Shown here piece after piece: positions 1 to 64,000 of a stretch of 64,000 nucleotides of DNA. The stretch spans positions 1,302,001-1,366,000 of the forward strand of contig NC_019792.1 in NCBI RefSeq assembly GCF_000230715.2, in the 5' to 3' direction. The position numbers were made by a program, and so were the translations under genes. Each line of letters starts with the position of its first letter. The first letter of the stretch is position 1. This stretch comes from Natronobacterium gregoryi SP2. Its GTDB lineage: Archaea; Halobacteriota; Halobacteria; Halobacteriales; Natrialbaceae. Under the pieces are notes generated by a model. That model worked only from the letters and a program-made list of their open reading frames with translations. It ran no database searches and was not told the DNA's origin.

Positions 1-15
1 CTAACTATATCAACG

Positions 16-231
16 ATGGAAGACGTTAGCTCGATGGAGGTCGGGGACATCGTCCGAAACGTCGAGGGGAAAGACGTTGGGGGCGAGGGGAAAGCGTACA
101 GGATCGTCGAGAAAGAAACGTCGTCCGTCGGAAAGATAAACGCGGTCGTGGTCGAACCGCTCGACGAGGAAGACGAACGAGAGCGGATTACGATCCCACA
201 ATCGGAGTGGGGAGATACCTGGACCGCCTGA
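16..231 (+). CDS. small acidic protein of unknown function
   Basis: A 71-residue open frame with the acidic composition of halophile proteins. I do not recognise a family. The N-terminal half reads like a small beta-barrel (MEVGDIVRNVEGKD, then alternating hydrophobic strands) and there is no membrane segment or cysteine cluster. A second in-frame ATG at 34 would remove six residues and is equally plausible. The gene stands alone, before an inverted-repeat element at 247. Whatever precedes it lies outside the window. Confidence 0.6.
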   Translation: MEDVSSMEVGDIVRNVEGKDVGGEGKAYRIVEKETSSVGKINAVVVEPLDEEDERERITIPQSEWGDTWTA

Positions 232-246
232 CGGTGGCGGATCGTA

Positions 247-360
247 ACTAGTACCGTCCCAAACGTGGACCGACTAGTTGAGAGTTGACCCAAACCGATC
301 GCGATTCTCGATCAGGAGTAGAGCGCACTAGTCAGAGTCGACGGTTGGGACGGTACTAGT
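247..360. repeat. CTAG-flanked inverted-repeat element, type A, copy 1
   Basis: This 114-bp non-coding element begins and ends with ACTAGT. Its terminal inverted repeats read ctagtaccgtcccaa on each side, and it has two internal ACTAGT sites. It is an inverted-orientation relative of the elements at 5507-5618 and 54250-54359. It has no coding capacity, so a MITE is the best description. Confidence 0.8.
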
Positions 361-401
361 TGCGTGTCGGTAAAGCGACGGGCGAAACTAGTTTTTCGAC
401 C

Positions 402-1877
402 TCAGAACGCCAGTGCCTCGTACGGGAGCAGGTACAGGACTGCCGCGAGGAACGGGAACAGGGCGAGCAACAGCACGATGGCGTAGCCGAACATTTCGCG
501 GGCCTTAATCCGTGTGATTGCCAGCAGCGGGATCGCCCAGAACGGGTTCAGTAGGTTCGTATGTGCGTCACCGACCGCGTAAGCCATCGTAGCGTGACCG
601 AGGTCCACGCCGAGACCGTTTGCAGCCTCGAGTACTGGGGGTCCGAGAATGATCCACTCACCGCCGCCGGAGGGGACGAACGCGTTGACGATTGCAGCCG
701 TCAGCCACGCGATCACGGGGAACGTCGACTCGGTCGCGAGTCCAATCATGACGTCGGCGATTTCGGCGGCAAGTCCGGAGCCAGCCATAATCCCCTGGAT
801 GCCAGCGAAGAAGGGGAACAACAGGATGACGCCTGCGGCGGCTGTAGCCGCTTCGCCGAACTTGTCGCGGTACGCCGAGGGGTTCGTCCAGATGAGCAGT
901 CCGGCCATCAGGAAGCCGAAGTTGACCACGTTGAGGTTCAGTGCATCGACACCGTGCGTGACGAGCAGATAGATAACGTAACCGAATCCGGTCAGTCCGA
1001 TGAGACTGCCGAGAAGGAGGCTGTTGTCGAGTCGTTCTGCCGGTGTGGGCGGCGCGGACGATTCGGACGCTACGTCGACGGCTTCGCCGCCGTCACTGGC
1101 GGTATCGAACAGTTCACTCTCGGGAATGTACTCCGTGATGTCGCGTGACCGTTCGCCGGACGGCGTGATGAAGTACAACACGAGAGCGGCGAACACGATA
1201 GAGAGGACAGTCAGCGTAATACCGTATCCGTGGACGATCGTCTGACTGAGCGGGATTCCCTCTTCGGGGACCATGTGGAAGGCCGTTCCCTCGCCGACCT
1301 GGCTGGCGTCCGTAAGCAAAAGCGGTGCAGAGCCGGACAGCCCCCAGTGCCAGGTGAGTCCAAGACCCATGTATCCCGACAGCGCGAGCAACGGATAGTG
1401 GACGTCGATCCCGTTCTGGTAAGCAACTTTCCCCATCTCGCGAGCGAAGATCGCCCCGAGAATGAGGCTAAAGCCCCAGTGAATCCAGGCGACCGCCATC
1501 GCGAACACGGCGACGAGCACGACTGCCTGCGGTCCCGTGTTGGGGACCTTGGCGAGTCGAACGAGCAAGTCGTTCGCTCGCGGATGGTACGCGAGCGCAA
1601 AGCCGGTCATCAAGATGAGCGTCATCTGCATCGCGAACTCGAGGAACTCCCAGAACCCGTCGTACCAGTGCTCGATCAGGTCGAACGGCCCGGCAGCCGC
1701 CCCCGTTGCAGGTTCTTCGATGAGTTCTAACTGTCCTAGAACGAGTGCTGCGGCGAAGACGAGATACGTCAGGACGATAGCAAACAGGAACGGACTCGGC
1801 ATCCACCGTTCGACCGTGTTCGCGAGTCGATAGCCGACCCGTTCGACCGTCCCAGACTGACTGGCACCTGTAGACAT
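402..1877 (-). CDS. atoE: short-chain fatty acid transporter, AtoE family
   Basis: A 491-residue polytopic membrane protein. The N-terminus (residues about 15-45, RLANTVERWMPSPFLFAIVL) and the later segments FVPSGGGEWIILGPP and YAVGDAHTNLLNPFWAIPLL match the AtoE/short-chain fatty acid transporter family, which moves butyrate-type acids across the cytoplasmic membrane. About ten or more hydrophobic segments are visible, and an acidic, Ser/Ala-rich cytoplasmic linker lies near residues 245-285. The length fits the family (about 440-490). It is monocistronic, with the MITE at 247-360 downstream. Substrate range is inferred from the family. Confidence 0.85.
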   Translation of the reverse strand: MSTGASQSGTVERVGYRLANTVERWMPSPFLFAIVLTYLVFAAALVLGQLELIEEPATGAAAGPFDLIEHWYDGFWEFLEFAMQMTLILMTGFALAYHPRANDLLVRLAKVPNTGPQAVVLVAVFAMAVAWIHWGFSLILGAIFAREMGKVAYQNGIDVHYPLLALSGYMGLGLTWHWGLSGSAPLLLTDASQVGEGTAFHMVPEEGIPLSQTIVHGYGITLTVLSIVFAALVLYFITPSGERSRDITEYIPESELFDTASDGGEAVDVASESSAPPTPAERLDNSLLLGSLIGLTGFGYVIYLLVTHGVDALNLNVVNFGFLMAGLLIWTNPSAYRDKFGEAATAAAGVILLFPFFAGIQGIMAGSGLAAEIADVMIGLATESTFPVIAWLTAAIVNAFVPSGGGEWIILGPPVLEAANGLGVDLGHATMAYAVGDAHTNLLNPFWAIPLLAITRIKAREMFGYAIVLLLALFPFLAAVLYLLPYEALAF

Positions 1878-2026
1878 ACAAACGGGGAAACTTATTCGAT
1901 TCCAATGAATCTACTGGTAGATCTCGAGAGATCGGTACCAAAAACACTTCCCAATCCCGATTTGTTCGGAAAGTGACCGACGAAAGAAGGGTCGGCGACG
2001 TGGCCTGAGATTCGCGTAGGAGAACG

Positions 2027-2380
2027 TCACCGCTCCCGGACCGACTCGAGTTGCATGAGCGGATACCCACCGTCCATCTCCATCCGGGCGACGACCTCGT
2101 AGTCGTCGTCATCGACGACGATTTCGACCTCGAGAAACCGCCCCGTCAGTTCGGTGTAGTCGGCGGTTGCCTCCGCGAGGGCGGCCTCGAGTTTTTCGCG
2201 CTGGATCTCGACGGCGACCGCCCGGCAGTAGGGCTGATTCTCGATTGCATCTTCCATCGCGGTCTCGAGACTGGCTGCACTCTCGAGTGACAGTGGCGTC
2301 CCGGCGAACTGGTGGTACAGCGTTCCGAACTTGATTCCGGCCTCGAAACAGGCGGCTTCGGCGTCGGTTGGATCTGTCAT
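2027..2380 (-). CDS. mptD: archaeal dihydroneopterin aldolase MptD
   Basis: A protein of about 117 residues. The motif CFEAGIKFGTLYHQFAGTPL near the N-terminus is the hallmark of the archaeal MptD family (formerly DUF381), which converts 7,8-dihydroneopterin to 6-hydroxymethyl-dihydropterin plus glycolaldehyde in tetrahydrofolate/methanopterin precursor synthesis. I chose the start MTDPTDAEAA at 2380 rather than an ATG nine codons upstream, because family homology begins there and the extra residues are not acidic. The C-terminal half has alternating strands (LEVEIVVDDDDYEVVARMEM) as expected for the fold. Divergent from azf with about 110 bp between starts. Confidence 0.82.
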   Translation of the reverse strand: MTDPTDAEAACFEAGIKFGTLYHQFAGTPLSLESAASLETAMEDAIENQPYCRAVAVEIQREKLEAALAEATADYTELTGRFLEVEIVVDDDDYEVVARMEMDGGYPLMQLESVRER

Positions 2381-2460
2381 ACGCGAGGACTCGCGGGCAG
2401 TCGGCAAGGGGATTGTGGTCTAGGTGTCGTTGACGATCACACCGGTTCGGAATCGCACGT

Positions 2461-2470
2461 TACTTATCGG
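2461..2470 (+). promoter_or_regulatory. TATA box for azf
   Basis: TACTTATCGG lies about 27 nt before the ATG at 2493, the spacing expected for a leaderless haloarchaeal transcript. It supports the choice of the internal start. Confidence 0.5.
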
Positions 2471-2492
2471 CGCTTTCCCTCACACCGAACGA

Positions 2493-3242
2493 ATGGCACA
2501 GTCCGTCCTGCTTACTGGGGCCGCGGGGCGCGTCGGGACGGCGATACTCGACGGCCTCGTGGACGAACGCGAGTACGAGTGGCGGTTGCTGGATCGAGAT
2601 CCACCGACGGAAGATCAACCGGGTGAGTTCGTCGTGGCGGACATCACCGACGAAGAGGCCGTCCGCGAGGCGATGGACGGGGTCGATGCCGTCATCCACC
2701 TCGCAGGCGACCCCCGCAAGACGGCACCGTGGGAGAGTGTCTTGCCGAACAATATCGACGGAACCAGGGTCGTCTACGAAGCCGCAGTCGACGCCGGCGT
2801 CGAGAAAGTCGCGTTCGCCTCTTCGAACCACGCCGTCGGCGCGTACGAAACCGACGAGCGAACGCCGGAGATGTACCGCGAAGACGACCAGTTCCGCCTC
2901 GACGGAAACGAACTCCCTCGGCCGGGCAACCTCTACGGCGTCTCGAAGGCTGCCGGCGAGGTGCTGGGCCGATACTACCACGACGAGCACGGACTCTCCG
3001 TCGTCTGTGTCAGGATCGGTAACCTCACGGAAGGCCACCCGCCAGTCGACTACGAACGCGGACAGGCGATGTGGCTCTCCTACCGAGACTGTGCACACCT
3101 CTTCGATCGCTGTATCCAGGCCGACTACGACTACGAAATCGTTTACGGCATCTCCGACAACGACCGCAAGTACTACTCGATAGAACGCGCTCGAGAAGTG
3201 CTCGGCTACGAGCCACAGGACAACTCCGCCGGGCACGACTGA
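2493..3242 (+). CDS. azf: NAD-dependent glucose-6-phosphate dehydrogenase-like SDR (Azf)
   Basis: A 249-residue extended short-chain dehydrogenase. The Rossmann motif LTGAAGRVG is at residues about 6-14, the catalytic Tyr-Lys pair is in NLYGVSKAAGE, and SSNHAVGAYE precedes it. The strings WLSYRDCAHLF and YEIVYGISDNDRKYYS are, as I recall the family, characteristic of haloarchaeal Azf, the NAD-dependent glucose-6-phosphate dehydrogenase of the oxidative pentose phosphate pathway in Haloferax. A uronate dehydrogenase-like activity is the main alternative. An upstream ATG at 2424 would add 23 residues without homology, and the TATA box supports 2493. Confidence 0.8.
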   Translation: MAQSVLLTGAAGRVGTAILDGLVDEREYEWRLLDRDPPTEDQPGEFVVADITDEEAVREAMDGVDAVIHLAGDPRKTAPWESVLPNNIDGTRVVYEAAVDAGVEKVAFASSNHAVGAYETDERTPEMYREDDQFRLDGNELPRPGNLYGVSKAAGEVLGRYYHDEHGLSVVCVRIGNLTEGHPPVDYERGQAMWLSYRDCAHLFDRCIQADYDYEIVYGISDNDRKYYSIERAREVLGYEPQDNSAGHD

Positions 3243-3323
3243 TACGGATTACTGTAACGATTTACCGGCGCAACCGCCGCCCGGGTCGCGGTTGTGCCGA
3301 AAATGACTTACAGTAAACCGTAT
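3242..3323. repeat. palindromic intergenic repeat, type D, copy 1a
   Basis: An 82-bp palindromic element with ends atacggattactgtaa and ttacagtaaaccgtat, and a GC-rich inner stem around ccggcgcaaccgc. It is the same length and plan as the copies at 6985-7066 and 42216-42297. Confidence 0.75.
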
Positions 3324-3324
3324 G

Positions 3325-3403
3325 AGACGGACTGCTGTCCCGATGTCCCGGCGCGACTGCGCACTCCTGCGGTCGCGCCGGAATGACGTACAGCAAACCG
3401 TCT
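3325..3403. repeat. palindromic intergenic repeat, type D, copy 1b
   Basis: A second, diverged copy directly abutting copy 1a. The ends are agacggactgctgt and acagcaaaccgtct, and the GC-rich inner stem uses gcgcgac/gtcgcgc. It ends 13 bp before the stop codon of the DUF309 gene. Confidence 0.65.
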
Positions 3404-3415
3404 GAACCGATCAGG

Positions 3416-4033
3416 TCACCCGAACAGCCCGTCGACGTCTTCCTCGCGAGTTCGTTGTCGACTGACGTGTTCCGACAGCCGCTGGTAGACGAGTCCACGG
3501 TGGTCGTCTTCACGAACGAAGTCGAACAGCAACGTGATGAAACGGCTGTCGTCTTCACCTTCCTTGAGGTCCCGCAAGGCATACGCCCGGGCCTTCGCGA
3601 CCGGTTCCTCGGCGAACTCGAGTTCCTCGGCGAGAACCACTGCCGCAATCGCCGTCTCCCCAACCTCGAGCGTCTCGAGCGTCGGAACCGTCCCCTCGTG
3701 TGCGATGACGACGGGTGGCCGGCGCTCGATCAGTTCGGGGTCTGCTGTGAGCGAGGCGAGATAGGACTGGATCGGCTCGAGGGAGACGCTCGCATACGTC
3801 GACGGAAGCACCTCGAGGTAGCTGCGGGCACTCTCGGCGAGGCCGACGGCTCCCGGCCAGTTGCCGTCGCGGGCGTGATAGACGGCACCGGAAAGCTGGA
3901 TCAGTCCGTGGAGCAGCCGTTCGTCGTCGCTGCCCGACTCGAGGTCGAGCCAGTGATCCTCCCAGGCGTCGTGAGCGGCGTGGTAGTAGCCGTCGTTGTA
4001 GATGGCGACGCCGGCCCGGAGCTGCTCGCGCAT
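3416..4033 (-). CDS. DUF309 domain protein
   Basis: A protein of about 205 residues from the ATG at 4033 (MREQLRAGVAIYNDGYYHAA). The motif HAAHDAWEDHW near residue 20 is the conserved His/Glu core of the DUF309 (TTHA0068-like) helical fold, followed by LLHGLIQLSGAVYHARDGNW, the second conserved helix pair. The family has no assigned activity; a metal or ligand site at the HDxWE motif is inference. The longer frame upstream to 4177 is Arg/Pro/Cys-rich, unlike halophile coding sequence, so it was excluded. The 238 bp to the next gene hold nothing I recognise. Confidence 0.8.
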   Translation of the reverse strand: MREQLRAGVAIYNDGYYHAAHDAWEDHWLDLESGSDDERLLHGLIQLSGAVYHARDGNWPGAVGLAESARSYLEVLPSTYASVSLEPIQSYLASLTADPELIERRPPVVIAHEGTVPTLETLEVGETAIAAVVLAEELEFAEEPVAKARAYALRDLKEGEDDSRFITLLFDFVREDDHRGLVYQRLSEHVSRQRTREEDVDGLFG

Positions 4034-4271
4034 ACCTCCGGTTGGACCTGGAGAACCGAGTGACTGTCGACAAAGACAGGGAGTGCCGGATATCTGCCGC
4101 CTCCGGCAGGGCGGGCAGACAACTGTCGAAAACGGGGGAGGAGGGACGCGGTGTCCCAACCGGTTACTGGCCGCCACCGGTCGAGGCGGTATCCGGGAGG
4201 ACGATCGAGTGCTACATTAGTATAGAGCAGATTCGTGAGTTCGTCTGCCGCTAAAAGACCGTAGGCAGTCG

Positions 4272-5363
4272 TTACTCGTCGTCTTCCCAGCGGAACGTTC
4301 CGTTTCGCTGGACGACCTCGCCGTCGATCTCGAGCCGGGAGTCTTCGCTGACGTCGGTGATCATGTCGACGTGGACCGCCGAATCGTTGCCCGTCTCACC
4401 CTCGGGGAGACAGGCGTCGTAGGCACGACCGACTGCGAGATGGACGGTGTCGCCCATCTTCTCGTCGAACATGATGTTGTCCGTGTGGCGGTCGATCGCA
4501 CGGTTCATCCCGATCCCGAGTTCGCCCAGTCGGTGGGCACCTTCGTCAGCGTCGAGAATCTCGCCGACGACGGACTCGCCCTGGTCTGCCTCGTGATCGA
4601 CGACTTCACCGTCCTCGAACTCGAGGCGAACGCCCCGAACCGACTCGCCGCGCAGAGTCATCGGGACGTCGAAGGTGACCTCGCCCTCGGTGCCGTAGGG
4701 AGCGGTGAAGACCTCGCCACTCGGCAGATTGTGCGAATCGTAGGCGACCGACGCGGCGCTGTTGACCGCGGTCCGGTCGCCGATCTGCATCGTCAGATCA
4801 GTGCCTTCGGAGACGAGTCGAACCTCGGCTCCTTCGTCTAACAGTTCTTTCATCCGTGCCATCTCCTCGGCCAGCGACTCCCAGTCGCACAAGACTGCGT
4901 CGTAGACGAACTCCTGGTACTCCTCGTAGGCCATTTCGGCCTGCTGGGCGAGCGATCGGGTCGGATGATACGTCGACACCCAGCGCGTGTCGTAGCGCGC
5001 CTCGCGGATCGCCGTACGTGCGTCGCGGTACTCGCTTCTGACCTCGCCGGGGACATCCGCAGTCGCGCTCGTGTTGCATCCACCGCCGATCGAAAGGTAA
5101 ACATCGGCCTCCTCGAGCAGTGCGTGTTCGTGATCTGGATTCTCGTCGAACTCACCGTCGTGAGCGCGGAGGTACGCGCGCGTGATCTCGCCGGAGCTGT
5201 AGGTCGCAAGCAGGTTCGCTCCGCGTTCACCGAGTTTTTCGGCGACGGCGACGGCCAGTTCGTGTGCGTCAGGCCCCACCGAGAGGACGACGTCGTCGCC
5301 GTCCTCGACGCGAGCGCTCCAGTCGACCAGTACCCCGGCGTGTTCGCGAACGCGTTCGTCCAT
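4272..5363 (-). CDS. M29-family metallo-aminopeptidase
   Basis: A 363-residue protein matching the thermophilic aminopeptidase family M29 (AmpS/AmpT/PepS). Metal-ligand motifs are in the expected order in the C-terminal half: NLPSGEVFTAP (Glu), GELGIGMN (Glu), DTVHLAVGRAY (His) and SAVHVDMITD (His/Asp). The N-terminal domain contains VVLSVGPDAHELAVAVAEKLG. Length fits the family (about 365-410). It is cytoplasmic, has no signal peptide, and probably trims peptides. Its downstream neighbour is the DUF309 gene on the same strand, 238 bp away. Confidence 0.85.
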   Translation of the reverse strand: MDERVREHAGVLVDWSARVEDGDDVVLSVGPDAHELAVAVAEKLGERGANLLATYSSGEITRAYLRAHDGEFDENPDHEHALLEEADVYLSIGGGCNTSATADVPGEVRSEYRDARTAIREARYDTRWVSTYHPTRSLAQQAEMAYEEYQEFVYDAVLCDWESLAEEMARMKELLDEGAEVRLVSEGTDLTMQIGDRTAVNSAASVAYDSHNLPSGEVFTAPYGTEGEVTFDVPMTLRGESVRGVRLEFEDGEVVDHEADQGESVVGEILDADEGAHRLGELGIGMNRAIDRHTDNIMFDEKMGDTVHLAVGRAYDACLPEGETGNDSAVHVDMITDVSEDSRLEIDGEVVQRNGTFRWEDDE

Positions 5364-5423
5364 ACCCGACAGTGACGATCGGTATACAAAACTCCCATCG
5401 TTCGCGACGCGAGAAGACGAGAT

Positions 5424-5512
5424 CTAGTACCGTCCCAACCGTCGACCGACGAGTCGAACCGGCCCACGTGGCCGGGTTCGACTCATCAGTGCAGGCTTGG
5501 CCCGCCACTAGT
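5424..5512. repeat. CTAG-flanked inverted-repeat element, type B, copy 1
   Basis: An element of about 88 bp. The left end is ctagtaccgtcccaaccgtc and the right end, read on the other strand, is ctagtggcgggccaagcctg. The inner arms contain gagtcgaac and gttcgactc. It shares its right CTAG with the following type A element. Confidence 0.75.
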
Positions 5513-5618
5513 AGCGTCCCAAGTTTACTCTGACTAGTGCACTCGACTTCTGATCGAGAATCGTGATCGGTTTGGGCCAACTCTCAACTAGTCGGTCCAC
5601 GCTTGGGACGGTACTAGT
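5507..5618. repeat. CTAG-flanked inverted-repeat element, type A, copy 2
   Basis: A 112-bp element, about 95 percent identical by eye to the copy at 54250-54359. Terminal repeats are ctagtagcgtcccaag and ctagtaccgtcccaagc. Its last base is also the last base of the TAA stop codon of the VUT transporter gene. Confidence 0.8.
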
Positions 5619-6349
5619 TACGACGGTGTCGTGGCAAGGTCGCCGTCTGCCCGCGATCGAACGAGTGCGACGACCGCGTAGACGATCGGTGTGTCGACGA
5701 CCGCGATAGCGAGTTTCAGCAGGTACTGGCCGATCATCAGCGCCGCGAGTTCCTCGAGGGGCAACACGACGCCGACGCCCAGCAGCATCGGTGCGATCGA
5801 GAAGGCGACAGCGACGAAGATGACGGTATCGATCGCCTGACTGCTGGCAGTCGATCCGATGTTACGCAGCCAGAGGTTGCTCCGTCCGGTGTACTCTCGG
5901 ATTCGGTGGAACACGATTACGTCCCAGTTCTGGCTGATGACGTACGCCAGCAGGCTCCCGAGGACGATGTTGGTCGATGCACCGAGGACGTCGGCGAACA
6001 TCTCCGGATCGATGCTCGTCTCGGCGGCCGGAGCCGCGATCGTCGACCAGACCAATACGAGGACGACGAAGTTCAATGCAAACGCGACGTTGACAACGAT
6101 CTGGGCCGCCCGCCGGCCGTAGAGTTCCGTGTAACAATCGCTCGCCAGGAACGTAACTGCGTAAGCAAGTGCTGCGCCAGGCAAGACGAGCTCAGAACCC
6201 GTAATCGGCAACGAGAACGGAATCGAGAACGCCAACACCTTCGTCGCAGTCAGTTGCGCCGTCGCCAGTGCCGTCACGAAGAGTCCGATCAGCGTCACCT
6301 GTGGTACCGTCGGCGTGCCGCGACGGGAACGAGAACGTGACTCGACCAT
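5618..6349 (-). CDS. VUT-family (YhhQ/QueT-like) transporter
   Basis: A 243-residue membrane protein of the VUT family (DUF165), known in bacteria as queuosine-precursor transporters. In archaea a role in supplying the archaeosine precursor is inference. About six hydrophobic segments are visible. Motifs include ATKVLAFSIPF with TGSELVLPGAALAYAVTFLA, SDCYTELYGRRAAQ, LAYVISQNWDVIVFHRIRE, and WLRNIGSTASSQAIDTVIF. I chose the ATG at 6349; a frame to 6475 adds 42 basic residues not seen in the family. The stop codon overlaps the adjoining MITE. Confidence 0.85.
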   Translation of the reverse strand: MVESRSRSRRGTPTVPQVTLIGLFVTALATAQLTATKVLAFSIPFSLPITGSELVLPGAALAYAVTFLASDCYTELYGRRAAQIVVNVAFALNFVVLVLVWSTIAAPAAETSIDPEMFADVLGASTNIVLGSLLAYVISQNWDVIVFHRIREYTGRSNLWLRNIGSTASSQAIDTVIFVAVAFSIAPMLLGVGVVLPLEELAALMIGQYLLKLAIAVVDTPIVYAVVALVRSRADGDLATTPS

Positions 6350-6675
6350 AACCGTCGCATACCCATCGGCGACACCTAAACGGTTCGAGATCGACTCGGA
6401 GAGCCTCCCACAGATCTCCCAGTAGCTGTCGCGCGTTAGTACTCGACGGACGAACGAAACACGGCGATACGACACTGGAAGTGGCGAAACGAACAGGGGC
6501 CGTCCGTCGACCCGAAACCGGCTTTAGATCACTTCCGTCAAAAAGTCATTATGAACGGTGAAACGAATCACAATCGCGTGTAACGCACAGTAATTCGCCA
6601 AAACCGCTCTTCGTGGCCGTGATACGCGATCGATAACAAATAGTCAGTCGTGTGGTGTAAGTAAACGGATGAAAC
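6350..6675. other. divergent intergenic region
   Basis: 326 bp between the divergent VUT transporter and PadR regulator genes, containing the promoters of both. It is more AT-rich near 6540-6670. I see no convincing small gene and no member of the repeat families found elsewhere. Confidence 0.4.
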
Positions 6676-6951
6676 ATGGACGATTTGACCGGATTCCAGC
6701 GTGACCTCCTGTACGTGATCGTCGGTGCCGACCAGCCGTCCGGACAGGACGTCAAAGACGAGATCGAGACGTACTACAGTGCAGAGATCAACCACGGCCG
6801 GCTCTACCCCAACCTCGATACCCTCGTCAACAGGGAACTCGTCGAGAAGGGGCAACTCGACCGGCGAACCAACTATTACGAAATCACCGATCACGGACGG
6901 GAACAGATCGAACAGCGCCGAAAGTGGGAGCGGCAGTACGTCGACGTCTGA
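6676..6951 (+). CDS. PadR-family transcriptional regulator
   Basis: A 91-residue winged-helix protein. The N-terminal FQRDLLYVIVGADQPSGQDV and the recognition-helix/wing stretch NHGRLYPNLDTLVNRELVEK followed by RRTNYYEITDHG are the PadR pattern. It is a minimal one-domain PadR typical of haloarchaea, with no C-terminal dimerisation extension beyond EQRRKWERQYV. Its target is unknown; the divergent VUT transporter is one candidate and self-repression another. Confidence 0.88.
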   Translation: MDDLTGFQRDLLYVIVGADQPSGQDVKDEIETYYSAEINHGRLYPNLDTLVNRELVEKGQLDRRTNYYEITDHGREQIEQRRKWERQYVDV

Positions 6952-6984
6952 GATGGATCGCAGAACGGCTGCCTTGCCCCACTC

Positions 6985-7066
6985 ATACGGTTTGCTGTAA
7001 CGATTTACCGGTGCAACCGCAAGACGGGCCACGATTGCACCGGCAATAACTTACAGCAATCCGTAT
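6985..7066. repeat. palindromic intergenic repeat, type D, copy 2
   Basis: An 82-bp palindromic element. The ends are atacggtttgctgtaa and ttacagcaatccgtat, and the inner stem is ccggtgcaa/ttgcaccgg. It lies between the PadR gene and the TrkA-C gene. The remaining flanking bases show nothing else. Confidence 0.75.
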
Positions 7067-7173
7067 CACGGCACCACGATCGGACCGGAGACGACATAAC
7101 AGCGTCCGCACGAAACAGCCGCCGCGTGCCGCGAGGTCACGCCCGAGACGCTAGCGACGCCGACAGCCACCGG

Positions 7174-8292
7174 TTACAGTTCTTCCAACGCGGTCGGCTC
7201 ACCGAGTACGTACAGGTCGTCGCCAGCGACGAGCGTCTCCTCGTCGCCGGGAAACGGACGTATCTCGTCGTCTCGCACGACCGCAAGAACCGTTCCGGGA
7301 ATCCAGCCGACGAACTCGTCTTCGAGTGACGACCCCGAGACGACTGACTCCGAGACGATCGTACCGTGTCCACTTCGAAGCGCCGCAACGAACGCCGGGG
7401 CTGCAGTCGGCGACTCGGGACGGACGACCAGCCGGTACCGCGATTCAACCCCACAGTCGAAGGCAGCCGCGTCCGCGTTTCCGACCGACACGGTTACCAC
7501 GTCGCTCGTCGTCGACTGCACCGTCCCGGTCGCGACCAGCCGACTCGAGTCGTCCCACACCCCGACCGGATCGCCAACACACGCGTCGACCGGTGGCTCG
7601 GCACGAACCGCGACGGCGACGGTCTCCGGAGGAAGCGTCCAGTCGAGTCCCGACCGCCGATCCCCGACCGTCAGTCGTTCGACCGTCCCGTCGGGCGAGA
7701 CATCGACCGACGCATAACCGAGTCCGTAGTCGCGCTCGAGGCGATCGGCGAGTCGCGACTCGAGGTCGTCGACAGAGAGACGAGCAGGAAAGAGCAGGGT
7801 TCGGCCCGCGAGCGTTCGTTTGACCGACTCCCCGACGGACGGGTGGCAATCCGCCTCCGCAATCGTCGCCGGGAGCTCGAGTTCGATCGATCGCCTGCTG
7901 GCGCGGACGCTCGACGCGACCGCACCGGTCACGGACAGCCTGTCGATTGCGAAGATTTCGCTCGCGATGTGGTCGCCGACGTGACGGCCACCCGCCGCCG
8001 CGATCGCGCCGGCGAGAAACGATCCGAGAAAGTAGCTGGCGGTCGCGTGGTGGTCGAGTCGCGTCTCGTGACCGATCGTCGACCCCTGCAATCCGCCGAC
8101 GTTCAGCCAGCCGCCGACGACGGCAAGGCCGACGAGGACCGCAACGCCGAACGGCACGGGCCGGGTGCTTGCTCCGCGGTAGGCAACGGCGACGACCGTC
8201 GATGCGACGCCTGCCAGGACGGCGAACCCGAAGACGTTGACGAGTGCGATTTTGCTCCACTCGGTCACGAGTGAGCCAGTGACGAGCATCAT
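7174..8292 (-). CDS. membrane protein with TrkA-C domain
   Basis: A protein of about 372 residues starting at the ATGATG overlapping the upstream stop (start at 8292 or 8289). The N-terminus has three to four hydrophobic segments (VTEWSKIALVNVFGFAVLAG and following). The soluble part ends in FPGDEETLVAGDDLYVLG, the typical end of a TrkA-C (RCK-C) ligand-binding domain. There is no pore domain and no NAD-binding RCK-N, so it is not itself a potassium channel. It is a distant paralogue of the next gene upstream and is translationally coupled to it. Its role is unknown; a membrane-bound sensor is inference. Confidence 0.7.
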   Translation of the reverse strand: MMLVTGSLVTEWSKIALVNVFGFAVLAGVASTVVAVAYRGASTRPVPFGVAVLVGLAVVGGWLNVGGLQGSTIGHETRLDHHATASYFLGSFLAGAIAAAGGRHVGDHIASEIFAIDRLSVTGAVASSVRASRRSIELELPATIAEADCHPSVGESVKRTLAGRTLLFPARLSVDDLESRLADRLERDYGLGYASVDVSPDGTVERLTVGDRRSGLDWTLPPETVAVAVRAEPPVDACVGDPVGVWDDSSRLVATGTVQSTTSDVVTVSVGNADAAAFDCGVESRYRLVVRPESPTAAPAFVAALRSGHGTIVSESVVSGSSLEDEFVGWIPGTVLAVVRDDEIRPFPGDEETLVAGDDLYVLGEPTALEEL

Positions 8293-9611
8293 CCGCACCT
8301 CATTTCTACTGCCCGTTTTTCGACGGTTGACTGTGATCGAGTGGCGTTCGGTTCCGTTCGTTCGTCGCCGTCGACGATCCGCCACAACGTTGCTGTGTCA
8401 CCGATCACGAACACGTCGTCGTCAGACTCGAGGGTCGAGAGGTCCGGTTCGATCACCAGGGTCGGGTCTGTCCTTGCAACTGTCTCGGTCGAGTGACCGC
8501 CGTTTTCGTTCGTCCATCCGCCGAGAACGCGAACATCTTCGAGCGTGGCGTCGACGGCGTCCGAGGCGAGAGCGGTCCGGAGTCGACCCGCGGGCAGCGA
8601 ACGGACCGACTGGCCCGCACGTTCGAGGACGTCGAACGCGGAAACGTCGGCGGGTGACTCACCGGAGAGGGCCACGATCCGGACACAGTCACTCTCCAGA
8701 ACGACGCTGGCGTCGGGTGTCGAAACGGCGACGGTCACACGTCCCCGGCCGCCAGGTGTTTCGACGGCTGCCGGTCGACTCGATCGGGCGGACCGATCCT
8801 CGGCGACAGTCTCTCGAGTCGGTTCGTCGGTGGCATCGACATCGACGACTCGTCCTACGACCGCAACCGTCTCCGACTCGGGGTAGACGGCGACTTCGTC
8901 ACCCGGTGCGAGGCCGGTCGGCAGCAGTGCCCACACCGTGACAGTTCGACACCCGTCCGGAATCCGACTCGGGACGGCGTTCGACGGCGGTGCTGCAGCA
9001 ATAGTTGCACGGCCGCGTTCGTCGACCGAGACCGAAACCGCCGCCAGATCGTGAGTCGTTCGCAGACGAGCCTCGAGTCGCGACTCGAGGGCGGAAAGCG
9101 GCAGATCGGCTGGAAGACGCCACGTTCCCTCCTCGAGAGTTGTCTGCAGATCGGGCCCGAGCGGCGGGTGGCCGTCGATATCCCGGACCGCTCCCGCCGT
9201 GCGGATCGCTACCCAACCCGTGCTGTCGACGGCGTCGGTCGCCTCGGCCGAGAGCCCTCGTTCTCGTCGGACGGGACGTGCGACGTCGAACGGGAGGTCG
9301 TCGACCGCGGCTTTTGCCAGACTGTGAGCGTACAGTGCAAGCACGACCACGACGAAACACGTGACGAGGATCGAAAGCGCCGAGATGGCGATCGTGTCGT
9401 CGCTCGAGAAGGCGGCGGCGTCGGTCACCCCGACGGCGTACCCGTTGAGTCCAGCGAGGACGAGCGCAGCGATTGCGACGGCCACACGCGGGACGGCGTA
9501 ATCCAGGTGGGCGAGTCCCCCAGAGAGGCCCGCGAGGATGACGGCTGGGCCCACCCCAAGCAACAGTCCGAACGCGACGGCGACGACGATGGCGGTCGTG
9601 AGTTCGAACAT
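8289..9611 (-). CDS. membrane protein with TrkA-C domain, paralogue of the downstream gene
   Basis: A protein of about 440 residues from the ATG at 9611 (MFELTTAIVVAVAFGLLLGV). It has three hydrophobic helices in the first 110 residues, then a soluble region with two sandwich-like segments (GLAPGDEVAVYPESETVAVV and DLSTLESDDDVFVIGDT), each ending in the TrkA-C pattern. It starts one base after the stop of the pilin-like gene upstream and overlaps the next gene by four bases, so the three are probably one operon. A frame to 9800 would add Ser/Thr/Arg-rich sequence and was rejected. Confidence 0.7.
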   Translation of the reverse strand: MFELTTAIVVAVAFGLLLGVGPAVILAGLSGGLAHLDYAVPRVAVAIAALVLAGLNGYAVGVTDAAAFSSDDTIAISALSILVTCFVVVVLALYAHSLAKAAVDDLPFDVARPVRRERGLSAEATDAVDSTGWVAIRTAGAVRDIDGHPPLGPDLQTTLEEGTWRLPADLPLSALESRLEARLRTTHDLAAVSVSVDERGRATIAAAPPSNAVPSRIPDGCRTVTVWALLPTGLAPGDEVAVYPESETVAVVGRVVDVDATDEPTRETVAEDRSARSSRPAAVETPGGRGRVTVAVSTPDASVVLESDCVRIVALSGESPADVSAFDVLERAGQSVRSLPAGRLRTALASDAVDATLEDVRVLGGWTNENGGHSTETVARTDPTLVIEPDLSTLESDDDVFVIGDTATLWRIVDGDERTEPNATRSQSTVEKRAVEMRCG

Positions 9612-9612
9612 A

Positions 9613-10131
9613 CTATCCTTCGGTGACGATGATCTCGGGATTGGGCTGTTCGTCGATGTAGTTGCTGTCCGACGGCGGGACGACGTCGATCTCCAGTGTC
9701 CCCATGTCCTGGTCGGCACGGAGGCCGAAGTCGTCGTCGTCGAGGTCGACGATCGCCTCGTGCGCGTCAGCCTCGTCTTCGCCGGTCTGGGCCTCTGCAA
9801 CGCCGTCTAGCTGTGCAGAGCCGGCGGAGACGAGTACCGTCGCGTCCTCGACGTCGTTGCCGTTCTCGTCGATGACGTCCATCGAGACGGAGACTGCGTT
9901 GCCTTGCTCGATGACCTGATCGTCGTCGTCGATCTCGACTGTCACCTCGGTGTCGCCGACATCGCCGATGCCGCCAAGCATGTTCAGCATGAGCGCAAGC
10001 GCAGCGACACCGACGGTCAGCGCAATCACGAGTCGGATCGGGAGTCCTTCGATCGCCCGGTCGTCGTCGACGAACGATTCGCCCGCTGTTCGCCGGGAGC
10101 CGGCAGCGCCGTCGACTGCTGTCGATCGCAT
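9613..10131 (-). CDS. pilin-like single-pass protein with extracellular beta domain
   Basis: A 172-residue protein from the ATG at 10131. A short basic/acidic N-terminus precedes one strongly hydrophobic helix (GLPIRLVIALTVGVAALALM, near residues 33-52), followed by an acidic domain with AVSVSMDVIDENGNDVEDAT, the strand pattern of Ig-like or carboxypeptidase-regulatory-like domains. The arrangement recalls haloarchaeal type IV pilin-like proteins, but the canonical RGQ processing site is absent. It is divergent from the HerA-like ATPase gene and operonic with the two TrkA-C proteins. Confidence 0.65.
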   Translation of the reverse strand: MRSTAVDGAAGSRRTAGESFVDDDRAIEGLPIRLVIALTVGVAALALMLNMLGGIGDVGDTEVTVEIDDDDQVIEQGNAVSVSMDVIDENGNDVEDATVLVSAGSAQLDGVAEAQTGEDEADAHEAIVDLDDDDFGLRADQDMGTLEIDVVPPSDSNYIDEQPNPEIIVTEG

Positions 10132-10206
10132 ACCACGCCTGGTTCCGCCTTCCGACTTAAACTCTGGTCCGTGGGTTGAAATGAAACGAGGAGGCAACGT
10201 TCGACG

Positions 10207-11274
10207 ATGAGTTTCGTACTCGGACGCGACACCGATCTCGAGAGTGGGCCGGCCGGTCGTCTCGGCACCTATCGGGCGCTGGATGGAAGTGACGGTGTGG
10301 CGCTGTATCTCGACCTAGACGAGCCACACGCGGTGCTGGTCGTGGGCAAGCGAGGGTACGGGAAGTCATACACGCTCGGAGTGATCGCAGAGACGCTCGC
10401 CCGGACCGGCGGACTGGCCCCCGTGATCGTCGATCCGATGGGCGCGTTTCGCACGCTCGCCGAGGCTGCCGACGGCGAACCGGTTCCCGCAGAGATCGTC
10501 GGCGAGCCGACCGTCTCACCGGCGACGCTCGATCCCCGATCGTGGTGTGAGCTGGTCGGCCTCGAGCCCGAGAGCGCCACTGGCGGACTGCTCTGGCAGG
10601 CTGCGAGTTCCGAGACGACGATCGACGACATGTGCGAGGCCATCGAAGCGGCGAACGCATCGCAAGCGGAGCGACGGGCGGCGATCAACCATCTCGAGCT
10701 CGCGCGGTCGTGGGAGGTCTTCGATCCCGACGGACTCTCGGCGGCCGATATCGCCGGTCCCGAGGTGACCGTTTTCGACGTCGCCGGACTCGACGACGCC
10801 CCGATGAACGCCGTTTGTCGAGCTATCGCGGAGACGCTATATCGCGCCCGCGTCACCGGGCGAATAGAGCGGCTCCCGTGGCTGTTGCTCGACGAAGCCC
10901 ACGCGTTCTTCGACGGGGTCGCCGAACCCGCACTCCGAACGATTCTCACGCGTGGCCGCGCGCCTGGCGTCACGCTCGTCGCGGCGACTCAGCGGCCAAG
11001 CGCCGTCCCGCCGGTCGGGATCTCCCAGTCCGACGTGCTCGTCGCCCACCGGCTGACCGCCGGCGACGACCTCGATGCACTCGAGTCTGCCCAGCCAACG
11101 TACGTCGACGAGTCGTTGGCGAATCGCTTGCCGGAACGGCCGGGCGAAGTCGTGATCGTCGACGACGCAACCGAAACTGTCCACGCTGCACGAATTCGGG
11201 AACGCGACACCCCACACGGAGGGGCGAGTCCGAGGGCGAGCGAGACCGCCGTCCGACCTGACACAGAGGTTTAA
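10207..11274 (+). CDS. HerA/VirB4-like ATPase
   Basis: A 355-residue P-loop ATPase of the HerA-FtsK superfamily. Walker A GKRGYGKS is at residues 47-54, an aspartate strand VIVDPMG follows (near 79), Walker B LPWLLLDEAHAFF is near 221-233, and TLVAATQRPSAVP near 254 is the conserved sensor stretch. No nuclease partner (NurA) is nearby. Its position directly before the pilus-type operon suggests a role there, perhaps powering or regulating assembly, although HerA-type DNA translocases are the best-known relatives. Confidence 0.75.
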   Translation: MSFVLGRDTDLESGPAGRLGTYRALDGSDGVALYLDLDEPHAVLVVGKRGYGKSYTLGVIAETLARTGGLAPVIVDPMGAFRTLAEAADGEPVPAEIVGEPTVSPATLDPRSWCELVGLEPESATGGLLWQAASSETTIDDMCEAIEAANASQAERRAAINHLELARSWEVFDPDGLSAADIAGPEVTVFDVAGLDDAPMNAVCRAIAETLYRARVTGRIERLPWLLLDEAHAFFDGVAEPALRTILTRGRAPGVTLVAATQRPSAVPPVGISQSDVLVAHRLTAGDDLDALESAQPTYVDESLANRLPERPGEVVIVDDATETVHAARIRERDTPHGGASPRASETAVRPDTEV

Positions 11275-11278
11275 GTAC
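11270..11278 (+). promoter_or_regulatory. TATA box for the pilus operon
   Basis: TTTAAGTAC, about 27 nt before the ATG at 11301, overlaps the stop region of the preceding gene. The spacing suggests a leaderless transcript for the operon starting at 11301. Confidence 0.55.
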
Positions 11279-11300
11279 GAACGGGCAGCGAAACCGGCCC

Positions 11301-11993
11301 ATGACCGACGTCGAGCGACTCGAAGACAGACTCGCTGCCGTCGAACGAGCGGTCGTCGACGGCGACGCGACGGTCACCGATCTCGCTGATCTCGAGTCGA
11401 CACGGACAGACCTCGCACGACTCGAGTCACGGCTCGAAGAGTTCGAACGCAGAATCGCCGACCTGGAGGGACGGACGGCCGCACTGGAGGGGTTCACTGG
11501 GGAGGTACGTGCCGTCAACGACGATGTCGAGCGACAGGCGGCGACGGCAGTCGCCACCGTCGATCGTCTCGAACAGCGCGTAGCGACGCTCGAGGAGGCG
11601 GTCGACGAGGGCACGCAGACGACATCTCTCGAGACGAAGCAGAGAGACGACGACACGGTAAACGTCGATGGCGATGCCGATAGCAATGAACGTGACGCCG
11701 AACGCGAGGAAACGAACAGAAGCGAGCAGTCGCCCGAGAGAGCAGCCGCGGACGTTCTCGAGAGAGTAAACGGCGAGGCTGCAGCGCCAGACGAGGACGG
11801 AAACAACCGAGAGGCCGACGGCGACGACCGGCTCGAACAGGCAGTAATGGCGGCAGAGCAGCGGTCGGTGAATCAGTCCCTCGAACAGTCGAGAGCGACC
11901 GACGACAGGGCCGATCGAGAGAAAGACCGGGACGAAAAGACGGAAAGAGGCGAGAAGTCCGGCGTGCTCGAGACGCTCCGATCGAGACTATGA
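11301..11993 (+). CDS. coiled-coil protein (DUF7310-like)
   Basis: A 230-residue soluble protein with no membrane segment. Residues 1-110 show heptad repeats (VERLEDRLAAVERAV, LARLESRLEEFERRIADLEG, VDRLEQRVATLEEAV) that predict a long coiled coil. The remainder is a disordered, highly acidic linker rich in Asp, Glu and Arg. I believe it belongs to a haloarchaeal DUF (DUF7310) found next to pilus ATPases, but that name is from memory. It overlaps the next gene by four bases (ATGA). A scaffold or regulator of the secretion ATPase is inference. Confidence 0.7.
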   Translation: MTDVERLEDRLAAVERAVVDGDATVTDLADLESTRTDLARLESRLEEFERRIADLEGRTAALEGFTGEVRAVNDDVERQAATAVATVDRLEQRVATLEEAVDEGTQTTSLETKQRDDDTVNVDGDADSNERDAEREETNRSEQSPERAAADVLERVNGEAAAPDEDGNNREADGDDRLEQAVMAAEQRSVNQSLEQSRATDDRADREKDRDEKTERGEKSGVLETLRSRL

Positions 11994-12451
11994 TCCGGTA
12001 CGTCCTCGCCGTTCTCCTCACGGTCGCGCTCGCTGTCCTGTCGGTTCCTGCGATCGACCACGCCGCGACAGTGAGTACGGAACGTCAACTGCAGGGTGAT
12101 CTCGCGTCGGTCGACGACACAGCAGTGTCGCTGTACGAGAACGAGGAGGTGACGCCGGACGGCGTTCCAGCACCGAAGCGGACGGTAGCAGTTACCTTCC
12201 CTGCCGATTCGCTGACATCGACCTCGGTAGAGTACGTCCGAATCGAGCGGCTCCACGAGACGGGAAGTCTCGCGACCTTCGCAGCGAGAGAACGTGGCGA
12301 ACGGCACCGTCTCATCGATGCACCGATCGTCTACGCCGATCCGCACCGAAACGAGACGGTCGAACTCGGCGGCAGTGGCGAAACGAGACCGCTGACGCTC
12401 ACGCTAGAACGAGACGATCGGGGCGAACCCGTCGTCGTCGCGAGCCAATGA
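11990..12451 (+). CDS. small membrane-anchored protein (DUF7311-like)
   Basis: A 153-residue protein. The N-terminal hydrophobic segment IRYVLAVLLTVALAVLSVPA acts as a signal or anchor, followed by ATVSTERQLQGDLASVDDTA, reminiscent of pilin-type N-termini. An extracytoplasmic beta-rich domain follows. It overlaps both neighbours by four bases (ATGA), so it is translationally coupled within the pilus-like operon. I recall the family as a haloarchaeal DUF with this context; its function is unknown. Confidence 0.65.
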   Translation: MIRYVLAVLLTVALAVLSVPAIDHAATVSTERQLQGDLASVDDTAVSLYENEEVTPDGVPAPKRTVAVTFPADSLTSTSVEYVRIERLHETGSLATFAARERGERHRLIDAPIVYADPHRNETVELGGSGETRPLTLTLERDDRGEPVVVASQ

Positions 12452-14373
12452 TCCGGACGCGACGTGACCGACTCGAGTCGATCCTCGAGCATATTGGGCT
12501 CGAAGATGTGTTCGAGTCGGCCGATGGCGACCGCCCGTGCCCGTGTACGGCTCGCTTCGAAGACCGGACGCTGATCGTCGACGCAGACGACTGTGATGGA
12601 GGCGGCGACCTGACCGACGCCGAGCCGTGTCGCCGAACCGTCGTCGAGACGCTCGTCGAGCGTGGAGCCAAGCAGTTGATGGTTCGATCGAACGGGCTCG
12701 AGTATCGGTACGACGACCGCGGCGTCGCACTGTTTGCTGCAGCCGGCCGATTCCTCGAGTTACTCGGCGACCGTCACGAACGACTGGCCGAAACGACCGC
12801 CACCGATCCGCTCGCAGTCGCCGACGAACTTCGCTCCCGCGTCGACCGGATCGCCGAACTCGGGGCCGAATCCGGACTGCTCGCCGCCGCAGACGGCATC
12901 GAGAGCTACGCCGACGTCGAACCCGCGGTCGGTCTCGAGATCGGTCACTACGTCGTCGACGGGAGTATCGACTGCGCCAGTCTACGGGACATCCGGTCGC
13001 TCGAGACTGGCAGCGAGGCGCGAATCTACACCAGACCCGACGGTGTCCCGCTTTATGCACTCGACGTGGTCGACCTTTCGCTGTCTGCCGACGATCGGTC
13101 GCGGCTACTCGAAGGGTATGAAGCGATCGCAGCGGGCACCATCGAGGGGGAACGGACCGCATCGCGAGCGATCGAACGCGTTACCGACGGGCCGGCCGAT
13201 CCACGGTTGAGTCCGATCCTCGAGAAACACACGGCTGGATACGGCGTTCTCGAGGATCTCTTTGCCGATCCGGAGATCACCGATGTCTACGCGACCTCAC
13301 CCGTCGCTGCCAACCCACTACGAGCCGTCGTCGACGGCGAGGCGATGGCGACGAACGTCCGCCTGACCGAGGATGGCGCTCGAGCGGTCGGCTCTCGCGT
13401 TCGGCGAACCAGCGGCCGAGCGTTCTCACGCGCGACACCGACGGTCGACGCGACGGCCGGCCTCGAGAACGGAACGGAACTTCGGATCGCTGGCGTCACC
13501 GATCCGGTTGCCGACGGAACCGCCTTCGCGTTCCGAGAGCAGGCCGACGACCGGTTCACGCTACCCGCGCTCGTCGCGAACGGGACGATGCCGGCCGACG
13601 CGGCAGCCGTGCTCTCGATCGCTATCGAGCAAAACGCGGCCGCGCTCATCGCAGGAACTCGCGGTGCCGGGAAGACGACGCTGCTCGGAACCCTCCTGTA
13701 CGAGCTCCCGCCGAGCGTTCGAACCGTCGTGATCGAAGACACACCGGAGCTACCGGTCGATCCGCTGCAAGCGGTCGGCAGAGACGTCCAGGCACTTCGG
13801 ACGGGAACCGGCGACGGACCCGAAATCACGCCCGCAAACGCACTCAGGACTGCCCTCCGACTCGGTGATGGCGCACTCGTCGTCGGCGAGATCCGCGGCG
13901 AGGAAGCGAGCGTCCTCTACGAGGCAATGCGCGTCGGCGCGAACGCAAACGCCGTTCTGGGAACGATCCACGGTGACGGTGCAGACGACGTCTACGAACG
14001 GGTCGTCTCGGACCTGGGCGTCGAACCCTCCTCGTTCGGCGCGACCGACATGGTGGTCACGGTTCAGGCCTATCGGACCGTCAACGGACGAAAGCGACGA
14101 CTCGCACGGATCGAAGAAGTCGTCGGCAGCGGCGACGAAGTCCGGTTCGAACCGCTGTACGCCATCGAAGGCGACAGCGCCCGATCGACCGGTCGGATCG
14201 ACCGTGGGGAAAGCCGACTCGTCGAACGGCTGACCGGCCCCGACACCTCGTACACCGACATCCGAGACGCGATCGACGACCGACGTGACCTACTCGCCTC
14301 GCTCGCCGCCGACGGCCGCACGACGCCGAACGCAGTCGCGTCGGCCTACGCGAAGGAGACTCGAGTGAGATGA
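12448..14373 (+). CDS. pilB: type IV pilus/secretion assembly ATPase (PilB/GspE family)
   Basis: A 641-residue secretion ATPase. Walker A GTRGAGKTT is at residues 403-411, the Asp box VVIEDTPELP follows, and Walker B LVVGEIRGEEA is near 477-487. The His box AVLGTIHGDGADDVYERVVS follows. An N-terminal module of about 90 residues holds four cysteines (C31, C33, C49, C61) that could bind zinc. It hydrolyses ATP at the cytoplasmic side to power pilus or secretion assembly with the PilC protein encoded next, whose start overlaps this stop by four bases. One of several pilB paralogues expected in haloarchaea, so the exact number is not assigned. Confidence 0.9.
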   Translation: MIRTRRDRLESILEHIGLEDVFESADGDRPCPCTARFEDRTLIVDADDCDGGGDLTDAEPCRRTVVETLVERGAKQLMVRSNGLEYRYDDRGVALFAAAGRFLELLGDRHERLAETTATDPLAVADELRSRVDRIAELGAESGLLAAADGIESYADVEPAVGLEIGHYVVDGSIDCASLRDIRSLETGSEARIYTRPDGVPLYALDVVDLSLSADDRSRLLEGYEAIAAGTIEGERTASRAIERVTDGPADPRLSPILEKHTAGYGVLEDLFADPEITDVYATSPVAANPLRAVVDGEAMATNVRLTEDGARAVGSRVRRTSGRAFSRATPTVDATAGLENGTELRIAGVTDPVADGTAFAFREQADDRFTLPALVANGTMPADAAAVLSIAIEQNAAALIAGTRGAGKTTLLGTLLYELPPSVRTVVIEDTPELPVDPLQAVGRDVQALRTGTGDGPEITPANALRTALRLGDGALVVGEIRGEEASVLYEAMRVGANANAVLGTIHGDGADDVYERVVSDLGVEPSSFGATDMVVTVQAYRTVNGRKRRLARIEEVVGSGDEVRFEPLYAIEGDSARSTGRIDRGESRLVERLTGPDTSYTDIRDAIDDRRDLLASLAADGRTTPNAVASAYAKETRVR

Positions 14374-16100
14374 GAACCGACACCGACTCGACGCTCGTCT
14401 CGCTTGCCCGCGGGCTGGCGAAGCTGTACCCCTGGCCGGTCGAACCAAGCGCGGAGCTCGTCGAGTCACTGTCCTTTCTCGAGTCAGCGCTCGACCCGGA
14501 GACGGTCGTTCGTGCAGGCTACGGGGCCGGTCTCATCTCGGTCGTCCCGACGAGCGGGCTCACCGCGACGTCGATGCCCGTCACCGTCCTCGCCTGTTTC
14601 CTGTTCGGCATTCCGCTTGCGACCGTCCACGTCGTCCACGCGCTCCCGAAGCTCCTTGCAGCGTTCGCACGAACCGAAGCGCTGGGGGATGCCCCCAGTC
14701 TCGTCGGTCGAGTCGTGCTGCGAATGCAAGTCCAACCCTCACTCGAGAGTGCGATCCGATTTGGGGCGGACACCGGTCACGGACCGCTGTCGGCGAGTCT
14801 CGCCGCCCACGTCGCCCGGTCGATGGGAACCGCCGAGACGGGATTGCTGTCGTTCGCCGACGAGTGGGCCGACCGGTTTCCGGCCCTCCGGCGGGCGAGT
14901 CACCTGCTCGCGACCGCCCAAGACGCGCCAGCGGCCGAACGAACGCGGACGCTGGATCGAGCACTGGGGGCGATGCTCGACGGCACTCGCGAGCAGATGG
15001 CGACGTTTACCGCCACGATCCGTGGGCCGACGAGTGCGCTGTTCGCGTTCGGCGTCATGCTACCGCTCGCGCTCGTGGCGCTCGTTCCTGCCGTGCCGAT
15101 GGTCGGGATTTCGGTCAATATATGGATGGTGGTCCTGCTGTACAACGTCGTACTCCCCGTCGTTCTCGTCGCGGCGAGCCTCTGGTTGCTCGTCCGACGA
15201 CCCGTCGCTTTCCCGCCACCGTCGATCGATCGTGACCACCCCGACCTCCCCGATCGACTCTGGCCACGGTTCGTGGTCGGAATCGCCGCCGCCGCCGTCG
15301 TCTACGTCGGTACGAGGCGAGTAGGCTACGAACATCTCGCACCAGTCGCCGCAATCGGACTCGGCGCTGGCGTGGGACTGCTGGCCGTCTACAGCCCGAT
15401 TCTCTCGGTTCGACACCACGTCCGTGACGTCGAATCACACCTCACTGACGCGCTTTACCTCGTCGGACGGCAGGTCGCCGAGGGGGAGTCCGTCGAGTCA
15501 GCGATCGCACTCGCAGGCAAACGCATCCCCGCGGAAACCGGCGACGTCTTCGAGGCTGCAGCCTCCCTCCAGCAACGGCTCCACGTCGGCGTCGAAGAAG
15601 CGTTTCTCGGCGAGTACGGCGCACTCCAGAACGTACCGAGCCCTCGAGCGCGAGGGACGGCGTCGCTGCTTGCGATCGCCACCGACGAAGGTCAACCTGC
15701 GGGACGAGCGATCGTTGCGATGGCGGATCACCTGGAGGAACTCGAAGAACTCGAGCGCAAAACACAGCGCGACCTCGAGCAGGTGACCGGAACGCTCGAC
15801 AACACGGCCGCCTACTTCGGGCCGCTCGTCGCCGGCACGACGGTCGGACTCGCAGACATGATGGGTGGAATCGACGTGGCGGCGACGACCGAGTCGGCGG
15901 CGTTCCCGACCGACTCGCTCGCGCTCTCGATTGGCGCGTTCGTTCTCGTGCTCTGTCTCGTATTGATCCCGCTCTCCTATGCCCTTCGATACGGCCTCGA
16001 CCGGGCGCTGTTCGGGTACCACGTCGGTCGAGCACTGCTGTCGGCGACGACAGTATACGTACTCACGGTCGTTGCGATCGACCTCCTGCTCTCGCTCTGA
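14370..16100 (+). CDS. pilC: type II secretion F-family membrane protein (PilC/TadC-like)
   Basis: A 576-residue membrane protein and the platform partner of the PilB ATPase. It has two T2SSF-like halves: the first near residues 100-230 (VGRVVLRMQVQPSLESAIRF) and the second near 345-470 (HLTDALYLVGRQVAEGESVE, RGTASLLAIATDEGQPAGRA). Hydrophobic helices lie near residues 50-90, 225-275, 300-345, 480-500 and at the C-terminus. The duplicated layout and length match archaeal PilC proteins. It ends the ATGA-linked run; the next gene has its own TATA box. Confidence 0.88.
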   Translation: MRTDTDSTLVSLARGLAKLYPWPVEPSAELVESLSFLESALDPETVVRAGYGAGLISVVPTSGLTATSMPVTVLACFLFGIPLATVHVVHALPKLLAAFARTEALGDAPSLVGRVVLRMQVQPSLESAIRFGADTGHGPLSASLAAHVARSMGTAETGLLSFADEWADRFPALRRASHLLATAQDAPAAERTRTLDRALGAMLDGTREQMATFTATIRGPTSALFAFGVMLPLALVALVPAVPMVGISVNIWMVVLLYNVVLPVVLVAASLWLLVRRPVAFPPPSIDRDHPDLPDRLWPRFVVGIAAAAVVYVGTRRVGYEHLAPVAAIGLGAGVGLLAVYSPILSVRHHVRDVESHLTDALYLVGRQVAEGESVESAIALAGKRIPAETGDVFEAAASLQQRLHVGVEEAFLGEYGALQNVPSPRARGTASLLAIATDEGQPAGRAIVAMADHLEELEELERKTQRDLEQVTGTLDNTAAYFGPLVAGTTVGLADMMGGIDVAATTESAAFPTDSLALSIGAFVLVLCLVLIPLSYALRYGLDRALFGYHVGRALLSATTVYVLTVVAIDLLLSL

Positions 16101-16112
16101 TCCGCGCCGAGG

Positions 16113-16121
16113 TTTAAATAC
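16113..16121 (+). promoter_or_regulatory. TATA box for the second pilin-like gene set
   Basis: TTTAAATAC about 26 nt before the ATG at 16143, with the purine-rich element CCGAGG just upstream. It suggests a separate, leaderless transcript for the accessory genes 16143-21421. Confidence 0.6.
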
Positions 16122-16142
16122 GAACGTCGGGCCACTGGATGC

Positions 16143-17039
16143 ATGGATCTCGAGACGCCCGCTGACGCGTGGTACGTCTGGCTGGCAGTGAGCCTCGTCA
16201 GCCTCGCGATGGCCGGTATCGCGATCGGACTGCCGAGCGGTCCGCCGCCGGACGCGGACAGAGCTGCAAACGCCATCGAACGAGTGAGTGGGATAGAAAC
16301 CTATCAGGCGACGACGAGCTACGAACACGACGCCGACACAGTCAAGATCGACGGTAAAACCGTCGCGATGCGCAACGACCACGGAACAGCACACTCGAGT
16401 ATCGCTTACGGGCAGGTCGTTCCCGTAATGGGCCACGACCGACTCGAGAACGTCACTCACGGGACGAAGATAGAAGACGAGTACGCTACCGAGATCGAAG
16501 CTCCCGGGGAGACCGGAATCGGCGCTTTCCTCGAGGACGTACGGACGGCAAACGAGGAAAACAGTGGGGCGTGGCAACGAACGGACGGTGAGATTCGGGC
16601 CACGACGGTTCGAACGATGCCCACACCGGCCGTCTCGGCGTCGGTGACGACCGAACAGTTGCCGGGCCTCCAGACCGACGAACTCGTCTTCGAGTACGAG
16701 ACGAACCGGGCAGTCGACTTCTCCTTCCAGGCGACGGGAGCGGACGGAATGGAAGCTGACACCGCCACAGCGTCCGAGAGCGGGACCGACACAGTAACGG
16801 TCGAACACACCGAAATCGAGGGGAACACGCTCCGGTTCCCGCTCACCGTCGAAATCTGGACGACCGGAACGCGCGTCTGTCAGGAAACGATCGAGAGTGA
16901 CGGTGCCGGCGAAACGGTCGAACTCTGTGACCGGGACAAGGGAGCTATCGAGATCGAGGCGGACGCCGACGAACGCGGCTACCTCGAACGATCACAATAC
17001 GGGACGGAGGTGTACCATGTCACGCTCGTCGACGCATAG
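16143..17039 (+). CDS. single-pass extracytoplasmic protein of the pilus-like locus
   Basis: A 298-residue protein with an N-terminal helix (WYVWLAVSLVSLAMAGIAIG, residues about 11-30) and a soluble domain that starts with DADRAANAIERVSGIETYQA. The domain is beta-rich and acidic, with one Cys pair near the end (VCQETIES, VELCDRDKG). I believe it is a haloarchaeal DUF tied to pilB/pilC loci (DUF7283 or similar, from memory). It overlaps the next gene by 23 bases. Function unknown; a minor pilin or assembly factor is inference. Confidence 0.7.
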   Translation: MDLETPADAWYVWLAVSLVSLAMAGIAIGLPSGPPPDADRAANAIERVSGIETYQATTSYEHDADTVKIDGKTVAMRNDHGTAHSSIAYGQVVPVMGHDRLENVTHGTKIEDEYATEIEAPGETGIGAFLEDVRTANEENSGAWQRTDGEIRATTVRTMPTPAVSASVTTEQLPGLQTDELVFEYETNRAVDFSFQATGADGMEADTATASESGTDTVTVEHTEIEGNTLRFPLTVEIWTTGTRVCQETIESDGAGETVELCDRDKGAIEIEADADERGYLERSQYGTEVYHVTLVDA

Positions 17040-17490
17040 GGGCCAGACCGAACCACTCGCCGCTCTCGTTGCCGTCGCGGTGATCGGGGTCGCGGTCGGA
17101 CTCTACGGCGGCTACCTCACCGGCACACTCTCGGAGACGACCGACCGCACGTCCGCTGATGTCGCACTCGAGCGCGTCTGGCAGGACATCTCGAGATCGG
17201 GTGTGTTCGCCTCGGCCGACGACAGCGAGCTCGACCCGATAGCGGATCGAATCGAGCTGGCGTCGCTTCCCGAAGGAGAGAACGTCCGAGTAGCGGTCAC
17301 GACCGTACAGGAAGGCGAAGAGCAACTGGTCACCGAGGCGCGATTCGACGCGGACGGAACGGCCCTCGAACCTGACACACTCGAGGCTCCCCCGTCCCAC
17401 GCCGGCGTCGCCAAACGGCCGATTCCAGTCGCACTCGAGCCAGGAGCCGTCCGCGGCGGAACCCTCAGTGTGGAGGTGTGGTCGCCGTGA
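17017..17490 (+). CDS. pilin-like minor subunit
   Basis: A 157-residue protein from the ATG at 17017. The N-terminus SSTHRGQTEPLAALVAVAVI with following GVAVGLYGGY has the haloarchaeal prepilin pattern: a basic-Gly-Gln motif immediately before the hydrophobic helix, so PibD-type prepilin peptidase processing after RG is likely. The remainder is a small acidic beta domain. The start overlaps the previous gene and a GTGA overlap joins it to the next, so translation is coupled. Its role as minor pilin or pseudopilin is inference from this signature and context. Confidence 0.72.
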   Translation: MSRSSTHRGQTEPLAALVAVAVIGVAVGLYGGYLTGTLSETTDRTSADVALERVWQDISRSGVFASADDSELDPIADRIELASLPEGENVRVAVTTVQEGEEQLVTEARFDADGTALEPDTLEAPPSHAGVAKRPIPVALEPGAVRGGTLSVEVWSP

Positions 17491-18548
17491 ACGAACGCGG
17501 CGTTAGCACCGTTCTCGACGTGTCACTTGCGCTCTTGCTGGTCAGCGCGAGCGTCCTGGTCCTTGGGCTCTATCTACAAGACGGCGACGACGGACTCGAT
17601 GACCTGCAGGCCGACCGAACCGCGGAAACGCTCGCTGCGACGACGATGTCAGTCCAGTACGACCTAAGCGATGTCGAGAACAGCGACCGATTCGCCCCGC
17701 CCGAGTTGACATCGGCGAACACGTACGACCGGGCCGAGTACGGGCCGTCAACCGGCCTGCTCGCCGATGCAGCCGTGACGAACGTACGGATCGACGACGA
17801 TCGACTGCTCGCCTACGGCGACGAGTACGAAGACGCCGTCGACGCCTCGATCGGCAGCGCACTCGTCGGTGCGAACCACCACACCTACACCGTCGCCGTC
17901 TGGGAACCCTACGAGAACGCGACCGTTCGAGGAGAAGCAACCGCCGGCGACCGATCCCCACCCGACGAAGACGTCGGCAGCGTCACGATGACCGTCTCGA
18001 GCGGGATGGCCGGTCTCGATGACGAGACGATCAGAAACGCTTACGAAGACGGCGGCGACCGCGAGGAGGGAATCGCGTTGGTGGCCGAACTGATCGCCGA
18101 GCAACTCGTCGAGAGCTACTTCGACCCCGAAGCCTCACAGCACGCCCTCGAGAGCCAGGGCATCGAACGGTCGCTGAAAGTCTACCATTACCAGGAAACG
18201 GCAGCCGCAGCCAACGTCGAGTTCGACGACCCCGGCGACGAGGAGACCCCACTCAGCAGGACGGGAGCCAACGCGACCACCGCGAACGAACGCCTCGTCT
18301 ACGGCAACGAAGAGCAGGACGTACTCCTCGAGGACCTCTGGGAGTGGATCACCGACGACGGAGACGCACCGAGCGGACTCGCTGCAGTGATCGCCGACGA
18401 TATCAGGAACGGGGCGCTCGTGGACGAGATCGATGCCATCGACGCCGAGTACGACAGCGAGGCTGCGGACGAACGCGTGGGTGAACTGCTCGTCGAATCG
18501 ATCACACTCGACGAACTGACGATCACGGTCCAGACCTGGGAGCCATGA
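17487..18548 (+). CDS. pilin-like anchored protein
   Basis: A 353-residue protein. I prefer the GTG at 17487: it forms a GTGA overlap with the preceding stop and has a strong ribosome binding site, GGAGGTG at 17472-17478, 8 nt upstream; GTG at 17478 is the alternative. The N-terminus NERGVSTVLDVSLALLLVSA followed by a hydrophobic run resembles a class III prepilin signal (ERG before the helix). The long ectodomain is acidic, with LIAEQLVESYFDPEASQHAL in its middle. Its family name is uncertain (DUF7284-like). It overlaps the following gene by four bases. Confidence 0.7.
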   Translation: MNERGVSTVLDVSLALLLVSASVLVLGLYLQDGDDGLDDLQADRTAETLAATTMSVQYDLSDVENSDRFAPPELTSANTYDRAEYGPSTGLLADAAVTNVRIDDDRLLAYGDEYEDAVDASIGSALVGANHHTYTVAVWEPYENATVRGEATAGDRSPPDEDVGSVTMTVSSGMAGLDDETIRNAYEDGGDREEGIALVAELIAEQLVESYFDPEASQHALESQGIERSLKVYHYQETAAAANVEFDDPGDEETPLSRTGANATTANERLVYGNEEQDVLLEDLWEWITDDGDAPSGLAAVIADDIRNGALVDEIDAIDAEYDSEAADERVGELLVESITLDELTITVQTWEP

Positions 18549-21421
18549 ACGGGAGCCGCCCACGAACCGTCTCAGTCACTCTCGACGATCGGGCACGCGT
18601 CCCGTTCGCGATCATCGGCGTCTTGCTCCTCCTGAGCAGCGTCACCGTCGTCGGCGTCCTCGAGTCGCGAAATACACCCCAGGCCGACGTCGACCCGATG
18701 CTCGCGATCGATCGAACGGAGCCGCTCGTCCAGTCCGAACTCCGCGAGGCCGTCCTCCGTGCGACCGACGAGGCCGCGAGAGCACCGCTGTCGACGACTG
18801 CCGACACCCCCGTCGGACACGCGATCGACGACCCAAGCGAGAGCGAGTTCGAACGCTACCTGGAACTGCTAATATATATCGAAGCCGAAAAATCGCTGCC
18901 GACCGCTGGCGAAAAGATACGCGGCGACGTCGAGACGACCGTCGAACTCGAGCCCGTCGACTGGAACGACCGAGAGAGCATCGAGACAGCGATCGATCGC
19001 ATCGACCTCGACGTCGGCGACGGCACACTCGAGGCGACGCTCGACTCCGTCTCGATCCACCTCGAGGGGCCGAACACGCAACTCCGACAGGAACGCGAGA
19101 TCACCGTCACCGTAGGAACGACGCTGTTCGAGCTTCGAGAGCGGACGCAGGAGTTCGAGGAGCAACTCGAGACCGGATTCATGGAAGCGGACGGATACGA
19201 AGGATTCAGCCGAACACTGGCCACCCGGCTGTACGCACTCACCTGGGCGAAAACCTATTACGACCGACTCGACGGCGATCCCAGCGACCGAGCGTTCGAG
19301 AACATCACGCCAAACGACCACACGGAAGTGCTGGCAAACGACGCAGTCTTTGCGGTTCAGGAGGACGCGTTCGGCGAGGGAGCCGCCGATCCCTACGAAG
19401 ACCGCGTGATGAGCGGCGCAGCAGCCTGTCTCGCCATTGATCTGGGCGACGACATCGTCGAAACCGATCTCGAGGATCTCGAAACCCTCTGTGAAAGCGA
19501 GTACCTGTTCGGCGACGCCGACGGCGACCTCGAAGATCCACCGACAGTTCAGGAACTGCTATTGTGGCTACTCGAGGACCACGTGGAAGGAAAGCAGGAA
19601 CTCGAGGTGCACGCGCATCCATTCGCCGAGGCTGCCTTCGCCGAAACGACGGCGTTCGGGATGAGCGATATGGAAAGCGAATTCAACGAGACGCTTGCAG
19701 AGACGGAGCGGTTCGACGACGAATACCTAGACGTGCATTACCAGGATGAGTTAGGTAATACCGAAGAAGTTGATGTCTTTAATAACATTTTGAGCAATAT
19801 AGAAAGAGTTAGTGATGGCGCAGAGCGGCGCGAAGAATTGACTGACAGCAGATCGAATATCGCTCATGCTAATATAGAGACAGACGAAAATACCATACAA
19901 CACGGCTCCCTACCCCGTGCCGACTACACCGAAGGACCGACCGGAAGCGAGAATCATTCCTACAAAGGATCCAGACACCACGTTGTTTCGAGCGGCGGGG
20001 CAGACGTTACGATTTCCGAGCGTGGCGACAGCTCCAGCAGTCTTGAACGAGACCTCGCCGACATCGACATTGAGTTTCAGAACACGGTTCAGGAACGAGC
20101 AAAGTGGGTCGGACACGAGAACGCCTCCAACGAAACAGTGTGGTCCGACGAAACTCGGGTCGAATATACGGCTTCGTTCACCGTTTCAGGTTCTTTCGCG
20201 ACCGACTCGAACGTCGATCGGTCGAAAGACATCGAGACGGCACTCGAAGAAGGAGGGGCAGCTGGTCCGAAGACGGCAAATAACTTCGTCGACGCGCCAG
20301 ACAAAGCAATTGAACAACTGTTCGGAGCCAAATCCGAGAACAGAATCGAGAGCAGAATCGAGTCACAATCACGAAGCATTCTCAGTGAAAACGATTTCGA
20401 AGAAGCGATCGACTACGAGACAAGCGGTGAGATAGACCTCGAGAGCGACGACATCGACGACTGGCTGGAAGACGAACTGGCAGCGACGCATCTGACAGTC
20501 GTGACCCAAGTCGAACCGCTCGAAGTCGATCTGTTCGAGATGATCGAGGGTGAAAGTCCGATTTACGAGTTCGAGTCGCGGGTCGAGCAACTGGAAGACG
20601 AACTCGTCTACGAAGGAGTCGATGGGGAGTACGAGAACGCACCCGACATGACACGAGTCGAACTCCGGCAGCGATACTTCGACAACCTCTACGCCTGGAT
20701 CGAAACGATGGGCGAAATCCACGACGACTCGAACGACGCAGCCGGAAGTATGGTCGACGATCTCTTCGAGGGTCCAAACGGCGTGCTCGAAGAAAGCGTC
20801 GGGTTCACCCAGGATGTAATAGCGGACTCAGAACACGTTCTCGACGGTGGATCGAATCGAAAACTGGCAAAAGCCGACGATTCCTCTCTGAAAGAGGATG
20901 TCTATATTACCGTCGACGGAGCACCGACGTACTTGCAACTCGAGCCCGTCGATCGTGAAGAAGTCCCTGCTGTCCGACCAGAAGGGGTGGGACCAGTGAA
21001 TCCGGAGAACACGACCCACGCTCCATTAGCGTCGAAGTACGAAAACGAAGTCGGATTCCCGGGTGCTCCGGTCATCCCCTGGCCGAAGTTCTTTTTCCTG
21101 CAACTCGACGCCTGGCAAGTCGAAGTCGAAGGCGAGTACGCACGATTCAAGACAAGAACAACCAGTGGCGATGGCTCGAGTACAGACTCGACGACCTACG
21201 TTAGAGAAAATAAAGACGTGTATCTCGAGGCAGAAGCCAACATAGAAGTCGAAGCAGGGTCAGTCGAAGCCATCGAGTTTAAAAACTCGGTGCCAGTCGT
21301 TGCATTTGTTCCCAGTCCGAAGGTTCTGACTCGAGGGTCACCTGGGATCGGAGATATTGGCAAGAGTGAAAATAAGACAGAAACATGGAATGGAGTAGGC
21401 CCCAATCTTAAGGGTGAATAG
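18545..21421 (+). CDS. large anchored surface protein of the pilus-like locus (DUF7286-like)
   Basis: A 958-residue protein. An N-terminal helix (RVPFAIIGVLLLLSSVTVVG, residues about 19-38) anchors a very acidic ectodomain. Residues 1-395 have the usual high-GC coding style; from about base 19735 the DNA turns sharply AT-rich for 170 bp (GNTEEVDVFNNILSNIERVS) and stays looser to the end. It has long helical segments (SRIESQSRS, FESRVEQLEDELVYEG) that may form coiled coils. No enzymatic motif is seen. It is the last gene of the overlapping set. A length-variable tip or surface protein is inference. Confidence 0.7.
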   Translation: MNGSRPRTVSVTLDDRARVPFAIIGVLLLLSSVTVVGVLESRNTPQADVDPMLAIDRTEPLVQSELREAVLRATDEAARAPLSTTADTPVGHAIDDPSESEFERYLELLIYIEAEKSLPTAGEKIRGDVETTVELEPVDWNDRESIETAIDRIDLDVGDGTLEATLDSVSIHLEGPNTQLRQEREITVTVGTTLFELRERTQEFEEQLETGFMEADGYEGFSRTLATRLYALTWAKTYYDRLDGDPSDRAFENITPNDHTEVLANDAVFAVQEDAFGEGAADPYEDRVMSGAAACLAIDLGDDIVETDLEDLETLCESEYLFGDADGDLEDPPTVQELLLWLLEDHVEGKQELEVHAHPFAEAAFAETTAFGMSDMESEFNETLAETERFDDEYLDVHYQDELGNTEEVDVFNNILSNIERVSDGAERREELTDSRSNIAHANIETDENTIQHGSLPRADYTEGPTGSENHSYKGSRHHVVSSGGADVTISERGDSSSSLERDLADIDIEFQNTVQERAKWVGHENASNETVWSDETRVEYTASFTVSGSFATDSNVDRSKDIETALEEGGAAGPKTANNFVDAPDKAIEQLFGAKSENRIESRIESQSRSILSENDFEEAIDYETSGEIDLESDDIDDWLEDELAATHLTVVTQVEPLEVDLFEMIEGESPIYEFESRVEQLEDELVYEGVDGEYENAPDMTRVELRQRYFDNLYAWIETMGEIHDDSNDAAGSMVDDLFEGPNGVLEESVGFTQDVIADSEHVLDGGSNRKLAKADDSSLKEDVYITVDGAPTYLQLEPVDREEVPAVRPEGVGPVNPENTTHAPLASKYENEVGFPGAPVIPWPKFFFLQLDAWQVEVEGEYARFKTRTTSGDGSSTDSTTYVRENKDVYLEAEANIEVEAGSVEAIEFKNSVPVVAFVPSPKVLTRGSPGIGDIGKSENKTETWNGVGPNLKGE

Positions 21422-21431
21422 TCGAAACAGT

Positions 21432-22655
21432 CTAAACCGATTTGAGTTTATGGAGCGTATTATTTGAGGTCGTGACATACAACGCTCCGTTTACGATTGC
21501 AGGGGGGGCCTGCATTGCGTGATTAGTGTCAGTATGTGGACTGCCGGTATCCGAACCAAACTCGTGTGAGCACAACTCTTCTCCTGTTTTGGCCTTGACT
21601 ACGTAGAGAAACCGATGCACAGCTAAGTACAGTTTCTCATCAGTAACGATCGGCTTTACGTCTGGTGTTGGGCCAACATCTGCGTTCCACTCCTTACTCC
21701 CGTCAATTGAATCAAGCGCAATAGCTCGATCACCGTCACCAAAGTAAACGAACTCATCTGCGACCGAGGGACTCGAGGCGACCTCCGTCACATCAGTGTA
21801 CTTCCACTCGAGGTCGCCCGATTCGGTATTGATAGCGTAGAAATTTCCGTCGACGTCACCGATATAGACCAACCCGTTCGCGACGGCCGGGCTGATGTGA
21901 TGGAAAATCTCACCGGCTTCGTTTTCGAACTCCCACACCTGCTCACCGGCCTCGAGATCGATCGCACCGAGTCGATCCTCGTAGCCGACGTATGCTATCC
22001 CGTCGGCGATAGCAGGTGCCTCGGAGACGCCCATCTCGAACGGATCGGGAAGCAGGTCGATCACTTGCTCGAGAGAACCGGTTTCCAGGTCGAACCGCCA
22101 GATGTACTCGTCGTCCGTCACGATACCCGTTGCTTCGTCGACGACGAGTGGATAGTACGGGTTCGAATTCGTTCCGTCCTCGCGCCAGCGGACGGCACCG
22201 GTTTCGGCGTCGATCGACAGCAGTTCGCGGCTACCGGAGACGTAGATGTTGCCGTCGGCAAATGCGGGAGTTCGTCGGGCAGACGTGCCCAGATCAACCG
22301 ACCACTCTTTATTTCCGCTTTCGGCATCGATTGCGTAGAAGTGTTCGTCCTGAGAGCCGACGTACAGGATGCCGTCGACGATGATCGGCGTTGCTGCAAG
22401 AGAGTCTTCAGTTTCGAACGTCCACTCGACATCGATGTCTTCCGTGGGTCCGCGTACGTTCGCTTGGTGACCAGTATTTGCGAGATCGACGCCGTACATT
22501 CGCCATCCAGCATCGAACGACTCGTCAGTACTCGGAACGGGGCCGTTTTCGCGGTCAGTTTCGTCACTCGAACAACCAGCAAGTGTGGAAACGCCAGCAG
22601 TCGCGGCAACGCAGGTGGTCAGCCACTGGCGGCGTGTGCATTGACTTCGTTGCAT
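21432..22655 (-). CDS. Tat-exported lipoprotein with PQQ-type beta-propeller repeats
   Basis: A 407-residue protein. The N-terminus TRRQWLTTCVAATAGVSTLA followed by GC is a twin-arginine signal with a lipobox, so it should be lipid-anchored outside the membrane. At least six propeller blades are visible by their repeated ends, for example GILYVGSQDEHFYAIDAESG, GLVYIGDVDGNFYAINTESG and EFVYFGDGDRAIALDSIDGS. Blade residues for PQQ binding are not evident, so this is the BamB-like, cofactor-free type. It is convergent with the 958-aa surface protein and may assist its assembly, which is inference. Confidence 0.85.
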   Translation of the reverse strand: MQRSQCTRRQWLTTCVAATAGVSTLAGCSSDETDRENGPVPSTDESFDAGWRMYGVDLANTGHQANVRGPTEDIDVEWTFETEDSLAATPIIVDGILYVGSQDEHFYAIDAESGNKEWSVDLGTSARRTPAFADGNIYVSGSRELLSIDAETGAVRWREDGTNSNPYYPLVVDEATGIVTDDEYIWRFDLETGSLEQVIDLLPDPFEMGVSEAPAIADGIAYVGYEDRLGAIDLEAGEQVWEFENEAGEIFHHISPAVANGLVYIGDVDGNFYAINTESGDLEWKYTDVTEVASSPSVADEFVYFGDGDRAIALDSIDGSKEWNADVGPTPDVKPIVTDEKLYLAVHRFLYVVKAKTGEELCSHEFGSDTGSPHTDTNHAMQAPPAIVNGALYVTTSNNTLHKLKSV

Positions 22656-22693
22656 ACAGTATTCGCCACGTGAATTTCACCCCACTCCGACTG

Positions 22694-22703
22694 TATTTAT
22701 AAA
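22694..22703 (-). promoter_or_regulatory. AT-rich divergent promoter core
   Basis: TATTTATAAA lies in a 40-bp AT-rich patch about 40 nt upstream of the lipoprotein start on the minus strand. A short leader of about 15 nt would result. The same patch may serve the plus-strand ATPase gene. Confidence 0.4.
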
Positions 22704-22814
22704 TTTTGGTTATTTGTAGTAGTTATGTGATGGGCTCGGAAACGAAGACAGAGCGGCGTGCACAACCCTACCGCAAACTGCACGTTCAAAAGGGAAGACG
22801 CAACCAAGGTCGGC

Positions 22815-24122
22815 ATGCTCGCCATCGCTGGCTCGAAAGGCGGTTGTGGAAAGACGACGATGACGATCGGCCTTGCCGACGCATTCGCACGAATGGGGAC
22901 ACCGGCGATTGCAGTCGACGCGGACCGACAACTGCCGAACCTGCACGTCGTCGCAGCCGTCGATCGAAAGCCGACGATCGCCGACCTCGAGAAGGCGACC
23001 GACGTCGACGATGTCGTCCACAGTCGACCAGGAACGGACGACGTCGGCGTACTTCCTGCGACTGACGCCACCAAGGTCGATCTCGAAGCAGCAATCGATC
23101 GACTCCGACGCTGCCCAGAACGGGTTCTGCTAGATTGCCCTTCCGGGGCAGGACCCGACGTGATCGAATCACTCGAGTACGCAGACAGAGTCGTCGTCGT
23201 GGCGACGAACACCGATCGTGGACTGCGCGGCGCGGAAACGACGATCGATGTCGCTCGCCGGCTCGGAGTCCCCGTCGCAGGCGTTATCATCAACCGAAGC
23301 AACGGAGTGACAGAGACACTCGAGTCGAGACTCGAGGCCCCAGTCCTAGGAACGATTCCAGAACACGACGCGCCATTGACAGGCACCCTTCCTCGAGATG
23401 CCTTCGACGACGTTGCGGGTCGATTGACACTCGGCGAATCTAGCGTCGAGAAACGCCGCGACGACGAGAGTCGTCTTGCGGTCGGTAACCCCGACATCGA
23501 TCATGCTCTCCGCGGTGGGGTCCCGCCAGGGACGACGATTGCACTGACTGCCGACGCTGCCAGTCAGTCGGAACAACTCCTCTACGAGACGACGGCAACC
23601 CGCGGAACGCTCTATCTCACGACTGATCGAACACCAAACTCCGTCAAAGACGCGATCGAATCAGCCGTGGTTCGAACCGGAAACCCGACCGTCCGGCGGC
23701 TCCCAGCGGACGATCCGTTCGGACATGCTACACAACTGATCGACGAACTCCCAGAAGGTGCGAATCTAATCGTCGACTCGACGAACACCCTCGAGCGAAG
23801 GAGCCACGGCGCGTATCTCGAATTTCTGAACTCGGTCATCAAGCGAATGCGTGAGACACACGGGATCGCGATGTTTCACTGTCTAAACGGCTCGTCCGGC
23901 AAGAACCGAATGGTAACCCGACACCTCGTCGACGCGATTTTCAATCTGCGGACGATCACGACACGTGGTTCAAACGGAATCACACACCGACTGACAGTGC
24001 CAAAGTTCCGCCCGGACGGACGACTGACGAAAACGATCGAGCTAAAGCACACGCCCAGTTCGACCGCGCTGGAAGCCAAAACGCAGCCAGCGGCCGAAAC
24101 AGACGATGCACTAGAACGCTAA
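22815..24122 (+). CDS. ParA/MinD-like ATPase fused to a KaiC/RecA-like domain
   Basis: A 435-residue protein with two nucleotide-binding folds. Residues 1-210 are a MinD/ParA ATPase with deviant Walker A SKGGCGKTT and VLLDCPSGAGPDVI as Walker B. Residues from about 228 (NPDIDHALRGGVPPGTTIAL) follow the KaiC/Rad55 pattern with Walker B ANLIVDSTN, but the second P-loop is degenerate (TADAASQSE). I chose the ATG at 22815; a GTG at 22758 adds 19 residues. Its stop overlaps the stop of the convergent MinD-like gene. Positioning of a surface machine is inference. Confidence 0.8.
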   Translation: MLAIAGSKGGCGKTTMTIGLADAFARMGTPAIAVDADRQLPNLHVVAAVDRKPTIADLEKATDVDDVVHSRPGTDDVGVLPATDATKVDLEAAIDRLRRCPERVLLDCPSGAGPDVIESLEYADRVVVVATNTDRGLRGAETTIDVARRLGVPVAGVIINRSNGVTETLESRLEAPVLGTIPEHDAPLTGTLPRDAFDDVAGRLTLGESSVEKRRDDESRLAVGNPDIDHALRGGVPPGTTIALTADAASQSEQLLYETTATRGTLYLTTDRTPNSVKDAIESAVVRTGNPTVRRLPADDPFGHATQLIDELPEGANLIVDSTNTLERRSHGAYLEFLNSVIKRMRETHGIAMFHCLNGSSGKNRMVTRHLVDAIFNLRTITTRGSNGITHRLTVPKFRPDGRLTKTIELKHTPSSTALEAKTQPAAETDDALER

Positions 24123-24793
24123 CACCCGATTCCGCTAATCCGACGAGCAATTTTCGCGAACGAATCCGTTGCCGACGACGACGGAGCGACATCCCGAACT
24201 GGTTTTCCACGTTCGAGAGCAGCAGCGATCGTCGGTTGCGTCGAGAGCGTCGCAACCGGTGCACCGAAGCTCGCTTCGATCCGGTTTACAGCGGTCTCCG
24301 GAACACCATCTCTCGAGACCCGGTTGAGAACGACAGTTCCCACGGGCGTTTCGAGGTCCGAGGCAAGTTCCTCCGTTCGAATCGCGTCGACCACTGCCGC
24401 CTGATCGAGCGTCGTCACGAGCACGGCAACTGTTGCACTGGAGAGTTGGTGCCCAACGTCGCGTGCGAGCCCTGCCGGACAATCGATGACGACGCGACCA
24501 TACTCCCGCTCCAGGACCCGCAAGACAGCCGGGAGCCTCGAGAGGTCGACGGCACGAGCGCCGGCGAGCGTTCGACCACTCGGGAGTACCCTAATCGAGT
24601 CTCGACCGTCGACCGCTGCCACTGGAGAAACCCGCCCTGCAAGAACATCGTGAATCGAAGGTCCGTCCCCAACCGGAACGTCGCCCGTCGCAAAATCACC
24701 GTCGACGAGCACTGCCTCGAGCTCGCGGGCGAGATTCACCGCTACGGTAGTCTTGCCAACCCCGCCTTTCCCTCCGCTAACTGCAACGATCAT
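24119..24793 (-). CDS. MinD/ParA-like ATPase
   Basis: A 224-residue ATPase with the deviant Walker A GGKGGVGKTT at residues 7-16, switch region LVDGDFATGDVP and Walker B YGRVVIDCPAGLARD. It lacks an obvious C-terminal membrane-targeting amphipathic helix. The start ATG at 24793 overlaps the stop of the upstream small gene by four bases. It is convergent with the ParA/KaiC fusion, and the two stop codons overlap. MinD-family proteins place cell structures (in Haloferax, archaella and chemosensory arrays), so a role with the neighbouring pilus genes is a reasonable inference. Confidence 0.85.
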   Translation of the reverse strand: MIVAVSGGKGGVGKTTVAVNLARELEAVLVDGDFATGDVPVGDGPSIHDVLAGRVSPVAAVDGRDSIRVLPSGRTLAGARAVDLSRLPAVLRVLEREYGRVVIDCPAGLARDVGHQLSSATVAVLVTTLDQAAVVDAIRTEELASDLETPVGTVVLNRVSRDGVPETAVNRIEASFGAPVATLSTQPTIAAALERGKPVRDVAPSSSATDSFAKIARRISGIGC

Positions 24794-25158
24794 TCCACAT
24801 CTCGTTCGAGAACGGTTCCAGGTGGTGCCCAATCCTCGAGTGCAGCAAGCCTTCGTTTTGGCTCTGCAAGTTCGCTACCCGAGGCTCGTGTCGCAGAGAT
24901 GCATTCGAGTGGCTGCTCCGGCGGAGCAACGGAAGTCGCAAACCCAACACCTCGAGTACGCCCTGGATTAACCACCCCAGACCACATCTCGCCGACCCAT
25001 TCGGTTGCCGTCGCGGTTCCGGGCCGTGGCACCCAGATCGGGCCGTCGATACGTGGCTCGAGGCAAATCAACTGCGATGTCGTTCGCTCGTTCGTTACCG
25101 TCGCAGTAACGAACGTCACCCCGTAACGGCGGTCCGTTTCCGTCTCGAGACCGATCAT
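24790..25158 (-). CDS. small protein coupled to the MinD-like ATPase (DUF7857-like)
   Basis: A 122-residue protein from the ATG at 25158 (MIGLETETDRRYGVTFVTAT). It has a beta-sandwich feel (VTFVTATVTNERTTSQLICL then RIDGPIWVPR) and ends in a charged tail. No membrane helix. ATGA overlap with the MinD-like gene shows coupling. I have a weak memory of a haloarchaeal DUF7857 with this context. A longer frame to 25272 adds basic residues and was rejected. Confidence 0.6.
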   Translation of the reverse strand: MIGLETETDRRYGVTFVTATVTNERTTSQLICLEPRIDGPIWVPRPGTATATEWVGEMWSGVVNPGRTRGVGFATSVAPPEQPLECISATRASGSELAEPKRRLAALEDWAPPGTVLERDVE

Positions 25159-25690
25159 AGCACTCGTAGCCTCCCGATCCTGTATAAATTCGGGCCTATC
25201 GCTTAACCGGTTCCACAACTTCCTTTCACCGATGAACGTCCTCACAGACCGGCTGCGCCTCATAATCATCATCGCAACCGGTTTCGCCGCCGTCGACGGT
25301 TGGACAGGTTGACTCGTCTACGCGGACGACGCACTTCGAGGAACTGGCACTGCGAGGCACCACCGCTGGTCTCTTTTTCTCTCGTGCTTTTCGGTATCTG
25401 GTAATTGTTCGATCGAAAGGACGGCTGCTCGAGTAGAGAGCGATAGCGGAGAGAAAACAGCGGCTATTGTTTCGAGAGCCTTGCGTTTGCACGGACTTTC
25501 GGTACTTCCCGAACGTCGCTTCGTGAACTGTGCTGAGTCATGGACGAACAGAGCGAATACCGGTGTGGTAACTAAGTGAACAGGAAATAGAATCCACGGA
25601 TGAGGAGAAGTGAAGTAAGAAGGCTGAGATACGCTGTTCTAGGCGAATGCTGTTGCTCACCAAGAGCTTGCCCAAGGCCGCGGGCTGGCG
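25159..25690. other. intergenic region before the IS remains
   Basis: 532 bp without a supportable gene. It includes the promoter for the small gene ending at 24790. From about 25600 it is probably the outer end of the ISH3-type element whose transposase fragment begins at 25691. A GC-rich hairpin with 12-bp arms (25676-25703) straddles the stop codon of that fragment. Confidence 0.4.
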
Positions 25691-26163
25691 TCAGCCCGCG
25701 GCCGGCGCGTATGCTTCTGGCACACCTGTTCCGTTCATCTCGATCTCCCAACTCCGCTCTAGCTCTTCCTCTAATGCATGTCTGATCCAGTCAGAGAACG
25801 TCTTGAACGTGAATTCCTCGGGCAGGTCGCGCCCGCCCCGCTGGGGGCGGGCGACGACCGCCCATCGAAGCACGAGCCAGAGGTTCTCCAACAGGAATCC
25901 AACCAGGACGAACGCGAAGCGGATGATTGGGTCTTGTGTCGTCGTTACCACTCGTGCTTGGCGAAATACACGGTAGCTCGTTTCGATCGCTGACCGTTTC
26001 CGATAGAGCCGTTCGACTTGTTTCGGCGTGCGATCGGCCAGATCGCACGCCACATAGCCTCGAACGACTTCGCCGCTTTTCCCGCGATCTCCGGCGTGAT
26101 ATGATACAGCGACCGCGAGCGGGAATTCCAGTTCCCGCTCGCGGCCTTTGTACATCCGATAGG
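25691..26163 (-). pseudogene. ISH3-family transposase, C-terminal fragment
   Basis: The frame reads YRKRSAIETSYRVFRQARVV then TTTQDPIIRFAFVLVGFLLE and RWAVVARPQRGGR, the C-terminal DDE (YxxR...E) region of ISH3-type transposases (IS4-like). The N-terminal half, including the first two catalytic aspartates, is missing. The coding match stops at about 26163, exactly where the left end of an IS1595-type element begins, so it was truncated by that insertion. Several hairpins (see findings) interrupt the remaining sequence without breaking the frame. Confidence 0.8.
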
Positions 26164-26264
26164 TCGCTCTTCGGAAGCAGATTGTTGGTCGAACAGAGCT
26201 GGCGCTGTGAAAGCGTAGCGGGCAAGGGTGATGCGTCAGCATCACCCGACTATGTTCCCAGTTG
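26164..26264 (+). mobile_element. left-end remnant of an older IS1595/ISH4-type element
   Basis: This 101-bp stretch is homologous to the left 100 bp of the intact element that follows: an inverted-repeat end (cgctcttcggaagcagattg, from 26165), the shared words agattgttg, agctg-cgctg and ggcaagg, and a 9-bp-arm hairpin with loop gtca. An ATG at 26252 begins M-F-P-V, against M-I-P-L in the intact copy. It is cut after four codons by the second element. Confidence 0.75.
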
Positions 26265-27267
26265 ACGCTCTTCTGTAGGAGATTGTTGATACTGCTCAGC
26301 TGTCGCTGTAGAATCGAAGAGAGCAAGGACACCGCGTCAGCGGTGTCCGTTAGGCATGATCCCGCTAGATGTGTTTGGGTCGGAATCGGTCGCAGCGGAC
26401 CTGTTAGAGCAGGTTCGCTGGCGTAACGGTGTTACTTGCCCTCGCTGCCGTTCTGACCTGACGGTCAAGAACGGCAGCTATGGGCACTTTCAGCGCTATC
26501 TCTGTAAGAATTGCGACCGCACGTTCAGCGACAAGACCGGCACAATCTTCGCCCATTCGAAAGTCGCACTCAGAAAGTGGCTGTTCTCGATTTACGCGTT
26601 TCTCCGGTTTAACACGAGTCTTCGTCAACTTCAGATAGAGATCGACGTCCAGTACAAAACGATATATCAGCGCGTCGAGCGCTTCACGAAGGCGCTTGAT
26701 GCACCTTCGCTTGACCTTGTCGGACCGGTCGAAATCGATGAAGTCTACGTTTCTGCAGGGCTGAAAGGCCGCGAGCGCGACCAAGAGTCGCGCTCGCGTG
26801 GCCTGTCCACGCGTGGGCGAGGAACGTACGAGCAGGACAAACCGCCGGTGTTTACGATCGTCGATCGTGGCACCGGCGACCGATACGTGATCCCAGCGAA
26901 ATCAGCCGACGAATCGACGATTCGGCTCCTTCTCGAAAACCGTCAGAAGGAGCCACTGACCGTCTACACTGACGGATTTCGTGCCTACGATCCACTGGCC
27001 GAGGACGACGCATTCGACCGCGAATACGTCGTCCACGGCGACGGCGAATACGCCAACGAAAACGTACACGTCAACACCTGCGAGAGCCACGGATCGCTGC
27101 TGCGACCGTGGCTCTCGCCTCATCGAGGCATCTCAAAAGACAAGCTCACACAGTATCTCCGAGCGTTCCAACTTCGACGAAAGCTACTGCGGAAACCAGG
27201 GAGAGAAGCGCTCAAACACGCTATCAAAGCGACGCTATGAGATCAACAAAGTGCTACACAAGAGCGT
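26265..27267 (+). mobile_element. intact IS1595-family (ISH4-like) insertion sequence
   Basis: 1,003 bp bounded by 26-bp inverted repeats matching at 22 positions: left acgctcttctgtaggagatt from 26265, and right, read on the minus strand, acgctcttgtgtagcacttt from 27267. The length equals that of ISH4 as I remember it. The expected 8-bp target duplication is absent: left flank CCCAGTTG, right flank TGTAGTGT. The flanks therefore probably come from two different insertion events joined by deletion. Confidence 0.82.
26356..27240 (+). CDS. tnp: IS1595-family transposase
   Basis: A 294-residue transposase. The N-terminal zinc ribbon has CPRC (residues about 29-32) and CKNC (52-55). The DDE-type core shows VEIDEVYVSAG, TVYTDGFRAYD and VHVNTCESHGSLLRPWL followed by HRGISKDKLTQYLRAFQLRR. 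All elements of the family are present, so it is probably functional. A perfect hairpin (arms 9 bp, loop gtca, 26327-26348) sits 8 bp before the ATG, and two more lie inside the gene at 26770-26798 and 27081-27117. Confidence 0.9.
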   Translation: MIPLDVFGSESVAADLLEQVRWRNGVTCPRCRSDLTVKNGSYGHFQRYLCKNCDRTFSDKTGTIFAHSKVALRKWLFSIYAFLRFNTSLRQLQIEIDVQYKTIYQRVERFTKALDAPSLDLVGPVEIDEVYVSAGLKGRERDQESRSRGLSTRGRGTYEQDKPPVFTIVDRGTGDRYVIPAKSADESTIRLLLENRQKEPLTVYTDGFRAYDPLAEDDAFDREYVVHGDGEYANENVHVNTCESHGSLLRPWLSPHRGISKDKLTQYLRAFQLRRKLLRKPGREALKHAIKATL

Positions 27268-27292
27268 TGTAGTGTTACCACTCAGCAGAATG

Positions 27293-27328
27293 AAAAAAGC
27301 CACGGGCACCTCGACGGTACCCGTGGCT
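27293..27328 (-). terminator. intrinsic-type terminator of the rRNA operon
   Basis: On the minus strand, a hairpin with 13-bp arms (agccacgggtacc pairing with ggtgcccgtggct, one G-T pair) and a 5-nt loop is followed by six T. It lies 25 bp beyond the 3' end of 5S rRNA and 25 bp from the IS right end. Confidence 0.8.
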
Positions 27329-27352
27329 CTCGAACCGATATCTACAGTATGA

Positions 27353-27474
27353 GTGGGGCGGCGAATCGACGTTCCCAGAGGGTCTCCCACTCCAGTAGTT
27401 GCCGATACGCGGGCGGGCTTATCTTCCGTGTTCGGGATGGGTACGGGAGGAACCCCGCCGCTCTGGCCGCCTAA
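27353..27474 (-). rRNA. rrf: 5S ribosomal RNA
   Basis: About 122 nt. The 5' end TTAGGCGGCCAGAGCGGCGG pairs with the 3' end GCCGCC. The loop region CCCATCCCGAACACGGAAG is the archaeal 5S signature. The 5' end abuts a tRNA-like element and the 3' end is uncertain by a few bases. Confidence 0.92.
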
Positions 27475-27522
27475 CGCCGACTCGCGGAATCGAACCGCGA
27501 CCATACCAAGGTCGGTCAGGCG
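27475..27522 (-). ncRNA. tRNA-like processing element before 5S rRNA
   Basis: On the minus strand, CGCC(U)GAC pairs with GUCGGCG to form a 7-bp acceptor-like stem, and CGCGG-UUCGAUU-CCGCG forms a perfect T-arm with a 7-nt T-loop matching TTCRANY. The acceptor stem ends exactly at the first base of 5S. In Haloferax volcanii a tRNA-like element at this place directs tRNase Z cleavage that makes the 5S 5' end. The D-arm and anticodon arm are missing, so it is not a tRNA gene. Confidence 0.75.
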
Positions 27523-27530
27523 AAACCGTC

Positions 27531-27574
27531 TGTACGTGTAGTCCAGTTTGCGTCTGGACCCGTTCCCGGGTCAC
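27531..27574 (-). promoter_or_regulatory. 23S rRNA processing stem, 3' strand (bulge-helix-bulge)
   Basis: It pairs with 30551-30594. A 21-bp stem, then a 4-bp helix (ACGC with GCGU) flanked by 3-nt bulges AAA here and CCA in the leader, then a 16-bp stem CUGGACUACACGUACA. This is the exact bulge-helix-bulge target of archaeal splicing endonuclease. Confidence 0.85.
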
Positions 27575-27597
27575 AGATCCAATGCGATAAGTTATGA

Positions 27598-30511
<2,914 letters not shown>

Positions 30512-30550
30512 TTCATCGGATCGGCGTGACATCCGAAGATGCCACGTAGA

Positions 30551-30594
30551 GTGACCCGGGAACGGATCCAGTGGACGCCTGGACTACACGTACA
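30551..30594 (-). promoter_or_regulatory. 23S rRNA processing stem, 5' strand (bulge-helix-bulge)
   Basis: The leader strand of the 23S stem. Pairing partner at 27531-27574; bulge CCA (30572-30574), 4-bp helix 30575-30578, outer stem 30579-30594. The last base of the outer stem and one base in the inner stem vary but remain mostly paired. Confidence 0.85.
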
Positions 30595-30741
30595 CACGGT
30601 CTCATCTGCATCGCTGTCGACTGCAGCGTGCATTAACCCTTCCCACCCGCGTTTGCACGGGGTGGTGCATCGGTTGCGGTCGGATTGAATCGAGTGTCGT
30701 CTCCCACTTAAGGGACACGATTGGCGATTCACTCCGAGTCA

Positions 30742-30813
30742 TGGACCCACTGGGATTCGAACCCAGGGCATCCTCCTTGCAAAGGAGGCACTCTCCCACT
30801 GAGCTATGGGCCC
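30742..30813 (-). tRNA. trnA: tRNA-Ala (anticodon TGC)
   Basis: A 72-nt cloverleaf in the 16S-23S spacer. Acceptor GGGCCCA with TGGGTCC plus discriminator A, D-arm AGCTCAGTGGGAGAGT, anticodon arm CCTCC-TTTGCAA-GGAGG, T-arm CCTGGGTTCGAATCCCAG. The 3' CCA is not encoded beyond the discriminator. Its placement is the standard archaeal one. Confidence 0.96.
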
Positions 30814-30853
30814 ACCCCTCTCGCGGCTTCGACCGCGAGAGGGAACTAGGTGG

Positions 30854-30884
30854 TAGCCTCGACAGTTCAAAGGTGCCCGATCGG
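30854..30884 (-). promoter_or_regulatory. 16S rRNA processing stem, 3' strand (bulge-helix-bulge)
   Basis: It pairs with 32530-32560: a 9-bp stem CCGAUCGGG, a 4-bp helix CACC with GGUG, 3-nt bulges UUU here and ACG in the leader, and a 15-bp stem GAACUGUCGAGGCUA. All pairs are Watson-Crick. Confidence 0.87.
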
Positions 30885-30967
30885 CCGACGATGGGTCGAT
30901 CGAACGCGGACTGCGTGACCCAAAAGGTCACGACTTGTGGGCTGGGGCGACGCCCCAGTCCCGGTCT

Positions 30968-32440
<1,473 letters not shown>

Positions 32441-32529
32441 GCTCTTTTCCCCGACACGTGTCGGGGAGGTATTGGCGGTGACAAGGGTGTCACACTCTAT
32501 TGTCCACGTTCGATGACACCAATCGAAGA

Positions 32530-32560
32530 CCGATCGGGCGTCACCGAACTGTCGAGGCTA
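32530..32560 (-). promoter_or_regulatory. 16S rRNA processing stem, 5' strand (bulge-helix-bulge)
   Basis: The leader strand of the 16S stem, 90 nt before mature 16S. Outer stem 32546-32560, helix 32542-32545, bulge 32539-32541, inner stem 32530-32538; the partner is at 30854-30884. Confidence 0.87.
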
Positions 32561-32638
32561 ACATCAGATCCCATCTGTACGGAAGACCGCAGGGGTGGAA
32601 TCCTCATCTCCTTCGGACGATATCCTAGGTCTCGAGGG

Positions 32639-32647
32639 GTACTTAAC
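32639..32647 (-). promoter_or_regulatory. rRNA promoter, proximal TATA box
   Basis: On the minus strand GTTAAGTAC preceded by TTCGAAGGG (TTCGA at 32651-32655), the haloarchaeal rRNA promoter arrangement. Predicted transcription start near 32615. Confidence 0.6.
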
Positions 32648-32728
32648 CCCTTCGAACCCTGACCGTCCGGGTCGACGAAGCCAGTCGGCCTCGCCGAAGC
32701 GTTCGTGTTCACATCCAACACCACGTAT

Positions 32729-32738
32729 GTACTTAAGG
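32729..32738 (-). promoter_or_regulatory. rRNA promoter, second TATA box
   Basis: On the minus strand CCTTAAGTAC preceded by TCCGACG. The same plan as the proximal promoter, about 90 bp further upstream. Predicted start near 32705. Confidence 0.6.
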
Positions 32739-32810
32739 GCGTCGGATCGTCATCGAGCCGGAATTCGCATCCGGCGCGACAGTTCACGATCTCAACTGAA
32801 CGCCCTGGAA

Positions 32811-32820
32811 CGTATAAAGG
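32811..32820 (-). promoter_or_regulatory. rRNA promoter, third TATA box
   Basis: On the minus strand CCTTTATACG preceded by TTCCGAACCAATG. About 82 bp beyond the second box. Predicted start near 32788. Confidence 0.6.
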
Positions 32821-32970
32821 CATTGGTTCGGAACCAGACCGTGGTTCACGGCAACGCCCCCAGACGTGATCGAACGGGAGTTGGATGTCATGCCTACCTC
32901 CGTGCCATCAGGCCGGAGGGAACGTGGCGAATGTGCCACGTCGTTCGCGTTCATACGAAATAGCGAGTGC

Positions 32971-32980
32971 ATATATAAGC
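32971..32980 (-). promoter_or_regulatory. rRNA promoter, distal TATA box
   Basis: On the minus strand GCTTATATAT preceded by TTCGACGG. The strongest TATA match of the four. Predicted start near 32950. The rest of 32441-33318 holds leader sequence and no gene. Confidence 0.65.
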
Positions 32981-33318
32981 CCGTCGAACGAGTTGCGGTT
33001 CGAAACTCGATACCACGTCACTGCTTTCCCGCATTTCCACGACGTATCCACTATCGAGTCGGTGACATCGCTCGAGAATCGAGATATCGCGCGGGCGGAG
33101 GCCGGCCAGTCATCCCGCCCTTGCAGACGCAGTCGGACCGGATGAGACCCGCGCGTTCGCACTCGAGTGCGGACGGTCAAGAAGCGTTCGGTCCGCTCGG
33201 TCAGCGGGGAAAGACGGCGTTCGATCGGCCGAACGGATTCGTATACATACCAGTTGTGGCCCAGGTAGCGAAACCGCATCGATGCCGATAAACCACGTGC
33301 GTCGCAAGGGACGTACGA

Positions 33319-33696
33319 ATGGTCCGGGACCCGATCACTTCGGAGTCGGCACCGTCGGCGGAGGATATTTGCTCCGCGCTGGACGATCCCGACTGTCGAG
33401 AAATCATCCGGAATCTCGAAGAGCCCATGACGGCCTCGGAGCTTACGAAGGAGTGTGACATCCCGCAGTCGACCTTGTATCGGAAGCTCGAGTTGCTGAC
33501 GGATTCGACGCTGCTCGAGGAGACGACGGAGATTCGCCGTGACGGCCATCATGCGAGCAAGTACGCGGTTGCGTTCGAAGATATCACGCTGTCGCTGGAC
33601 GAGAACCGCGATCTAGCCGTCCAGATCGAGCGGCCGTCCCGGACGGCAGACGAGCGGCTCGCCGAGCTGTGGTCAGAGGTGCGAAAGGAAACATGA
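33319..33696 (+). CDS. winged-helix regulator paired with a DUF7521 membrane protein
   Basis: A 125-residue protein. After a short acidic lead, DDPDCREIIRNLEEPMTASE is helix 1-2 of an ArsR/GntR-like winged helix and LTKECDIPQSTLYRKLELLT is the recognition helix, with a wing at TEIRRDGHHASKYAV. It is a DNA-binding regulator of the haloarchaeal HTH type. ATGA overlap joins it to the membrane protein gene. A TATA-like CCGATAAACC lies about 30 nt before the ATG. The target is unknown; autoregulation of the pair is plausible. Confidence 0.82.
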   Translation: MVRDPITSESAPSAEDICSALDDPDCREIIRNLEEPMTASELTKECDIPQSTLYRKLELLTDSTLLEETTEIRRDGHHASKYAVAFEDITLSLDENRDLAVQIERPSRTADERLAELWSEVRKET

Positions 33697-33995
33697 GTCC
33701 CTACGAGACGGCGACGTTGGAGGTTGCGCTGGCGCTGGCGCTGGCGCTGGTCAAGACGCTCGTGCTCGCGGTCGGTAGTCTCATTACCTATTTTGCTTTC
33801 AAAGCGTACCGACGGACGAGACAGCGGGCACTCGGTTTCCTCACTCTTGGGTTCGGCCTCGTGACACTTGGACTCGTCTTTGCGGGGCTGCTCTACGAGA
33901 TACTGGGGGTGTCGCTCGTGATGGGAGTCTTGCTTGAGAGCGTGCTGGTTCTTGCGGGGTTCGTGATAATCGCGTATTCGCTGTACGTTCAGTGA
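33693..33995 (+). CDS. small membrane protein, DUF7521 type
   Basis: A 100-residue protein of three hydrophobic helices (TLVLAVGSLITYFAFKAYRR region, LGFLTLGFGLVTLGLVFAG, LLESVLVLAGFVIIAYSLYV). I recognise the haloarchaeal wHTH plus DUF7521 gene pair. The start ATG at 33693 overlaps the preceding stop (ATGA). The 5' end carries four tandem copies of GCTGGC coding for alternating Leu-Ala. It may act as a membrane signal input for the regulator, which is inference. Confidence 0.75.
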   Translation: MSPYETATLEVALALALALVKTLVLAVGSLITYFAFKAYRRTRQRALGFLTLGFGLVTLGLVFAGLLYEILGVSLVMGVLLESVLVLAGFVIIAYSLYVQ

Positions 33996-34058
33996 GGGTG
34001 GATAGATCTGTTGTTGCGATTCGGGTTGCTTGACGGTCGGAACTAACGCATGCAGTAG

Positions 34059-34146
34059 CTAGTGGCGGTCCAAGCCTGAACTGATGGGTCGAATCTGGCG
34101 GTGTGGCCCGATTCGACCCGTCAGTCGACGGTTGGGACGGTACTAG
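34059..34146. repeat. CTAG-flanked inverted-repeat element, type B, copy 2
   Basis: An 88-bp element: ctagtggcggtccaagcctg at the left and, on the other strand, ctagtaccgtcccaaccgtc at the right. Inner arms gggtcgaat/attcgaccc. Nearly identical to 54356-54443 and 54524-54611. It shares its right CTAG with the next element. Confidence 0.8.
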
Positions 34147-34228
34147 TGCTTTGGCAAGCCTGAACGGATGAGTGAAACCGAATGCGGTCGTCTGGGTTCA
34201 CTCAGCAGTCGACGCTTGGCGGAGTACT
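34143..34228. repeat. CTAG-flanked inverted-repeat element, type C, copy 2
   Basis: An 86-bp element beginning ctagtgctttggcaagcctg and ending, on the other strand, agtactccgccaagcgtcga. It is the exact inverted counterpart of 54440-54527. The right CTAG is replaced by CTAT at the junction with the transposase remnant. Confidence 0.75.
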
Positions 34229-34560
34229 ATTTGAGGGCACGCTTGATGTTATGGCACACAGCAGAACGATTTCACGGAATGCATGGTACCAGTTTCGCGC
34301 ACGCACGGCGTCGCCGGGCGTACGATTGCTCACCGAGAAAACGGTCCCAGACAGACGCTCTCTGGCCGGGGAGCCTCATCGGTCAGGGCGTTGTGCAGGT
34401 GATCGGTGTGATAGACCTCACGAGGCTTGGTTGGCGCCCTTACGCCTTCTTCTCTCACCTGGTCGCGTAATTGCTGCCAATCGTAGTCTTTGTTAGTGGG
34501 CGAGTTGCTGGTCAAGCTGTGTGTCGCCACGAGGGTCTGGCGACCGGTCAAGGCTAGCTC
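34229..34560 (-). pseudogene. IS5-type transposase remnant
   Basis: Minus-strand reading gives DYDWQQLRDQVREEGVRAPT followed by KPREVYHTDHLHNALTDEA, and after a frame change RARNWYHAFREIVLLCA, then after another, HNIKRALK and a TAG stop. These are the catalytic-core and C-terminal motifs of haloarchaeal IS5-type transposases (YDWxELR, RTWFGQFREIVLxxAVRNI). The N-terminal half and the middle Glu region are lost and at least two frameshifts are present. The remaining flank to 34602 holds nothing else. Confidence 0.65.
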
Positions 34561-34602
34561 TCACTCGCGACGTTTCGAGTGAAACCAGCAACGGTGGTGC
34601 GG

Positions 34603-36063
34603 TCACCGATTCAGCGTGTGGATCGCGTGGCCGAGCGCGTTCTCGGCGGCTTCCATGACCGACTCCGACAGCGTCGGGTGGGCGTGGACGGTCGAGGCGA
34701 CGTCCTCGAGGGTCGCACCGAGTTCGATCGCGAGGCCGAGTTCGGCGACCAGTTCGGAGGCTTCGGGAGCGACAATGCCGGCGCCGAGGACGTATCCCCC
34801 CTCTTTTTCGGCGACGATTTTGACGAAGCCGTCGGGTTCATCCATCGTGAGTGCACGCCCGCTGGCTCGCAGCGGAAACTCGCCGGTTACCGTTTCGAAT
34901 CCAGCGTCCTCGGCTTCGGATTTGGTCATGCCGACGGTCGCGATTTCGGGATCGGTAAAGACGACCGCGGGCATGGCTTGGTGGTCGCTCGCGGCCGGCT
35001 CGCCGGCGATGACCTCGGCAGCAACCTGTCCTTCGGCACTGCCCTTGTGAGCGAGCATCGGTTCGCCCGCGACATCGCCGACGGCGAAAATGTGGTCGAC
35101 GCTCGTGCGCGCACGCGAGTCAGTTTCGATGAAGCCGTTGTCGTCGGTCTCGACGCCGGCCTCCTCGAGTCCGAGCGTGTCCGAGACTGGCTGTCGACCG
35201 ACGGCGACCAGTACCTTCTCGGCGTCGAGTTCGAGGGCGTCGGCCTCGACGGCTTCGGCACCGCCGTCGGTGGCAGCCTGCTTTGCTGGTTCGGCGGTGA
35301 CGCGGATGTCGTCGCCGTTTTCGTTCCATTCTGAGGCGGTGTAGCCGAACTCGAACTCGATACCGAGGTCGTCGGCGCGTTGCTTGACCGGCCGTTTGAG
35401 GTCGTCGTCGTAGCCCGGCAGGATCGAGTCGAGCATCTCGACGACGGTGACGTCGGTGCCGAGTTTGGCGAAGACGCTCGCCAGTTCCATGCCGATGTAG
35501 CCGGCCCCGACGACGACCAGCGACTCGGGGACGGACTCGAGGTCGAGTGCGTCTTTCGAACTCAACACGGGTTCGTCGTCGTACGAGAAGTTCGGAATCT
35601 CGATGGGGCGCGAGCCGGTGGCAACGATGGCGTGTTCGAACTCGAGGGTTTCGGAACCCTGGCCGTCGCCGCTGTGTGAAATACGGGCGGTGTTCTCGTC
35701 GGCGAAGGTGGCGGTGCCCTCGAGTAGGTTCACCTGGTTTGCCTTGCAGAGTTTTTCGACGCCGCCGGTGAGTTGGTCGACGACGTCGTCTTTCCAGCCG
35801 ATCAGTCCCGCCATGTCGACTGCGGGGTCGGCGTGGATACCCATCTCTTCGGCGTGGCGGGCCTCGTGGGCGATGTCTGTTGCCGTAATCAGTGCCTTCG
35901 AGGGGATACAGCCGTAGTTCAGGCAGGTGCCGCCGTAGGCGTCTTTTTCGACGAGCGTTACGTCCAGGTCGAGCTGTCCGGCCCGGATCGCGGCGACGTA
36001 GCCGGCAGGTCCAGCACCGACGACCAGTACGTCCGTTCCGGTGGTGACATCTCCAACGACCAT
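34603..36063 (-). CDS. lpdA: dihydrolipoyl dehydrogenase (E3)
   Basis: A 486-residue flavoprotein disulfide reductase. The FAD motif VLVVGAGPAGYVAA is at residues 12-25, the redox-active cysteines GGTCLNYGCIP are C47 and C52, the NAD motif VVVGAGYIGMELASVFAKLG is near 185, and the second FAD motif HIFAVGDVAG is near 325. The catalytic His-Glu pair is in VHAHPTLSESVMEA. It reoxidises dihydrolipoamide on E2. It is the last gene of the E1alpha-E1beta-E2-E3 operon, 48 bp after E2, and is annotated at full length. Confidence 0.96.
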   Translation of the reverse strand: MVVGDVTTGTDVLVVGAGPAGYVAAIRAGQLDLDVTLVEKDAYGGTCLNYGCIPSKALITATDIAHEARHAEEMGIHADPAVDMAGLIGWKDDVVDQLTGGVEKLCKANQVNLLEGTATFADENTARISHSGDGQGSETLEFEHAIVATGSRPIEIPNFSYDDEPVLSSKDALDLESVPESLVVVGAGYIGMELASVFAKLGTDVTVVEMLDSILPGYDDDLKRPVKQRADDLGIEFEFGYTASEWNENGDDIRVTAEPAKQAATDGGAEAVEADALELDAEKVLVAVGRQPVSDTLGLEEAGVETDDNGFIETDSRARTSVDHIFAVGDVAGEPMLAHKGSAEGQVAAEVIAGEPAASDHQAMPAVVFTDPEIATVGMTKSEAEDAGFETVTGEFPLRASGRALTMDEPDGFVKIVAEKEGGYVLGAGIVAPEASELVAELGLAIELGATLEDVASTVHAHPTLSESVMEAAENALGHAIHTLNR

Positions 36064-36111
36064 TTACGCTCCCTCCGTCGGGTTGGGTTGTCGTGTCATA
36101 GGGTATCTCGG

Positions 36112-37689
36112 TTACTCCAGCAGTAGTAGGTTCGGGTTCTCGAGGTACTCGAGTACCTTGTTCGTAAACTGTGCGCCGACGGCACCGTCGATCAGCCGGT
36201 GGTCGAAGGATAGCGACAGTGTCATCACGGAACGCGGTTCGATCCGTTCCTCGCCGTCTGTCTCGATGACGCGGGGCTTGCGCTTGATCTCGCCGACTGC
36301 GAGGATGCCCGACTCGGGGTAGTTCAGGATCGGCGTCGCGTACTCGCCACCGATGCCGCCGATGTTGGTGATCGTGAACGTCGATCCCTGCAGTTCGTCG
36401 GGTGCGATCGAGCGTTCGCGGGCCTTCTCGACGAGTTCGTTCATCTCCGAGGAGATCTGGAGCAGTCCCTTGCCGTCGGCGTTTTCGAGCACCGGCACCA
36501 TCAGTCCGACATCGGTCGCGGTGGCGACGCCGACGTTGTAGTAGTCGCGGTAGACGATCTCCTCGTTTTCCTCGTCGATCACCGCGTTCATCTCGGGGAA
36601 CTCCTTCAGTGCGGCGACGACGGCCTTCGTGATAAAGGGCATGTAGGTCAGGTGGATGCCCTTCTCCTCGGCCCGCGGTTTGAGTTCTTCGCGGGTTTCG
36701 ACGAGTTCGGTCACGTCGACCTCGTCGTGGTGGGTGACGTGGGGTGCGCTGTACTTGGACTCGACCATCGCGTCGGCGATGGTCTTGCGCACGCCACGGA
36801 ACGGCTCGCGACGCTCGCGCTCGCCGGGTTCGAAATCGGCGCTCTTCTGCCCGACCGGTTCGCCGGCCTCGACAGCCTGTCGGTCGGCTTCCTGGGCCTG
36901 CTGCTGTGCCTGGGCGTACTTGCGGACAGCCTCGGGCGTGACGAACGGTTCGCCGTCGCGCTGTTCGCTCGCCGGGACCGCGTCGATGTCGACGCCTTCC
37001 TCTTCGGCGATTCGCCGGGTCGCAGGTGCAGCGAGGGTGCGGTCGCGGTCGGCCGATTCGACGGACTGGGGTGCCTGAGAGGCCCCGGTCGTCGCAGCGC
37101 CACCAGTGCTCGAGGTCGCACTCGCGGCGGTTTCGGTCGCTCCAGCCCCGGCTTCAGTGCCACTCGAGGCCGTCGATTCGGCCTGTTCGGGCTCCGGTGC
37201 GGTACCGGCGGCTGCCCCGACGTCCGCTGCAGTGATCCGGCCGCCCGGACCCGACCCCTCGAGTGTGGTGAGGTCGACGCTCTCTTCGCGGGCCAGTCGG
37301 CGGACGCGTGGCGGCGCGAAGACGCGGTCGGTCGGCGTCGCGACTTCGTCGGTGTCGCCGCCGGTCGCGCCGGGGCTGCCGGCGGGGTCGGCCTCCGTCT
37401 CGGCCGTCGCTTCCTCGCCGGTGTCAGCCGCAGCCTCGGCGTCGTCCTCGCCCTCTACCTCGAAGGTGATGAAGACGTCGCCGACCGGGATCACGTCGCC
37501 TTCCTCGTAGTGACGGTCCTGAACGGTCCCGGTGACCGGTGCAGGTACCTCCACGAGGGCCTTGTCGGTCTCGACCTCCGCGACCGGTTGGTCCTCGCTG
37601 ACGGTGTCGCCTTCTTCGACGAGCCACGAGACCAGTTCGCCCTCGGCGACTCCTTCGCCGACGTCGGGAAGCTTGAATTCTCGGACCAT
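36112..37689 (-). CDS. 2-oxoacid dehydrogenase dihydrolipoamide acyltransferase (E2)
   Basis: A 525-residue E2. Lipoyl domain at residues 1-80 with lipoyl-lysine K43 in ETDKALVEV. A first E3/E1-binding domain lies near 124-157 (APPRVRRLAREESVDLTTLE), a second PSBD-like segment near 220-258 (APATRRIAEEEGVDIDAVPA), and the catalytic acyltransferase domain from about 285, with SLSFDHRLIDGA near the end. Long Ala/Glu/Thr linkers separate the domains. It transfers acyl groups to CoA. In Haloferax, relatives lack shown pyruvate activity, so the substrate is open (branched-chain acids are candidates). Confidence 0.94.
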   Translation of the reverse strand: MVREFKLPDVGEGVAEGELVSWLVEEGDTVSEDQPVAEVETDKALVEVPAPVTGTVQDRHYEEGDVIPVGDVFITFEVEGEDDAEAAADTGEEATAETEADPAGSPGATGGDTDEVATPTDRVFAPPRVRRLAREESVDLTTLEGSGPGGRITAADVGAAAGTAPEPEQAESTASSGTEAGAGATETAASATSSTGGAATTGASQAPQSVESADRDRTLAAPATRRIAEEEGVDIDAVPASEQRDGEPFVTPEAVRKYAQAQQQAQEADRQAVEAGEPVGQKSADFEPGERERREPFRGVRKTIADAMVESKYSAPHVTHHDEVDVTELVETREELKPRAEEKGIHLTYMPFITKAVVAALKEFPEMNAVIDEENEEIVYRDYYNVGVATATDVGLMVPVLENADGKGLLQISSEMNELVEKARERSIAPDELQGSTFTITNIGGIGGEYATPILNYPESGILAVGEIKRKPRVIETDGEERIEPRSVMTLSLSFDHRLIDGAVGAQFTNKVLEYLENPNLLLLE

Positions 37690-37690
37690 G

Positions 37691-38707
37691 TTAGAATCCC
37701 ATCGCTTCTCGGATGCCCGTCTCGATGCGGGCGGCTTCCGGCAGGTAGTAGTCCTCGAGCGCGTACAGTGGGAACGGCGTGTCGAAGCCGGTGATGCGCT
37801 CGACCGGTGCCTCCTGGTAGAGCAGTGCCTGCTCTTGTAGCGTCGTCGTGATCTCGGCGGCCAGGCCGCCGGTTTTCGGTGCCTCGTGGACGACGGCCGC
37901 GCGGCCGGTCTTCTCGAACGACTCGACGATCGTCTCCTCGTCCAGCGGGGAAAGCGTCCGCAGGTCGACGACCTCGACGTCGATCTCGCCCTCGAGTTCG
38001 TCGGCGGCCTCGATCGTCGGCCGAGTCATCGCACCCCAGGTGAACACGGAGATGTCCGATCCTTCGCGCCGGACGGCCGCTTCGCCGAGTGGGACCTCGT
38101 AGGAGCCGGACGGAACGTCCTCGCGGAACGCCCGGTAGATGAGTTTCGGCTCGAGAAAGAGGACGGGATCGGGTGAGCGGATCGCACTCGTCAACAGCCC
38201 TTTCGTGTCGGAGGGCGTCGAGGGAACGACGACCTTGAGTCCGGGCTGGTGGACGAACATCGCTTCCGAGGACTCAGAGTGGTGTTCGGGTGCACGAATG
38301 CCGCCGCCATAGGGTGCCCGGACGACCAGCGGACAGGTGTAGCGGCCACGGGAGCGAGTCCGCAGGCGTGCGGCGTGAGAGACGATCTGATCGAACCCGG
38401 GGTAGATAAAGCCGAGGAACTGCATCTCCGCGACGGGACGCATCCCGTAGGCGGCCATGCCGACCGCCGTGCCGACGATTCCCGACTCCGCGAGCGGCGT
38501 GTCGATGACGCGGTCGCCGCCGAACTGCTCGTATAGCCCTTCGGTCGCGCGGAAGACGCCACCGTTCTCGCCGACGTCTTCGCCCATGACGACGACGTCG
38601 TCGTCGCGTTCCATCTCGGTCTCGAGCCCGTCGCGGACCGCCTGTACGAGCGTGAGACTCTCGGTCGATCCTTCGGTGTCGGCCTCCGTTCGTGCGTCAG
38701 TAGCCAT
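37691..38707 (-). CDS. 2-oxoacid dehydrogenase E1 beta subunit
   Basis: A 338-residue protein of the transketolase-like pyrimidine-binding plus C-terminal families. LVQAVRDGLETEMERDDDVV starts the domain, GEDVGENGGVFRATEGLYEQ follows, and APYGGGIRAPEHHSESSEA carries the conserved His pair near the active site. VVDLRTLSPLDEETIVESFE is in the C-terminal domain. It forms the alpha2beta2 decarboxylase with the preceding gene product. Two bases separate it from E1alpha and one from E2, so it is clearly co-transcribed. Confidence 0.95.
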   Translation of the reverse strand: MATDARTEADTEGSTESLTLVQAVRDGLETEMERDDDVVVMGEDVGENGGVFRATEGLYEQFGGDRVIDTPLAESGIVGTAVGMAAYGMRPVAEMQFLGFIYPGFDQIVSHAARLRTRSRGRYTCPLVVRAPYGGGIRAPEHHSESSEAMFVHQPGLKVVVPSTPSDTKGLLTSAIRSPDPVLFLEPKLIYRAFREDVPSGSYEVPLGEAAVRREGSDISVFTWGAMTRPTIEAADELEGEIDVEVVDLRTLSPLDEETIVESFEKTGRAAVVHEAPKTGGLAAEITTTLQEQALLYQEAPVERITGFDTPFPLYALEDYYLPEAARIETGIREAMGF

Positions 38708-38708
38708 G

Positions 38709-39818
38709 TTAATCCTCCAGGAGTGCGTCGTCGCCGTGCGTCTCGCGGATCGATTCGAAGTACTCGAGTTGGCGCTGGAGCCGTTTTGGCATCCCCTCGT
38801 AAACGTGTGCGAAGATCTCCTCGGGGTCGGGCCGTTCGACCGCCTCGGCTTCGTCGATCGCGTCGGCGACCTGCGACTCGATCCGGCTCTCGATTGCGTC
38901 GACTCGCTCGTCGTCTACTATACCGTGGTTCCGAAGGAACGTCTCCATCCGTGGGATCGGGTCTTTCTGCTTCCAGCGTTCGACTTCCTCGTCGTCGCGG
39001 TAGACCGAGGGGTCGTCTGCCGTCGTGTGTGCACCGAAGCGATACTGGACCGCCTCGATCAGCGTCGGGCGGAGTTCGTCGTCGTCGGGAGCTTTCGCTT
39101 TCTCGACGGCCTTGCGGGTGACGTCGTACACTGCAAGCGGGTCCATCCCGTCGACCTGGACGCCGTCGAACCCGTAGGCCGTCGCCTTCTGGGCCAACGT
39201 CTCGCTTGCCGTCTGACGTTCTCGAGGCACCGAGATCGCCCACTGGTTGTTGTTACAGAAGAACACGTTCGGCGTATCGAAGACGCCAGCGAAGTTCAGC
39301 CCCTCGTGGAAGTCGCCTTCCGAGGTAGCGCCGTCACCGAAGTAACAGACGAAGGCCTTCTTTTCGTCCTTGAGCTTCGAGGCCCAGGCGGCTCCCGTCG
39401 CGTGGGGAATCTGAGTCGCGATTGGCACCGCGACCGTGAAGATGTTGGCGTCGTCGGGGATCTTGTTCCCTCGTTCGTGACCCATCCAGTACAACAGGGT
39501 CCGCTCGAGCGAGAGTCCGCGAACCAGCCCGACGCCGTGTTCGCGATAGCTGGGGAACACCCAGTCTGCTTCGTCTAAAGCGTGAGCGCTGCCGACCTGA
39601 GCGCCTTCCTGACCGGACAGCGGCGGATACGTTCCCATCCGCCCCTGGCGCTGCAGGCTCACCGCGCGCTCGTCGAAGTGCCGTGCCAGGCGCATTTGCT
39701 CGTACATTTCGACCAGTTTCTCCTCGGAGAGATCCGGCACCTCGGCGTCGTCTAACACTCGACCGTCGTCGTCGAGGATCTGGACTCGCTGTCGCGGGTC
39801 ACGCTGTAACGTACTCAC
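38709..39818 (-). CDS. 2-oxoacid dehydrogenase E1 alpha subunit
   Basis: A 369-residue protein with the thiamine diphosphate motif [20 protein letters not shown] ending in [29 protein letters not shown] and [12 protein letters not shown] are substrate and cofactor loops. I chose GTG at 39818 ([10 protein letters not shown]), preceded by AGGTGG at a proper ribosome-binding distance; the frame upstream to 40232 is Arg/Ser-rich and unlike the family. It is the first gene of the operon. A seven-codon frame (ATG at 39838) ends in TGA overlapping this GTG. Confidence 0.92.
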
Positions 39819-39861
39819 GGATATACCCACCTGCGCATGACGGTACAAACTATCGCTCGCG

Positions 39862-39869
39862 TTAAAGAA
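39862..39869 (-). promoter_or_regulatory. TATA box of the 2-oxoacid dehydrogenase operon
   Basis: On the minus strand TCTTTAAC sits about 27 nt before position 39838, where an ATG opens a seven-codon frame. A second candidate, CTTTACGAA, lies just upstream (near 39873-39881). Either would give a short leader for E1alpha. Confidence 0.45.
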
Positions 39870-39881
39870 TTTTCGTAAAGA

Positions 39882-40289
39882 TTTTACTATTGACAGAACT
39901 CTTGCCTGCGAGACTATGAAGCGTCCGAGGAAATCGATCTTCCGTCGACCAGTTGTCCACATCGGACGTGATCGAGGAGGGAATTCGACGATAGTGAAGA
40001 GACACCATCCCATGCCAGCCGAAAACAAACGAATGTGGGGCTCGAGAGCGGTCGACGACGACCCGAGGAGGGACACCGCCATCACCGCGCTGGACGGACC
40101 CGGTCCGAGTTGCCGGGACAACTGCAACCGACGGTGGGTGTGCCGAAACGACTGTAGTTTCGCACCTGCCCCACAGCTCCCGCCATCGACAGCCGTCGGA
40201 CGAATTGCTGTCCCGGCACTCGGGGCAACCACTTCAGAGCACGTTGAACGGAACGGACCGACAGGAAACCATCTCGGAAGCCGTCCGCG
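39882..40289. other. intergenic region between the E1 alpha promoter and lipA
   Basis: About 410 bp without a supportable gene. It contains words resembling the type D repeats (gccgggacaact and aattgctgtcccggc as partial inverse partners), so decayed repeat copies may be present. The plus-strand open frame here has Arg/Pro/Asn-rich, non-halophilic composition. Confidence 0.35.
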
Positions 40290-41240
40290 TTAGACGCTGC
40301 TTCGAGCGCCGGAACGAACCGCTTTACGTGCTTCCTCGGCGCTTTTGTCTTCCCGGAGGACTGCCTCGACGAACAGTTCGCCTGCCTTGTACGACGAGCG
40401 GACCATCGGACCACTGGCACAGTAGAGGAATCCTAACTCCTCTTCGGCGACGCGTCGCCAGGTCTCGTACTTGTGGGGGTGGTCGTGGCGTTGCACCTCG
40501 AGGTGGTTCCGCGAGGGCTGGAGGTACTGTCCTAGCGTGACGACGTCGACGCCACGCTCGCGGCAGTCTGCAAGCGTCTGGTAGATTTCGTGGTCGTATT
40601 CGCCGTGGCCGAGCATGATCGACGTCTTCGTGTAGATGTCGCTTTCTTGGTCGACCTGCTCGAGGACGGACAGCGACTGTTCGTATCCTGCACGTCGGTC
40701 CCGAACCGGAAACTGTAGACGGTCGACAGTTTCGACGTTGTGGGCTATCACGTCGGGTTCGGCGTCGATTATCTTTCGGACGAGCCGTTTTTCACCCTGG
40801 AAATCAGGGATGAGCACTTCGACGAGGATGCCGGCGTGGCGATCTTTGATCTGCCGGATCGTCTCGGCGAAGTGGCCGGCACCCTGGTCGGACAGGTCGT
40901 CTCGGTCGACCGAGGTGAGGACGACGTAGTCGAGGCCGATCTCGGCAACGGCGTCTGCGACGTTTGCGGGTTCGTCGGGATCGAGCGGTTCCATGCCACC
41001 GGTCTGGACGTCACAGAAGTTACAGGCCCGCGAGCAACGGTCGCCCATCAGCATGAACGTCGCCGTGCCGCCGCCCTCACCGCCGTCACCGCCCGACCAG
41101 CACTCCCCGCGATTCGGACAGTTGGCTTCCTCACAGACAGTATGGAGGTTCCGGTCGCGGAGCGTCTCCCGGATGTCGGTGAACTCCCGGCCCGACGGCG
41201 GGCGCATTTTCAGCCAGTCGGGCTTTCGAGCGCTGCTCAT
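40290..41240 (-). CDS. lipA: lipoyl synthase
   Basis: A 316-residue radical SAM enzyme that inserts two sulfurs into octanoyl-protein. Auxiliary cluster cysteines are in CEEANCPNRGEC (C36, C41, C47), and the radical SAM cysteines in CSRACNFCDV (C69, C73, C76). GVDVVTLGQYLQPSRNHLEV and a C-terminal RSSYKAGE Ser ligand are present. The start ATG at 41240 (MSSARKPDWLKMRPPSGREF) was preferred to a frame extending to 41354. Its neighbour operon encodes the lipoylated E2, which links the two functionally. Confidence 0.95.
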   Translation of the reverse strand: MSSARKPDWLKMRPPSGREFTDIRETLRDRNLHTVCEEANCPNRGECWSGGDGGEGGGTATFMLMGDRCSRACNFCDVQTGGMEPLDPDEPANVADAVAEIGLDYVVLTSVDRDDLSDQGAGHFAETIRQIKDRHAGILVEVLIPDFQGEKRLVRKIIDAEPDVIAHNVETVDRLQFPVRDRRAGYEQSLSVLEQVDQESDIYTKTSIMLGHGEYDHEIYQTLADCRERGVDVVTLGQYLQPSRNHLEVQRHDHPHKYETWRRVAEEELGFLYCASGPMVRSSYKAGELFVEAVLREDKSAEEARKAVRSGARSSV

Positions 41241-41441
41241 ATAGGAGTGCTCGGGCCCAGAGGGGAAAAGTGGTTGTGGTCGTCTCGCGGGACCGAGGTG
41301 TGCTTGCCGACCGATGCTGACTGAGTTCGAACGAGCGAAGCCGCGACGCCACACCTGAATCCGGCGTGCAGCCGTCTTTTGGCACTCGAAGACACTTCTT
41401 ACCGCGATAGTTTTACGGCAACGAACGGTATACCGACCACC

Positions 41442-41969
41442 GTGTCTCGTTCGTCGTCATCCTCGAATCCCGACTGGCTGCATCTCTCGGGCGACGAAGG
41501 CGTCGTCTGGGAGAGTCGCCCTCACCCGATTACGATGGGTACCAGGGTGCCGATCGGGTTGGTGTCGATTCTCGCCGGGTTTGTGGTCGTCGGCTGGGGT
41601 GTCACCGACAGCGGCGTCGGAACCCTCGGCCTGATCGGAGTCGCACTCGTCGTCTTCGGGATCACGCTCGTACTCGTCCAGTACGTCGTCTGGACGAACA
41701 CCCGGTACGTGATCACCACCGACGAACTGTACAAGAAACGTGGTATCGTCTCCCGGAACGTCACCCAGTTCCGGATCGATCGCGTCCAGAACACGACCCT
41801 CGAGCAGGACGTCCTCGGACGCCTCCTCGGCTACGGCGATCTGACCGTCTACACTGCCGGCTCGGGCGATCCCGAACTGACGTTCGAACGGACGCCCGAT
41901 CCCGAACGGGCAAACGGTGCCCTAAACGAGCAGTTAGGCGAGATAGTCGATCGAAACCGACGGGCGTGA
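41442..41969 (+). CDS. membrane protein with bacterial PH domain
   Basis: A protein of about 175 residues. Two hydrophobic helices (VPIGLVSILAGFVVVGWGVT, LIGVALVVFGITLVLVQYVV) precede a bPH2/YdbS-like PH domain (NTRYVITTDELYKKRGIVSR, NVTQFRIDRVQNTTLEQDVL, GYGDLTVYTAGS). The start is taken as GTG at 41442, because TAGTTTTAC at about 41407-41415 is a TATA-like box roughly 27-30 nt upstream. A TTG-started frame from 41379 is less likely. Divergent from lipA. Function unknown. Confidence 0.78.
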   Translation: MSRSSSSSNPDWLHLSGDEGVVWESRPHPITMGTRVPIGLVSILAGFVVVGWGVTDSGVGTLGLIGVALVVFGITLVLVQYVVWTNTRYVITTDELYKKRGIVSRNVTQFRIDRVQNTTLEQDVLGRLLGYGDLTVYTAGSGDPELTFERTPDPERANGALNEQLGEIVDRNRRA

Positions 41970-42200
41970 GACGGGCTGCTGTCGTCACGTCCCGGCGATT
42001 GCCAGTACTGGACCGACGAGTTGGAAGAGCTACAGCAAATCGACTGGAACGGTTTATACACCGACCACGCTGCCGTTCGGGCGGGAAAAGTGACGGACAG
42101 GTGGCCGTTCGAGAGAACCCAGCCGTTGCTGCAACGACAGAGACGTTTCGTCGAGTACAGACGCCACCCCGACTCGAGAACGAGGGCGACGGCACGTCTG
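41970..42200. other. intergenic region before the nested type D repeats
   Basis: About 230 bp after the PH-domain gene. Together with the repeats to 42361 and the short moxR leader it makes a 465-bp gene-free stretch. I see no conserved gene or RNA in the non-repeat part. Confidence 0.35.
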
Positions 42201-42361
42201 GTACGGTTTGCTGTCAGACGGTTTACTGTAAGTCAGTTCCGGCACAACCGCGACCCGGGCGGCGGTTGCGCCGGTAAATCGGTACAGTAATCCGTATCAG
42301 TCTTCCAGCGCGACCGCGAACCCCCCGCAGTTGTGCTGGGAGATCGGTACAGCAGTCCGTC
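42201..42361. repeat. nested palindromic repeats, type D, copies 3 and 4
   Basis: An outer pair of arms, gtacggtttgctgtc (42201-42215) and ggtacagcagtccgtct (near 42345-42361), encloses a complete 82-bp copy at 42216-42297 with ends agacggtttactgtaa and acagtaatccgtat. The inner copy therefore looks inserted into, or next to the left arm of, an older copy. It lies 74 bp before moxR. Confidence 0.65.
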
Positions 42362-42434
42362 TGAACGACGACGCCGACGAGGGTCGTAGCGAATGCCAGT
42401 ACGTTCTTGGTCGTGCGGCAGACAGTGACGATCG

Positions 42435-43409
42435 ATGCAAGGCGACGCCTTCACCGTCACGTCGGCCAGCGAGCGGTGTGACGAGGTTATCTCCCGTATC
42501 GACGATGCGGTCGTCACGGACCGCGAGTTTCTGGAACAGCTCCTGACGGCGGCACTTGCGCGCGGACACGTTCTCCTGGAGGACGTCCCCGGAACTGGAA
42601 AGACATTGACGGCACTGACACTCGCCCAGGCGCTCGGACTCGAGTTCTCCCGTATCCAGTTTACCCCCGACCTGCTCCCCAGCGACATCACTGGTTCACA
42701 CGTGTTCAACGAACGGACCGGCGAGTTCGAGTTCCAGAAGGGGCCGGTGTTTGCGAACGTGGTTCTTGCCGACGAGATCAACCGCGCGCCGCCGAAGACA
42801 CAGGCGGCACTGCTCGAGGCGATGGACGAAGAGCAGGTCAGCGTCGGTGGGACGACCTACCAGCTTCCCGAGCCGTTCCTGGTGGTCGCGACACAGAACC
42901 CGGTCGAACAGGAGGGAACGTTCGAGTTGCCCGAAGCCCAGCGCGATCGCTTCACGATCAAGACCTCGATCGGCTACCCCGACAGGCACGGTGAACTCGA
43001 GTTACTCGAGCGCCGGAGCCAGCGCGAGACGAAGACGCCGTCCGTCGATCCCGTGCTCGACACTGCTGGCGTTCGGGGTCTTCAGGCCGTTCCAGAACGG
43101 GTCACGATGGCCGAACAGGTCAGGGAGTATCTCGTCGACGTCTCGCGGGCAACGCGCGAGGACGACCGCGTCGACATCGGTATCTCTCCGCGGGGGATTC
43201 AGCGGTACTACGAGGCAGCGCGCGCCAGAGCGGTGCTTTCCGGCCGTGAGTACGTCGCACCAGACGACGTCAAGCGGATCGCGAAGCCGATCGTACAACA
43301 CCGGCTCGTGTTGACGACCGACGCGAAGATCGAAGGCGTCGACGGCACGTCGGTCGTCGAGGATGTCTTGCGACGGACGCAGGTCCCAACGGTCGACCCG
43401 CCAGCGTGA
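42435..43409 (+). CDS. moxR: MoxR-family AAA ATPase
   Basis: A 324-residue AAA+ ATPase. Walker A EDVPGTGKT is near residues 48-56, Walker B VVLADEINRAPPKTQAALLE is near 108, sensor 1 LVVATQNPVEQEGTFELPEA follows, and the arginine finger region QRDRFTIK comes next. The C-terminal lid contains ISPRGIQRYYEAARARAVLS. MoxR proteins act as chaperones for complexes with DUF58 or VWA proteins. Here the DUF58/transglutaminase operon lies on the opposite strand, convergent, 77 bp away. The nearest upstream DNA is a nested repeat. Confidence 0.92.
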   Translation: MQGDAFTVTSASERCDEVISRIDDAVVTDREFLEQLLTAALARGHVLLEDVPGTGKTLTALTLAQALGLEFSRIQFTPDLLPSDITGSHVFNERTGEFEFQKGPVFANVVLADEINRAPPKTQAALLEAMDEEQVSVGGTTYQLPEPFLVVATQNPVEQEGTFELPEAQRDRFTIKTSIGYPDRHGELELLERRSQRETKTPSVDPVLDTAGVRGLQAVPERVTMAEQVREYLVDVSRATREDDRVDIGISPRGIQRYYEAARARAVLSGREYVAPDDVKRIAKPIVQHRLVLTTDAKIEGVDGTSVVEDVLRRTQVPTVDPPA

Positions 43410-43486
43410 AAGAAAGTGTCGTAACTGTACGGCCGCTCGCACGACAGCGTGTTCTCTGGCCCGCTCGAGCGGGGGAACACGGCGGT

Positions 43487-45094
43487 TCAGTTTGTCTTCG
43501 CGCGCCGCTTGAGCGCGACGAGGATGGCAAGCAACGCGACGGTCAGGCTGACGGCGACGGTGATTCCGGTTCGAACCGCAATCGTCTCGAGGAGTCGCGG
43601 GAGCACAAGTGCGAGTGTGATTCCGACGATACCGACCAGCACTGCGCCGGTAGCATGCGCGAGCGTGGGCAGACGGGCGTTCGCGTCCCGTCCGAGTTCT
43701 TCGGTGATCGTGACGCCGTAGACTGCCGTGTCCCAGGAGACGATCGCCGCCGCGACCGCGGTACAGACGATAAACGCCGACGCACCGTCGGCTGCAGCGA
43801 AGATGCTGCCGGCGACGAGTGCGCCAGCGACGAGCGAGCCGGGAGCCCCCCGCGTCGGCAGGAGACGGACGAGTCCAGTCAGCCAGAGACCCACCAGCAC
43901 GGCGACGACGGTCCCGACGAGGAAGACGACCGCGACGCCCGCGAACACGACGCCCGCAGGCGGAGAAACCACCTCGAGTCCGTCGGCGAGCGGTACTGTC
44001 CCGAGTCCGGGGACGACGAACGCGCCGTCGGATGCCATCGCACCGAGTGTGGGTCGTATCCACGTCTCGAAGGCGGTCGGGTAACCGACGACGACGAGCG
44101 CCGCTACGAGACATCCGATCGTAACCGTCGGGCCCCAGTTCACGAGAGCGCCGTACCGAAGCCGACGGACACCTGGCGCTTTCGATAGCACCCACAGCAG
44201 CCACAGCGTCGCGAGCGTACCGATGGCACTGATCCGGACCGCTGGTGCCGTCGCGATCGGGACGAGGGCCGACTCGAGGATCGGGATCACTGACTCGAGC
44301 GGTGGTATCCCCACGGCGTCTGGCACCAGCAGGACAGCGGTCGCGGCGGTTCCGACGAGCAGGGCGAGCAGTCCGAGGACTCTCGTCAGCGACGCGATCC
44401 GCCGAACGCGCTGTCGGGCGGGTTTCTGCCGCTGCCGTGACAACAGTTGCGGAATCGGCAGTCGCGGGAGGACGAACGCGACGGACCACAGCAACGCGAC
44501 GAACAGGGCCACGAACGTCACGACGCCGACTCCCGTCGCGTCCGGCGAGAGGAGTGCTTCGACGGCGAGACGACCGTTGCTGGTCCACGCGACATCGGTC
44601 ACTGTCGCTCTGCCAGAGCGGACCGGGCCGGCAGACGCTGCGGTAGCGGCCGCGATTGGAACGGCAGTGACGACGGCGACTGGAATCGCAGAGCGGACGG
44701 CCCCATCGCCGACCGCGCCGGTGAGCGTCGCCGTCGCCCCGAACGACGCGAGCACGACGGAAAGAACGACGCCGACACGAAAGATCGCGCTCGCACCGAC
44801 CGGGCCGTGGACCGCAGCGAAGCCGATCGCTCCCGTCACGGCGACTGCGACGAACACCACGAGAACGCTGCCGGCGGCTCGGCCGCCGGGCGTTCGACGG
44901 CTCGTTGCGGTCACCGTCGCCGTCAGCAGACAGCCCGCGACGGCGGCGACGACAGCCGGCTCGAGCGCGCCGACACCGACCGCAAGCGCCAGTGTGCCGA
45001 CGGCGGTCGCAAGCATCGTCACGATCGCGGTCACAGGTGCACTGACGGTTCCGGTCGGCTGGCCGTCGCTCGCCCGCCCTGCTGGCGTCGTCAC
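43487..45094 (-). CDS. polytopic membrane protein, DUF7519 type
   Basis: A 535-residue protein starting at GTG 45094, which overlaps the preceding stop (GTGA). It has about twelve hydrophobic segments of Ala/Val/Leu/Gly, for example AIVTMLATAVGTLALAVGVG, VVAAVAGCLLTATVTATS and IVSWDTAVYGVTITEELGRD between later helices. The family is known to me only as a haloarchaeal DUF next to DUF58 proteins. No transport motif is seen. It is the last gene of the MoxR-associated operon. Confidence 0.72.
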   Translation of the reverse strand: MTTPAGRASDGQPTGTVSAPVTAIVTMLATAVGTLALAVGVGALEPAVVAAVAGCLLTATVTATSRRTPGGRAAGSVLVVFVAVAVTGAIGFAAVHGPVGASAIFRVGVVLSVVLASFGATATLTGAVGDGAVRSAIPVAVVTAVPIAAATAASAGPVRSGRATVTDVAWTSNGRLAVEALLSPDATGVGVVTFVALFVALLWSVAFVLPRLPIPQLLSRQRQKPARQRVRRIASLTRVLGLLALLVGTAATAVLLVPDAVGIPPLESVIPILESALVPIATAPAVRISAIGTLATLWLLWVLSKAPGVRRLRYGALVNWGPTVTIGCLVAALVVVGYPTAFETWIRPTLGAMASDGAFVVPGLGTVPLADGLEVVSPPAGVVFAGVAVVFLVGTVVAVLVGLWLTGLVRLLPTRGAPGSLVAGALVAGSIFAAADGASAFIVCTAVAAAIVSWDTAVYGVTITEELGRDANARLPTLAHATGAVLVGIVGITLALVLPRLLETIAVRTGITVAVSLTVALLAILVALKRRAKTN

Positions 45095-46443
45095 CGGACC
45101 ACCTCGCCAAGTCCCTGGCTCAGTGCAGTCACGAGCGGGTTCGACGTGTTCCAGTCGACCACGGACACCTCGAGTCGGCGCAGCCGTTCCAGTCGGGCCT
45201 GGCGCTCGATCCCTGCCAGTCGCGCGCCGACGTCGTCGCCGTCGGTCACGTCCGGCGAGATCGTCGTCGTGTGGAACCCCCGTCGGCGCAACGCGAGTGT
45301 GAGATCGACGATCGCGTCGTCGACTGCGGGCGTACAGACCACGAGTTGTGCATCGGCAGGGAGCAACGTCTCGAGATGTGCCGCGGCTTTCCCGCTGTCG
45401 GAACGGAGCGCCGACCGGTCGTGAGTGTGCTGGCTCGGCCGGACGGGGCGCTCGCTGCTGCTCGAGTCGTCGCTTCCACGAGCGGCGATGGCGTCACACA
45501 CCCGCGCGATGCGGCCACCGACGTCGACGCCTGCGCCGGGCTCGACGTAAGCGGGCGGGCCGGTATAGACGCCGGGGATCTCCCCTTCGATCCCGAGGCC
45601 GACCATTCCGACGCTGTGACCGACCTCGACGAGTGCCGAACTCGTTACGATTCCCGTGTAGGCTGTGAGTGTGGTGCCGTCAGGGCGGCCGGGCTCCGGC
45701 GCGACCGTCGTAACGGCCCGTCCGTCGACGATCACGACGATCTTCGCCGCCTCCTGTTTGCGGTACTGGACAGTCCCGAGGTCGCCCGTCCGGGCGTACC
45801 GTCGCCAGTCGATCCGACTCAGCGGGTCGCCATGCCGATACTCGCGGGTCGAGTGGAACTCGAATCCCGGCCCGCCGCTGTCGCTCGCGACGGCACCGGC
45901 GAGTGCGATCGTCTGCCGGTCGATCGGGAACCCGTCGAGCGAGATCGTACACTCGAGGTCGGCGTCGCCCGCCACGGACGGTGACGCCGTCGCAACCGCA
46001 GTCGCGCTCAGGCTCCGGAGACGAATCCACGGCTCGTCGAAGGTGTACGTCCCACGTTGTGGCCTGACAGTGTAGGTCAGCTCCGTCCGGTCGCTTGCCC
46101 GTAAGGGAACCGCACGCTTTGCTGTCCCCTCGACGACCTCGAGACCGTCGGGAACGCGGTCGACGATCCGGACGTCCGGGAGCGTTCGACTCGAGTCGTT
46201 CTCGACGGTGAGCGTCACTTCGACGCGCTCGCCGGGCAACGGCTGCTGGGGCGTACAATCGCGTTCGACGGTCAGCACAGCCTCGGGGTCGGGCGTCGAC
46301 GACAGGGCGGCGTAGCCGAGGTAGGTGATAGGGACGATCGATGCGACCAGCAGCGACTGGAGCCCCAGCAACGCGCCGGCGGCGACCAGCACGAGCGAGG
46401 CGACGACGCCAGAGTGCCACCGCGAGACACGTCCCCTACGCAT
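45091..46443 (-). CDS. DUF58 domain protein
   Basis: A 450-residue protein. Two N-terminal membrane helices (VVASLVLVAAGALLGLQSLL and following) precede an Ig-like DUF11-type segment (GERVEVTLTVENDSSRTLPD). The DUF58 core HSTREYRHGDPLSRIDWRRY ending in ARTGDL is near residue 205. A VWA-like remainder follows. DUF58 proteins pair with MoxR ATPases and transglutaminase-like proteins in envelope-associated complexes. It overlaps both neighbours slightly, indicating coupling. Confidence 0.88.
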   Translation of the reverse strand: MRRGRVSRWHSGVVASLVLVAAGALLGLQSLLVASIVPITYLGYAALSSTPDPEAVLTVERDCTPQQPLPGERVEVTLTVENDSSRTLPDVRIVDRVPDGLEVVEGTAKRAVPLRASDRTELTYTVRPQRGTYTFDEPWIRLRSLSATAVATASPSVAGDADLECTISLDGFPIDRQTIALAGAVASDSGGPGFEFHSTREYRHGDPLSRIDWRRYARTGDLGTVQYRKQEAAKIVVIVDGRAVTTVAPEPGRPDGTTLTAYTGIVTSSALVEVGHSVGMVGLGIEGEIPGVYTGPPAYVEPGAGVDVGGRIARVCDAIAARGSDDSSSSERPVRPSQHTHDRSALRSDSGKAAAHLETLLPADAQLVVCTPAVDDAIVDLTLALRRRGFHTTTISPDVTDGDDVGARLAGIERQARLERLRRLEVSVVDWNTSNPLVTALSQGLGEVVR

Positions 46444-47107
46444 CGTCTCCCTCCGAGTCGTCCGTATCCGTCCGTCCGTTCCTCGTCACGTCGGTGCTCG
46501 CGTACCGCTCGAGTTCTGCGAGCGTCCGCTCGAGTCGCCGCTCGAACGTCCATCCGGGGAACAGCCACAGCCGGAGGCGGTGCCAGATCGAGAGGCTGCC
46601 GGCGGTCTCGTCCCCGAGGAACGTGGCCGCGATACGGTCGTCGGTCCACGTCCCGCGACGAATGCGGTTCTCTCGCCGAACGCCGGAGTAGCCGCGTGCG
46701 GTCTCGATGGCTCGAAGCGACGCGCGGACGTCCTCGACGATCGGCTCCGTGTCGGCCGTCTCGTCGCGTTTCAGCGCTGCGATCGTCCGATCGACGCGCT
46801 CGCTCGTTCGTGCGCCGACCACGTCGGCGTCGGGCGGCCGGTCGGTCGTCGACCGCTGCCCAGCGACACCGGCATCGTGAACGTCGCTCGCACCGGAGAA
46901 GTACGTCCGCCACAACCCGAACAAGAAGACGACAGCCGAGATGCCGATCAAGACGGTACTGCCGTCGGCCGACTGCTCGAGTGCCGTTAGCCGGCCCGCG
47001 ACCGCCGGCGGGAGTGTGGCAGGCACGATTACGGCCACGGCACCAAAGACGAGTGCGGTGATCGACACGAATGCGAGGAGTGCGTTCAGTCTGGACCAGT
47101 CACCCAT
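46436..47107 (-). CDS. two-helix membrane protein, DUF7269 type
   Basis: A 223-residue protein from the ATG at 47107. Helix 1 is LNALLAFVSITALVFGAVAV and helix 2 is TVLIGISAVVFLFGLWRTYF. A cytoplasmic helical domain follows (SERVDRTIAALKRDETADTE, RRLERTLAELERYAST). It overlaps the transglutaminase gene by eight bases and the DUF58 gene by eight. The layout matches the small partner found between TgpA-like and DUF58 genes in Halobacteria. Function unknown. Confidence 0.72.
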   Translation of the reverse strand: MGDWSRLNALLAFVSITALVFGAVAVIVPATLPPAVAGRLTALEQSADGSTVLIGISAVVFLFGLWRTYFSGASDVHDAGVAGQRSTTDRPPDADVVGARTSERVDRTIAALKRDETADTEPIVEDVRASLRAIETARGYSGVRRENRIRRGTWTDDRIAATFLGDETAGSLSIWHRLRLWLFPGWTFERRLERTLAELERYASTDVTRNGRTDTDDSEGDDA

Positions 47108-50051
47108 CCGCCTCACCGTCGTTTGCCGCCTCGTTTCCGTCGCCGGTCTCGCTCTCGCTGACCGAAGAGTCTCGAGTCTCGTCCTCGTCGACGGGTGTCG
47201 TCTCGCCGATCAACCGCGTGGAGTCGTCGACTGCTCGTTCGATGGCGTCCCGTCCCGACTGCTCTGTCTCCGTTGCAACCGACCGAAGCGCCACGCCGAC
47301 CTGCTCGAGTCGCTCTTCCGAGGGCGTCGATCTCCCGTACTCGGTGTCCCGAAAGGCGTCGACGACGGTCCGGACGGCCGACTCCGAAAACCCACGTTCG
47401 ATGGCGTACCGGCCGATCTCTCCCGGCGTCTTCGTCCGAACGTTCGGTGGCTGGACGAGCTTGACGAACGCTCGCCAGCAGTCCCGAAGCGTGAGCACGA
47501 CCTGGGATTCGCCGCCGTTCGCGTCGTTCGGAACCGACCTCCCCCTGCCGAACACCGACGCGAGCGCGTTCGCCCGCTTTCCCGAGGCGTCTCTCAGCGC
47601 AGCGATCGCGTCTACAGCGATAGCGGCCAGCCGAAGCGGGTGTGTCACGGCGAGCGCCGCCACCCCCTCGGCGACGAGTGACCGCACCACGGATCGACAC
47701 CAGCGGCCGAACCCCTCGAGGCGTTCGGCGACGCGGACGACGGCGTCGACGACCGTCTGTCCAACCTTTCGGCCCAGTTCGATCGCACGTCGAGAGCGTC
47801 GCCTCGCGATCGCGGGGAGAGAACGGATCGTCTCGGCCGTGATGCCGTACCGACACACGAGAGTACGGCCGACGAGTCCCGTCCCGCCGACGAGTGCAAC
47901 CGCGAGCAGTCCAGCGTTACGGTAGAGGCCACCGACAGTCGTCTCGACGGTCGTCCCGTCGAGTCGTCCCTCGATCGTCGCCTCGTTCGCGACCGGGAGC
48001 CCGACCGTCGCGGTGCCGTTTGCCGTCGTCACCGCGGCCTCGCCGTCGACGAGCACCGTCCCGTCGTCGACCGGACTGTCGCCGTGAGTGAACTCGAGAT
48101 CGACCGTCCGACCCGGCAACGGCAGGACGCTGTCGAGTTCGAGCGCCGCGTCGACGACCGTGACCGTTCGCTCGGCCCCGATCTCGCCGCGCTCGACGCG
48201 GATCGTCGCGTTGCCGACCTTCTCCGGCATCGCGACCCGTGCCGTTCCGGCGGCGTCGGTCGTCGCCCGTCTCCCGCCGTCGACGAGCACCGCCCCGTCG
48301 GGGAGCGGACCGCCGCCGACCGTCGCCGTGACCGCGAGTTCCGCGCCGGGAACTGCAACCGCCTGCGCCTCGAGGGTAGTAGCTGCGTCCGTCTCGACGG
48401 TCGTCGCCGTCTCAGCCGTCTCGTTGCTCGATGCGCGGGTCGACGCACCGACGAGGGCAGCCCTGGTGACGCCTCGAGCGGCCGATTGCTGTGTCGTCGC
48501 CGATGGTTCGACCCGAACGGTAAACGAGTTCTTGTAGGGGACTGTCCCCGAGACGGTTCCGTCGGCGTCGGTGACCCCGATTCGGTCGTCGTCGAAGAAG
48601 ACGACTGCACTCTCGACCGGGTCGCCGGTTGGTCGGGTCGTAACGGTGACCTCGACCTCGGAGCCTGGCGTCGGCGACGGATCGTCGAGAGCGACGACGG
48701 AGGCGGTTTCCGTCTCGTTCGCTTCGGGCTCGCCGGCGGATTCGCCCGCGTCGGTCCCTTCCTCTTCGGTCGCCCAGTCGTCTTCGCGTTCTCCCGTTCG
48801 ATCCTCCTCGTGACCGTCGTCACCCTCGCCGTCGTGGGCGTCCCGTGGCTCGTCGACAACCCCGTCGTCTTCGGACCGCTCCTCGAAGTGGTCGTCGTCG
48901 AACTCGCCTTCGCCCAGCTCCTCGAGTCGCGCCGAGTGAGTGTCGTCGCGGTCGTCGCCGGGCGTCGGCTCGAAGGCCACCCAGCCGTGGTCAGGGACGT
49001 AGACCTCGACCCAGGCGTGGGCGTTCGACTCGCGGACGACGTACTCGTCGTCGACCCGTTCACCGGTCGTGTACCCGGTCACGTAGCGGGTCGGGACATC
49101 TTCCACCCGGAGCATCTGGGCCATCGTCGTCGCGAAGTAGACACAGTACCCCTCGTCCATCTCGAGCAGGAACGCCTCGGCGACGTCGCCATCGGGTCGG
49201 TCCACCTCGAGCGAGTACTCCTTCGACGACCGGAGATAGGCCTCGACGGCGGTCGCTTTCTCGTATGGCGTGTCTGCGTCTTCGGTGATCGCCTCCGTTC
49301 GCTCGGCGAACTCGCTCGAGACGCCGTCGGGAACCTGCCGGTACTCGAACTCGTCGAGCGAGTCGGGATAGTCTGTGCCTGCCGCCCGAAGCGCTTCCGG
49401 GGCCGGATCGGCGATTGCGCTCTCGATCGCGTACCCGTCGCCTTCGGCTATCTGCGCTGTCGGATGGGGCTGTCCGTGTGCAGAGACCACCGTGTCCCGA
49501 GCCTGTGTGTCGTCGACGGCGACCGGGTCGGCCGCCGCCGGCATGACCACGAGATCGGTATCGGCCGTGACGGTCTGTGTCAACCGCTCGCCACCGGAAT
49601 CGGTAATCGGACCCGCGTACGGGCTTCGTTCGCCGGTTCGAACCCACTCCTCACCAGTGAACCGATCGTAAACGCCCGTTCGCCAGTACGACCCCCGTTC
49701 TGCCCGGACGGTAAACTGCACGTCCTGCGAGAGGTCGACGGAACCACCGATCGGAGACCGGTCGGACCCGTGATCGATCGTTTCCTCGAGCGTCTCCCCG
49801 TCGATCTCCTCGTCACTGCCGTCCACTCCGCCGTCTTCGGCTCGCTGCTCGCTCTCGTCGCCGAACTGGGGAACGTCGCGTTCGTCGTCTACCGCCGCCA
49901 GCCCGTCTACGCCGGCGACCGTGACTCCCCCCAGTGCCGGCAACACCACTGCCGACAGCGCAAGTATCACGATAGCGACCACGACGAGCCCGAACTGCCC
50001 CCAGTCCGGCCGGCCTGAACCTGTCGGCTCCCCCAATTCGTTCCACTCCAT
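47100..50051 (-). CDS. transglutaminase-like membrane protein (TgpA-type)
   Basis: A 983-residue protein. An N-terminal helix FGLVVVAIVILALSAVVLPA leads to an ectodomain. The transglutaminase core has Cys in EGYCVYFATTMAQMLRVEDV, His in ESNAHAWVEVYVPDHGWVAF and Asp in the FEPTPGDDR stretch. Acidic low-complexity linkers follow, then Ig-like repeats with ATTDAAGTARV-type turns, a second helix (AGLLAVALVGGTGLVGRTLV) and a C-terminal DUF4129-like segment (RGFSESAVRTVVDAFRDTEY). An envelope cross-linking or protease role is inference. It heads the operon. Confidence 0.88.
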   Translation of the reverse strand: MEWNELGEPTGSGRPDWGQFGLVVVAIVILALSAVVLPALGGVTVAGVDGLAAVDDERDVPQFGDESEQRAEDGGVDGSDEEIDGETLEETIDHGSDRSPIGGSVDLSQDVQFTVRAERGSYWRTGVYDRFTGEEWVRTGERSPYAGPITDSGGERLTQTVTADTDLVVMPAAADPVAVDDTQARDTVVSAHGQPHPTAQIAEGDGYAIESAIADPAPEALRAAGTDYPDSLDEFEYRQVPDGVSSEFAERTEAITEDADTPYEKATAVEAYLRSSKEYSLEVDRPDGDVAEAFLLEMDEGYCVYFATTMAQMLRVEDVPTRYVTGYTTGERVDDEYVVRESNAHAWVEVYVPDHGWVAFEPTPGDDRDDTHSARLEELGEGEFDDDHFEERSEDDGVVDEPRDAHDGEGDDGHEEDRTGEREDDWATEEEGTDAGESAGEPEANETETASVVALDDPSPTPGSEVEVTVTTRPTGDPVESAVVFFDDDRIGVTDADGTVSGTVPYKNSFTVRVEPSATTQQSAARGVTRAALVGASTRASSNETAETATTVETDAATTLEAQAVAVPGAELAVTATVGGGPLPDGAVLVDGGRRATTDAAGTARVAMPEKVGNATIRVERGEIGAERTVTVVDAALELDSVLPLPGRTVDLEFTHGDSPVDDGTVLVDGEAAVTTANGTATVGLPVANEATIEGRLDGTTVETTVGGLYRNAGLLAVALVGGTGLVGRTLVCRYGITAETIRSLPAIARRRSRRAIELGRKVGQTVVDAVVRVAERLEGFGRWCRSVVRSLVAEGVAALAVTHPLRLAAIAVDAIAALRDASGKRANALASVFGRGRSVPNDANGGESQVVLTLRDCWRAFVKLVQPPNVRTKTPGEIGRYAIERGFSESAVRTVVDAFRDTEYGRSTPSEERLEQVGVALRSVATETEQSGRDAIERAVDDSTRLIGETTPVDEDETRDSSVSESETGDGNEAANDGEADG

Positions 50052-50240
50052 TGATACTACTCCGCAAGCACCGTTCGTTCGCCGACTCCTACTAACTCGG
50101 TTCCCATAAATACACCCATGCGAGACATCCCAACTCGAATACAGATAGTGAGCCGTACACTGAAGCCAGCTACCGCGATAACCCGTTGTGACATCTTCCC
50201 CGCCACAAATAGGAGGCTTTCCGATCGACCAACAGTGGGT

Positions 50241-51389
50241 TCACCGCGGCGACCGCCACAGCGACGCGAGTCGATCGGACGCTTCGATGCCGGCCAGCAA
50301 GAGTACAGTGTAAACCTCGTCACTGTCCGGCCGGGGCGCGTCGCCGCCGAGGAGTTGCGCCGACCCAGTCTCTGACTGCACCGTTTGTCGCCCGTCTGCG
50401 ATCCCCTTCCGATTGAGCCAATCCGGCGGCCCACCGACGACCACCATCGTCCGATTGACGTCCTCGAGGTCACACTCGAGAGTAAGTTTCCCGTGGAGTG
50501 CCTTGTTGACAGTCGTCTCGACAGCGCTGACTGCCTCGGTGGTGTCGACCGACGACTCCGTCGGGATGAGGCCGAGACCGAACCGCGAGCCGCCGTCGTC
50601 GGTCTCGACGGTCTGTGCACCGTAGCCAAGCGTCGCGGTGGTCGTGCCGTCGGTGGCATCCAGAATGCGTGCGACGTCGCTGGCGTCGATAACAGTCTCT
50701 GCAACGTCGCCTTCGGCTGCCGCGCTAGCCCCGAAGAGGGCCTCGAGACGCGTCGCGAGGCCACGATTAAGTCGATCGCGTGCGTCGGCGAGTTTCTCGT
50801 CGGTGTGCAGCCACGCTTCGTTGTCGAAGCAAATAACTGCGTCTGCAAGACCGTCGATCCGTTTGAGCGTCCGGACTGTGTTTTCCTCCGCCATCGGCCT
50901 GGCCTCTCCGACACCGGCGGCAGAGTCCGCCGTCGCTTGCCGGTCGATACCGGCAGTCTCGTCGGTCCGCAGTTCCGACTTCGCCGGCAGCGCCGCGAGC
51001 ACGTAGACGGGTTTGTCGTACACCGACTGTAGCCGAGAAATCAGGTGTGGCACCACCCCGCCTCCCGTCGCACCGCCGCTACCGACGACCAGAAAGAACG
51101 CATCGGCAAGCGACGGACGCCCCTCGTCGAGAATGCGACCGAGTTCGTCGACGTACTCCTCGCCGACCTCGAACCCACGGTCGAGGTTTCCGTTGAGACC
51201 CTCGTCGATCGTGTCACCGAACCAGTGGCAGTGCTGTTCTGGAATCGCCTCGAGTGCCGCTGTGCTCTCCGCGTCGGTGTCGAATGCGAACGCGTCCCCG
51301 ACGAACCGACGCTGCTCTGACTCTCGTTCCAGAATCGCGTCGGCGATCCGACACCCAGCCCCACCGACGCCGATCACCTCGAGTTGCAT
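50241..51389 (-). CDS. cetZ: CetZ-family tubulin-like protein
   Basis: A 382-residue protein from MQLEVIGVGGAGCRIADAIL (ATG 51389). The T1 loop is VGGAG; the T4 nucleotide-binding loop reads GSGGATGGG, a variant of the usual GGGTGSG. Other CetZ landmarks are FLVVGSGGATGG, VICFDNEAWLHT, AETVIDASDVARIL, KLTLECDLEDVNRTMVVVGG and PPDWLNRKGIADGRQ. CetZ proteins polymerise with GTP and control cell shape and motility in Haloferax. This is a divergent paralogue. It lies between endA and the transglutaminase gene on the same strand. Confidence 0.85.
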   Translation of the reverse strand: MQLEVIGVGGAGCRIADAILERESEQRRFVGDAFAFDTDAESTAALEAIPEQHCHWFGDTIDEGLNGNLDRGFEVGEEYVDELGRILDEGRPSLADAFFLVVGSGGATGGGVVPHLISRLQSVYDKPVYVLAALPAKSELRTDETAGIDRQATADSAAGVGEARPMAEENTVRTLKRIDGLADAVICFDNEAWLHTDEKLADARDRLNRGLATRLEALFGASAAAEGDVAETVIDASDVARILDATDGTTTATLGYGAQTVETDDGGSRFGLGLIPTESSVDTTEAVSAVETTVNKALHGKLTLECDLEDVNRTMVVVGGPPDWLNRKGIADGRQTVQSETGSAQLLGGDAPRPDSDEVYTVLLLAGIEASDRLASLWRSPR

Positions 51390-51452
51390 ACCCTGACCTA
51401 TCACACGCGGACGTTTTTACAGTTCCGACCGCCCTACGCGACCGCGGAAATG

Positions 51453-52514
51453 TCACGGCGTCAATCTCTCGAGCGACCACCACTCGATCGTGCCATCCCC
51501 GGCGACCAGCGCAAACACCATCGTCTTGCGGACGCCGTGAGCGAGGCGGACGTCGAGCGCCAGATCCCGTGGTTCGAAGACGTAGTCGGCCGGATGCACC
51601 CGAACCAGCAGTTCCGAGTGGCCCAGATCGTCGACAGACTCGACGTCGGCGTAGGTCCGGAAGTCGGCACCGAACTTGTATCCCGTCTTGGGGACGACGC
51701 CGCGATCGCGCAGTTCCGTGTAGACCGTCAGCCGCCGGTCGAACCGCTCCCCCTCGACCTCGCGGCCCCGCTCGCGGACCGTCGACGGCTCGAGGGCGAT
51801 CGCCCCTTCCGCGGCGAGAGAAGCCGCCTCGAGCAGCGAACACTGCAGCGTCGGCTCGTCGTACTCCCGGCCCTCCAGCGGCTGGCCGTAGAACGTCCGC
51901 TCGTAGAGCTCCACGGGCGGGTCCCAGACGACAACCCGATCCTCGAGCAGGTCGGCCTCACAGCGACCGGAAACGGTAACGTCCGCATCCGAACTGCCCG
52001 TCGGGTCCCTGCGGTCGACCTCGAAATACGTGATCTCGCTTTCCTCGTCGACGACAGCGAGAACGCCAGCCGACAACTCCGACGCGGGAACGTCGGTTCG
52101 CTCACCGAGCACCCGCAACGCGTAAGCGACTTCGCCGTCACCCGGCCCCTTCCCTCGCGGAAACACCGCGAAATCGACCTCACCCACGGGCGGCTCGTCG
52201 ATCCACGGCTCCGCGGCCGGCGAAAGATAGAACCCCCGCTCGCGCAGGTCCGCGTAGACGAGAAACCGGACCCCAAACGCCTCGCCCGGTTCCTGTGCGA
52301 CGAACGACTGGAAATCGAGCCGGTCGCCATCCTCGCCGACGACCGCCTCGAGATCACCTCTATACAGGAGGTGTGCCGCCTCGACCGGCGAGAGAGCGAT
52401 TTCGTTACCCGAAGTCGGATACCCATACCCCCGCGAATCGTGATAGCGCTGGCGTGCGTCGCTGCCGACGGTGACGACGCCCGTCTCTTCGTCGAACCGG
52501 CCCTCGAGAGACAT
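51453..52514 (-). CDS. endA: tRNA-splicing endonuclease EndA
   Basis: 353 residues plus stop from the ATG at 52514 (MSLEGRFDEE). It is a pseudo-duplicated protein of the long haloarchaeal type: each half has an N-terminal SPVEAAHLLYRG/SLLEAASLAAEG-like domain and a nuclease fold. The catalytic triad is in the second half: Tyr in FGADFRTY (Y288), His in LGHSELLVRV (H299) and Lys in GVRKTMVF (K330). The spacing 11 and 31 matches known EndA enzymes. It cuts bulge-helix-bulge motifs in pre-tRNA and pre-rRNA; such motifs occur at both rRNA stems here. Confidence 0.92.
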   Translation of the reverse strand: MSLEGRFDEETGVVTVGSDARQRYHDSRGYGYPTSGNEIALSPVEAAHLLYRGDLEAVVGEDGDRLDFQSFVAQEPGEAFGVRFLVYADLRERGFYLSPAAEPWIDEPPVGEVDFAVFPRGKGPGDGEVAYALRVLGERTDVPASELSAGVLAVVDEESEITYFEVDRRDPTGSSDADVTVSGRCEADLLEDRVVVWDPPVELYERTFYGQPLEGREYDEPTLQCSLLEAASLAAEGAIALEPSTVRERGREVEGERFDRRLTVYTELRDRGVVPKTGYKFGADFRTYADVESVDDLGHSELLVRVHPADYVFEPRDLALDVRLAHGVRKTMVFALVAGDGTIEWWSLERLTP

Positions 52515-52670
52515 GTGCTGGCCTTGGCCGTGGGACACTAAGTGGCTGTGGATCACTTCCGCCTCGATATCGTCGCTGGCGTTCTTGCTAGGCCCTTCGA
52601 ACAACTCGAAAGCCCCACCGGTTGCGGATGGCCGGCCGAGTGGTGGCGGTGAATAATAGCTCGGCGTCGG

Positions 52671-53453
52671 TCAGTCGTCGCTGGCCGCACCTGGTTCGGG
52701 GTCGACCCGGTGTTTCTGGACGCGTTCGCAGGTCGCATCGAGACACCGAGTCTCGCCACCGGTATCGAACGTCGGGAGGCCACAGCCACACTCGCCGTCG
52801 ACGACACCGCCCGGAATCGCAAAGCCGGTGTCGCAGTCGGGGTAGTGCTCACAGCCGGCGATGAGCCCGCCGCGTCTGAGAACTCGCAGGTCGCCGTCAC
52901 AGTCCGGTTCGGGACAGTCCCACTCGCGATCGAACGCCGCCGTGACCGCCTCGTCCAGCGACTCGCAACCGCGGTCGAGACAGACGTTGAACGCGAGACC
53001 CCGTTCGACGCGCATCCGGGGAAGCCCACAGTCGCAGTTCGCCGCGTCGTCGCGGATCGTGGCGTCTCCGGGCACGCCGTACCGATCGCCACAGTCGACA
53101 CAGTGGACGCCCGTCGACCGGACGAGCGCGCCGCTACAATCCGGACAACTACCCACGAGCGGCCCCGCGGCAGAGGCCGGATAGTGAGCGAACCCATCCT
53201 GATCGTGAGCCGCGATGCGCAGCGTCTGGGTGTCTTTCTTCGCGACGAGAGTGAAACCGTCAGAGCGATCACTCGAGACACTGTCGGCCCGCGTCAGCCA
53301 CGCAACCGGCTGGTAGCCGTCCGTGTCGTGGACGAGGACAGTGTTGTCGGGCTTGACGATCGTCGTCATTCGACCGCGGTACTCCTCCCGGCCGCCCGTC
53401 TCGGCGATCACCGTGCAGTCGCCCGCAAGAACGCGAATCGCGCCGTCGATCAT
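52671..53453 (-). CDS. NucS N-terminal domain fused to zinc ribbons
   Basis: A 260-residue protein from the ATG at 53453. Residues 1-65 (IRVLAGDCTVIAETGGREEY, MTTIVKPDNTVLVHDTDGYQ, PVAWLTRAD) match the N-terminal DNA-binding domain of the endonuclease NucS. The rest contains four Cys4 units of topoisomerase type, such as CPDCSGALVRSTGVHCVDC and CDGDLRVLRRGGLIAGC. The NucS nuclease domain is absent. It probably binds single-stranded or branched nucleic acid. Divergent from the HD hydrolase; endA is on the same strand downstream. Confidence 0.8.
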   Translation of the reverse strand: MIDGAIRVLAGDCTVIAETGGREEYRGRMTTIVKPDNTVLVHDTDGYQPVAWLTRADSVSSDRSDGFTLVAKKDTQTLRIAAHDQDGFAHYPASAAGPLVGSCPDCSGALVRSTGVHCVDCGDRYGVPGDATIRDDAANCDCGLPRMRVERGLAFNVCLDRGCESLDEAVTAAFDREWDCPEPDCDGDLRVLRRGGLIAGCEHYPDCDTGFAIPGGVVDGECGCGLPTFDTGGETRCLDATCERVQKHRVDPEPGAASDD

Positions 53454-53542
53454 GAGAGTGGTGGCCGCGGTATAATACTTAAACTCGAGGACGTCCGGCC
53501 GGAGACACAACCCCTTTGCCGTCGCTTTCGTTGACAGTCAGT

Positions 53543-54253
53543 ATGACCGACCGACGCGACGCGAGTGGCGACGCTTCCCGGCCGCTCGAGGCGCTCGAGG
53601 CGCTCGAGGCGCTCGAGGACGAGGTCGCGACGCTGAAACGCGTCGTCCAAGAAGGCGACGAGCCGCGACGCATCCAGTTCGAGGCGGCCGCGAGTCGCCT
53701 CCAGGACGTGTTTGCCGAGACAAACGGCGGGCACGGGACGATCAACACGCACTCGGGCGAGCAGATCACGCCGCTCTCGCCGGACCCCGAGCAGATCGAC
53801 CTCGCGGACGTCGCGCACGCACTCTCGAACCTGAGTCGGTTCACCGGGCAGGGAAAACACTTCTACAGCGTCGCTCGCCACGCGGTCCACGTCAGTCACG
53901 AGGTCGAGTCCCGCGGCGGGAGCCGTGAAGCCCAGCGGTGGGGACTGCTTCACGACGCGAGCGAAGCCTACTTCGCGGACGTTCCCGCACCGGTCAAACG
54001 ATCGCTCCCAGGCTACACCCGCGCAGAGAAGGAGTTTCAGGCGGCCGTCCGTGAGGCGTTCGACCTCGAGTTAGCGGTCGAAGACGAACGACTGGTCGAC
54101 GGCGTCGACGGCGATATCGCGCGATACGAACTGTCGATCCACTTCCCGGCGAACCACGAGAGTCCGGGACTCGAGTGTGAACACGACGACCTCGACGGGA
54201 GCGTCGACGACGCGGAACTGTATCGTCGGCGGGCACGGGAACTCGGGCTCTAG
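53543..54253 (+). CDS. HD-domain nucleotide hydrolase (YfbR-like)
   Basis: A 236-residue protein from the ATG at 53543. A short coiled region with four Leu-Glu-Ala units (encoded by tandem ctcgaggcg repeats) is followed by an HD domain: ARHAVHVSHEV (His), LLHDASEAYFADVPAPVKR (His-Asp), and DIARYELSIHFP. The pattern matches YfbR/5'-deoxynucleotidase-like proteins in that DASEAYxGDxPxPxK is shared. Its TAG stop lies inside the CTAG that begins the following MITE array, so its natural C-terminus may have been altered by that insertion. Confidence 0.82.
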   Translation: MTDRRDASGDASRPLEALEALEALEDEVATLKRVVQEGDEPRRIQFEAAASRLQDVFAETNGGHGTINTHSGEQITPLSPDPEQIDLADVAHALSNLSRFTGQGKHFYSVARHAVHVSHEVESRGGSREAQRWGLLHDASEAYFADVPAPVKRSLPGYTRAEKEFQAAVREAFDLELAVEDERLVDGVDGDIARYELSIHFPANHESPGLECEHDDLDGSVDDAELYRRRARELGL

Positions 54254-54359
54254 TAGCGTCCCAAGTCTACTCTGACTAGTGCACTCCACTTCTGATCGAG
54301 AATCGTGATCGGTTTGGGCCAACTCTCAACTAGTCGGTCGACGCTTGGGACAATACTAG
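54250..54359. repeat. CTAG-flanked inverted-repeat element, type A, copy 3
   Basis: First of four joined elements. ctagtagcgtcccaag at the left, cgcttgggacaatactag at the right, with the same inner ACTAGT sites as copy 2. It begins with the stop codon of the HD gene. Confidence 0.85.
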
Positions 54360-54443
54360 TGGCGGGCCAAGCCTGAACTGATCGGTCGAATCTGGCGGTG
54401 TCGCTCGATTCGACCCGTCAGTCGACGGTTGGGACGGTACTAG
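54356..54443. repeat. CTAG-flanked inverted-repeat element, type B, copy 3
   Basis: Second in the array: ctagtggcgggccaagcctg at the left and ggttgggacggtactag at the right. It shares CTAG with both neighbours. Confidence 0.85.
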
Positions 54444-54527
54444 TACTCCGCCAAGCGTCGACTGCTGCGTGAACCCAGACGACCGCATTCGGTTTCACTC
54501 ATCCGTTCAGGCTTGCCAAAGCACTAG
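54440..54527. repeat. CTAG-flanked inverted-repeat element, type C, copy 1
   Basis: Third in the array: ctagtactccgccaagcgtc at the left and cttgccaaagcactag at the right. It is the reverse complement of 34143-34228. Confidence 0.85.
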
Positions 54528-54611
54528 TGGCGGGCCAAGCCTGAACTGATGGGTCGAATCTGGCGGTGTCGCTCGATTCGACCCGTCAGTCGACGGTTGG
54601 GACGGTACTAG
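54524..54611. repeat. CTAG-flanked inverted-repeat element, type B, copy 4
   Basis: Fourth in the array, nearly identical to copy 3. It ends ggtactag at 54611, about 100 bp before the phnE stop codon; those 100 bp hold nothing recognised. Confidence 0.85.
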
Positions 54612-54714
54612 GAGTTAGACACCGGCGACAGGTGGCACTCTCGAACAGCAGTCACAATTCGGGTGTCAAGAGAACGGAGACGATCAGGAAAAGCGAAAGC
54701 AGAACTGTCGCCCG

Positions 54715-55602
54715 TTACTTCATTGCGGATTCGGCCATCCGCTGTGGGATACCGACGATCAGTGTGATCAGACCATCGGCCTCCTCGTCGTCGCGGAGGT
54801 ACGATCGGAGACGCTGGCTGCCCATCTCGACGACGACGATCAGTACGAGGACGACGACGATACCGGCCATCATGTTGTCGTAGGCGCGCAGATCCTGCTG
54901 TACCTGGATGAAGACCCCGATACCGCCACCACCGAGCAGACCGAGCGTGACGGCCTGGCGGACGTTCACCTCGAAGATGTACAGCGTCCACGCGATGAAC
55001 GATGTCTTGACCTGGCTGAGCATCCCGAAGACGACCGTTTGCGGTTTCGAAGCGCCGGTCGTCTCCATCGCCTCGATCTGGCCGTCCTCGACCTCCTCGA
55101 GTTCGTCGGTGAAGAGACGACCGAGGTTGCCGATCGTACTAACCGCGATTGCGATTGTCGAGGTTACGGCGGTCAGCCCGGCCAGCGGAACGAATATCAA
55201 GAACCAGACGAGCGCTGGGATCGCACGCGAGACGCCCATAACCGATCGGAAAATGAAGTTGAACGGATAGGGAGTTACGCGGCCGCTACCGAGGACTCCG
55301 AGCAACAGCGCGAGCGGAATGCCGATGACGGTCCCGGCAAAACCCATCGCGAGCGTGATGCCCGACTCGCGTAGCAGGTTCTCCGCGAAGATGGCTTCCC
55401 AGTTCGGGGAGTAATGAGGGAGTCGTTCGGCGAACCCGGACCACTGGTTGTAGAGGTCGAGCAGCGAGAACTCGATCAAAAGCAAAGAAGCGTAGAACGC
55501 AGCGGCGAAAGCGATCGACAGAAGCCCGTAGAGTACCCACCGAACGCGTCTCGTGAGTCGAATCTGCTCGAGTCGTTGTTCGACCGACGTTTCCGGGCTC
55601 AT
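54715..55602 (-). CDS. phnE: phosphonate/phosphate-type ABC transporter permease
   Basis: A 295-residue permease with about six transmembrane helices. The PhnE signature is present: SGITLAMGFAGTVIGIPLAL at the start of the BPD_transp_1 domain, VMGVSRAIPALVWFLIFVPL, and the EAA loop ELEEVEDGQIEAMETTGASK with QTVVFGMLSQV. It forms the membrane channel with PhnC. The start overlaps the phnC stop by four bases. No C-P lyase genes are in the window, so the substrate (phosphonate, phosphite or phosphate) is unresolved. Confidence 0.92.
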   Translation of the reverse strand: MSPETSVEQRLEQIRLTRRVRWVLYGLLSIAFAAAFYASLLLIEFSLLDLYNQWSGFAERLPHYSPNWEAIFAENLLRESGITLAMGFAGTVIGIPLALLLGVLGSGRVTPYPFNFIFRSVMGVSRAIPALVWFLIFVPLAGLTAVTSTIAIAVSTIGNLGRLFTDELEEVEDGQIEAMETTGASKPQTVVFGMLSQVKTSFIAWTLYIFEVNVRQAVTLGLLGGGGIGVFIQVQQDLRAYDNMMAGIVVVLVLIVVVEMGSQRLRSYLRDDEEADGLITLIVGIPQRMAESAMK

Positions 55603-56375
55603 TGTACCACCGTCCTGGTGGGGTCGTCGCCATTGTCCCCGGAGAGAAACTCTTCCATGTCGATACCGCCATAGAGTTCGTCGATCACGTCGAAGGTAAG
55701 ATCCTCGCGATAGCCGTCGAAGACGACCTCCCCGTCGGCGAGGCCGATGAACCGTTCGCCGAACTGACGTGCGAGGTTGACCTGATGGAGGCTGATCATC
55801 GTCGACAGTCCCTCCTGTTCGGCCGCGCCACGCAGGTACTGCATGACCGTCTGTGCGCTGCCCGGATCGAGGCTTGCGACCGGCTCGTCGGCTAGCAGAA
55901 TTTCCGGTTTCTGAACGAGCGCACGGGCGATGCCGACGCGCTGTTGTTGACCGCCGCTCATGCGGCCGGCGCGTTGCTCGGCCTCGTCGAGCAGCCCAAC
56001 CATTTCGAGCGCCTCGAGCGCCTGGAGCTTGTCCTCTCGGTCGTTGAACCGGAACAGGCTGGGGAGGAGATCAGTCCGGCCCAGCGAACCGCTGAGAGCG
56101 TTCGAATACGCGCTCATTCCCCCGATTATGTTGTGCTGCTGGAAAACCATCGCGACGTCGTTGCGGTGAGACGTTACCGGTTCTCCGTTGACGATAACCT
56201 GCCCCTCTGTCGGCGTTGTGAGTCCGTTGACACACCTGAGTAGGGTTGATTTCCCCGATCCAGAGATCCCAAGAACGACAGTGAACTCGCCTTCCTCGAT
56301 TTCGAAAGAGACATCGTCGAGGGCGACGGTCTCACCGAATCGTTTTGTTAGGTTCTCTACTCGTATTGCGGACAT
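55599..56375 (-). CDS. phnC: phosphonate/phosphate-type ABC transporter ATPase
   Basis: A 258-residue ABC ATPase. Walker A GISGSGKST is near residues 35-43, the Q-loop MVFQQHNIIGGMSAYSNAL is characteristic of PhnC, the signature MSGGQQQRVGIARAL is near 139, Walker B EILLADEPVASLD follows, and the switch histidine is in ISLHQV. It ends with a C-terminal stretch near IDELYGGIDMEEF. It energises import with PhnE and PhnD. Sits 57 bp after phnD and is translationally coupled to phnE. Confidence 0.95.
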   Translation of the reverse strand: MSAIRVENLTKRFGETVALDDVSFEIEEGEFTVVLGISGSGKSTLLRCVNGLTTPTEGQVIVNGEPVTSHRNDVAMVFQQHNIIGGMSAYSNALSGSLGRTDLLPSLFRFNDREDKLQALEALEMVGLLDEAEQRAGRMSGGQQQRVGIARALVQKPEILLADEPVASLDPGSAQTVMQYLRGAAEQEGLSTMISLHQVNLARQFGERFIGLADGEVVFDGYREDLTFDVIDELYGGIDMEEFLSGDNGDDPTRTVVQ

Positions 56376-56432
56376 TGTAAGAGTGGTAGCTTATTTTCCT
56401 GGCTGCCCGTTTATCTATCCGTCGTCCTGTGC

Positions 56433-57437
56433 TTATTCATCATCGTCGAAGTCCTGGAACTCGAGGCCGAGTTCGTCGAGAATCTCCTGGATGGGTTCGT
56501 AGTCGCTCTGGTCGGCGTCCTGGATTCCCGTAAACCAGAGTTCGTAGTCCTCATCGACATCGTCCGGGATCAGGTCGTCCTCACCGGCAGCGAGCAACGC
56601 TTCCTCGATGTCCTCTCGTTCCGGATCGTCCCACTCGCTGCGGGCCATGATCGGTGCTCGCGGCAGTGGGTCCGAAACGGCAAGCAACTGAAGTTCGGGC
56701 TCGCCGTCCTCGAGATCCGAACCTGCGTCGTCGTACTCGGCGGAGTGCTCGACGAACTCCGAATACTCGTCGAACTGCTCTTGCGGGATCTGGGGTGCAG
56801 ACGCAAACGCACCCGTCGCGGCCGCGACGATATCGTCGTCGTTGACGAGCCGTTCCCGTGAGGTGTCGTGGTCCGTTGCCGTCCGAATTTCCAGGTCGTT
56901 CGCGTCACCTTCCGGGAAGTCACCGATATCGATACCGGCCTCGGACAGCATCACACTTGGCGCGAGCGTCCCGCTGGTCGACATACGCGCGCCCGTAGTT
57001 ATCAAGCCGCCTTCGAGGTCCGCGAGCTCCTCGATGTCGCTGTCGGGCGTTGTCGCGATCGTCGAGAAGTACAGCGCGCCGCCGAAGGCCGTTCGCATCC
57101 CGAGGACATCAGCAAAGCCCTCGCCGGCAGGGACCGCCGTCGGCGACGTGTCGGCGATGTCGGCCTGGTCGGTCTCGAGCGCCTCGAGAGTCTCGACGTA
57201 GCTGCCGGCACGAGTGAGGTCGATAGTTGCCCCTGTCTCCTCCTCGAGGTATTCTTTCATTGGCGTGTACTCTTCGAGGATGTCGGTCTGTTCTTCGGCT
57301 GGATTGAGAACGAACCGAACGGCACCGTCGTCGGTTGCCCCGATGCAGCCAGCAACCCCCGTCGCGAGTGCCACCCCACTCGTCGCTTTCAGGAACGTTC
57401 TCCGGGTGCTACCGCCACAGTCTGGTTTCTGAACCAT
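56433..57437 (-). CDS. phnD: phosphonate/phosphate-type ABC transporter substrate-binding lipoprotein
   Basis: A 334-residue protein. STRRTFLKATSGVALATGVA followed by GC is a Tat signal with lipobox, so it is exported folded and lipid-anchored, the haloarchaeal norm. PhnD family motifs: RFVLNPAEEQTDILEEYTPM at the start of the mature domain and LETDQADIADTSPTAVP in the ligand-binding loop. The C-terminus is extremely acidic. First gene of the operon, with a TATA box 25-30 nt upstream. Confidence 0.92.
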   Translation of the reverse strand: MVQKPDCGGSTRRTFLKATSGVALATGVAGCIGATDDGAVRFVLNPAEEQTDILEEYTPMKEYLEEETGATIDLTRAGSYVETLEALETDQADIADTSPTAVPAGEGFADVLGMRTAFGGALYFSTIATTPDSDIEELADLEGGLITTGARMSTSGTLAPSVMLSEAGIDIGDFPEGDANDLEIRTATDHDTSRERLVNDDDIVAAATGAFASAPQIPQEQFDEYSEFVEHSAEYDDAGSDLEDGEPELQLLAVSDPLPRAPIMARSEWDDPEREDIEEALLAAGEDDLIPDDVDEDYELWFTGIQDADQSDYEPIQEILDELGLEFQDFDDDE

Positions 57438-57459
57438 GTGTAGTACCTAAATCGGATCG

Positions 57460-57468
57460 GCTTAAAGA
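57460..57468 (-). promoter_or_regulatory. TATA box of the phnDCE operon
   Basis: On the minus strand TCTTTAAGC lies about 25-30 nt before the ATG at 57437, consistent with a leaderless phnD transcript. Confidence 0.5.
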
Positions 57469-57609
57469 CAATGATAATTGGTCTCCGAACGGCTATATAT
57501 ACACAGTAGCTAGAGTTATTTCAACCGAATGTATAGTTGGCGGGAGCGGCGAGCGTCCAGACGCGTCGAATTCGGTCGGGTTTAGTACTAGTACACTACA
57601 CTCCCCGTC

Positions 57610-58116
57610 GTGGACTTGGACCGTTCAACACTGATCGCCTACTGTGGTCTGCCAGGCGTGGGCAAATCCGTCGCGTCCGCCTACACCGCAGAGCAGTTGT
57701 CCGCAGAGCGATACCGCAGCGACGAGGTCCGGAAACGGCTGTTTCCCGATCCGGAGTACTCCGACGAAGAGACCGCCGCGACCTACGATGAACTGCTCTC
57801 CTGTGCGCGATCCGAACTCGAGGCCGACCGGGATGTCGTTCTCGACGCAACCTTCCGCGCGAAACGGTTTCGAGCCCGGGTGGCCGCGGTCGCGAGCGAG
57901 GTCGACGCCGCCGTGGAGTACGTCCTCGTGACCTGCGATGTCGACGTCGTCCGGAACCGCCTCGAGAGCCGAACGGAAACCGTCAGCGACGCCGAGTTCG
58001 AACAACACCTGCAGTTCAAAGAGGCGTTCGAACCGATCGAGCGCGATCACGTCGTGATCGACAACTCCGGAACGCTCGAGGAGACCTACCGCCAGATCGA
58101 CCGTGCGGTTCTGTAA
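57610..58116 (+). CDS. small P-loop kinase
   Basis: A 168-residue protein from GTG 57610, supported by TTTAGTAC at 57581-57588, 22-29 nt upstream. Walker A CGLPGVGKSVAS is near residues 12-23. ERYRSDEVRKRLFPDPEYSD binds the acceptor, and DVVLDATFRAKRFR matches the AAA_33 predicted-kinase family. A lid with RLESRTETVSDAEFEQH and the end DHVVIDNSGTLEETYRQI complete the fold. The family includes zeta-toxin-like and polynucleotide or sugar kinases, and the substrate is unknown. Confidence 0.82.
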   Translation: MDLDRSTLIAYCGLPGVGKSVASAYTAEQLSAERYRSDEVRKRLFPDPEYSDEETAATYDELLSCARSELEADRDVVLDATFRAKRFRARVAAVASEVDAAVEYVLVTCDVDVVRNRLESRTETVSDAEFEQHLQFKEAFEPIERDHVVIDNSGTLEETYRQIDRAVL

Positions 58117-58185
58117 CCCACGGGAGGCACTACCGACGGCGTTCGAGACCATCGCGGCTAAGAGTCCGCTCGCGAGTGTACACGT

Positions 58186-59349
58186 ATGACCACGATCAAG
58201 GACAGCGTCCACGACTACATCGAACTCGAGCCCACGGCGGAGGCGCTGCTGGACACCGAACCGATGCAGCGGCTCCGGTACGTCCGCCAGTTGAGTACGG
58301 TCCAGTTCGTCTATCCGTCCGCGAACCACACCCGGTTCGAGCACAGCCTGGGCGTCTACCACCTCGCCTCCGAGGCCGTCGACCGATTGTCGATCGACGA
58401 CGACCTGGCCCACCGGCTCCGGGCGGCCGCGCTCGTCCACGACGTCGGTCACGGCCCCTTCGGCCACCAGACCGAGGCGGCGATCGAACGCCACCTCGGC
58501 CGACACCACGACGAGATCGGCTGGCTGCTCGAGGAGACCGAACTCGGCGACGTACTCGAGGAGTACGGACTCGACCCTGACGCGGTCGCGGCGACGGTCG
58601 ACGGCCGCGGGCCGCTGGGTGAACTCGTCGCCGGCACCCTCGACGTCGACCGGATGGACTACCTCGTACGGGACGCCCACCACACCGGCGTCCCCTACGG
58701 GACGATCGACCACGCCCGACTGCTGTACGCTCTCGAGATCGTCGACGGCGAACTCGCGCTCGCGGACGGCAACGTCGCAACCGCAGAGAGCGCGCTGATC
58801 GCCCGGACGCTGATGAACGCGACGGTCTACCGCCACCACGTCTCCCGTATCGCGGGTTCGATGCTCGACCGGGCGAGCGAGCGACTCCTCTCGGACGGCG
58901 TCGTCGACCCCGAACGGTTCGCGCGGCTGACCGACTCCGAACTGCTCGCGACGCTCGAGGAGTACGAGCCGACGGCCGGGTTCGCCGATCGCATCCGGAA
59001 CCGCGACCTCTACAAGCGGGCGGTCTGGGCGCGACGCGAGGAGGTTCCCGAGGAGTGCAGGGGGCTCGAGTACGATCGGACGCGGAATCTCGAGCGCGAG
59101 ATCGCCGAGATCGCCGACGTCGACTCCGAACACGTCGTTCTCGACAGTCCGGGAGAACCCAGTTCGCCCGAATCCCGCGCCCGGATCGTCGTCGACGGCG
59201 AACCCCGTCGACTCGAGGATCGATCCTCGCTCGTTTCGGGCCTCGACGCCTGTGCACGCGAGATCTGGCGACTCGGCGTCTACGCGCCCGAAGATGCCCT
59301 CGAGCCGGTTCGCGAGGCGGCGGCGACGGTGCTCGAGATCGAAGACTGA
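58186..59349 (+). CDS. HD-domain phosphohydrolase (SAMHD1/dGTPase-like)
   Basis: A 387-residue protein. The HD superfamily order is H-HD-D: TRFEHSLGVYHLASEAVDRL, LVHDVGHGPFGHQTEAAIER, and TLDVDRMDYLVRDAHHTGVP, the last being diagnostic of the YdhJ/SAMHD1-like group. The N-terminal MQRLRYVRQLSTVQFVYPSA also fits. The group includes dNTP triphosphohydrolases, so nucleotide pool control is likely but not shown. A MazG-like gene converges from the other strand, 4 bp from its stop. Confidence 0.9.
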   Translation: MTTIKDSVHDYIELEPTAEALLDTEPMQRLRYVRQLSTVQFVYPSANHTRFEHSLGVYHLASEAVDRLSIDDDLAHRLRAAALVHDVGHGPFGHQTEAAIERHLGRHHDEIGWLLEETELGDVLEEYGLDPDAVAATVDGRGPLGELVAGTLDVDRMDYLVRDAHHTGVPYGTIDHARLLYALEIVDGELALADGNVATAESALIARTLMNATVYRHHVSRIAGSMLDRASERLLSDGVVDPERFARLTDSELLATLEEYEPTAGFADRIRNRDLYKRAVWARREEVPEECRGLEYDRTRNLEREIAEIADVDSEHVVLDSPGEPSSPESRARIVVDGEPRRLEDRSSLVSGLDACAREIWRLGVYAPEDALEPVREAAATVLEIED

Positions 59350-59353
59350 CTAA

Positions 59354-59665
59354 CTACCTGCCCGAACCCGGGGCATCCGAACCGCCGTCCATCCGTTGCT
59401 CGTATTTCTCGAGTGCCTCCTCGAGCGCCGCGTCGGCGTCGATCTCGAGATCGTCCGCGAGGGCAAGCAACGCGAACAGTGCGTCGCCGACCTCGTCCGA
59501 CGAGAGCTCGAGGGCGGCCGGGTCGTCGCCGTAGTCGGTCGAAACGTTCGCGTCTTTGGCGAGTTCGCCGACTTCGGAGACCAGATCGAGCAGCCTGAAC
59601 GCGGGCGGCGTCTCGAGGCCGTACTCCTCGACGAACGCCGCGACCTGTCGTTGTGCGTCGTCCAT
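59354..59665 (-). CDS. MazG-like nucleotide pyrophosphohydrolase
   Basis: A 103-residue all-alpha protein with the MazG metal-binding motifs LLDLVSEVGELAKDAN (EVGEL) and LSSDEVGDALFALLALADDL (DEVGD). A single MazG domain of family length. It probably hydrolyses non-canonical or excess NTPs to NMP and pyrophosphate. It is convergent with the SAMHD1-like gene and divergent from the inositol phosphatase-type gene. Confidence 0.9.
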   Translation of the reverse strand: MDDAQRQVAAFVEEYGLETPPAFRLLDLVSEVGELAKDANVSTDYGDDPAALELSSDEVGDALFALLALADDLEIDADAALEEALEKYEQRMDGGSDAPGSGR

Positions 59666-59740
59666 ACGCTCTCGATGGCGGCTCCGATCGGGGAAACTGT
59701 TTCGAAATCCACACTATCGCGCGCCGAGACGGATCGACGC

Positions 59741-60541
59741 GTGACTACTCCCTCGCTCGATGCACTCGAGACGACCGCTATCGAAGCCTGCAAAGCCGGC
59801 GGCGCGTACCTTCGTGACGCCTATCGATCCGGGACCACGACGGTCGATGCCGGCGAACACGACGTCAAATCGAGTGCCGACACGGCCGCCGAGGAGCGCA
59901 TCCTCGCGGTGATCCACGATCGGTTCCCGGATCACCCGATCGAGGCCGAGGAGTCTGGCGTCCACGAGGGCAGCGGCCGGTGTCTGTGGCTCGTCGATCC
60001 GCTCGACGGGACGAACAACTTCGAGGCGGGACTGCCGTCGTTCGCGACGGGAATCACGGTACTCGAGGGTCCGGACGATGCTGCTCTCTCCGAGCCCGTC
60101 CTTGGCGTCGTCTACGCGCCCGTCAGCGACGACCTGTACGTCGGTCGTCGTGACCACGGCGTCCGCCACGACGGACAGCCGGTCGCGGCGGACAGCGAGC
60201 TCGAACCGGCCGCGGCGACGGTCGTCTCGGTCATCGGCCACGACGTGAAACGCGACCCCGAGCACGCGGCGGTTTCGGCGGCGATCGATCGGGCGATCGA
60301 GGATCGATGCAAGCGTCGCCTCGAGAGCTGGAGTCCGACGGTCCACTGGGGACTGCTCGCGCGCGGCCGGCTGGACGGAATCGTCTGCTACCGACCGGAC
60401 CGGGAGGAACAGCTACTCGGGGAACTGTTCGCGGTGGAGAGCGGCCTCCGGACGGACACAGGAGACGACTGGTTCGTCGCCGCCGGAAACGACGCCGTCT
60501 TCGAAGCGATTCGGGAGGTCGCCCTCGAGCACGCCACCTAG
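59741..60541 (+). CDS. inositol monophosphatase-family phosphatase
   Basis: A 266-residue protein with the family metal sites: IEAEESGVHEG (Glu), WLVDPLDGTNNF (DPxDGT at residues about 84-89) and, near the C-terminus, WSPTVHWGLLARGRLDGIVC in place of the usual WDxxAG signature. The activity could be on inositol phosphate, fructose-1,6-bisphosphate or a related sugar phosphate. I took GTG at 59741, giving the family length and a 75-bp divergent promoter space; ATG at 59675 is the alternative. It is convergent with the acyltransferase gene, stops overlapping. Confidence 0.85.
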   Translation: MTTPSLDALETTAIEACKAGGAYLRDAYRSGTTTVDAGEHDVKSSADTAAEERILAVIHDRFPDHPIEAEESGVHEGSGRCLWLVDPLDGTNNFEAGLPSFATGITVLEGPDDAALSEPVLGVVYAPVSDDLYVGRRDHGVRHDGQPVAADSELEPAAATVVSVIGHDVKRDPEHAAVSAAIDRAIEDRCKRRLESWSPTVHWGLLARGRLDGIVCYRPDREEQLLGELFAVESGLRTDTGDDWFVAAGNDAVFEAIREVALEHAT

Positions 60542-61281
60542 TCGTCTTCGGCCACCGGCGCGGGCGCGACCGACGGTCGGCGATCGATCTCGAGGGTCTC
60601 CTCGAGTGAATCGAGGCCGTCGAGTTCGCGTTCGAAAAAATCGCGACGGTCGCGGATCGTCTCCTCGTCCCACTCCCACCACTCGAGTTCGAGCAGCCGT
60701 TCGCGGACGTCTGCGGGGAATCGCCACTTGACGCGTGTGGCGGGGACGCCGGCAACGACGGAGTAGGGCTCCACGTCGCCGGTGACGACCGATCCTGCGC
60801 CGACGATCGCGCCGTCGCCGATCGTCACGCCGGTGAGGACGGTCGTCCCAGCACCGATCCAGACGTCGTTGCCGACCGTGATCGGGCCGTCCTCGGTCGG
60901 CGGCAGTTCGCTGTCTAGCACCTCGCTGTACAGTTTCATCTGCTGGGAGGGTTGGTTCGTCTTGTGGTTGGTCTGCTGGAAGGTACTCTCCCTGGCGACC
61001 GCACAGTAGTTTCCGAACTCGACGTGGCCGACGACGTCGCAGTCGGGTTCCAGGTTGGTTCGGCGTCCGATGGTAACATCACCCCCGACGACGCAGCCAC
61101 GACTCAGCCGCACGTACGGACCGAGGTCGACGTTCCCCCGGAGCAGGCAGCCGATCGAGATCCGGGCGGTCGAATCGACGTCCAGCCGGGTCGACTCCGA
61201 GTACCGATTGACGAGTTCGTGGGTCGCAGTCGGATACCCCAGTGCCGACAGCGACCGGTGGAGCAACGTCTCGAGAGTCAC
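60538..61281 (-). CDS. hexapeptide-repeat acyltransferase
   Basis: A 247-residue left-handed beta-helix protein starting at GTG 61281. Hexapeptide repeats run from about residue 40 (ISIGCLLRGNVDLGPYVRLS, CVVGGDVTIGRRTNLEPDCD) and again at VGNDVWIGAGTTVLTGVTIG, AIVGAGSVVTGDVEPYSVVA. An extended loop (QQTNHKTNQPSQQMKLYSEV) and the C-terminal AGVPATRVKWRFP fit the Vat/maltose O-acetyltransferase group. It probably acetylates a small alcohol or sugar. The substrate is unknown. Confidence 0.88.
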   Translation of the reverse strand: MTLETLLHRSLSALGYPTATHELVNRYSESTRLDVDSTARISIGCLLRGNVDLGPYVRLSRGCVVGGDVTIGRRTNLEPDCDVVGHVEFGNYCAVARESTFQQTNHKTNQPSQQMKLYSEVLDSELPPTEDGPITVGNDVWIGAGTTVLTGVTIGDGAIVGAGSVVTGDVEPYSVVAGVPATRVKWRFPADVRERLLELEWWEWDEETIRDRRDFFERELDGLDSLEETLEIDRRPSVAPAPVAEDD

Positions 61282-61490
61282 GCCTACCCCATGGACGATC
61301 CATCACATATAGTTCACTTTCCCGCTGTGACTATTCAGCGCGAGCGACTCTTCCAAGGCTGTCACTACCAGCGGTAAGGGGAGCTATCGCCGTCGGTACG
61401 CAGTCACAACTCGACGGCATCGTCGCTCGAGAAAGCCGTCGAGCCTCGGCAGGCGCAAGCGGTTTGTCTGCCGGGAGAAGACGATCGGGT

Positions 61491-62096
61491 ATGAGCGAGA
61501 CGACCGCCGAAATCGTACTGTTCGACGGCTTCGACGAACTCGACGCGATCGGTCCCTACGAGGTCTTCGAGAACGGGGCCGAACTTGGTGTCGCCCTCGA
61601 GACGCGACTCGTCACGCTCGAGGGCGACACCGACGAGGACGGCCTCGTCACCGCGAGTCACGGGCTGTGCGTCGAACCCGAGAGGACGCTGGGCGAACCC
61701 GACCTGCTCGTGGTCCCCGGCGGCGGCTGGACGACCGAAGGTGGCGTCAGGGCAGTCGTCGAGGATGGCTCGATCCCGGCGGCCGTCGACGAGTGTTACA
61801 CTGCCGGCGCGACCGTCGCGTCGGTCTGTACCGGCGGGATGATCCTCTCGGAAGCGGGCCTGCTCGAGGGCCGACCGGCCGCGACCCACCACGTCGCGGT
61901 CGACGACCTCGCAGAGACGGACGCGAACGTGGTCGACGAACGCGTCGTCGACGACGGCGACGTGCTCACCGCTGGCGGCGTCACGTCGGGGATCGACCTG
62001 GCGCTGTGGCTCCTGGAACGGGAGTTCGGCGAAGACGTCGCGGACGCGGTCTCCGAGCGAATGGTCCACGAGCGTCGGGGCGAGGTGTTCGGCTGA
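61491..62096 (+). CDS. DJ-1/PfpI-family protein
   Basis: A 201-residue protein from the ATG at 61491. VLFDGFDELDAIGPYEVFEN is the typical start of the AraC-N/PfpI-like branch of DJ-1. The nucleophile elbow ATVASVCTGGMILSEAGLLE holds the conserved cysteine, and RPAATHHVAVDDLAET supplies the His. The acid residue is in the FENG stretch. Deglycase, protease or isonitrile hydratase activity has been reported for relatives, so no specific reaction is assigned. Four bases separate it from the HAD gene. Confidence 0.88.
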   Translation: MSETTAEIVLFDGFDELDAIGPYEVFENGAELGVALETRLVTLEGDTDEDGLVTASHGLCVEPERTLGEPDLLVVPGGGWTTEGGVRAVVEDGSIPAAVDECYTAGATVASVCTGGMILSEAGLLEGRPAATHHVAVDDLAETDANVVDERVVDDGDVLTAGGVTSGIDLALWLLEREFGEDVADAVSERMVHERRGEVFG

Positions 62097-62099
62097 TCG

Positions 62100-62750
62100 A
62101 TGTCTGCAGTACTGTTCGACATGGACGGCGTCCTCGTCGACAGCGAGGACTACTGGGTACAGTTCGAACGAGCGGAGATCCTCCCCGCCGCGGTCCCGGA
62201 CGACGACGTCGACCTCGCCGAACTCAGCGGGATGAACTACCGCGATATCTACGACTACCTCGAAGAGGAGTACGGGACCGCAATCTCCCGCGAGGAGTTC
62301 GTCGAGCGGTTCAGGGAGGCCGCCGAAGAGATCTACACCGAGCAGGTGTCGCTGCTGGACGGAACCCACGACCTGCTCGAGCGACTGGACGACCGGGACG
62401 TCTCGACCGCGGTCGTCTCCTCGTCGCCCCACGACTGGATCGACATGGTGATAGCGCGATTCGGCCTCGAGGGCGCGTTCGACCACGTGATCAGCGCCGA
62501 CGACGTCGAGGCGGCGAGCAAACCGGCGCCGGATGTTTTCGAACACGCGGCCGAGGAGATCGGCGTGCCGGCCGAGGAGTGTGTCGTCGTCGAGGATTCC
62601 GAGAACGGCATCGAGGCGGCCGCTCGAGCGGGAACGTACGTCGTCGCCTACCGGATCGACGCCCACGGCGACATCGATCGTTCGTCGGCCGACGTCGTCG
62701 TCGACTCGCCAGCGGCGTTGCGCGAGCGAGTTCTCGAGCGCGTGTCGTGA
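62100..62750 (+). CDS. HAD-superfamily hydrolase
   Basis: A 216-residue haloacid dehalogenase-like phosphatase (beta-phosphoglucomutase/Gph type). Motif I VLFDMDGVLVDSEDYW is at residues 4-19, a helical cap follows, motif II VVSSSPHDW, motif III Lys in ASKPAPDVFEHAAEEIGVPA and motif IV CVVVEDSENGIEAA. All catalytic residues are present. The substrate is a small phosphorylated metabolite, unidentified. It is probably co-transcribed with the DJ-1 gene upstream. Confidence 0.92.
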   Translation: MSAVLFDMDGVLVDSEDYWVQFERAEILPAAVPDDDVDLAELSGMNYRDIYDYLEEEYGTAISREEFVERFREAAEEIYTEQVSLLDGTHDLLERLDDRDVSTAVVSSSPHDWIDMVIARFGLEGAFDHVISADDVEAASKPAPDVFEHAAEEIGVPAEECVVVEDSENGIEAAARAGTYVVAYRIDAHGDIDRSSADVVVDSPAALRERVLERVS

Positions 62751-62757
62751 GCGACGA

Positions 62758-64000
62758 TCACCGGATGTCGACGGTTCGACTCCGTTCGACAGGCAACAGC
62801 GACTCTTCCGGGAACGCGACGCTGACGGTGTACTCGAGTTCCTCGGCGTCGGCACCGAAGACGCCGACCGGGACGGTGTCGACGTCGCGCAGGTAGCTGT
62901 TCGTGCTCGTCATCTCGCGGCCGTTCACCGTCACCGTGATCCCCGCGCGTGCGGGTTCGCCGACGTTCCGGACGGTCACCTCGTGGACGGCGTTCTCGCC
63001 GGCAGCGATCGTCTCGGGGAACTGCCCCCATTCCATCTCGATCGAGGGAAGCGACTGGGCACCCTCGTAGACGCGTTCGGCGACGCCCTCCGAGAGGCCG
63101 GCGTCGGCGAGTCCGTCGATCCCGGCCTCGAGTACGTCGCCCGGCGTCGACAGCCCCTCTTTGGCGAGTTTGCTCGCCCGCCCCGACGCGACGCCGTCGA
63201 TGGCCGTCAGTCCGACCGCGTCCTCGGCGACACCGTTCTCGGCGCGGGCCTCGGCCCTGCTCGAGAGGTTGGCGGCGTGCGGGCCGACGAACCGGTCGAG
63301 GAAGGCACCGAGCGCCGACAGCAGTCGGGTGGCGTTCCGGCGGATCACCCAGGCGTCGCTTTGCAGTTCGGCGGGCGTCGTCCCACTTGCGGCCGACCGG
63401 AGGATCGCCAGCACCTTCCGCTGGCCGGGTTCGAGGTCCTCTGCTTCCTGCCCGACGAGCACCGCGTCGACGGCATCACGTTCGTCCTGGCGGGCCGACA
63501 CTGACTCGAACTCCGTCGCTCCCGCGACCGCCGCGAGGACGTCGCCGGTCTCGAGGGCGCGTCCCGACTCCGTCCGATCGCAGAGTCCAGCGAACGAGGC
63601 TGCGGTCTCGAGACGCAGGTAGTACTTCGAGGCGAGCACGCCGCGTGGCGTGGCCTCGATCGAGAGATCGCCAGCCTCGCCCGTCTCGACGAAGCCCCGA
63701 GCAACGAGGTCCTCGAGACAGTCGCGAACGCGTCCCTTGAGGTTCGGGAAGTCGTAGGCCTCGGGTTTCGACTGGCCGCGCTCGTAGTAAAACGTGGTCT
63801 CGAGCCAGTCCATCACGTCCTCGAGGTCGGTGATGGTGCCCATCGCGATTTCGGCGTTCAGGTGGGTCTCTAAGCTCTCGGCCAGTCGGGACTCGATCTC
63901 CTTGCCCTCGTTCAACAGTCGCCGGTACTTGTCTGCCTCCGCCGTATCGCAGACGACCCAACCGTAGCCGACGTCGTCGTACCCCGGCCGGCCCGCACGC
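62758..64000 (-). CDS. Ski2-type DEAD/DEAH helicase, C-terminal part (runs off the window)
   Basis: About 414 residues are visible; the gene continues past the end of the window. The first visible residues RAGRPGYDDVGYGWVVCDTA are helicase motif VI of the Ski2/Hel308 group. A winged-helix and ratchet-like region follows (TTFYYERGQSKPEAYDFPNL), then a helix-hairpin-helix stretch (GLTAIDGVASGRASKLAKEG, GLADAGLSEGVAERVYEG). It ends in a 95-residue beta domain (HEVTVRNVGEPARAGITVTV) not usual in Hel308. A DNA or RNA unwinding role is likely. Confidence 0.88.
   Translation of the reverse strand, partial: RAGRPGYDDVGYGWVVCDTAEADKYRRLLNEGKEIESRLAESLETHLNAEIAMGTITDLEDVMDWLETTFYYERGQSKPEAYDFPNLKGRVRDCLEDLVARGFVETGEAGDLSIEATPRGVLASKYYLRLETAASFAGLCDRTESGRALETGDVLAAVAGATEFESVSARQDERDAVDAVLVGQEAEDLEPGQRKVLAILRSAASGTTPAELQSDAWVIRRNATRLLSALGAFLDRFVGPHAANLSSRAEARAENGVAEDAVGLTAIDGVASGRASKLAKEGLSTPGDVLEAGIDGLADAGLSEGVAERVYEGAQSLPSIEMEWGQFPETIAAGENAVHEVTVRNVGEPARAGITVTVNGREMTSTNSYLRDVDTVPVGVFGADAEELEYTVSVAFPEESLLPVERSRTVDIR

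Follow-up and report, generated by a model that had tools for sequence, protein, structure and literature searches.

Gene content of the locus

The window analyzed here is the whole 64,000-nucleotide stretch of Natronobacterium gregoryi SP2 DNA (contig NC_019792.1, positions 1,302,001 to 1,366,000; family Natrialbaceae), and it contains a type IV pilus operon with HerA-like and MinD-type ATPase genes nearby. All features that an earlier note had named at this locus are present. They are listed below by window coordinates, together with two genes outside the interval covered by that note.

7174..8385, - strand: TrkA-C domain protein, accessory neighbor outside the earlier interval
8289..9611, - strand: membrane protein, accessory neighbor, likewise outside that interval
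10207..11274, + strand: HerA/FtsK-type ATPase, 355 aa (Pfam DUF87, 35 bits, above the Pfam cut-off)
11301..11993, + strand: DUF7310, coiled-coil protein, first gene of the core operon (Pfam, 94 bits)
11990..12451, + strand: DUF7311, small protein with the N-terminal transmembrane (TM) anchor MIRYVLAVLL (Pfam, 160 bits)
12448..14373, + strand: PilB2-type assembly ATPase (T2SSE, 68.9 bits)
14370..16100, + strand: probable PilC/TadC-type membrane platform protein, 576 aa (marginal T2SSF match; position after PilB)
16143..17039, + strand: DUF7283, TM-anchored outer protein (Pfam, 173 bits)
~17017..17490, + strand: DUF7285, smallest prepilin-like protein (Pfam, 100 bits; conserved N-terminus)
17478..18548, + strand: DUF7284, prepilin-like protein (Pfam, 275 bits; conserved N-terminus)
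18545..21421, + strand: DUF7286, prepilin-like large outer protein, 958 aa (Pfam, 374 bits; conserved N-terminus)
21432..22655, - strand: Tat-type PQQ-propeller lipoprotein, passenger outside the conserved system
22758..24122, + strand: MinD domain fused to DUF7125 (Pfam, fold search, alignment, co-occurrence)
24119..~24793, - strand: MinD ATPase (Pfam, synteny)
24790..25155, - strand: DUF7857, overlapping MinD and upstream of it (Pfam, 67 bits)

The core, with the gene order DUF7310–DUF7311–PilB–PilC–DUF7283–DUF7285–DUF7284–DUF7286, is a type IV pilus operon specific to Halobacteria. In a profile search, the solved structures closest to PilB were GspE2 of A. fulgidus, CpaF, and FlaI, and the ortholog alignment contains four conserved cysteines (residues 31, 33, 49, and 61) in its N-terminal domain. 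For PilC, T2SSF matches were marginal and found in 10 of 16 orthologs; the gene lies directly 3′ of pilB in all annotated loci. DUF7310 is probably arCOG07564 of Makarova 2016.

Three proteins have prepilin-like N-termini that are conserved in their orthologs: R[GA]|QTEPLAALVAV in DUF7285 (start moved from the GTG at 16897 to ~17017), R[GA]|[VI]STV.DV.LALLL in DUF7284, and R[AG]|RVPFALIGVLLL (also written DDRA/GR|VPFALIGVLLL) in DUF7286. These three are subunits with a predicted class III (prepilin) signal, as judged by this conservation and not by FlaFind, and DUF7285 is a candidate filament subunit. A comparison of ortholog N-termini found an ordinary TM segment and no prepilin site in DUF7311 and DUF7283, such that the prepilin-like N-termini proposed earlier for several proteins of this run hold for the former three but not for these two. 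The statement that no ordinary pilin gene is present was borne out, as no PilA-type pilin was found within the locus. The AlphaFold2 model of DUF7286 (pLDDT 76) had no relative in a fold search against the PDB (best E 0.17).

The HerA-like ATPase contains the DUF87 core only, with the Walker A motif GKRGYGKS, the Walker B motif LLLDEAH, and the motif RGRAPGV..ATQRPS, all strictly conserved in 42 orthologs. Its profile matches solved hexameric HerA-type ATPases over the core alone. Judging from its sequence, the window protein is a HerA-core ATPase and not a canonical HerA helicase, because it lacks the N-terminal HAS barrel, the part that contacts NurA in canonical HerA (~355 aa, with only ~45 residues before Walker A). 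In the fusion protein, the MinD domain has an intact deviant Walker A motif (KGGCGKT), and DUF7125 is a KaiC-fold domain that has lost its Walker A motif. The fold search matched KaiC double domains overall; by sequence, the N-terminal half is MinD.

Two further readings of the region were rejected. The + strand ORF at 24236-25126 has no family match and is an antisense shadow of MinD/DUF7857. As for antiphage defense, PADLOC gives the ATPases only generic HerA and mad8 similarity and the other genes nothing.

Co-inheritance of the ATPases with pilB

Among the 101 genomes of the window's family, 60 have both pilB and herA, 40 have neither, one has pilB only, and none has herA only. Across the 243 genomes of the order, the core and HerA occur together in 150 and are both missing in 77, with nine genomes having the core only and seven herA only. 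For MinD, the counts (both/core only/MinD only/neither) were 59/2/3/37 in the family and 150/9/6/78 in the order. The MinD–KaiC fusion also co-occurs with pilB genome-wide, mainly in the window's family. Every genome of this family also holds other pilB-like ATPases, and HerA tracks one specific pilB. In two genera (g55 and g72), the core is present with HerA absent at the threshold used, and therefore HerA is not absolutely needed.

The locus had been described as self-contained, which does not hold. HerA and pilB are >10 kb apart or on different contigs in 68 of the 73 genomes outside the family and in 21 of the 60 inside it, and shared deletion or hitch-hiking therefore cannot explain the co-occurrence in those non-family genomes. 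In most families, the HerA gene is near PCMT and GAPDH or RNA polymerase genes. MinD of other families lies between mcm and TFB (order mcm ... DUF7857-MinD-TFB), where DUF7857 adjoins it in 19/19 loci. Conservation of gene order, which the earlier note had named as a check, was found for the core (full order in 16 of 18 loci of other families and 20 of 40 loci of the window's family), but HerA and MinD are mostly elsewhere outside the family. In genera g5 and g28, some pilB-positive genomes have no pilin-like genes close to pilB. Taken together, the counts strongly support that the core is inherited almost always with HerA and MinD, even where these genes are far away on the chromosome.

The proposal that the machine has its own HerA and other ATPases thus stands for HerA, MinD, and MinD–KaiC, which track pilB genome-wide even when unlinked rather than occurring independently of it in most genomes. 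For the propeller lipoprotein, the refuting case named earlier, a flanking gene independent of pilB/pilC, does apply; strong matches were found only in four genomes of the window's genus and weak ones in two of another genus, and it was rejected as a component because of this restriction. The membrane/TrkA-C pair (7174-9611) lies beside HerA or MinD in many loci of the family. It was downgraded from core to neighbor, as paralogs exist in genomes without pilB.

A few deep losses common to relatives could produce an apparent co-occurrence. The genomes are related and were grouped by genus labels without a species tree, and some absences are in incomplete MAGs. However, ten genera of the family vary for pilB and all are concordant for HerA, with no pilB-less genome carrying an intact herA (~5e-10 as the product of within-genus chances, by our own arithmetic). 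The sole HerA remnant in a pilB-less member of these genera is a 136-residue stretch in G005, and the partial remnants in G005 and G066 represent recent joint decay. We consider such an artefact very improbable. Alternatively, HerA and MinD1 may be general cell-biology genes, physically unconnected to the pilus and lost in parallel with it because all go with the same way of life (attachment to surfaces, mating, or biofilm), as their housekeeping neighbors in most families may suggest. Yet in the window's family and some others, the pilus operon has all of these genes clustered next to it, and lifestyle genes seldom agree in presence/absence within a few percent over ten genera. This explanation is unlikely.

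By synteny in loci of other families, the stand-alone MinD is the ortholog of H. volcanii MinD1 (HVO_0225; PMC11588486), mcm being HVO_0220 (PMC3972481). MinD1 is without a described function, and a quadruple minD mutant resembles minD2/4 (PMC11621097); MinD1 would therefore be free for another cargo.

Relation to the published pilB2/C2 regulon

In 16 orthologous loci, with cetZ and the epimerase assigned by Pfam, cetZ2 is divergent upstream in eight, and the epimerase and DUF5791 are found downstream in 12 and 15, respectively. None of the three is adjacent to the core in the window itself. The published regulon has an arCOG03095 epimerase and arCOG04674, to which DUF5791 presumably corresponds. 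Synteny with cetZ2 and the epimerase identifies the core operon as the pilB2/pilC2 regulon of Haloferacales/Halobacteriales (arCOG01818) published in 2023 (PMC9856176), so the core is not new. That paper described it as essentially absent from Natrialbales with one exception, whereas 61 of the 101 family genomes analyzed here have pilB; Natrinema, Halostagnicola, and Natronorubrum are among the genera of this family. The text of the paper does not tie HerA or MinD to the regulon. Our literature search found no link of HerA to a type IV pilus or of HerA/MinD1 to PilB2. The new element is the co-inheritance of the ATPases with the known pilB2 core.

The locus has several features in common with subclade 4F of archaeal type IV pili (PMC4858521), namely, an ATPase with a Cys-containing N-terminal extension, a unique coiled-coil protein, a large surface protein, and a tubulin-family gene nearby. 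A PilA-family major pilin, mostly from stand-alone genes, is expected in 4F but has no counterpart in the present locus, and the 4F text makes no mention of HerA or MinD-KaiC. H. volcanii PilB2 was placed in 4C instead of 4F (PMC6491452), which makes any subclade label of the PilB2 machine provisional. No PilB2 phenotype is reported in the literature searched; H. volcanii is a genetic model.

A possible DNA-handling pilus

The earlier suggestion of a pilus-type machine set apart from the standard adhesion pilus is supported. Our preferred reading, held tentatively, is that the haloarchaeal PilB2/C2 machine works with dedicated cytoplasmic ATPases (HerA, MinD1, and MinD–KaiC) as a DNA-handling pilus. 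Its parts would be the PilB motor with its PilC platform, three prepilin-like subunits, of which one is very large, a pair of TM-anchored helpers, and the coiled-coil protein. PilB may polymerize a short pseudopilus-like filament of DUF7285/7284/7286 through PilC. MinD plausibly determines where the machine is placed: MinD1 and the fusion may position or count machines in the way that MinD4 positions archaella and TadZ/FlhG act in bacteria. The HerA-like hexameric ATPase would add a second motor, seated at the base, whose translocated polymer would most likely be DNA. Several observations speak against this reading: no ComEC/CedA/VirB6-like DNA channel, nuclease, or relaxase was found in the locus, the HAS barrel with its NurA contact is missing, and g55 and g72 hold the core without HerA.

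HerA may instead be a protein-handling second motor, such as a retraction/disassembly ATPase in place of PilT, in an adhesion or secretion pilus. The loss of the HAS barrel is consistent with such a role, as is co-inheritance with one specific pilB despite the other pilB-like ATPases in every family genome, but DNA translocation is what members of the HerA clade are otherwise known for. PilT and secretion ATPases are in the same FtsK-HerA superfamily, and archaea have no PilT (PMC4858521). However, an adhesion pilus of Sulfolobus is reported to retract without any PilT homolog (PMC11178785), and a HerA partner is therefore not required for retraction generally. We regard a protein motor as rather unlikely.

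The DNA-handling pilus would follow a logic like that of the crenarchaeal Ced/Ted systems, which also pair a surface appendage with ATPases of the HerA/VirB4 and MinD/ParA types; HerA and MinD/ParA genes are present in the Ted DNA-import loci of Thermoproteales (PMC9905601). The Ced/Ted systems derive from T4SSs and have pilins resembling VirB2 and channels resembling VirB6, whereas the present core is T4P-derived (PilB/PilC), and a Pfam search found no VirB6/CedA-like channel or VirB2-like pilin family among the locus proteins. The likeness is offered as a works-like hypothesis only. The more specific proposal, a DNA-exchange/uptake apparatus in which a type IV pilus, a HAS-less HerA translocase, and MinD1 positioning came together independently of the T4SS-derived Ced/Ted, is doubtful.

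Bacterial Tad/Cpa systems with TadZ/CpaE likewise have a CpaF-like ATPase and a MinD-family localization protein, and the probable PilC would match their TadC-like platform. In contrast to these, the present system has no secretin and no Flp pilin, and its MinD is unlinked. We know of no Tad counterpart of HerA.

The near-perfect co-inheritance gives PilB2, MinD1, and HerA each a predicted partner. A HerA acting on DNA would make the system relevant to the ways in which haloarchaea exchange DNA, and a HerA acting on the pilus would make it relevant to the control of archaeal pili that lack PilT.

Gene content and the core pilus operon

All genes that the earlier note listed are present at this locus, which lies on a haloarchaeal chromosome of 3.79 Mb and is also found in a Halobiforma haloterrestris contig. 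The Pfam matches include DUF87/HerA, DUF7310, DUF7311, T2SSE, DUF7283, DUF7285, DUF7284, and DUF7286, as well as a PQQ propeller, MinD/ParA with DUF7125, MinD, and DUF7857; the Pfam entries of these DUFs carry no functional annotation. Two overlapping genes are found on the minus strand:

24119 to ~24793 (-): MinD, overlapping DUF7857
24790-25155 (-): DUF7857 (Pfam match), overlapping MinD

The plus-strand open frame at 24236-25126 was rejected as a gene, being a shadow of this pair. At the locus edge (25691-27240), an IS1595-type transposase (26356-27240) lies beside what appears to be the relic of a second one (25691-26332, minus strand). In many Natrialbaceae pilus loci, HerA or MinD is flanked by two genes (here at 7174-9611, minus strand), one for a membrane protein and one for a protein with a TrkA-C domain, through which the pilus machine may sense a ligand or potassium. 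A paralogous copy of this pair occurs elsewhere in genomes, including those lacking pilB.

Among loci from 40 Natrialbaceae genomes and 20 genomes of other families, DUF7310-DUF7311-PilB-PilC-DUF7283-DUF7285-DUF7284-DUF7286 recurs in the same order on a single strand. This order is complete in 16/18 PilB-bearing loci of other families and 20/40 loci of the Natrialbaceae; in the incomplete cases, the pilin-like part is elsewhere, inverted, or outside the fetched stretch. A prepilin-type N-terminus is kept across orthologs in three core proteins and an ordinary transmembrane anchor in two, while the N-terminal extension of PilB has four conserved cysteines. The operon is split with all parts retained in L122, L116, G168, G197, and G289, where the distance between pilB and DUF7311 (with HerA or pilin-like genes) ranges from tens to hundreds of kb, or the two are on different contigs. 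DUF7283-7286 are absent near PilB in loci of three genera, g5, g18, and g28 (L053, L059, L060, L061, L070, L071, L074, L085, and L086).

Correspondence with the pilB2/C2 regulon and MinD1

In other families, a divergent CetZ gene lies upstream of DUF7310 in 8/16 loci, and DUF5791 (15/16) and an epimerase gene (12/16) lie downstream of the core. Since this matches the published synteny of the pilB2/C2 regulon (cetZ2, arCOG04674, and arCOG03095; PMC9856176), the core corresponds to that regulon. It also fits the halobacterial 4F-type system, described as having an ATPase with Cys residues alongside a coiled-coil protein (Makarova 2016, PMC4858521), although Haloferax volcanii PilB2 was assigned to 4C (PMC6491452). 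The core is thus not new, but already known as a predicted pilus. Within Natrialbales, the regulon had been found in one species only (PMC9856176, 2023), whereas we found PilB orthologs in 61/101 Natrialbaceae genomes.

DUF7857 adjoins MinD in 19/19 loci of other families, most of which also have mcm, DUF7856, TFIIB, and DUF7858 around it. Based on this neighborhood of mcm and the H. volcanii numbering of mcm (HVO_0220; PMC3972481) and MinD1 (HVO_0225; PMC11588486), the MinD of this locus is very probably MinD1. MinD1 has no described function, and deleting minD1 with others gave a motility defect no worse than that of minD2/minD4 (PMC11621097). The MinD1 neighborhoods of other families also contain DUF7504 and a second ParA-like ATPase (L146:3715-4362 and L137:1731-2585), possibly counterparts of the fused MinD-KaiC protein.

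Co-inheritance of HerA and MinD with the core

HerA and MinD are co-inherited with the pilus core even where they are not linked to it. With ortholog cut-offs of at least 329 bits (PilB) and 360 bits (HerA), HerA was found in 60 of the 101 family genomes, all PilB-positive; 40 had neither, yet all of these still have other PilB-like ATPases (~30% identity). Across 243 genomes of the order, with the core called by DUF7311 or PilB, 150 had both core and HerA, nine core only, seven HerA only, and 77 neither (phi 0.855). Among those seven, G005 has a 136-residue stretch, several others score weakly, and one genome is 62% complete. MinD behaves similarly, with counts (both, pilB or core only, MinD only, neither) of 59, 2, 3, and 37 against pilB in the family and 150, 9, 6, and 78 against the core in the order, after removal of weak paralog-level matches. 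These tables rest on score thresholds, use genus labels instead of a species tree, and include some incomplete genomes; presence sets and coordinates were transcribed by hand from search outputs. Ten family genera are mixed for pilB, and their pilB-negative members all lack an intact HerA (within-genus probability ~5e-10 by our own arithmetic, ignoring relatedness inside genera).

Outside the family, PilB and HerA are separated by no more than 10 kb in only 5/73 genomes checked, compared with 39/60 inside (13 family cases are on different contigs, some of which may reflect draft-assembly breaks). Unlinked HerA lies near PCMT/GAPDH or RNA polymerase genes.

The MinD-DUF7125 fusion and pilB co-occur in 53 family genomes, with eight having pilB only, two the fusion only, and 38 neither. 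Its matches outside the family mostly have stop codons separating the two domains, which are apparently two genes in most cases. The MinD motif is intact and the KaiC-fold domain has lost Walker A in aligned orthologs (alignment A4; fold search), so the fusion (22758-24122, plus strand) combines an active MinD with a pseudo-KaiC domain. In G005, HerA is partial and the TrkA-C gene interrupted, and in G066 the fusion is interrupted; MinD is retained in both, and these remnants look like ongoing decay.

A proposed machine and its natural test

The established parts of the machine are the PilB motor, with its probable PilC partner, and the prepilin-like subunits; MinD1 and the fusion would position it. 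HerA retains every ATPase motif, lacks the HAS barrel, and has HerA-type hexameric ATPases as solved relatives; it may serve as a second motor. HerA relatives translocate DNA, which favors DNA as its substrate. DNA is also favored by a likeness to crenarchaeal Ted DNA-import loci, which are likewise accompanied by HerA and MinD/ParA ATPases (PMC9905601). The main rival, a protein-directed role of HerA in pilus control, seems rather unlikely. We hold the mechanism as a whole only tentatively, and the reading of it as a DNA-directed machine of a novel class seems rather unlikely.

Genus g72 has the core without HerA, and in g55 (G140, G147, G161, and G229) the core operon is present while HerA and a strong MinD1 match are both missing. 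The core is therefore able to persist without these ATPases, and g55 provides a natural test of what HerA and MinD1 contribute.
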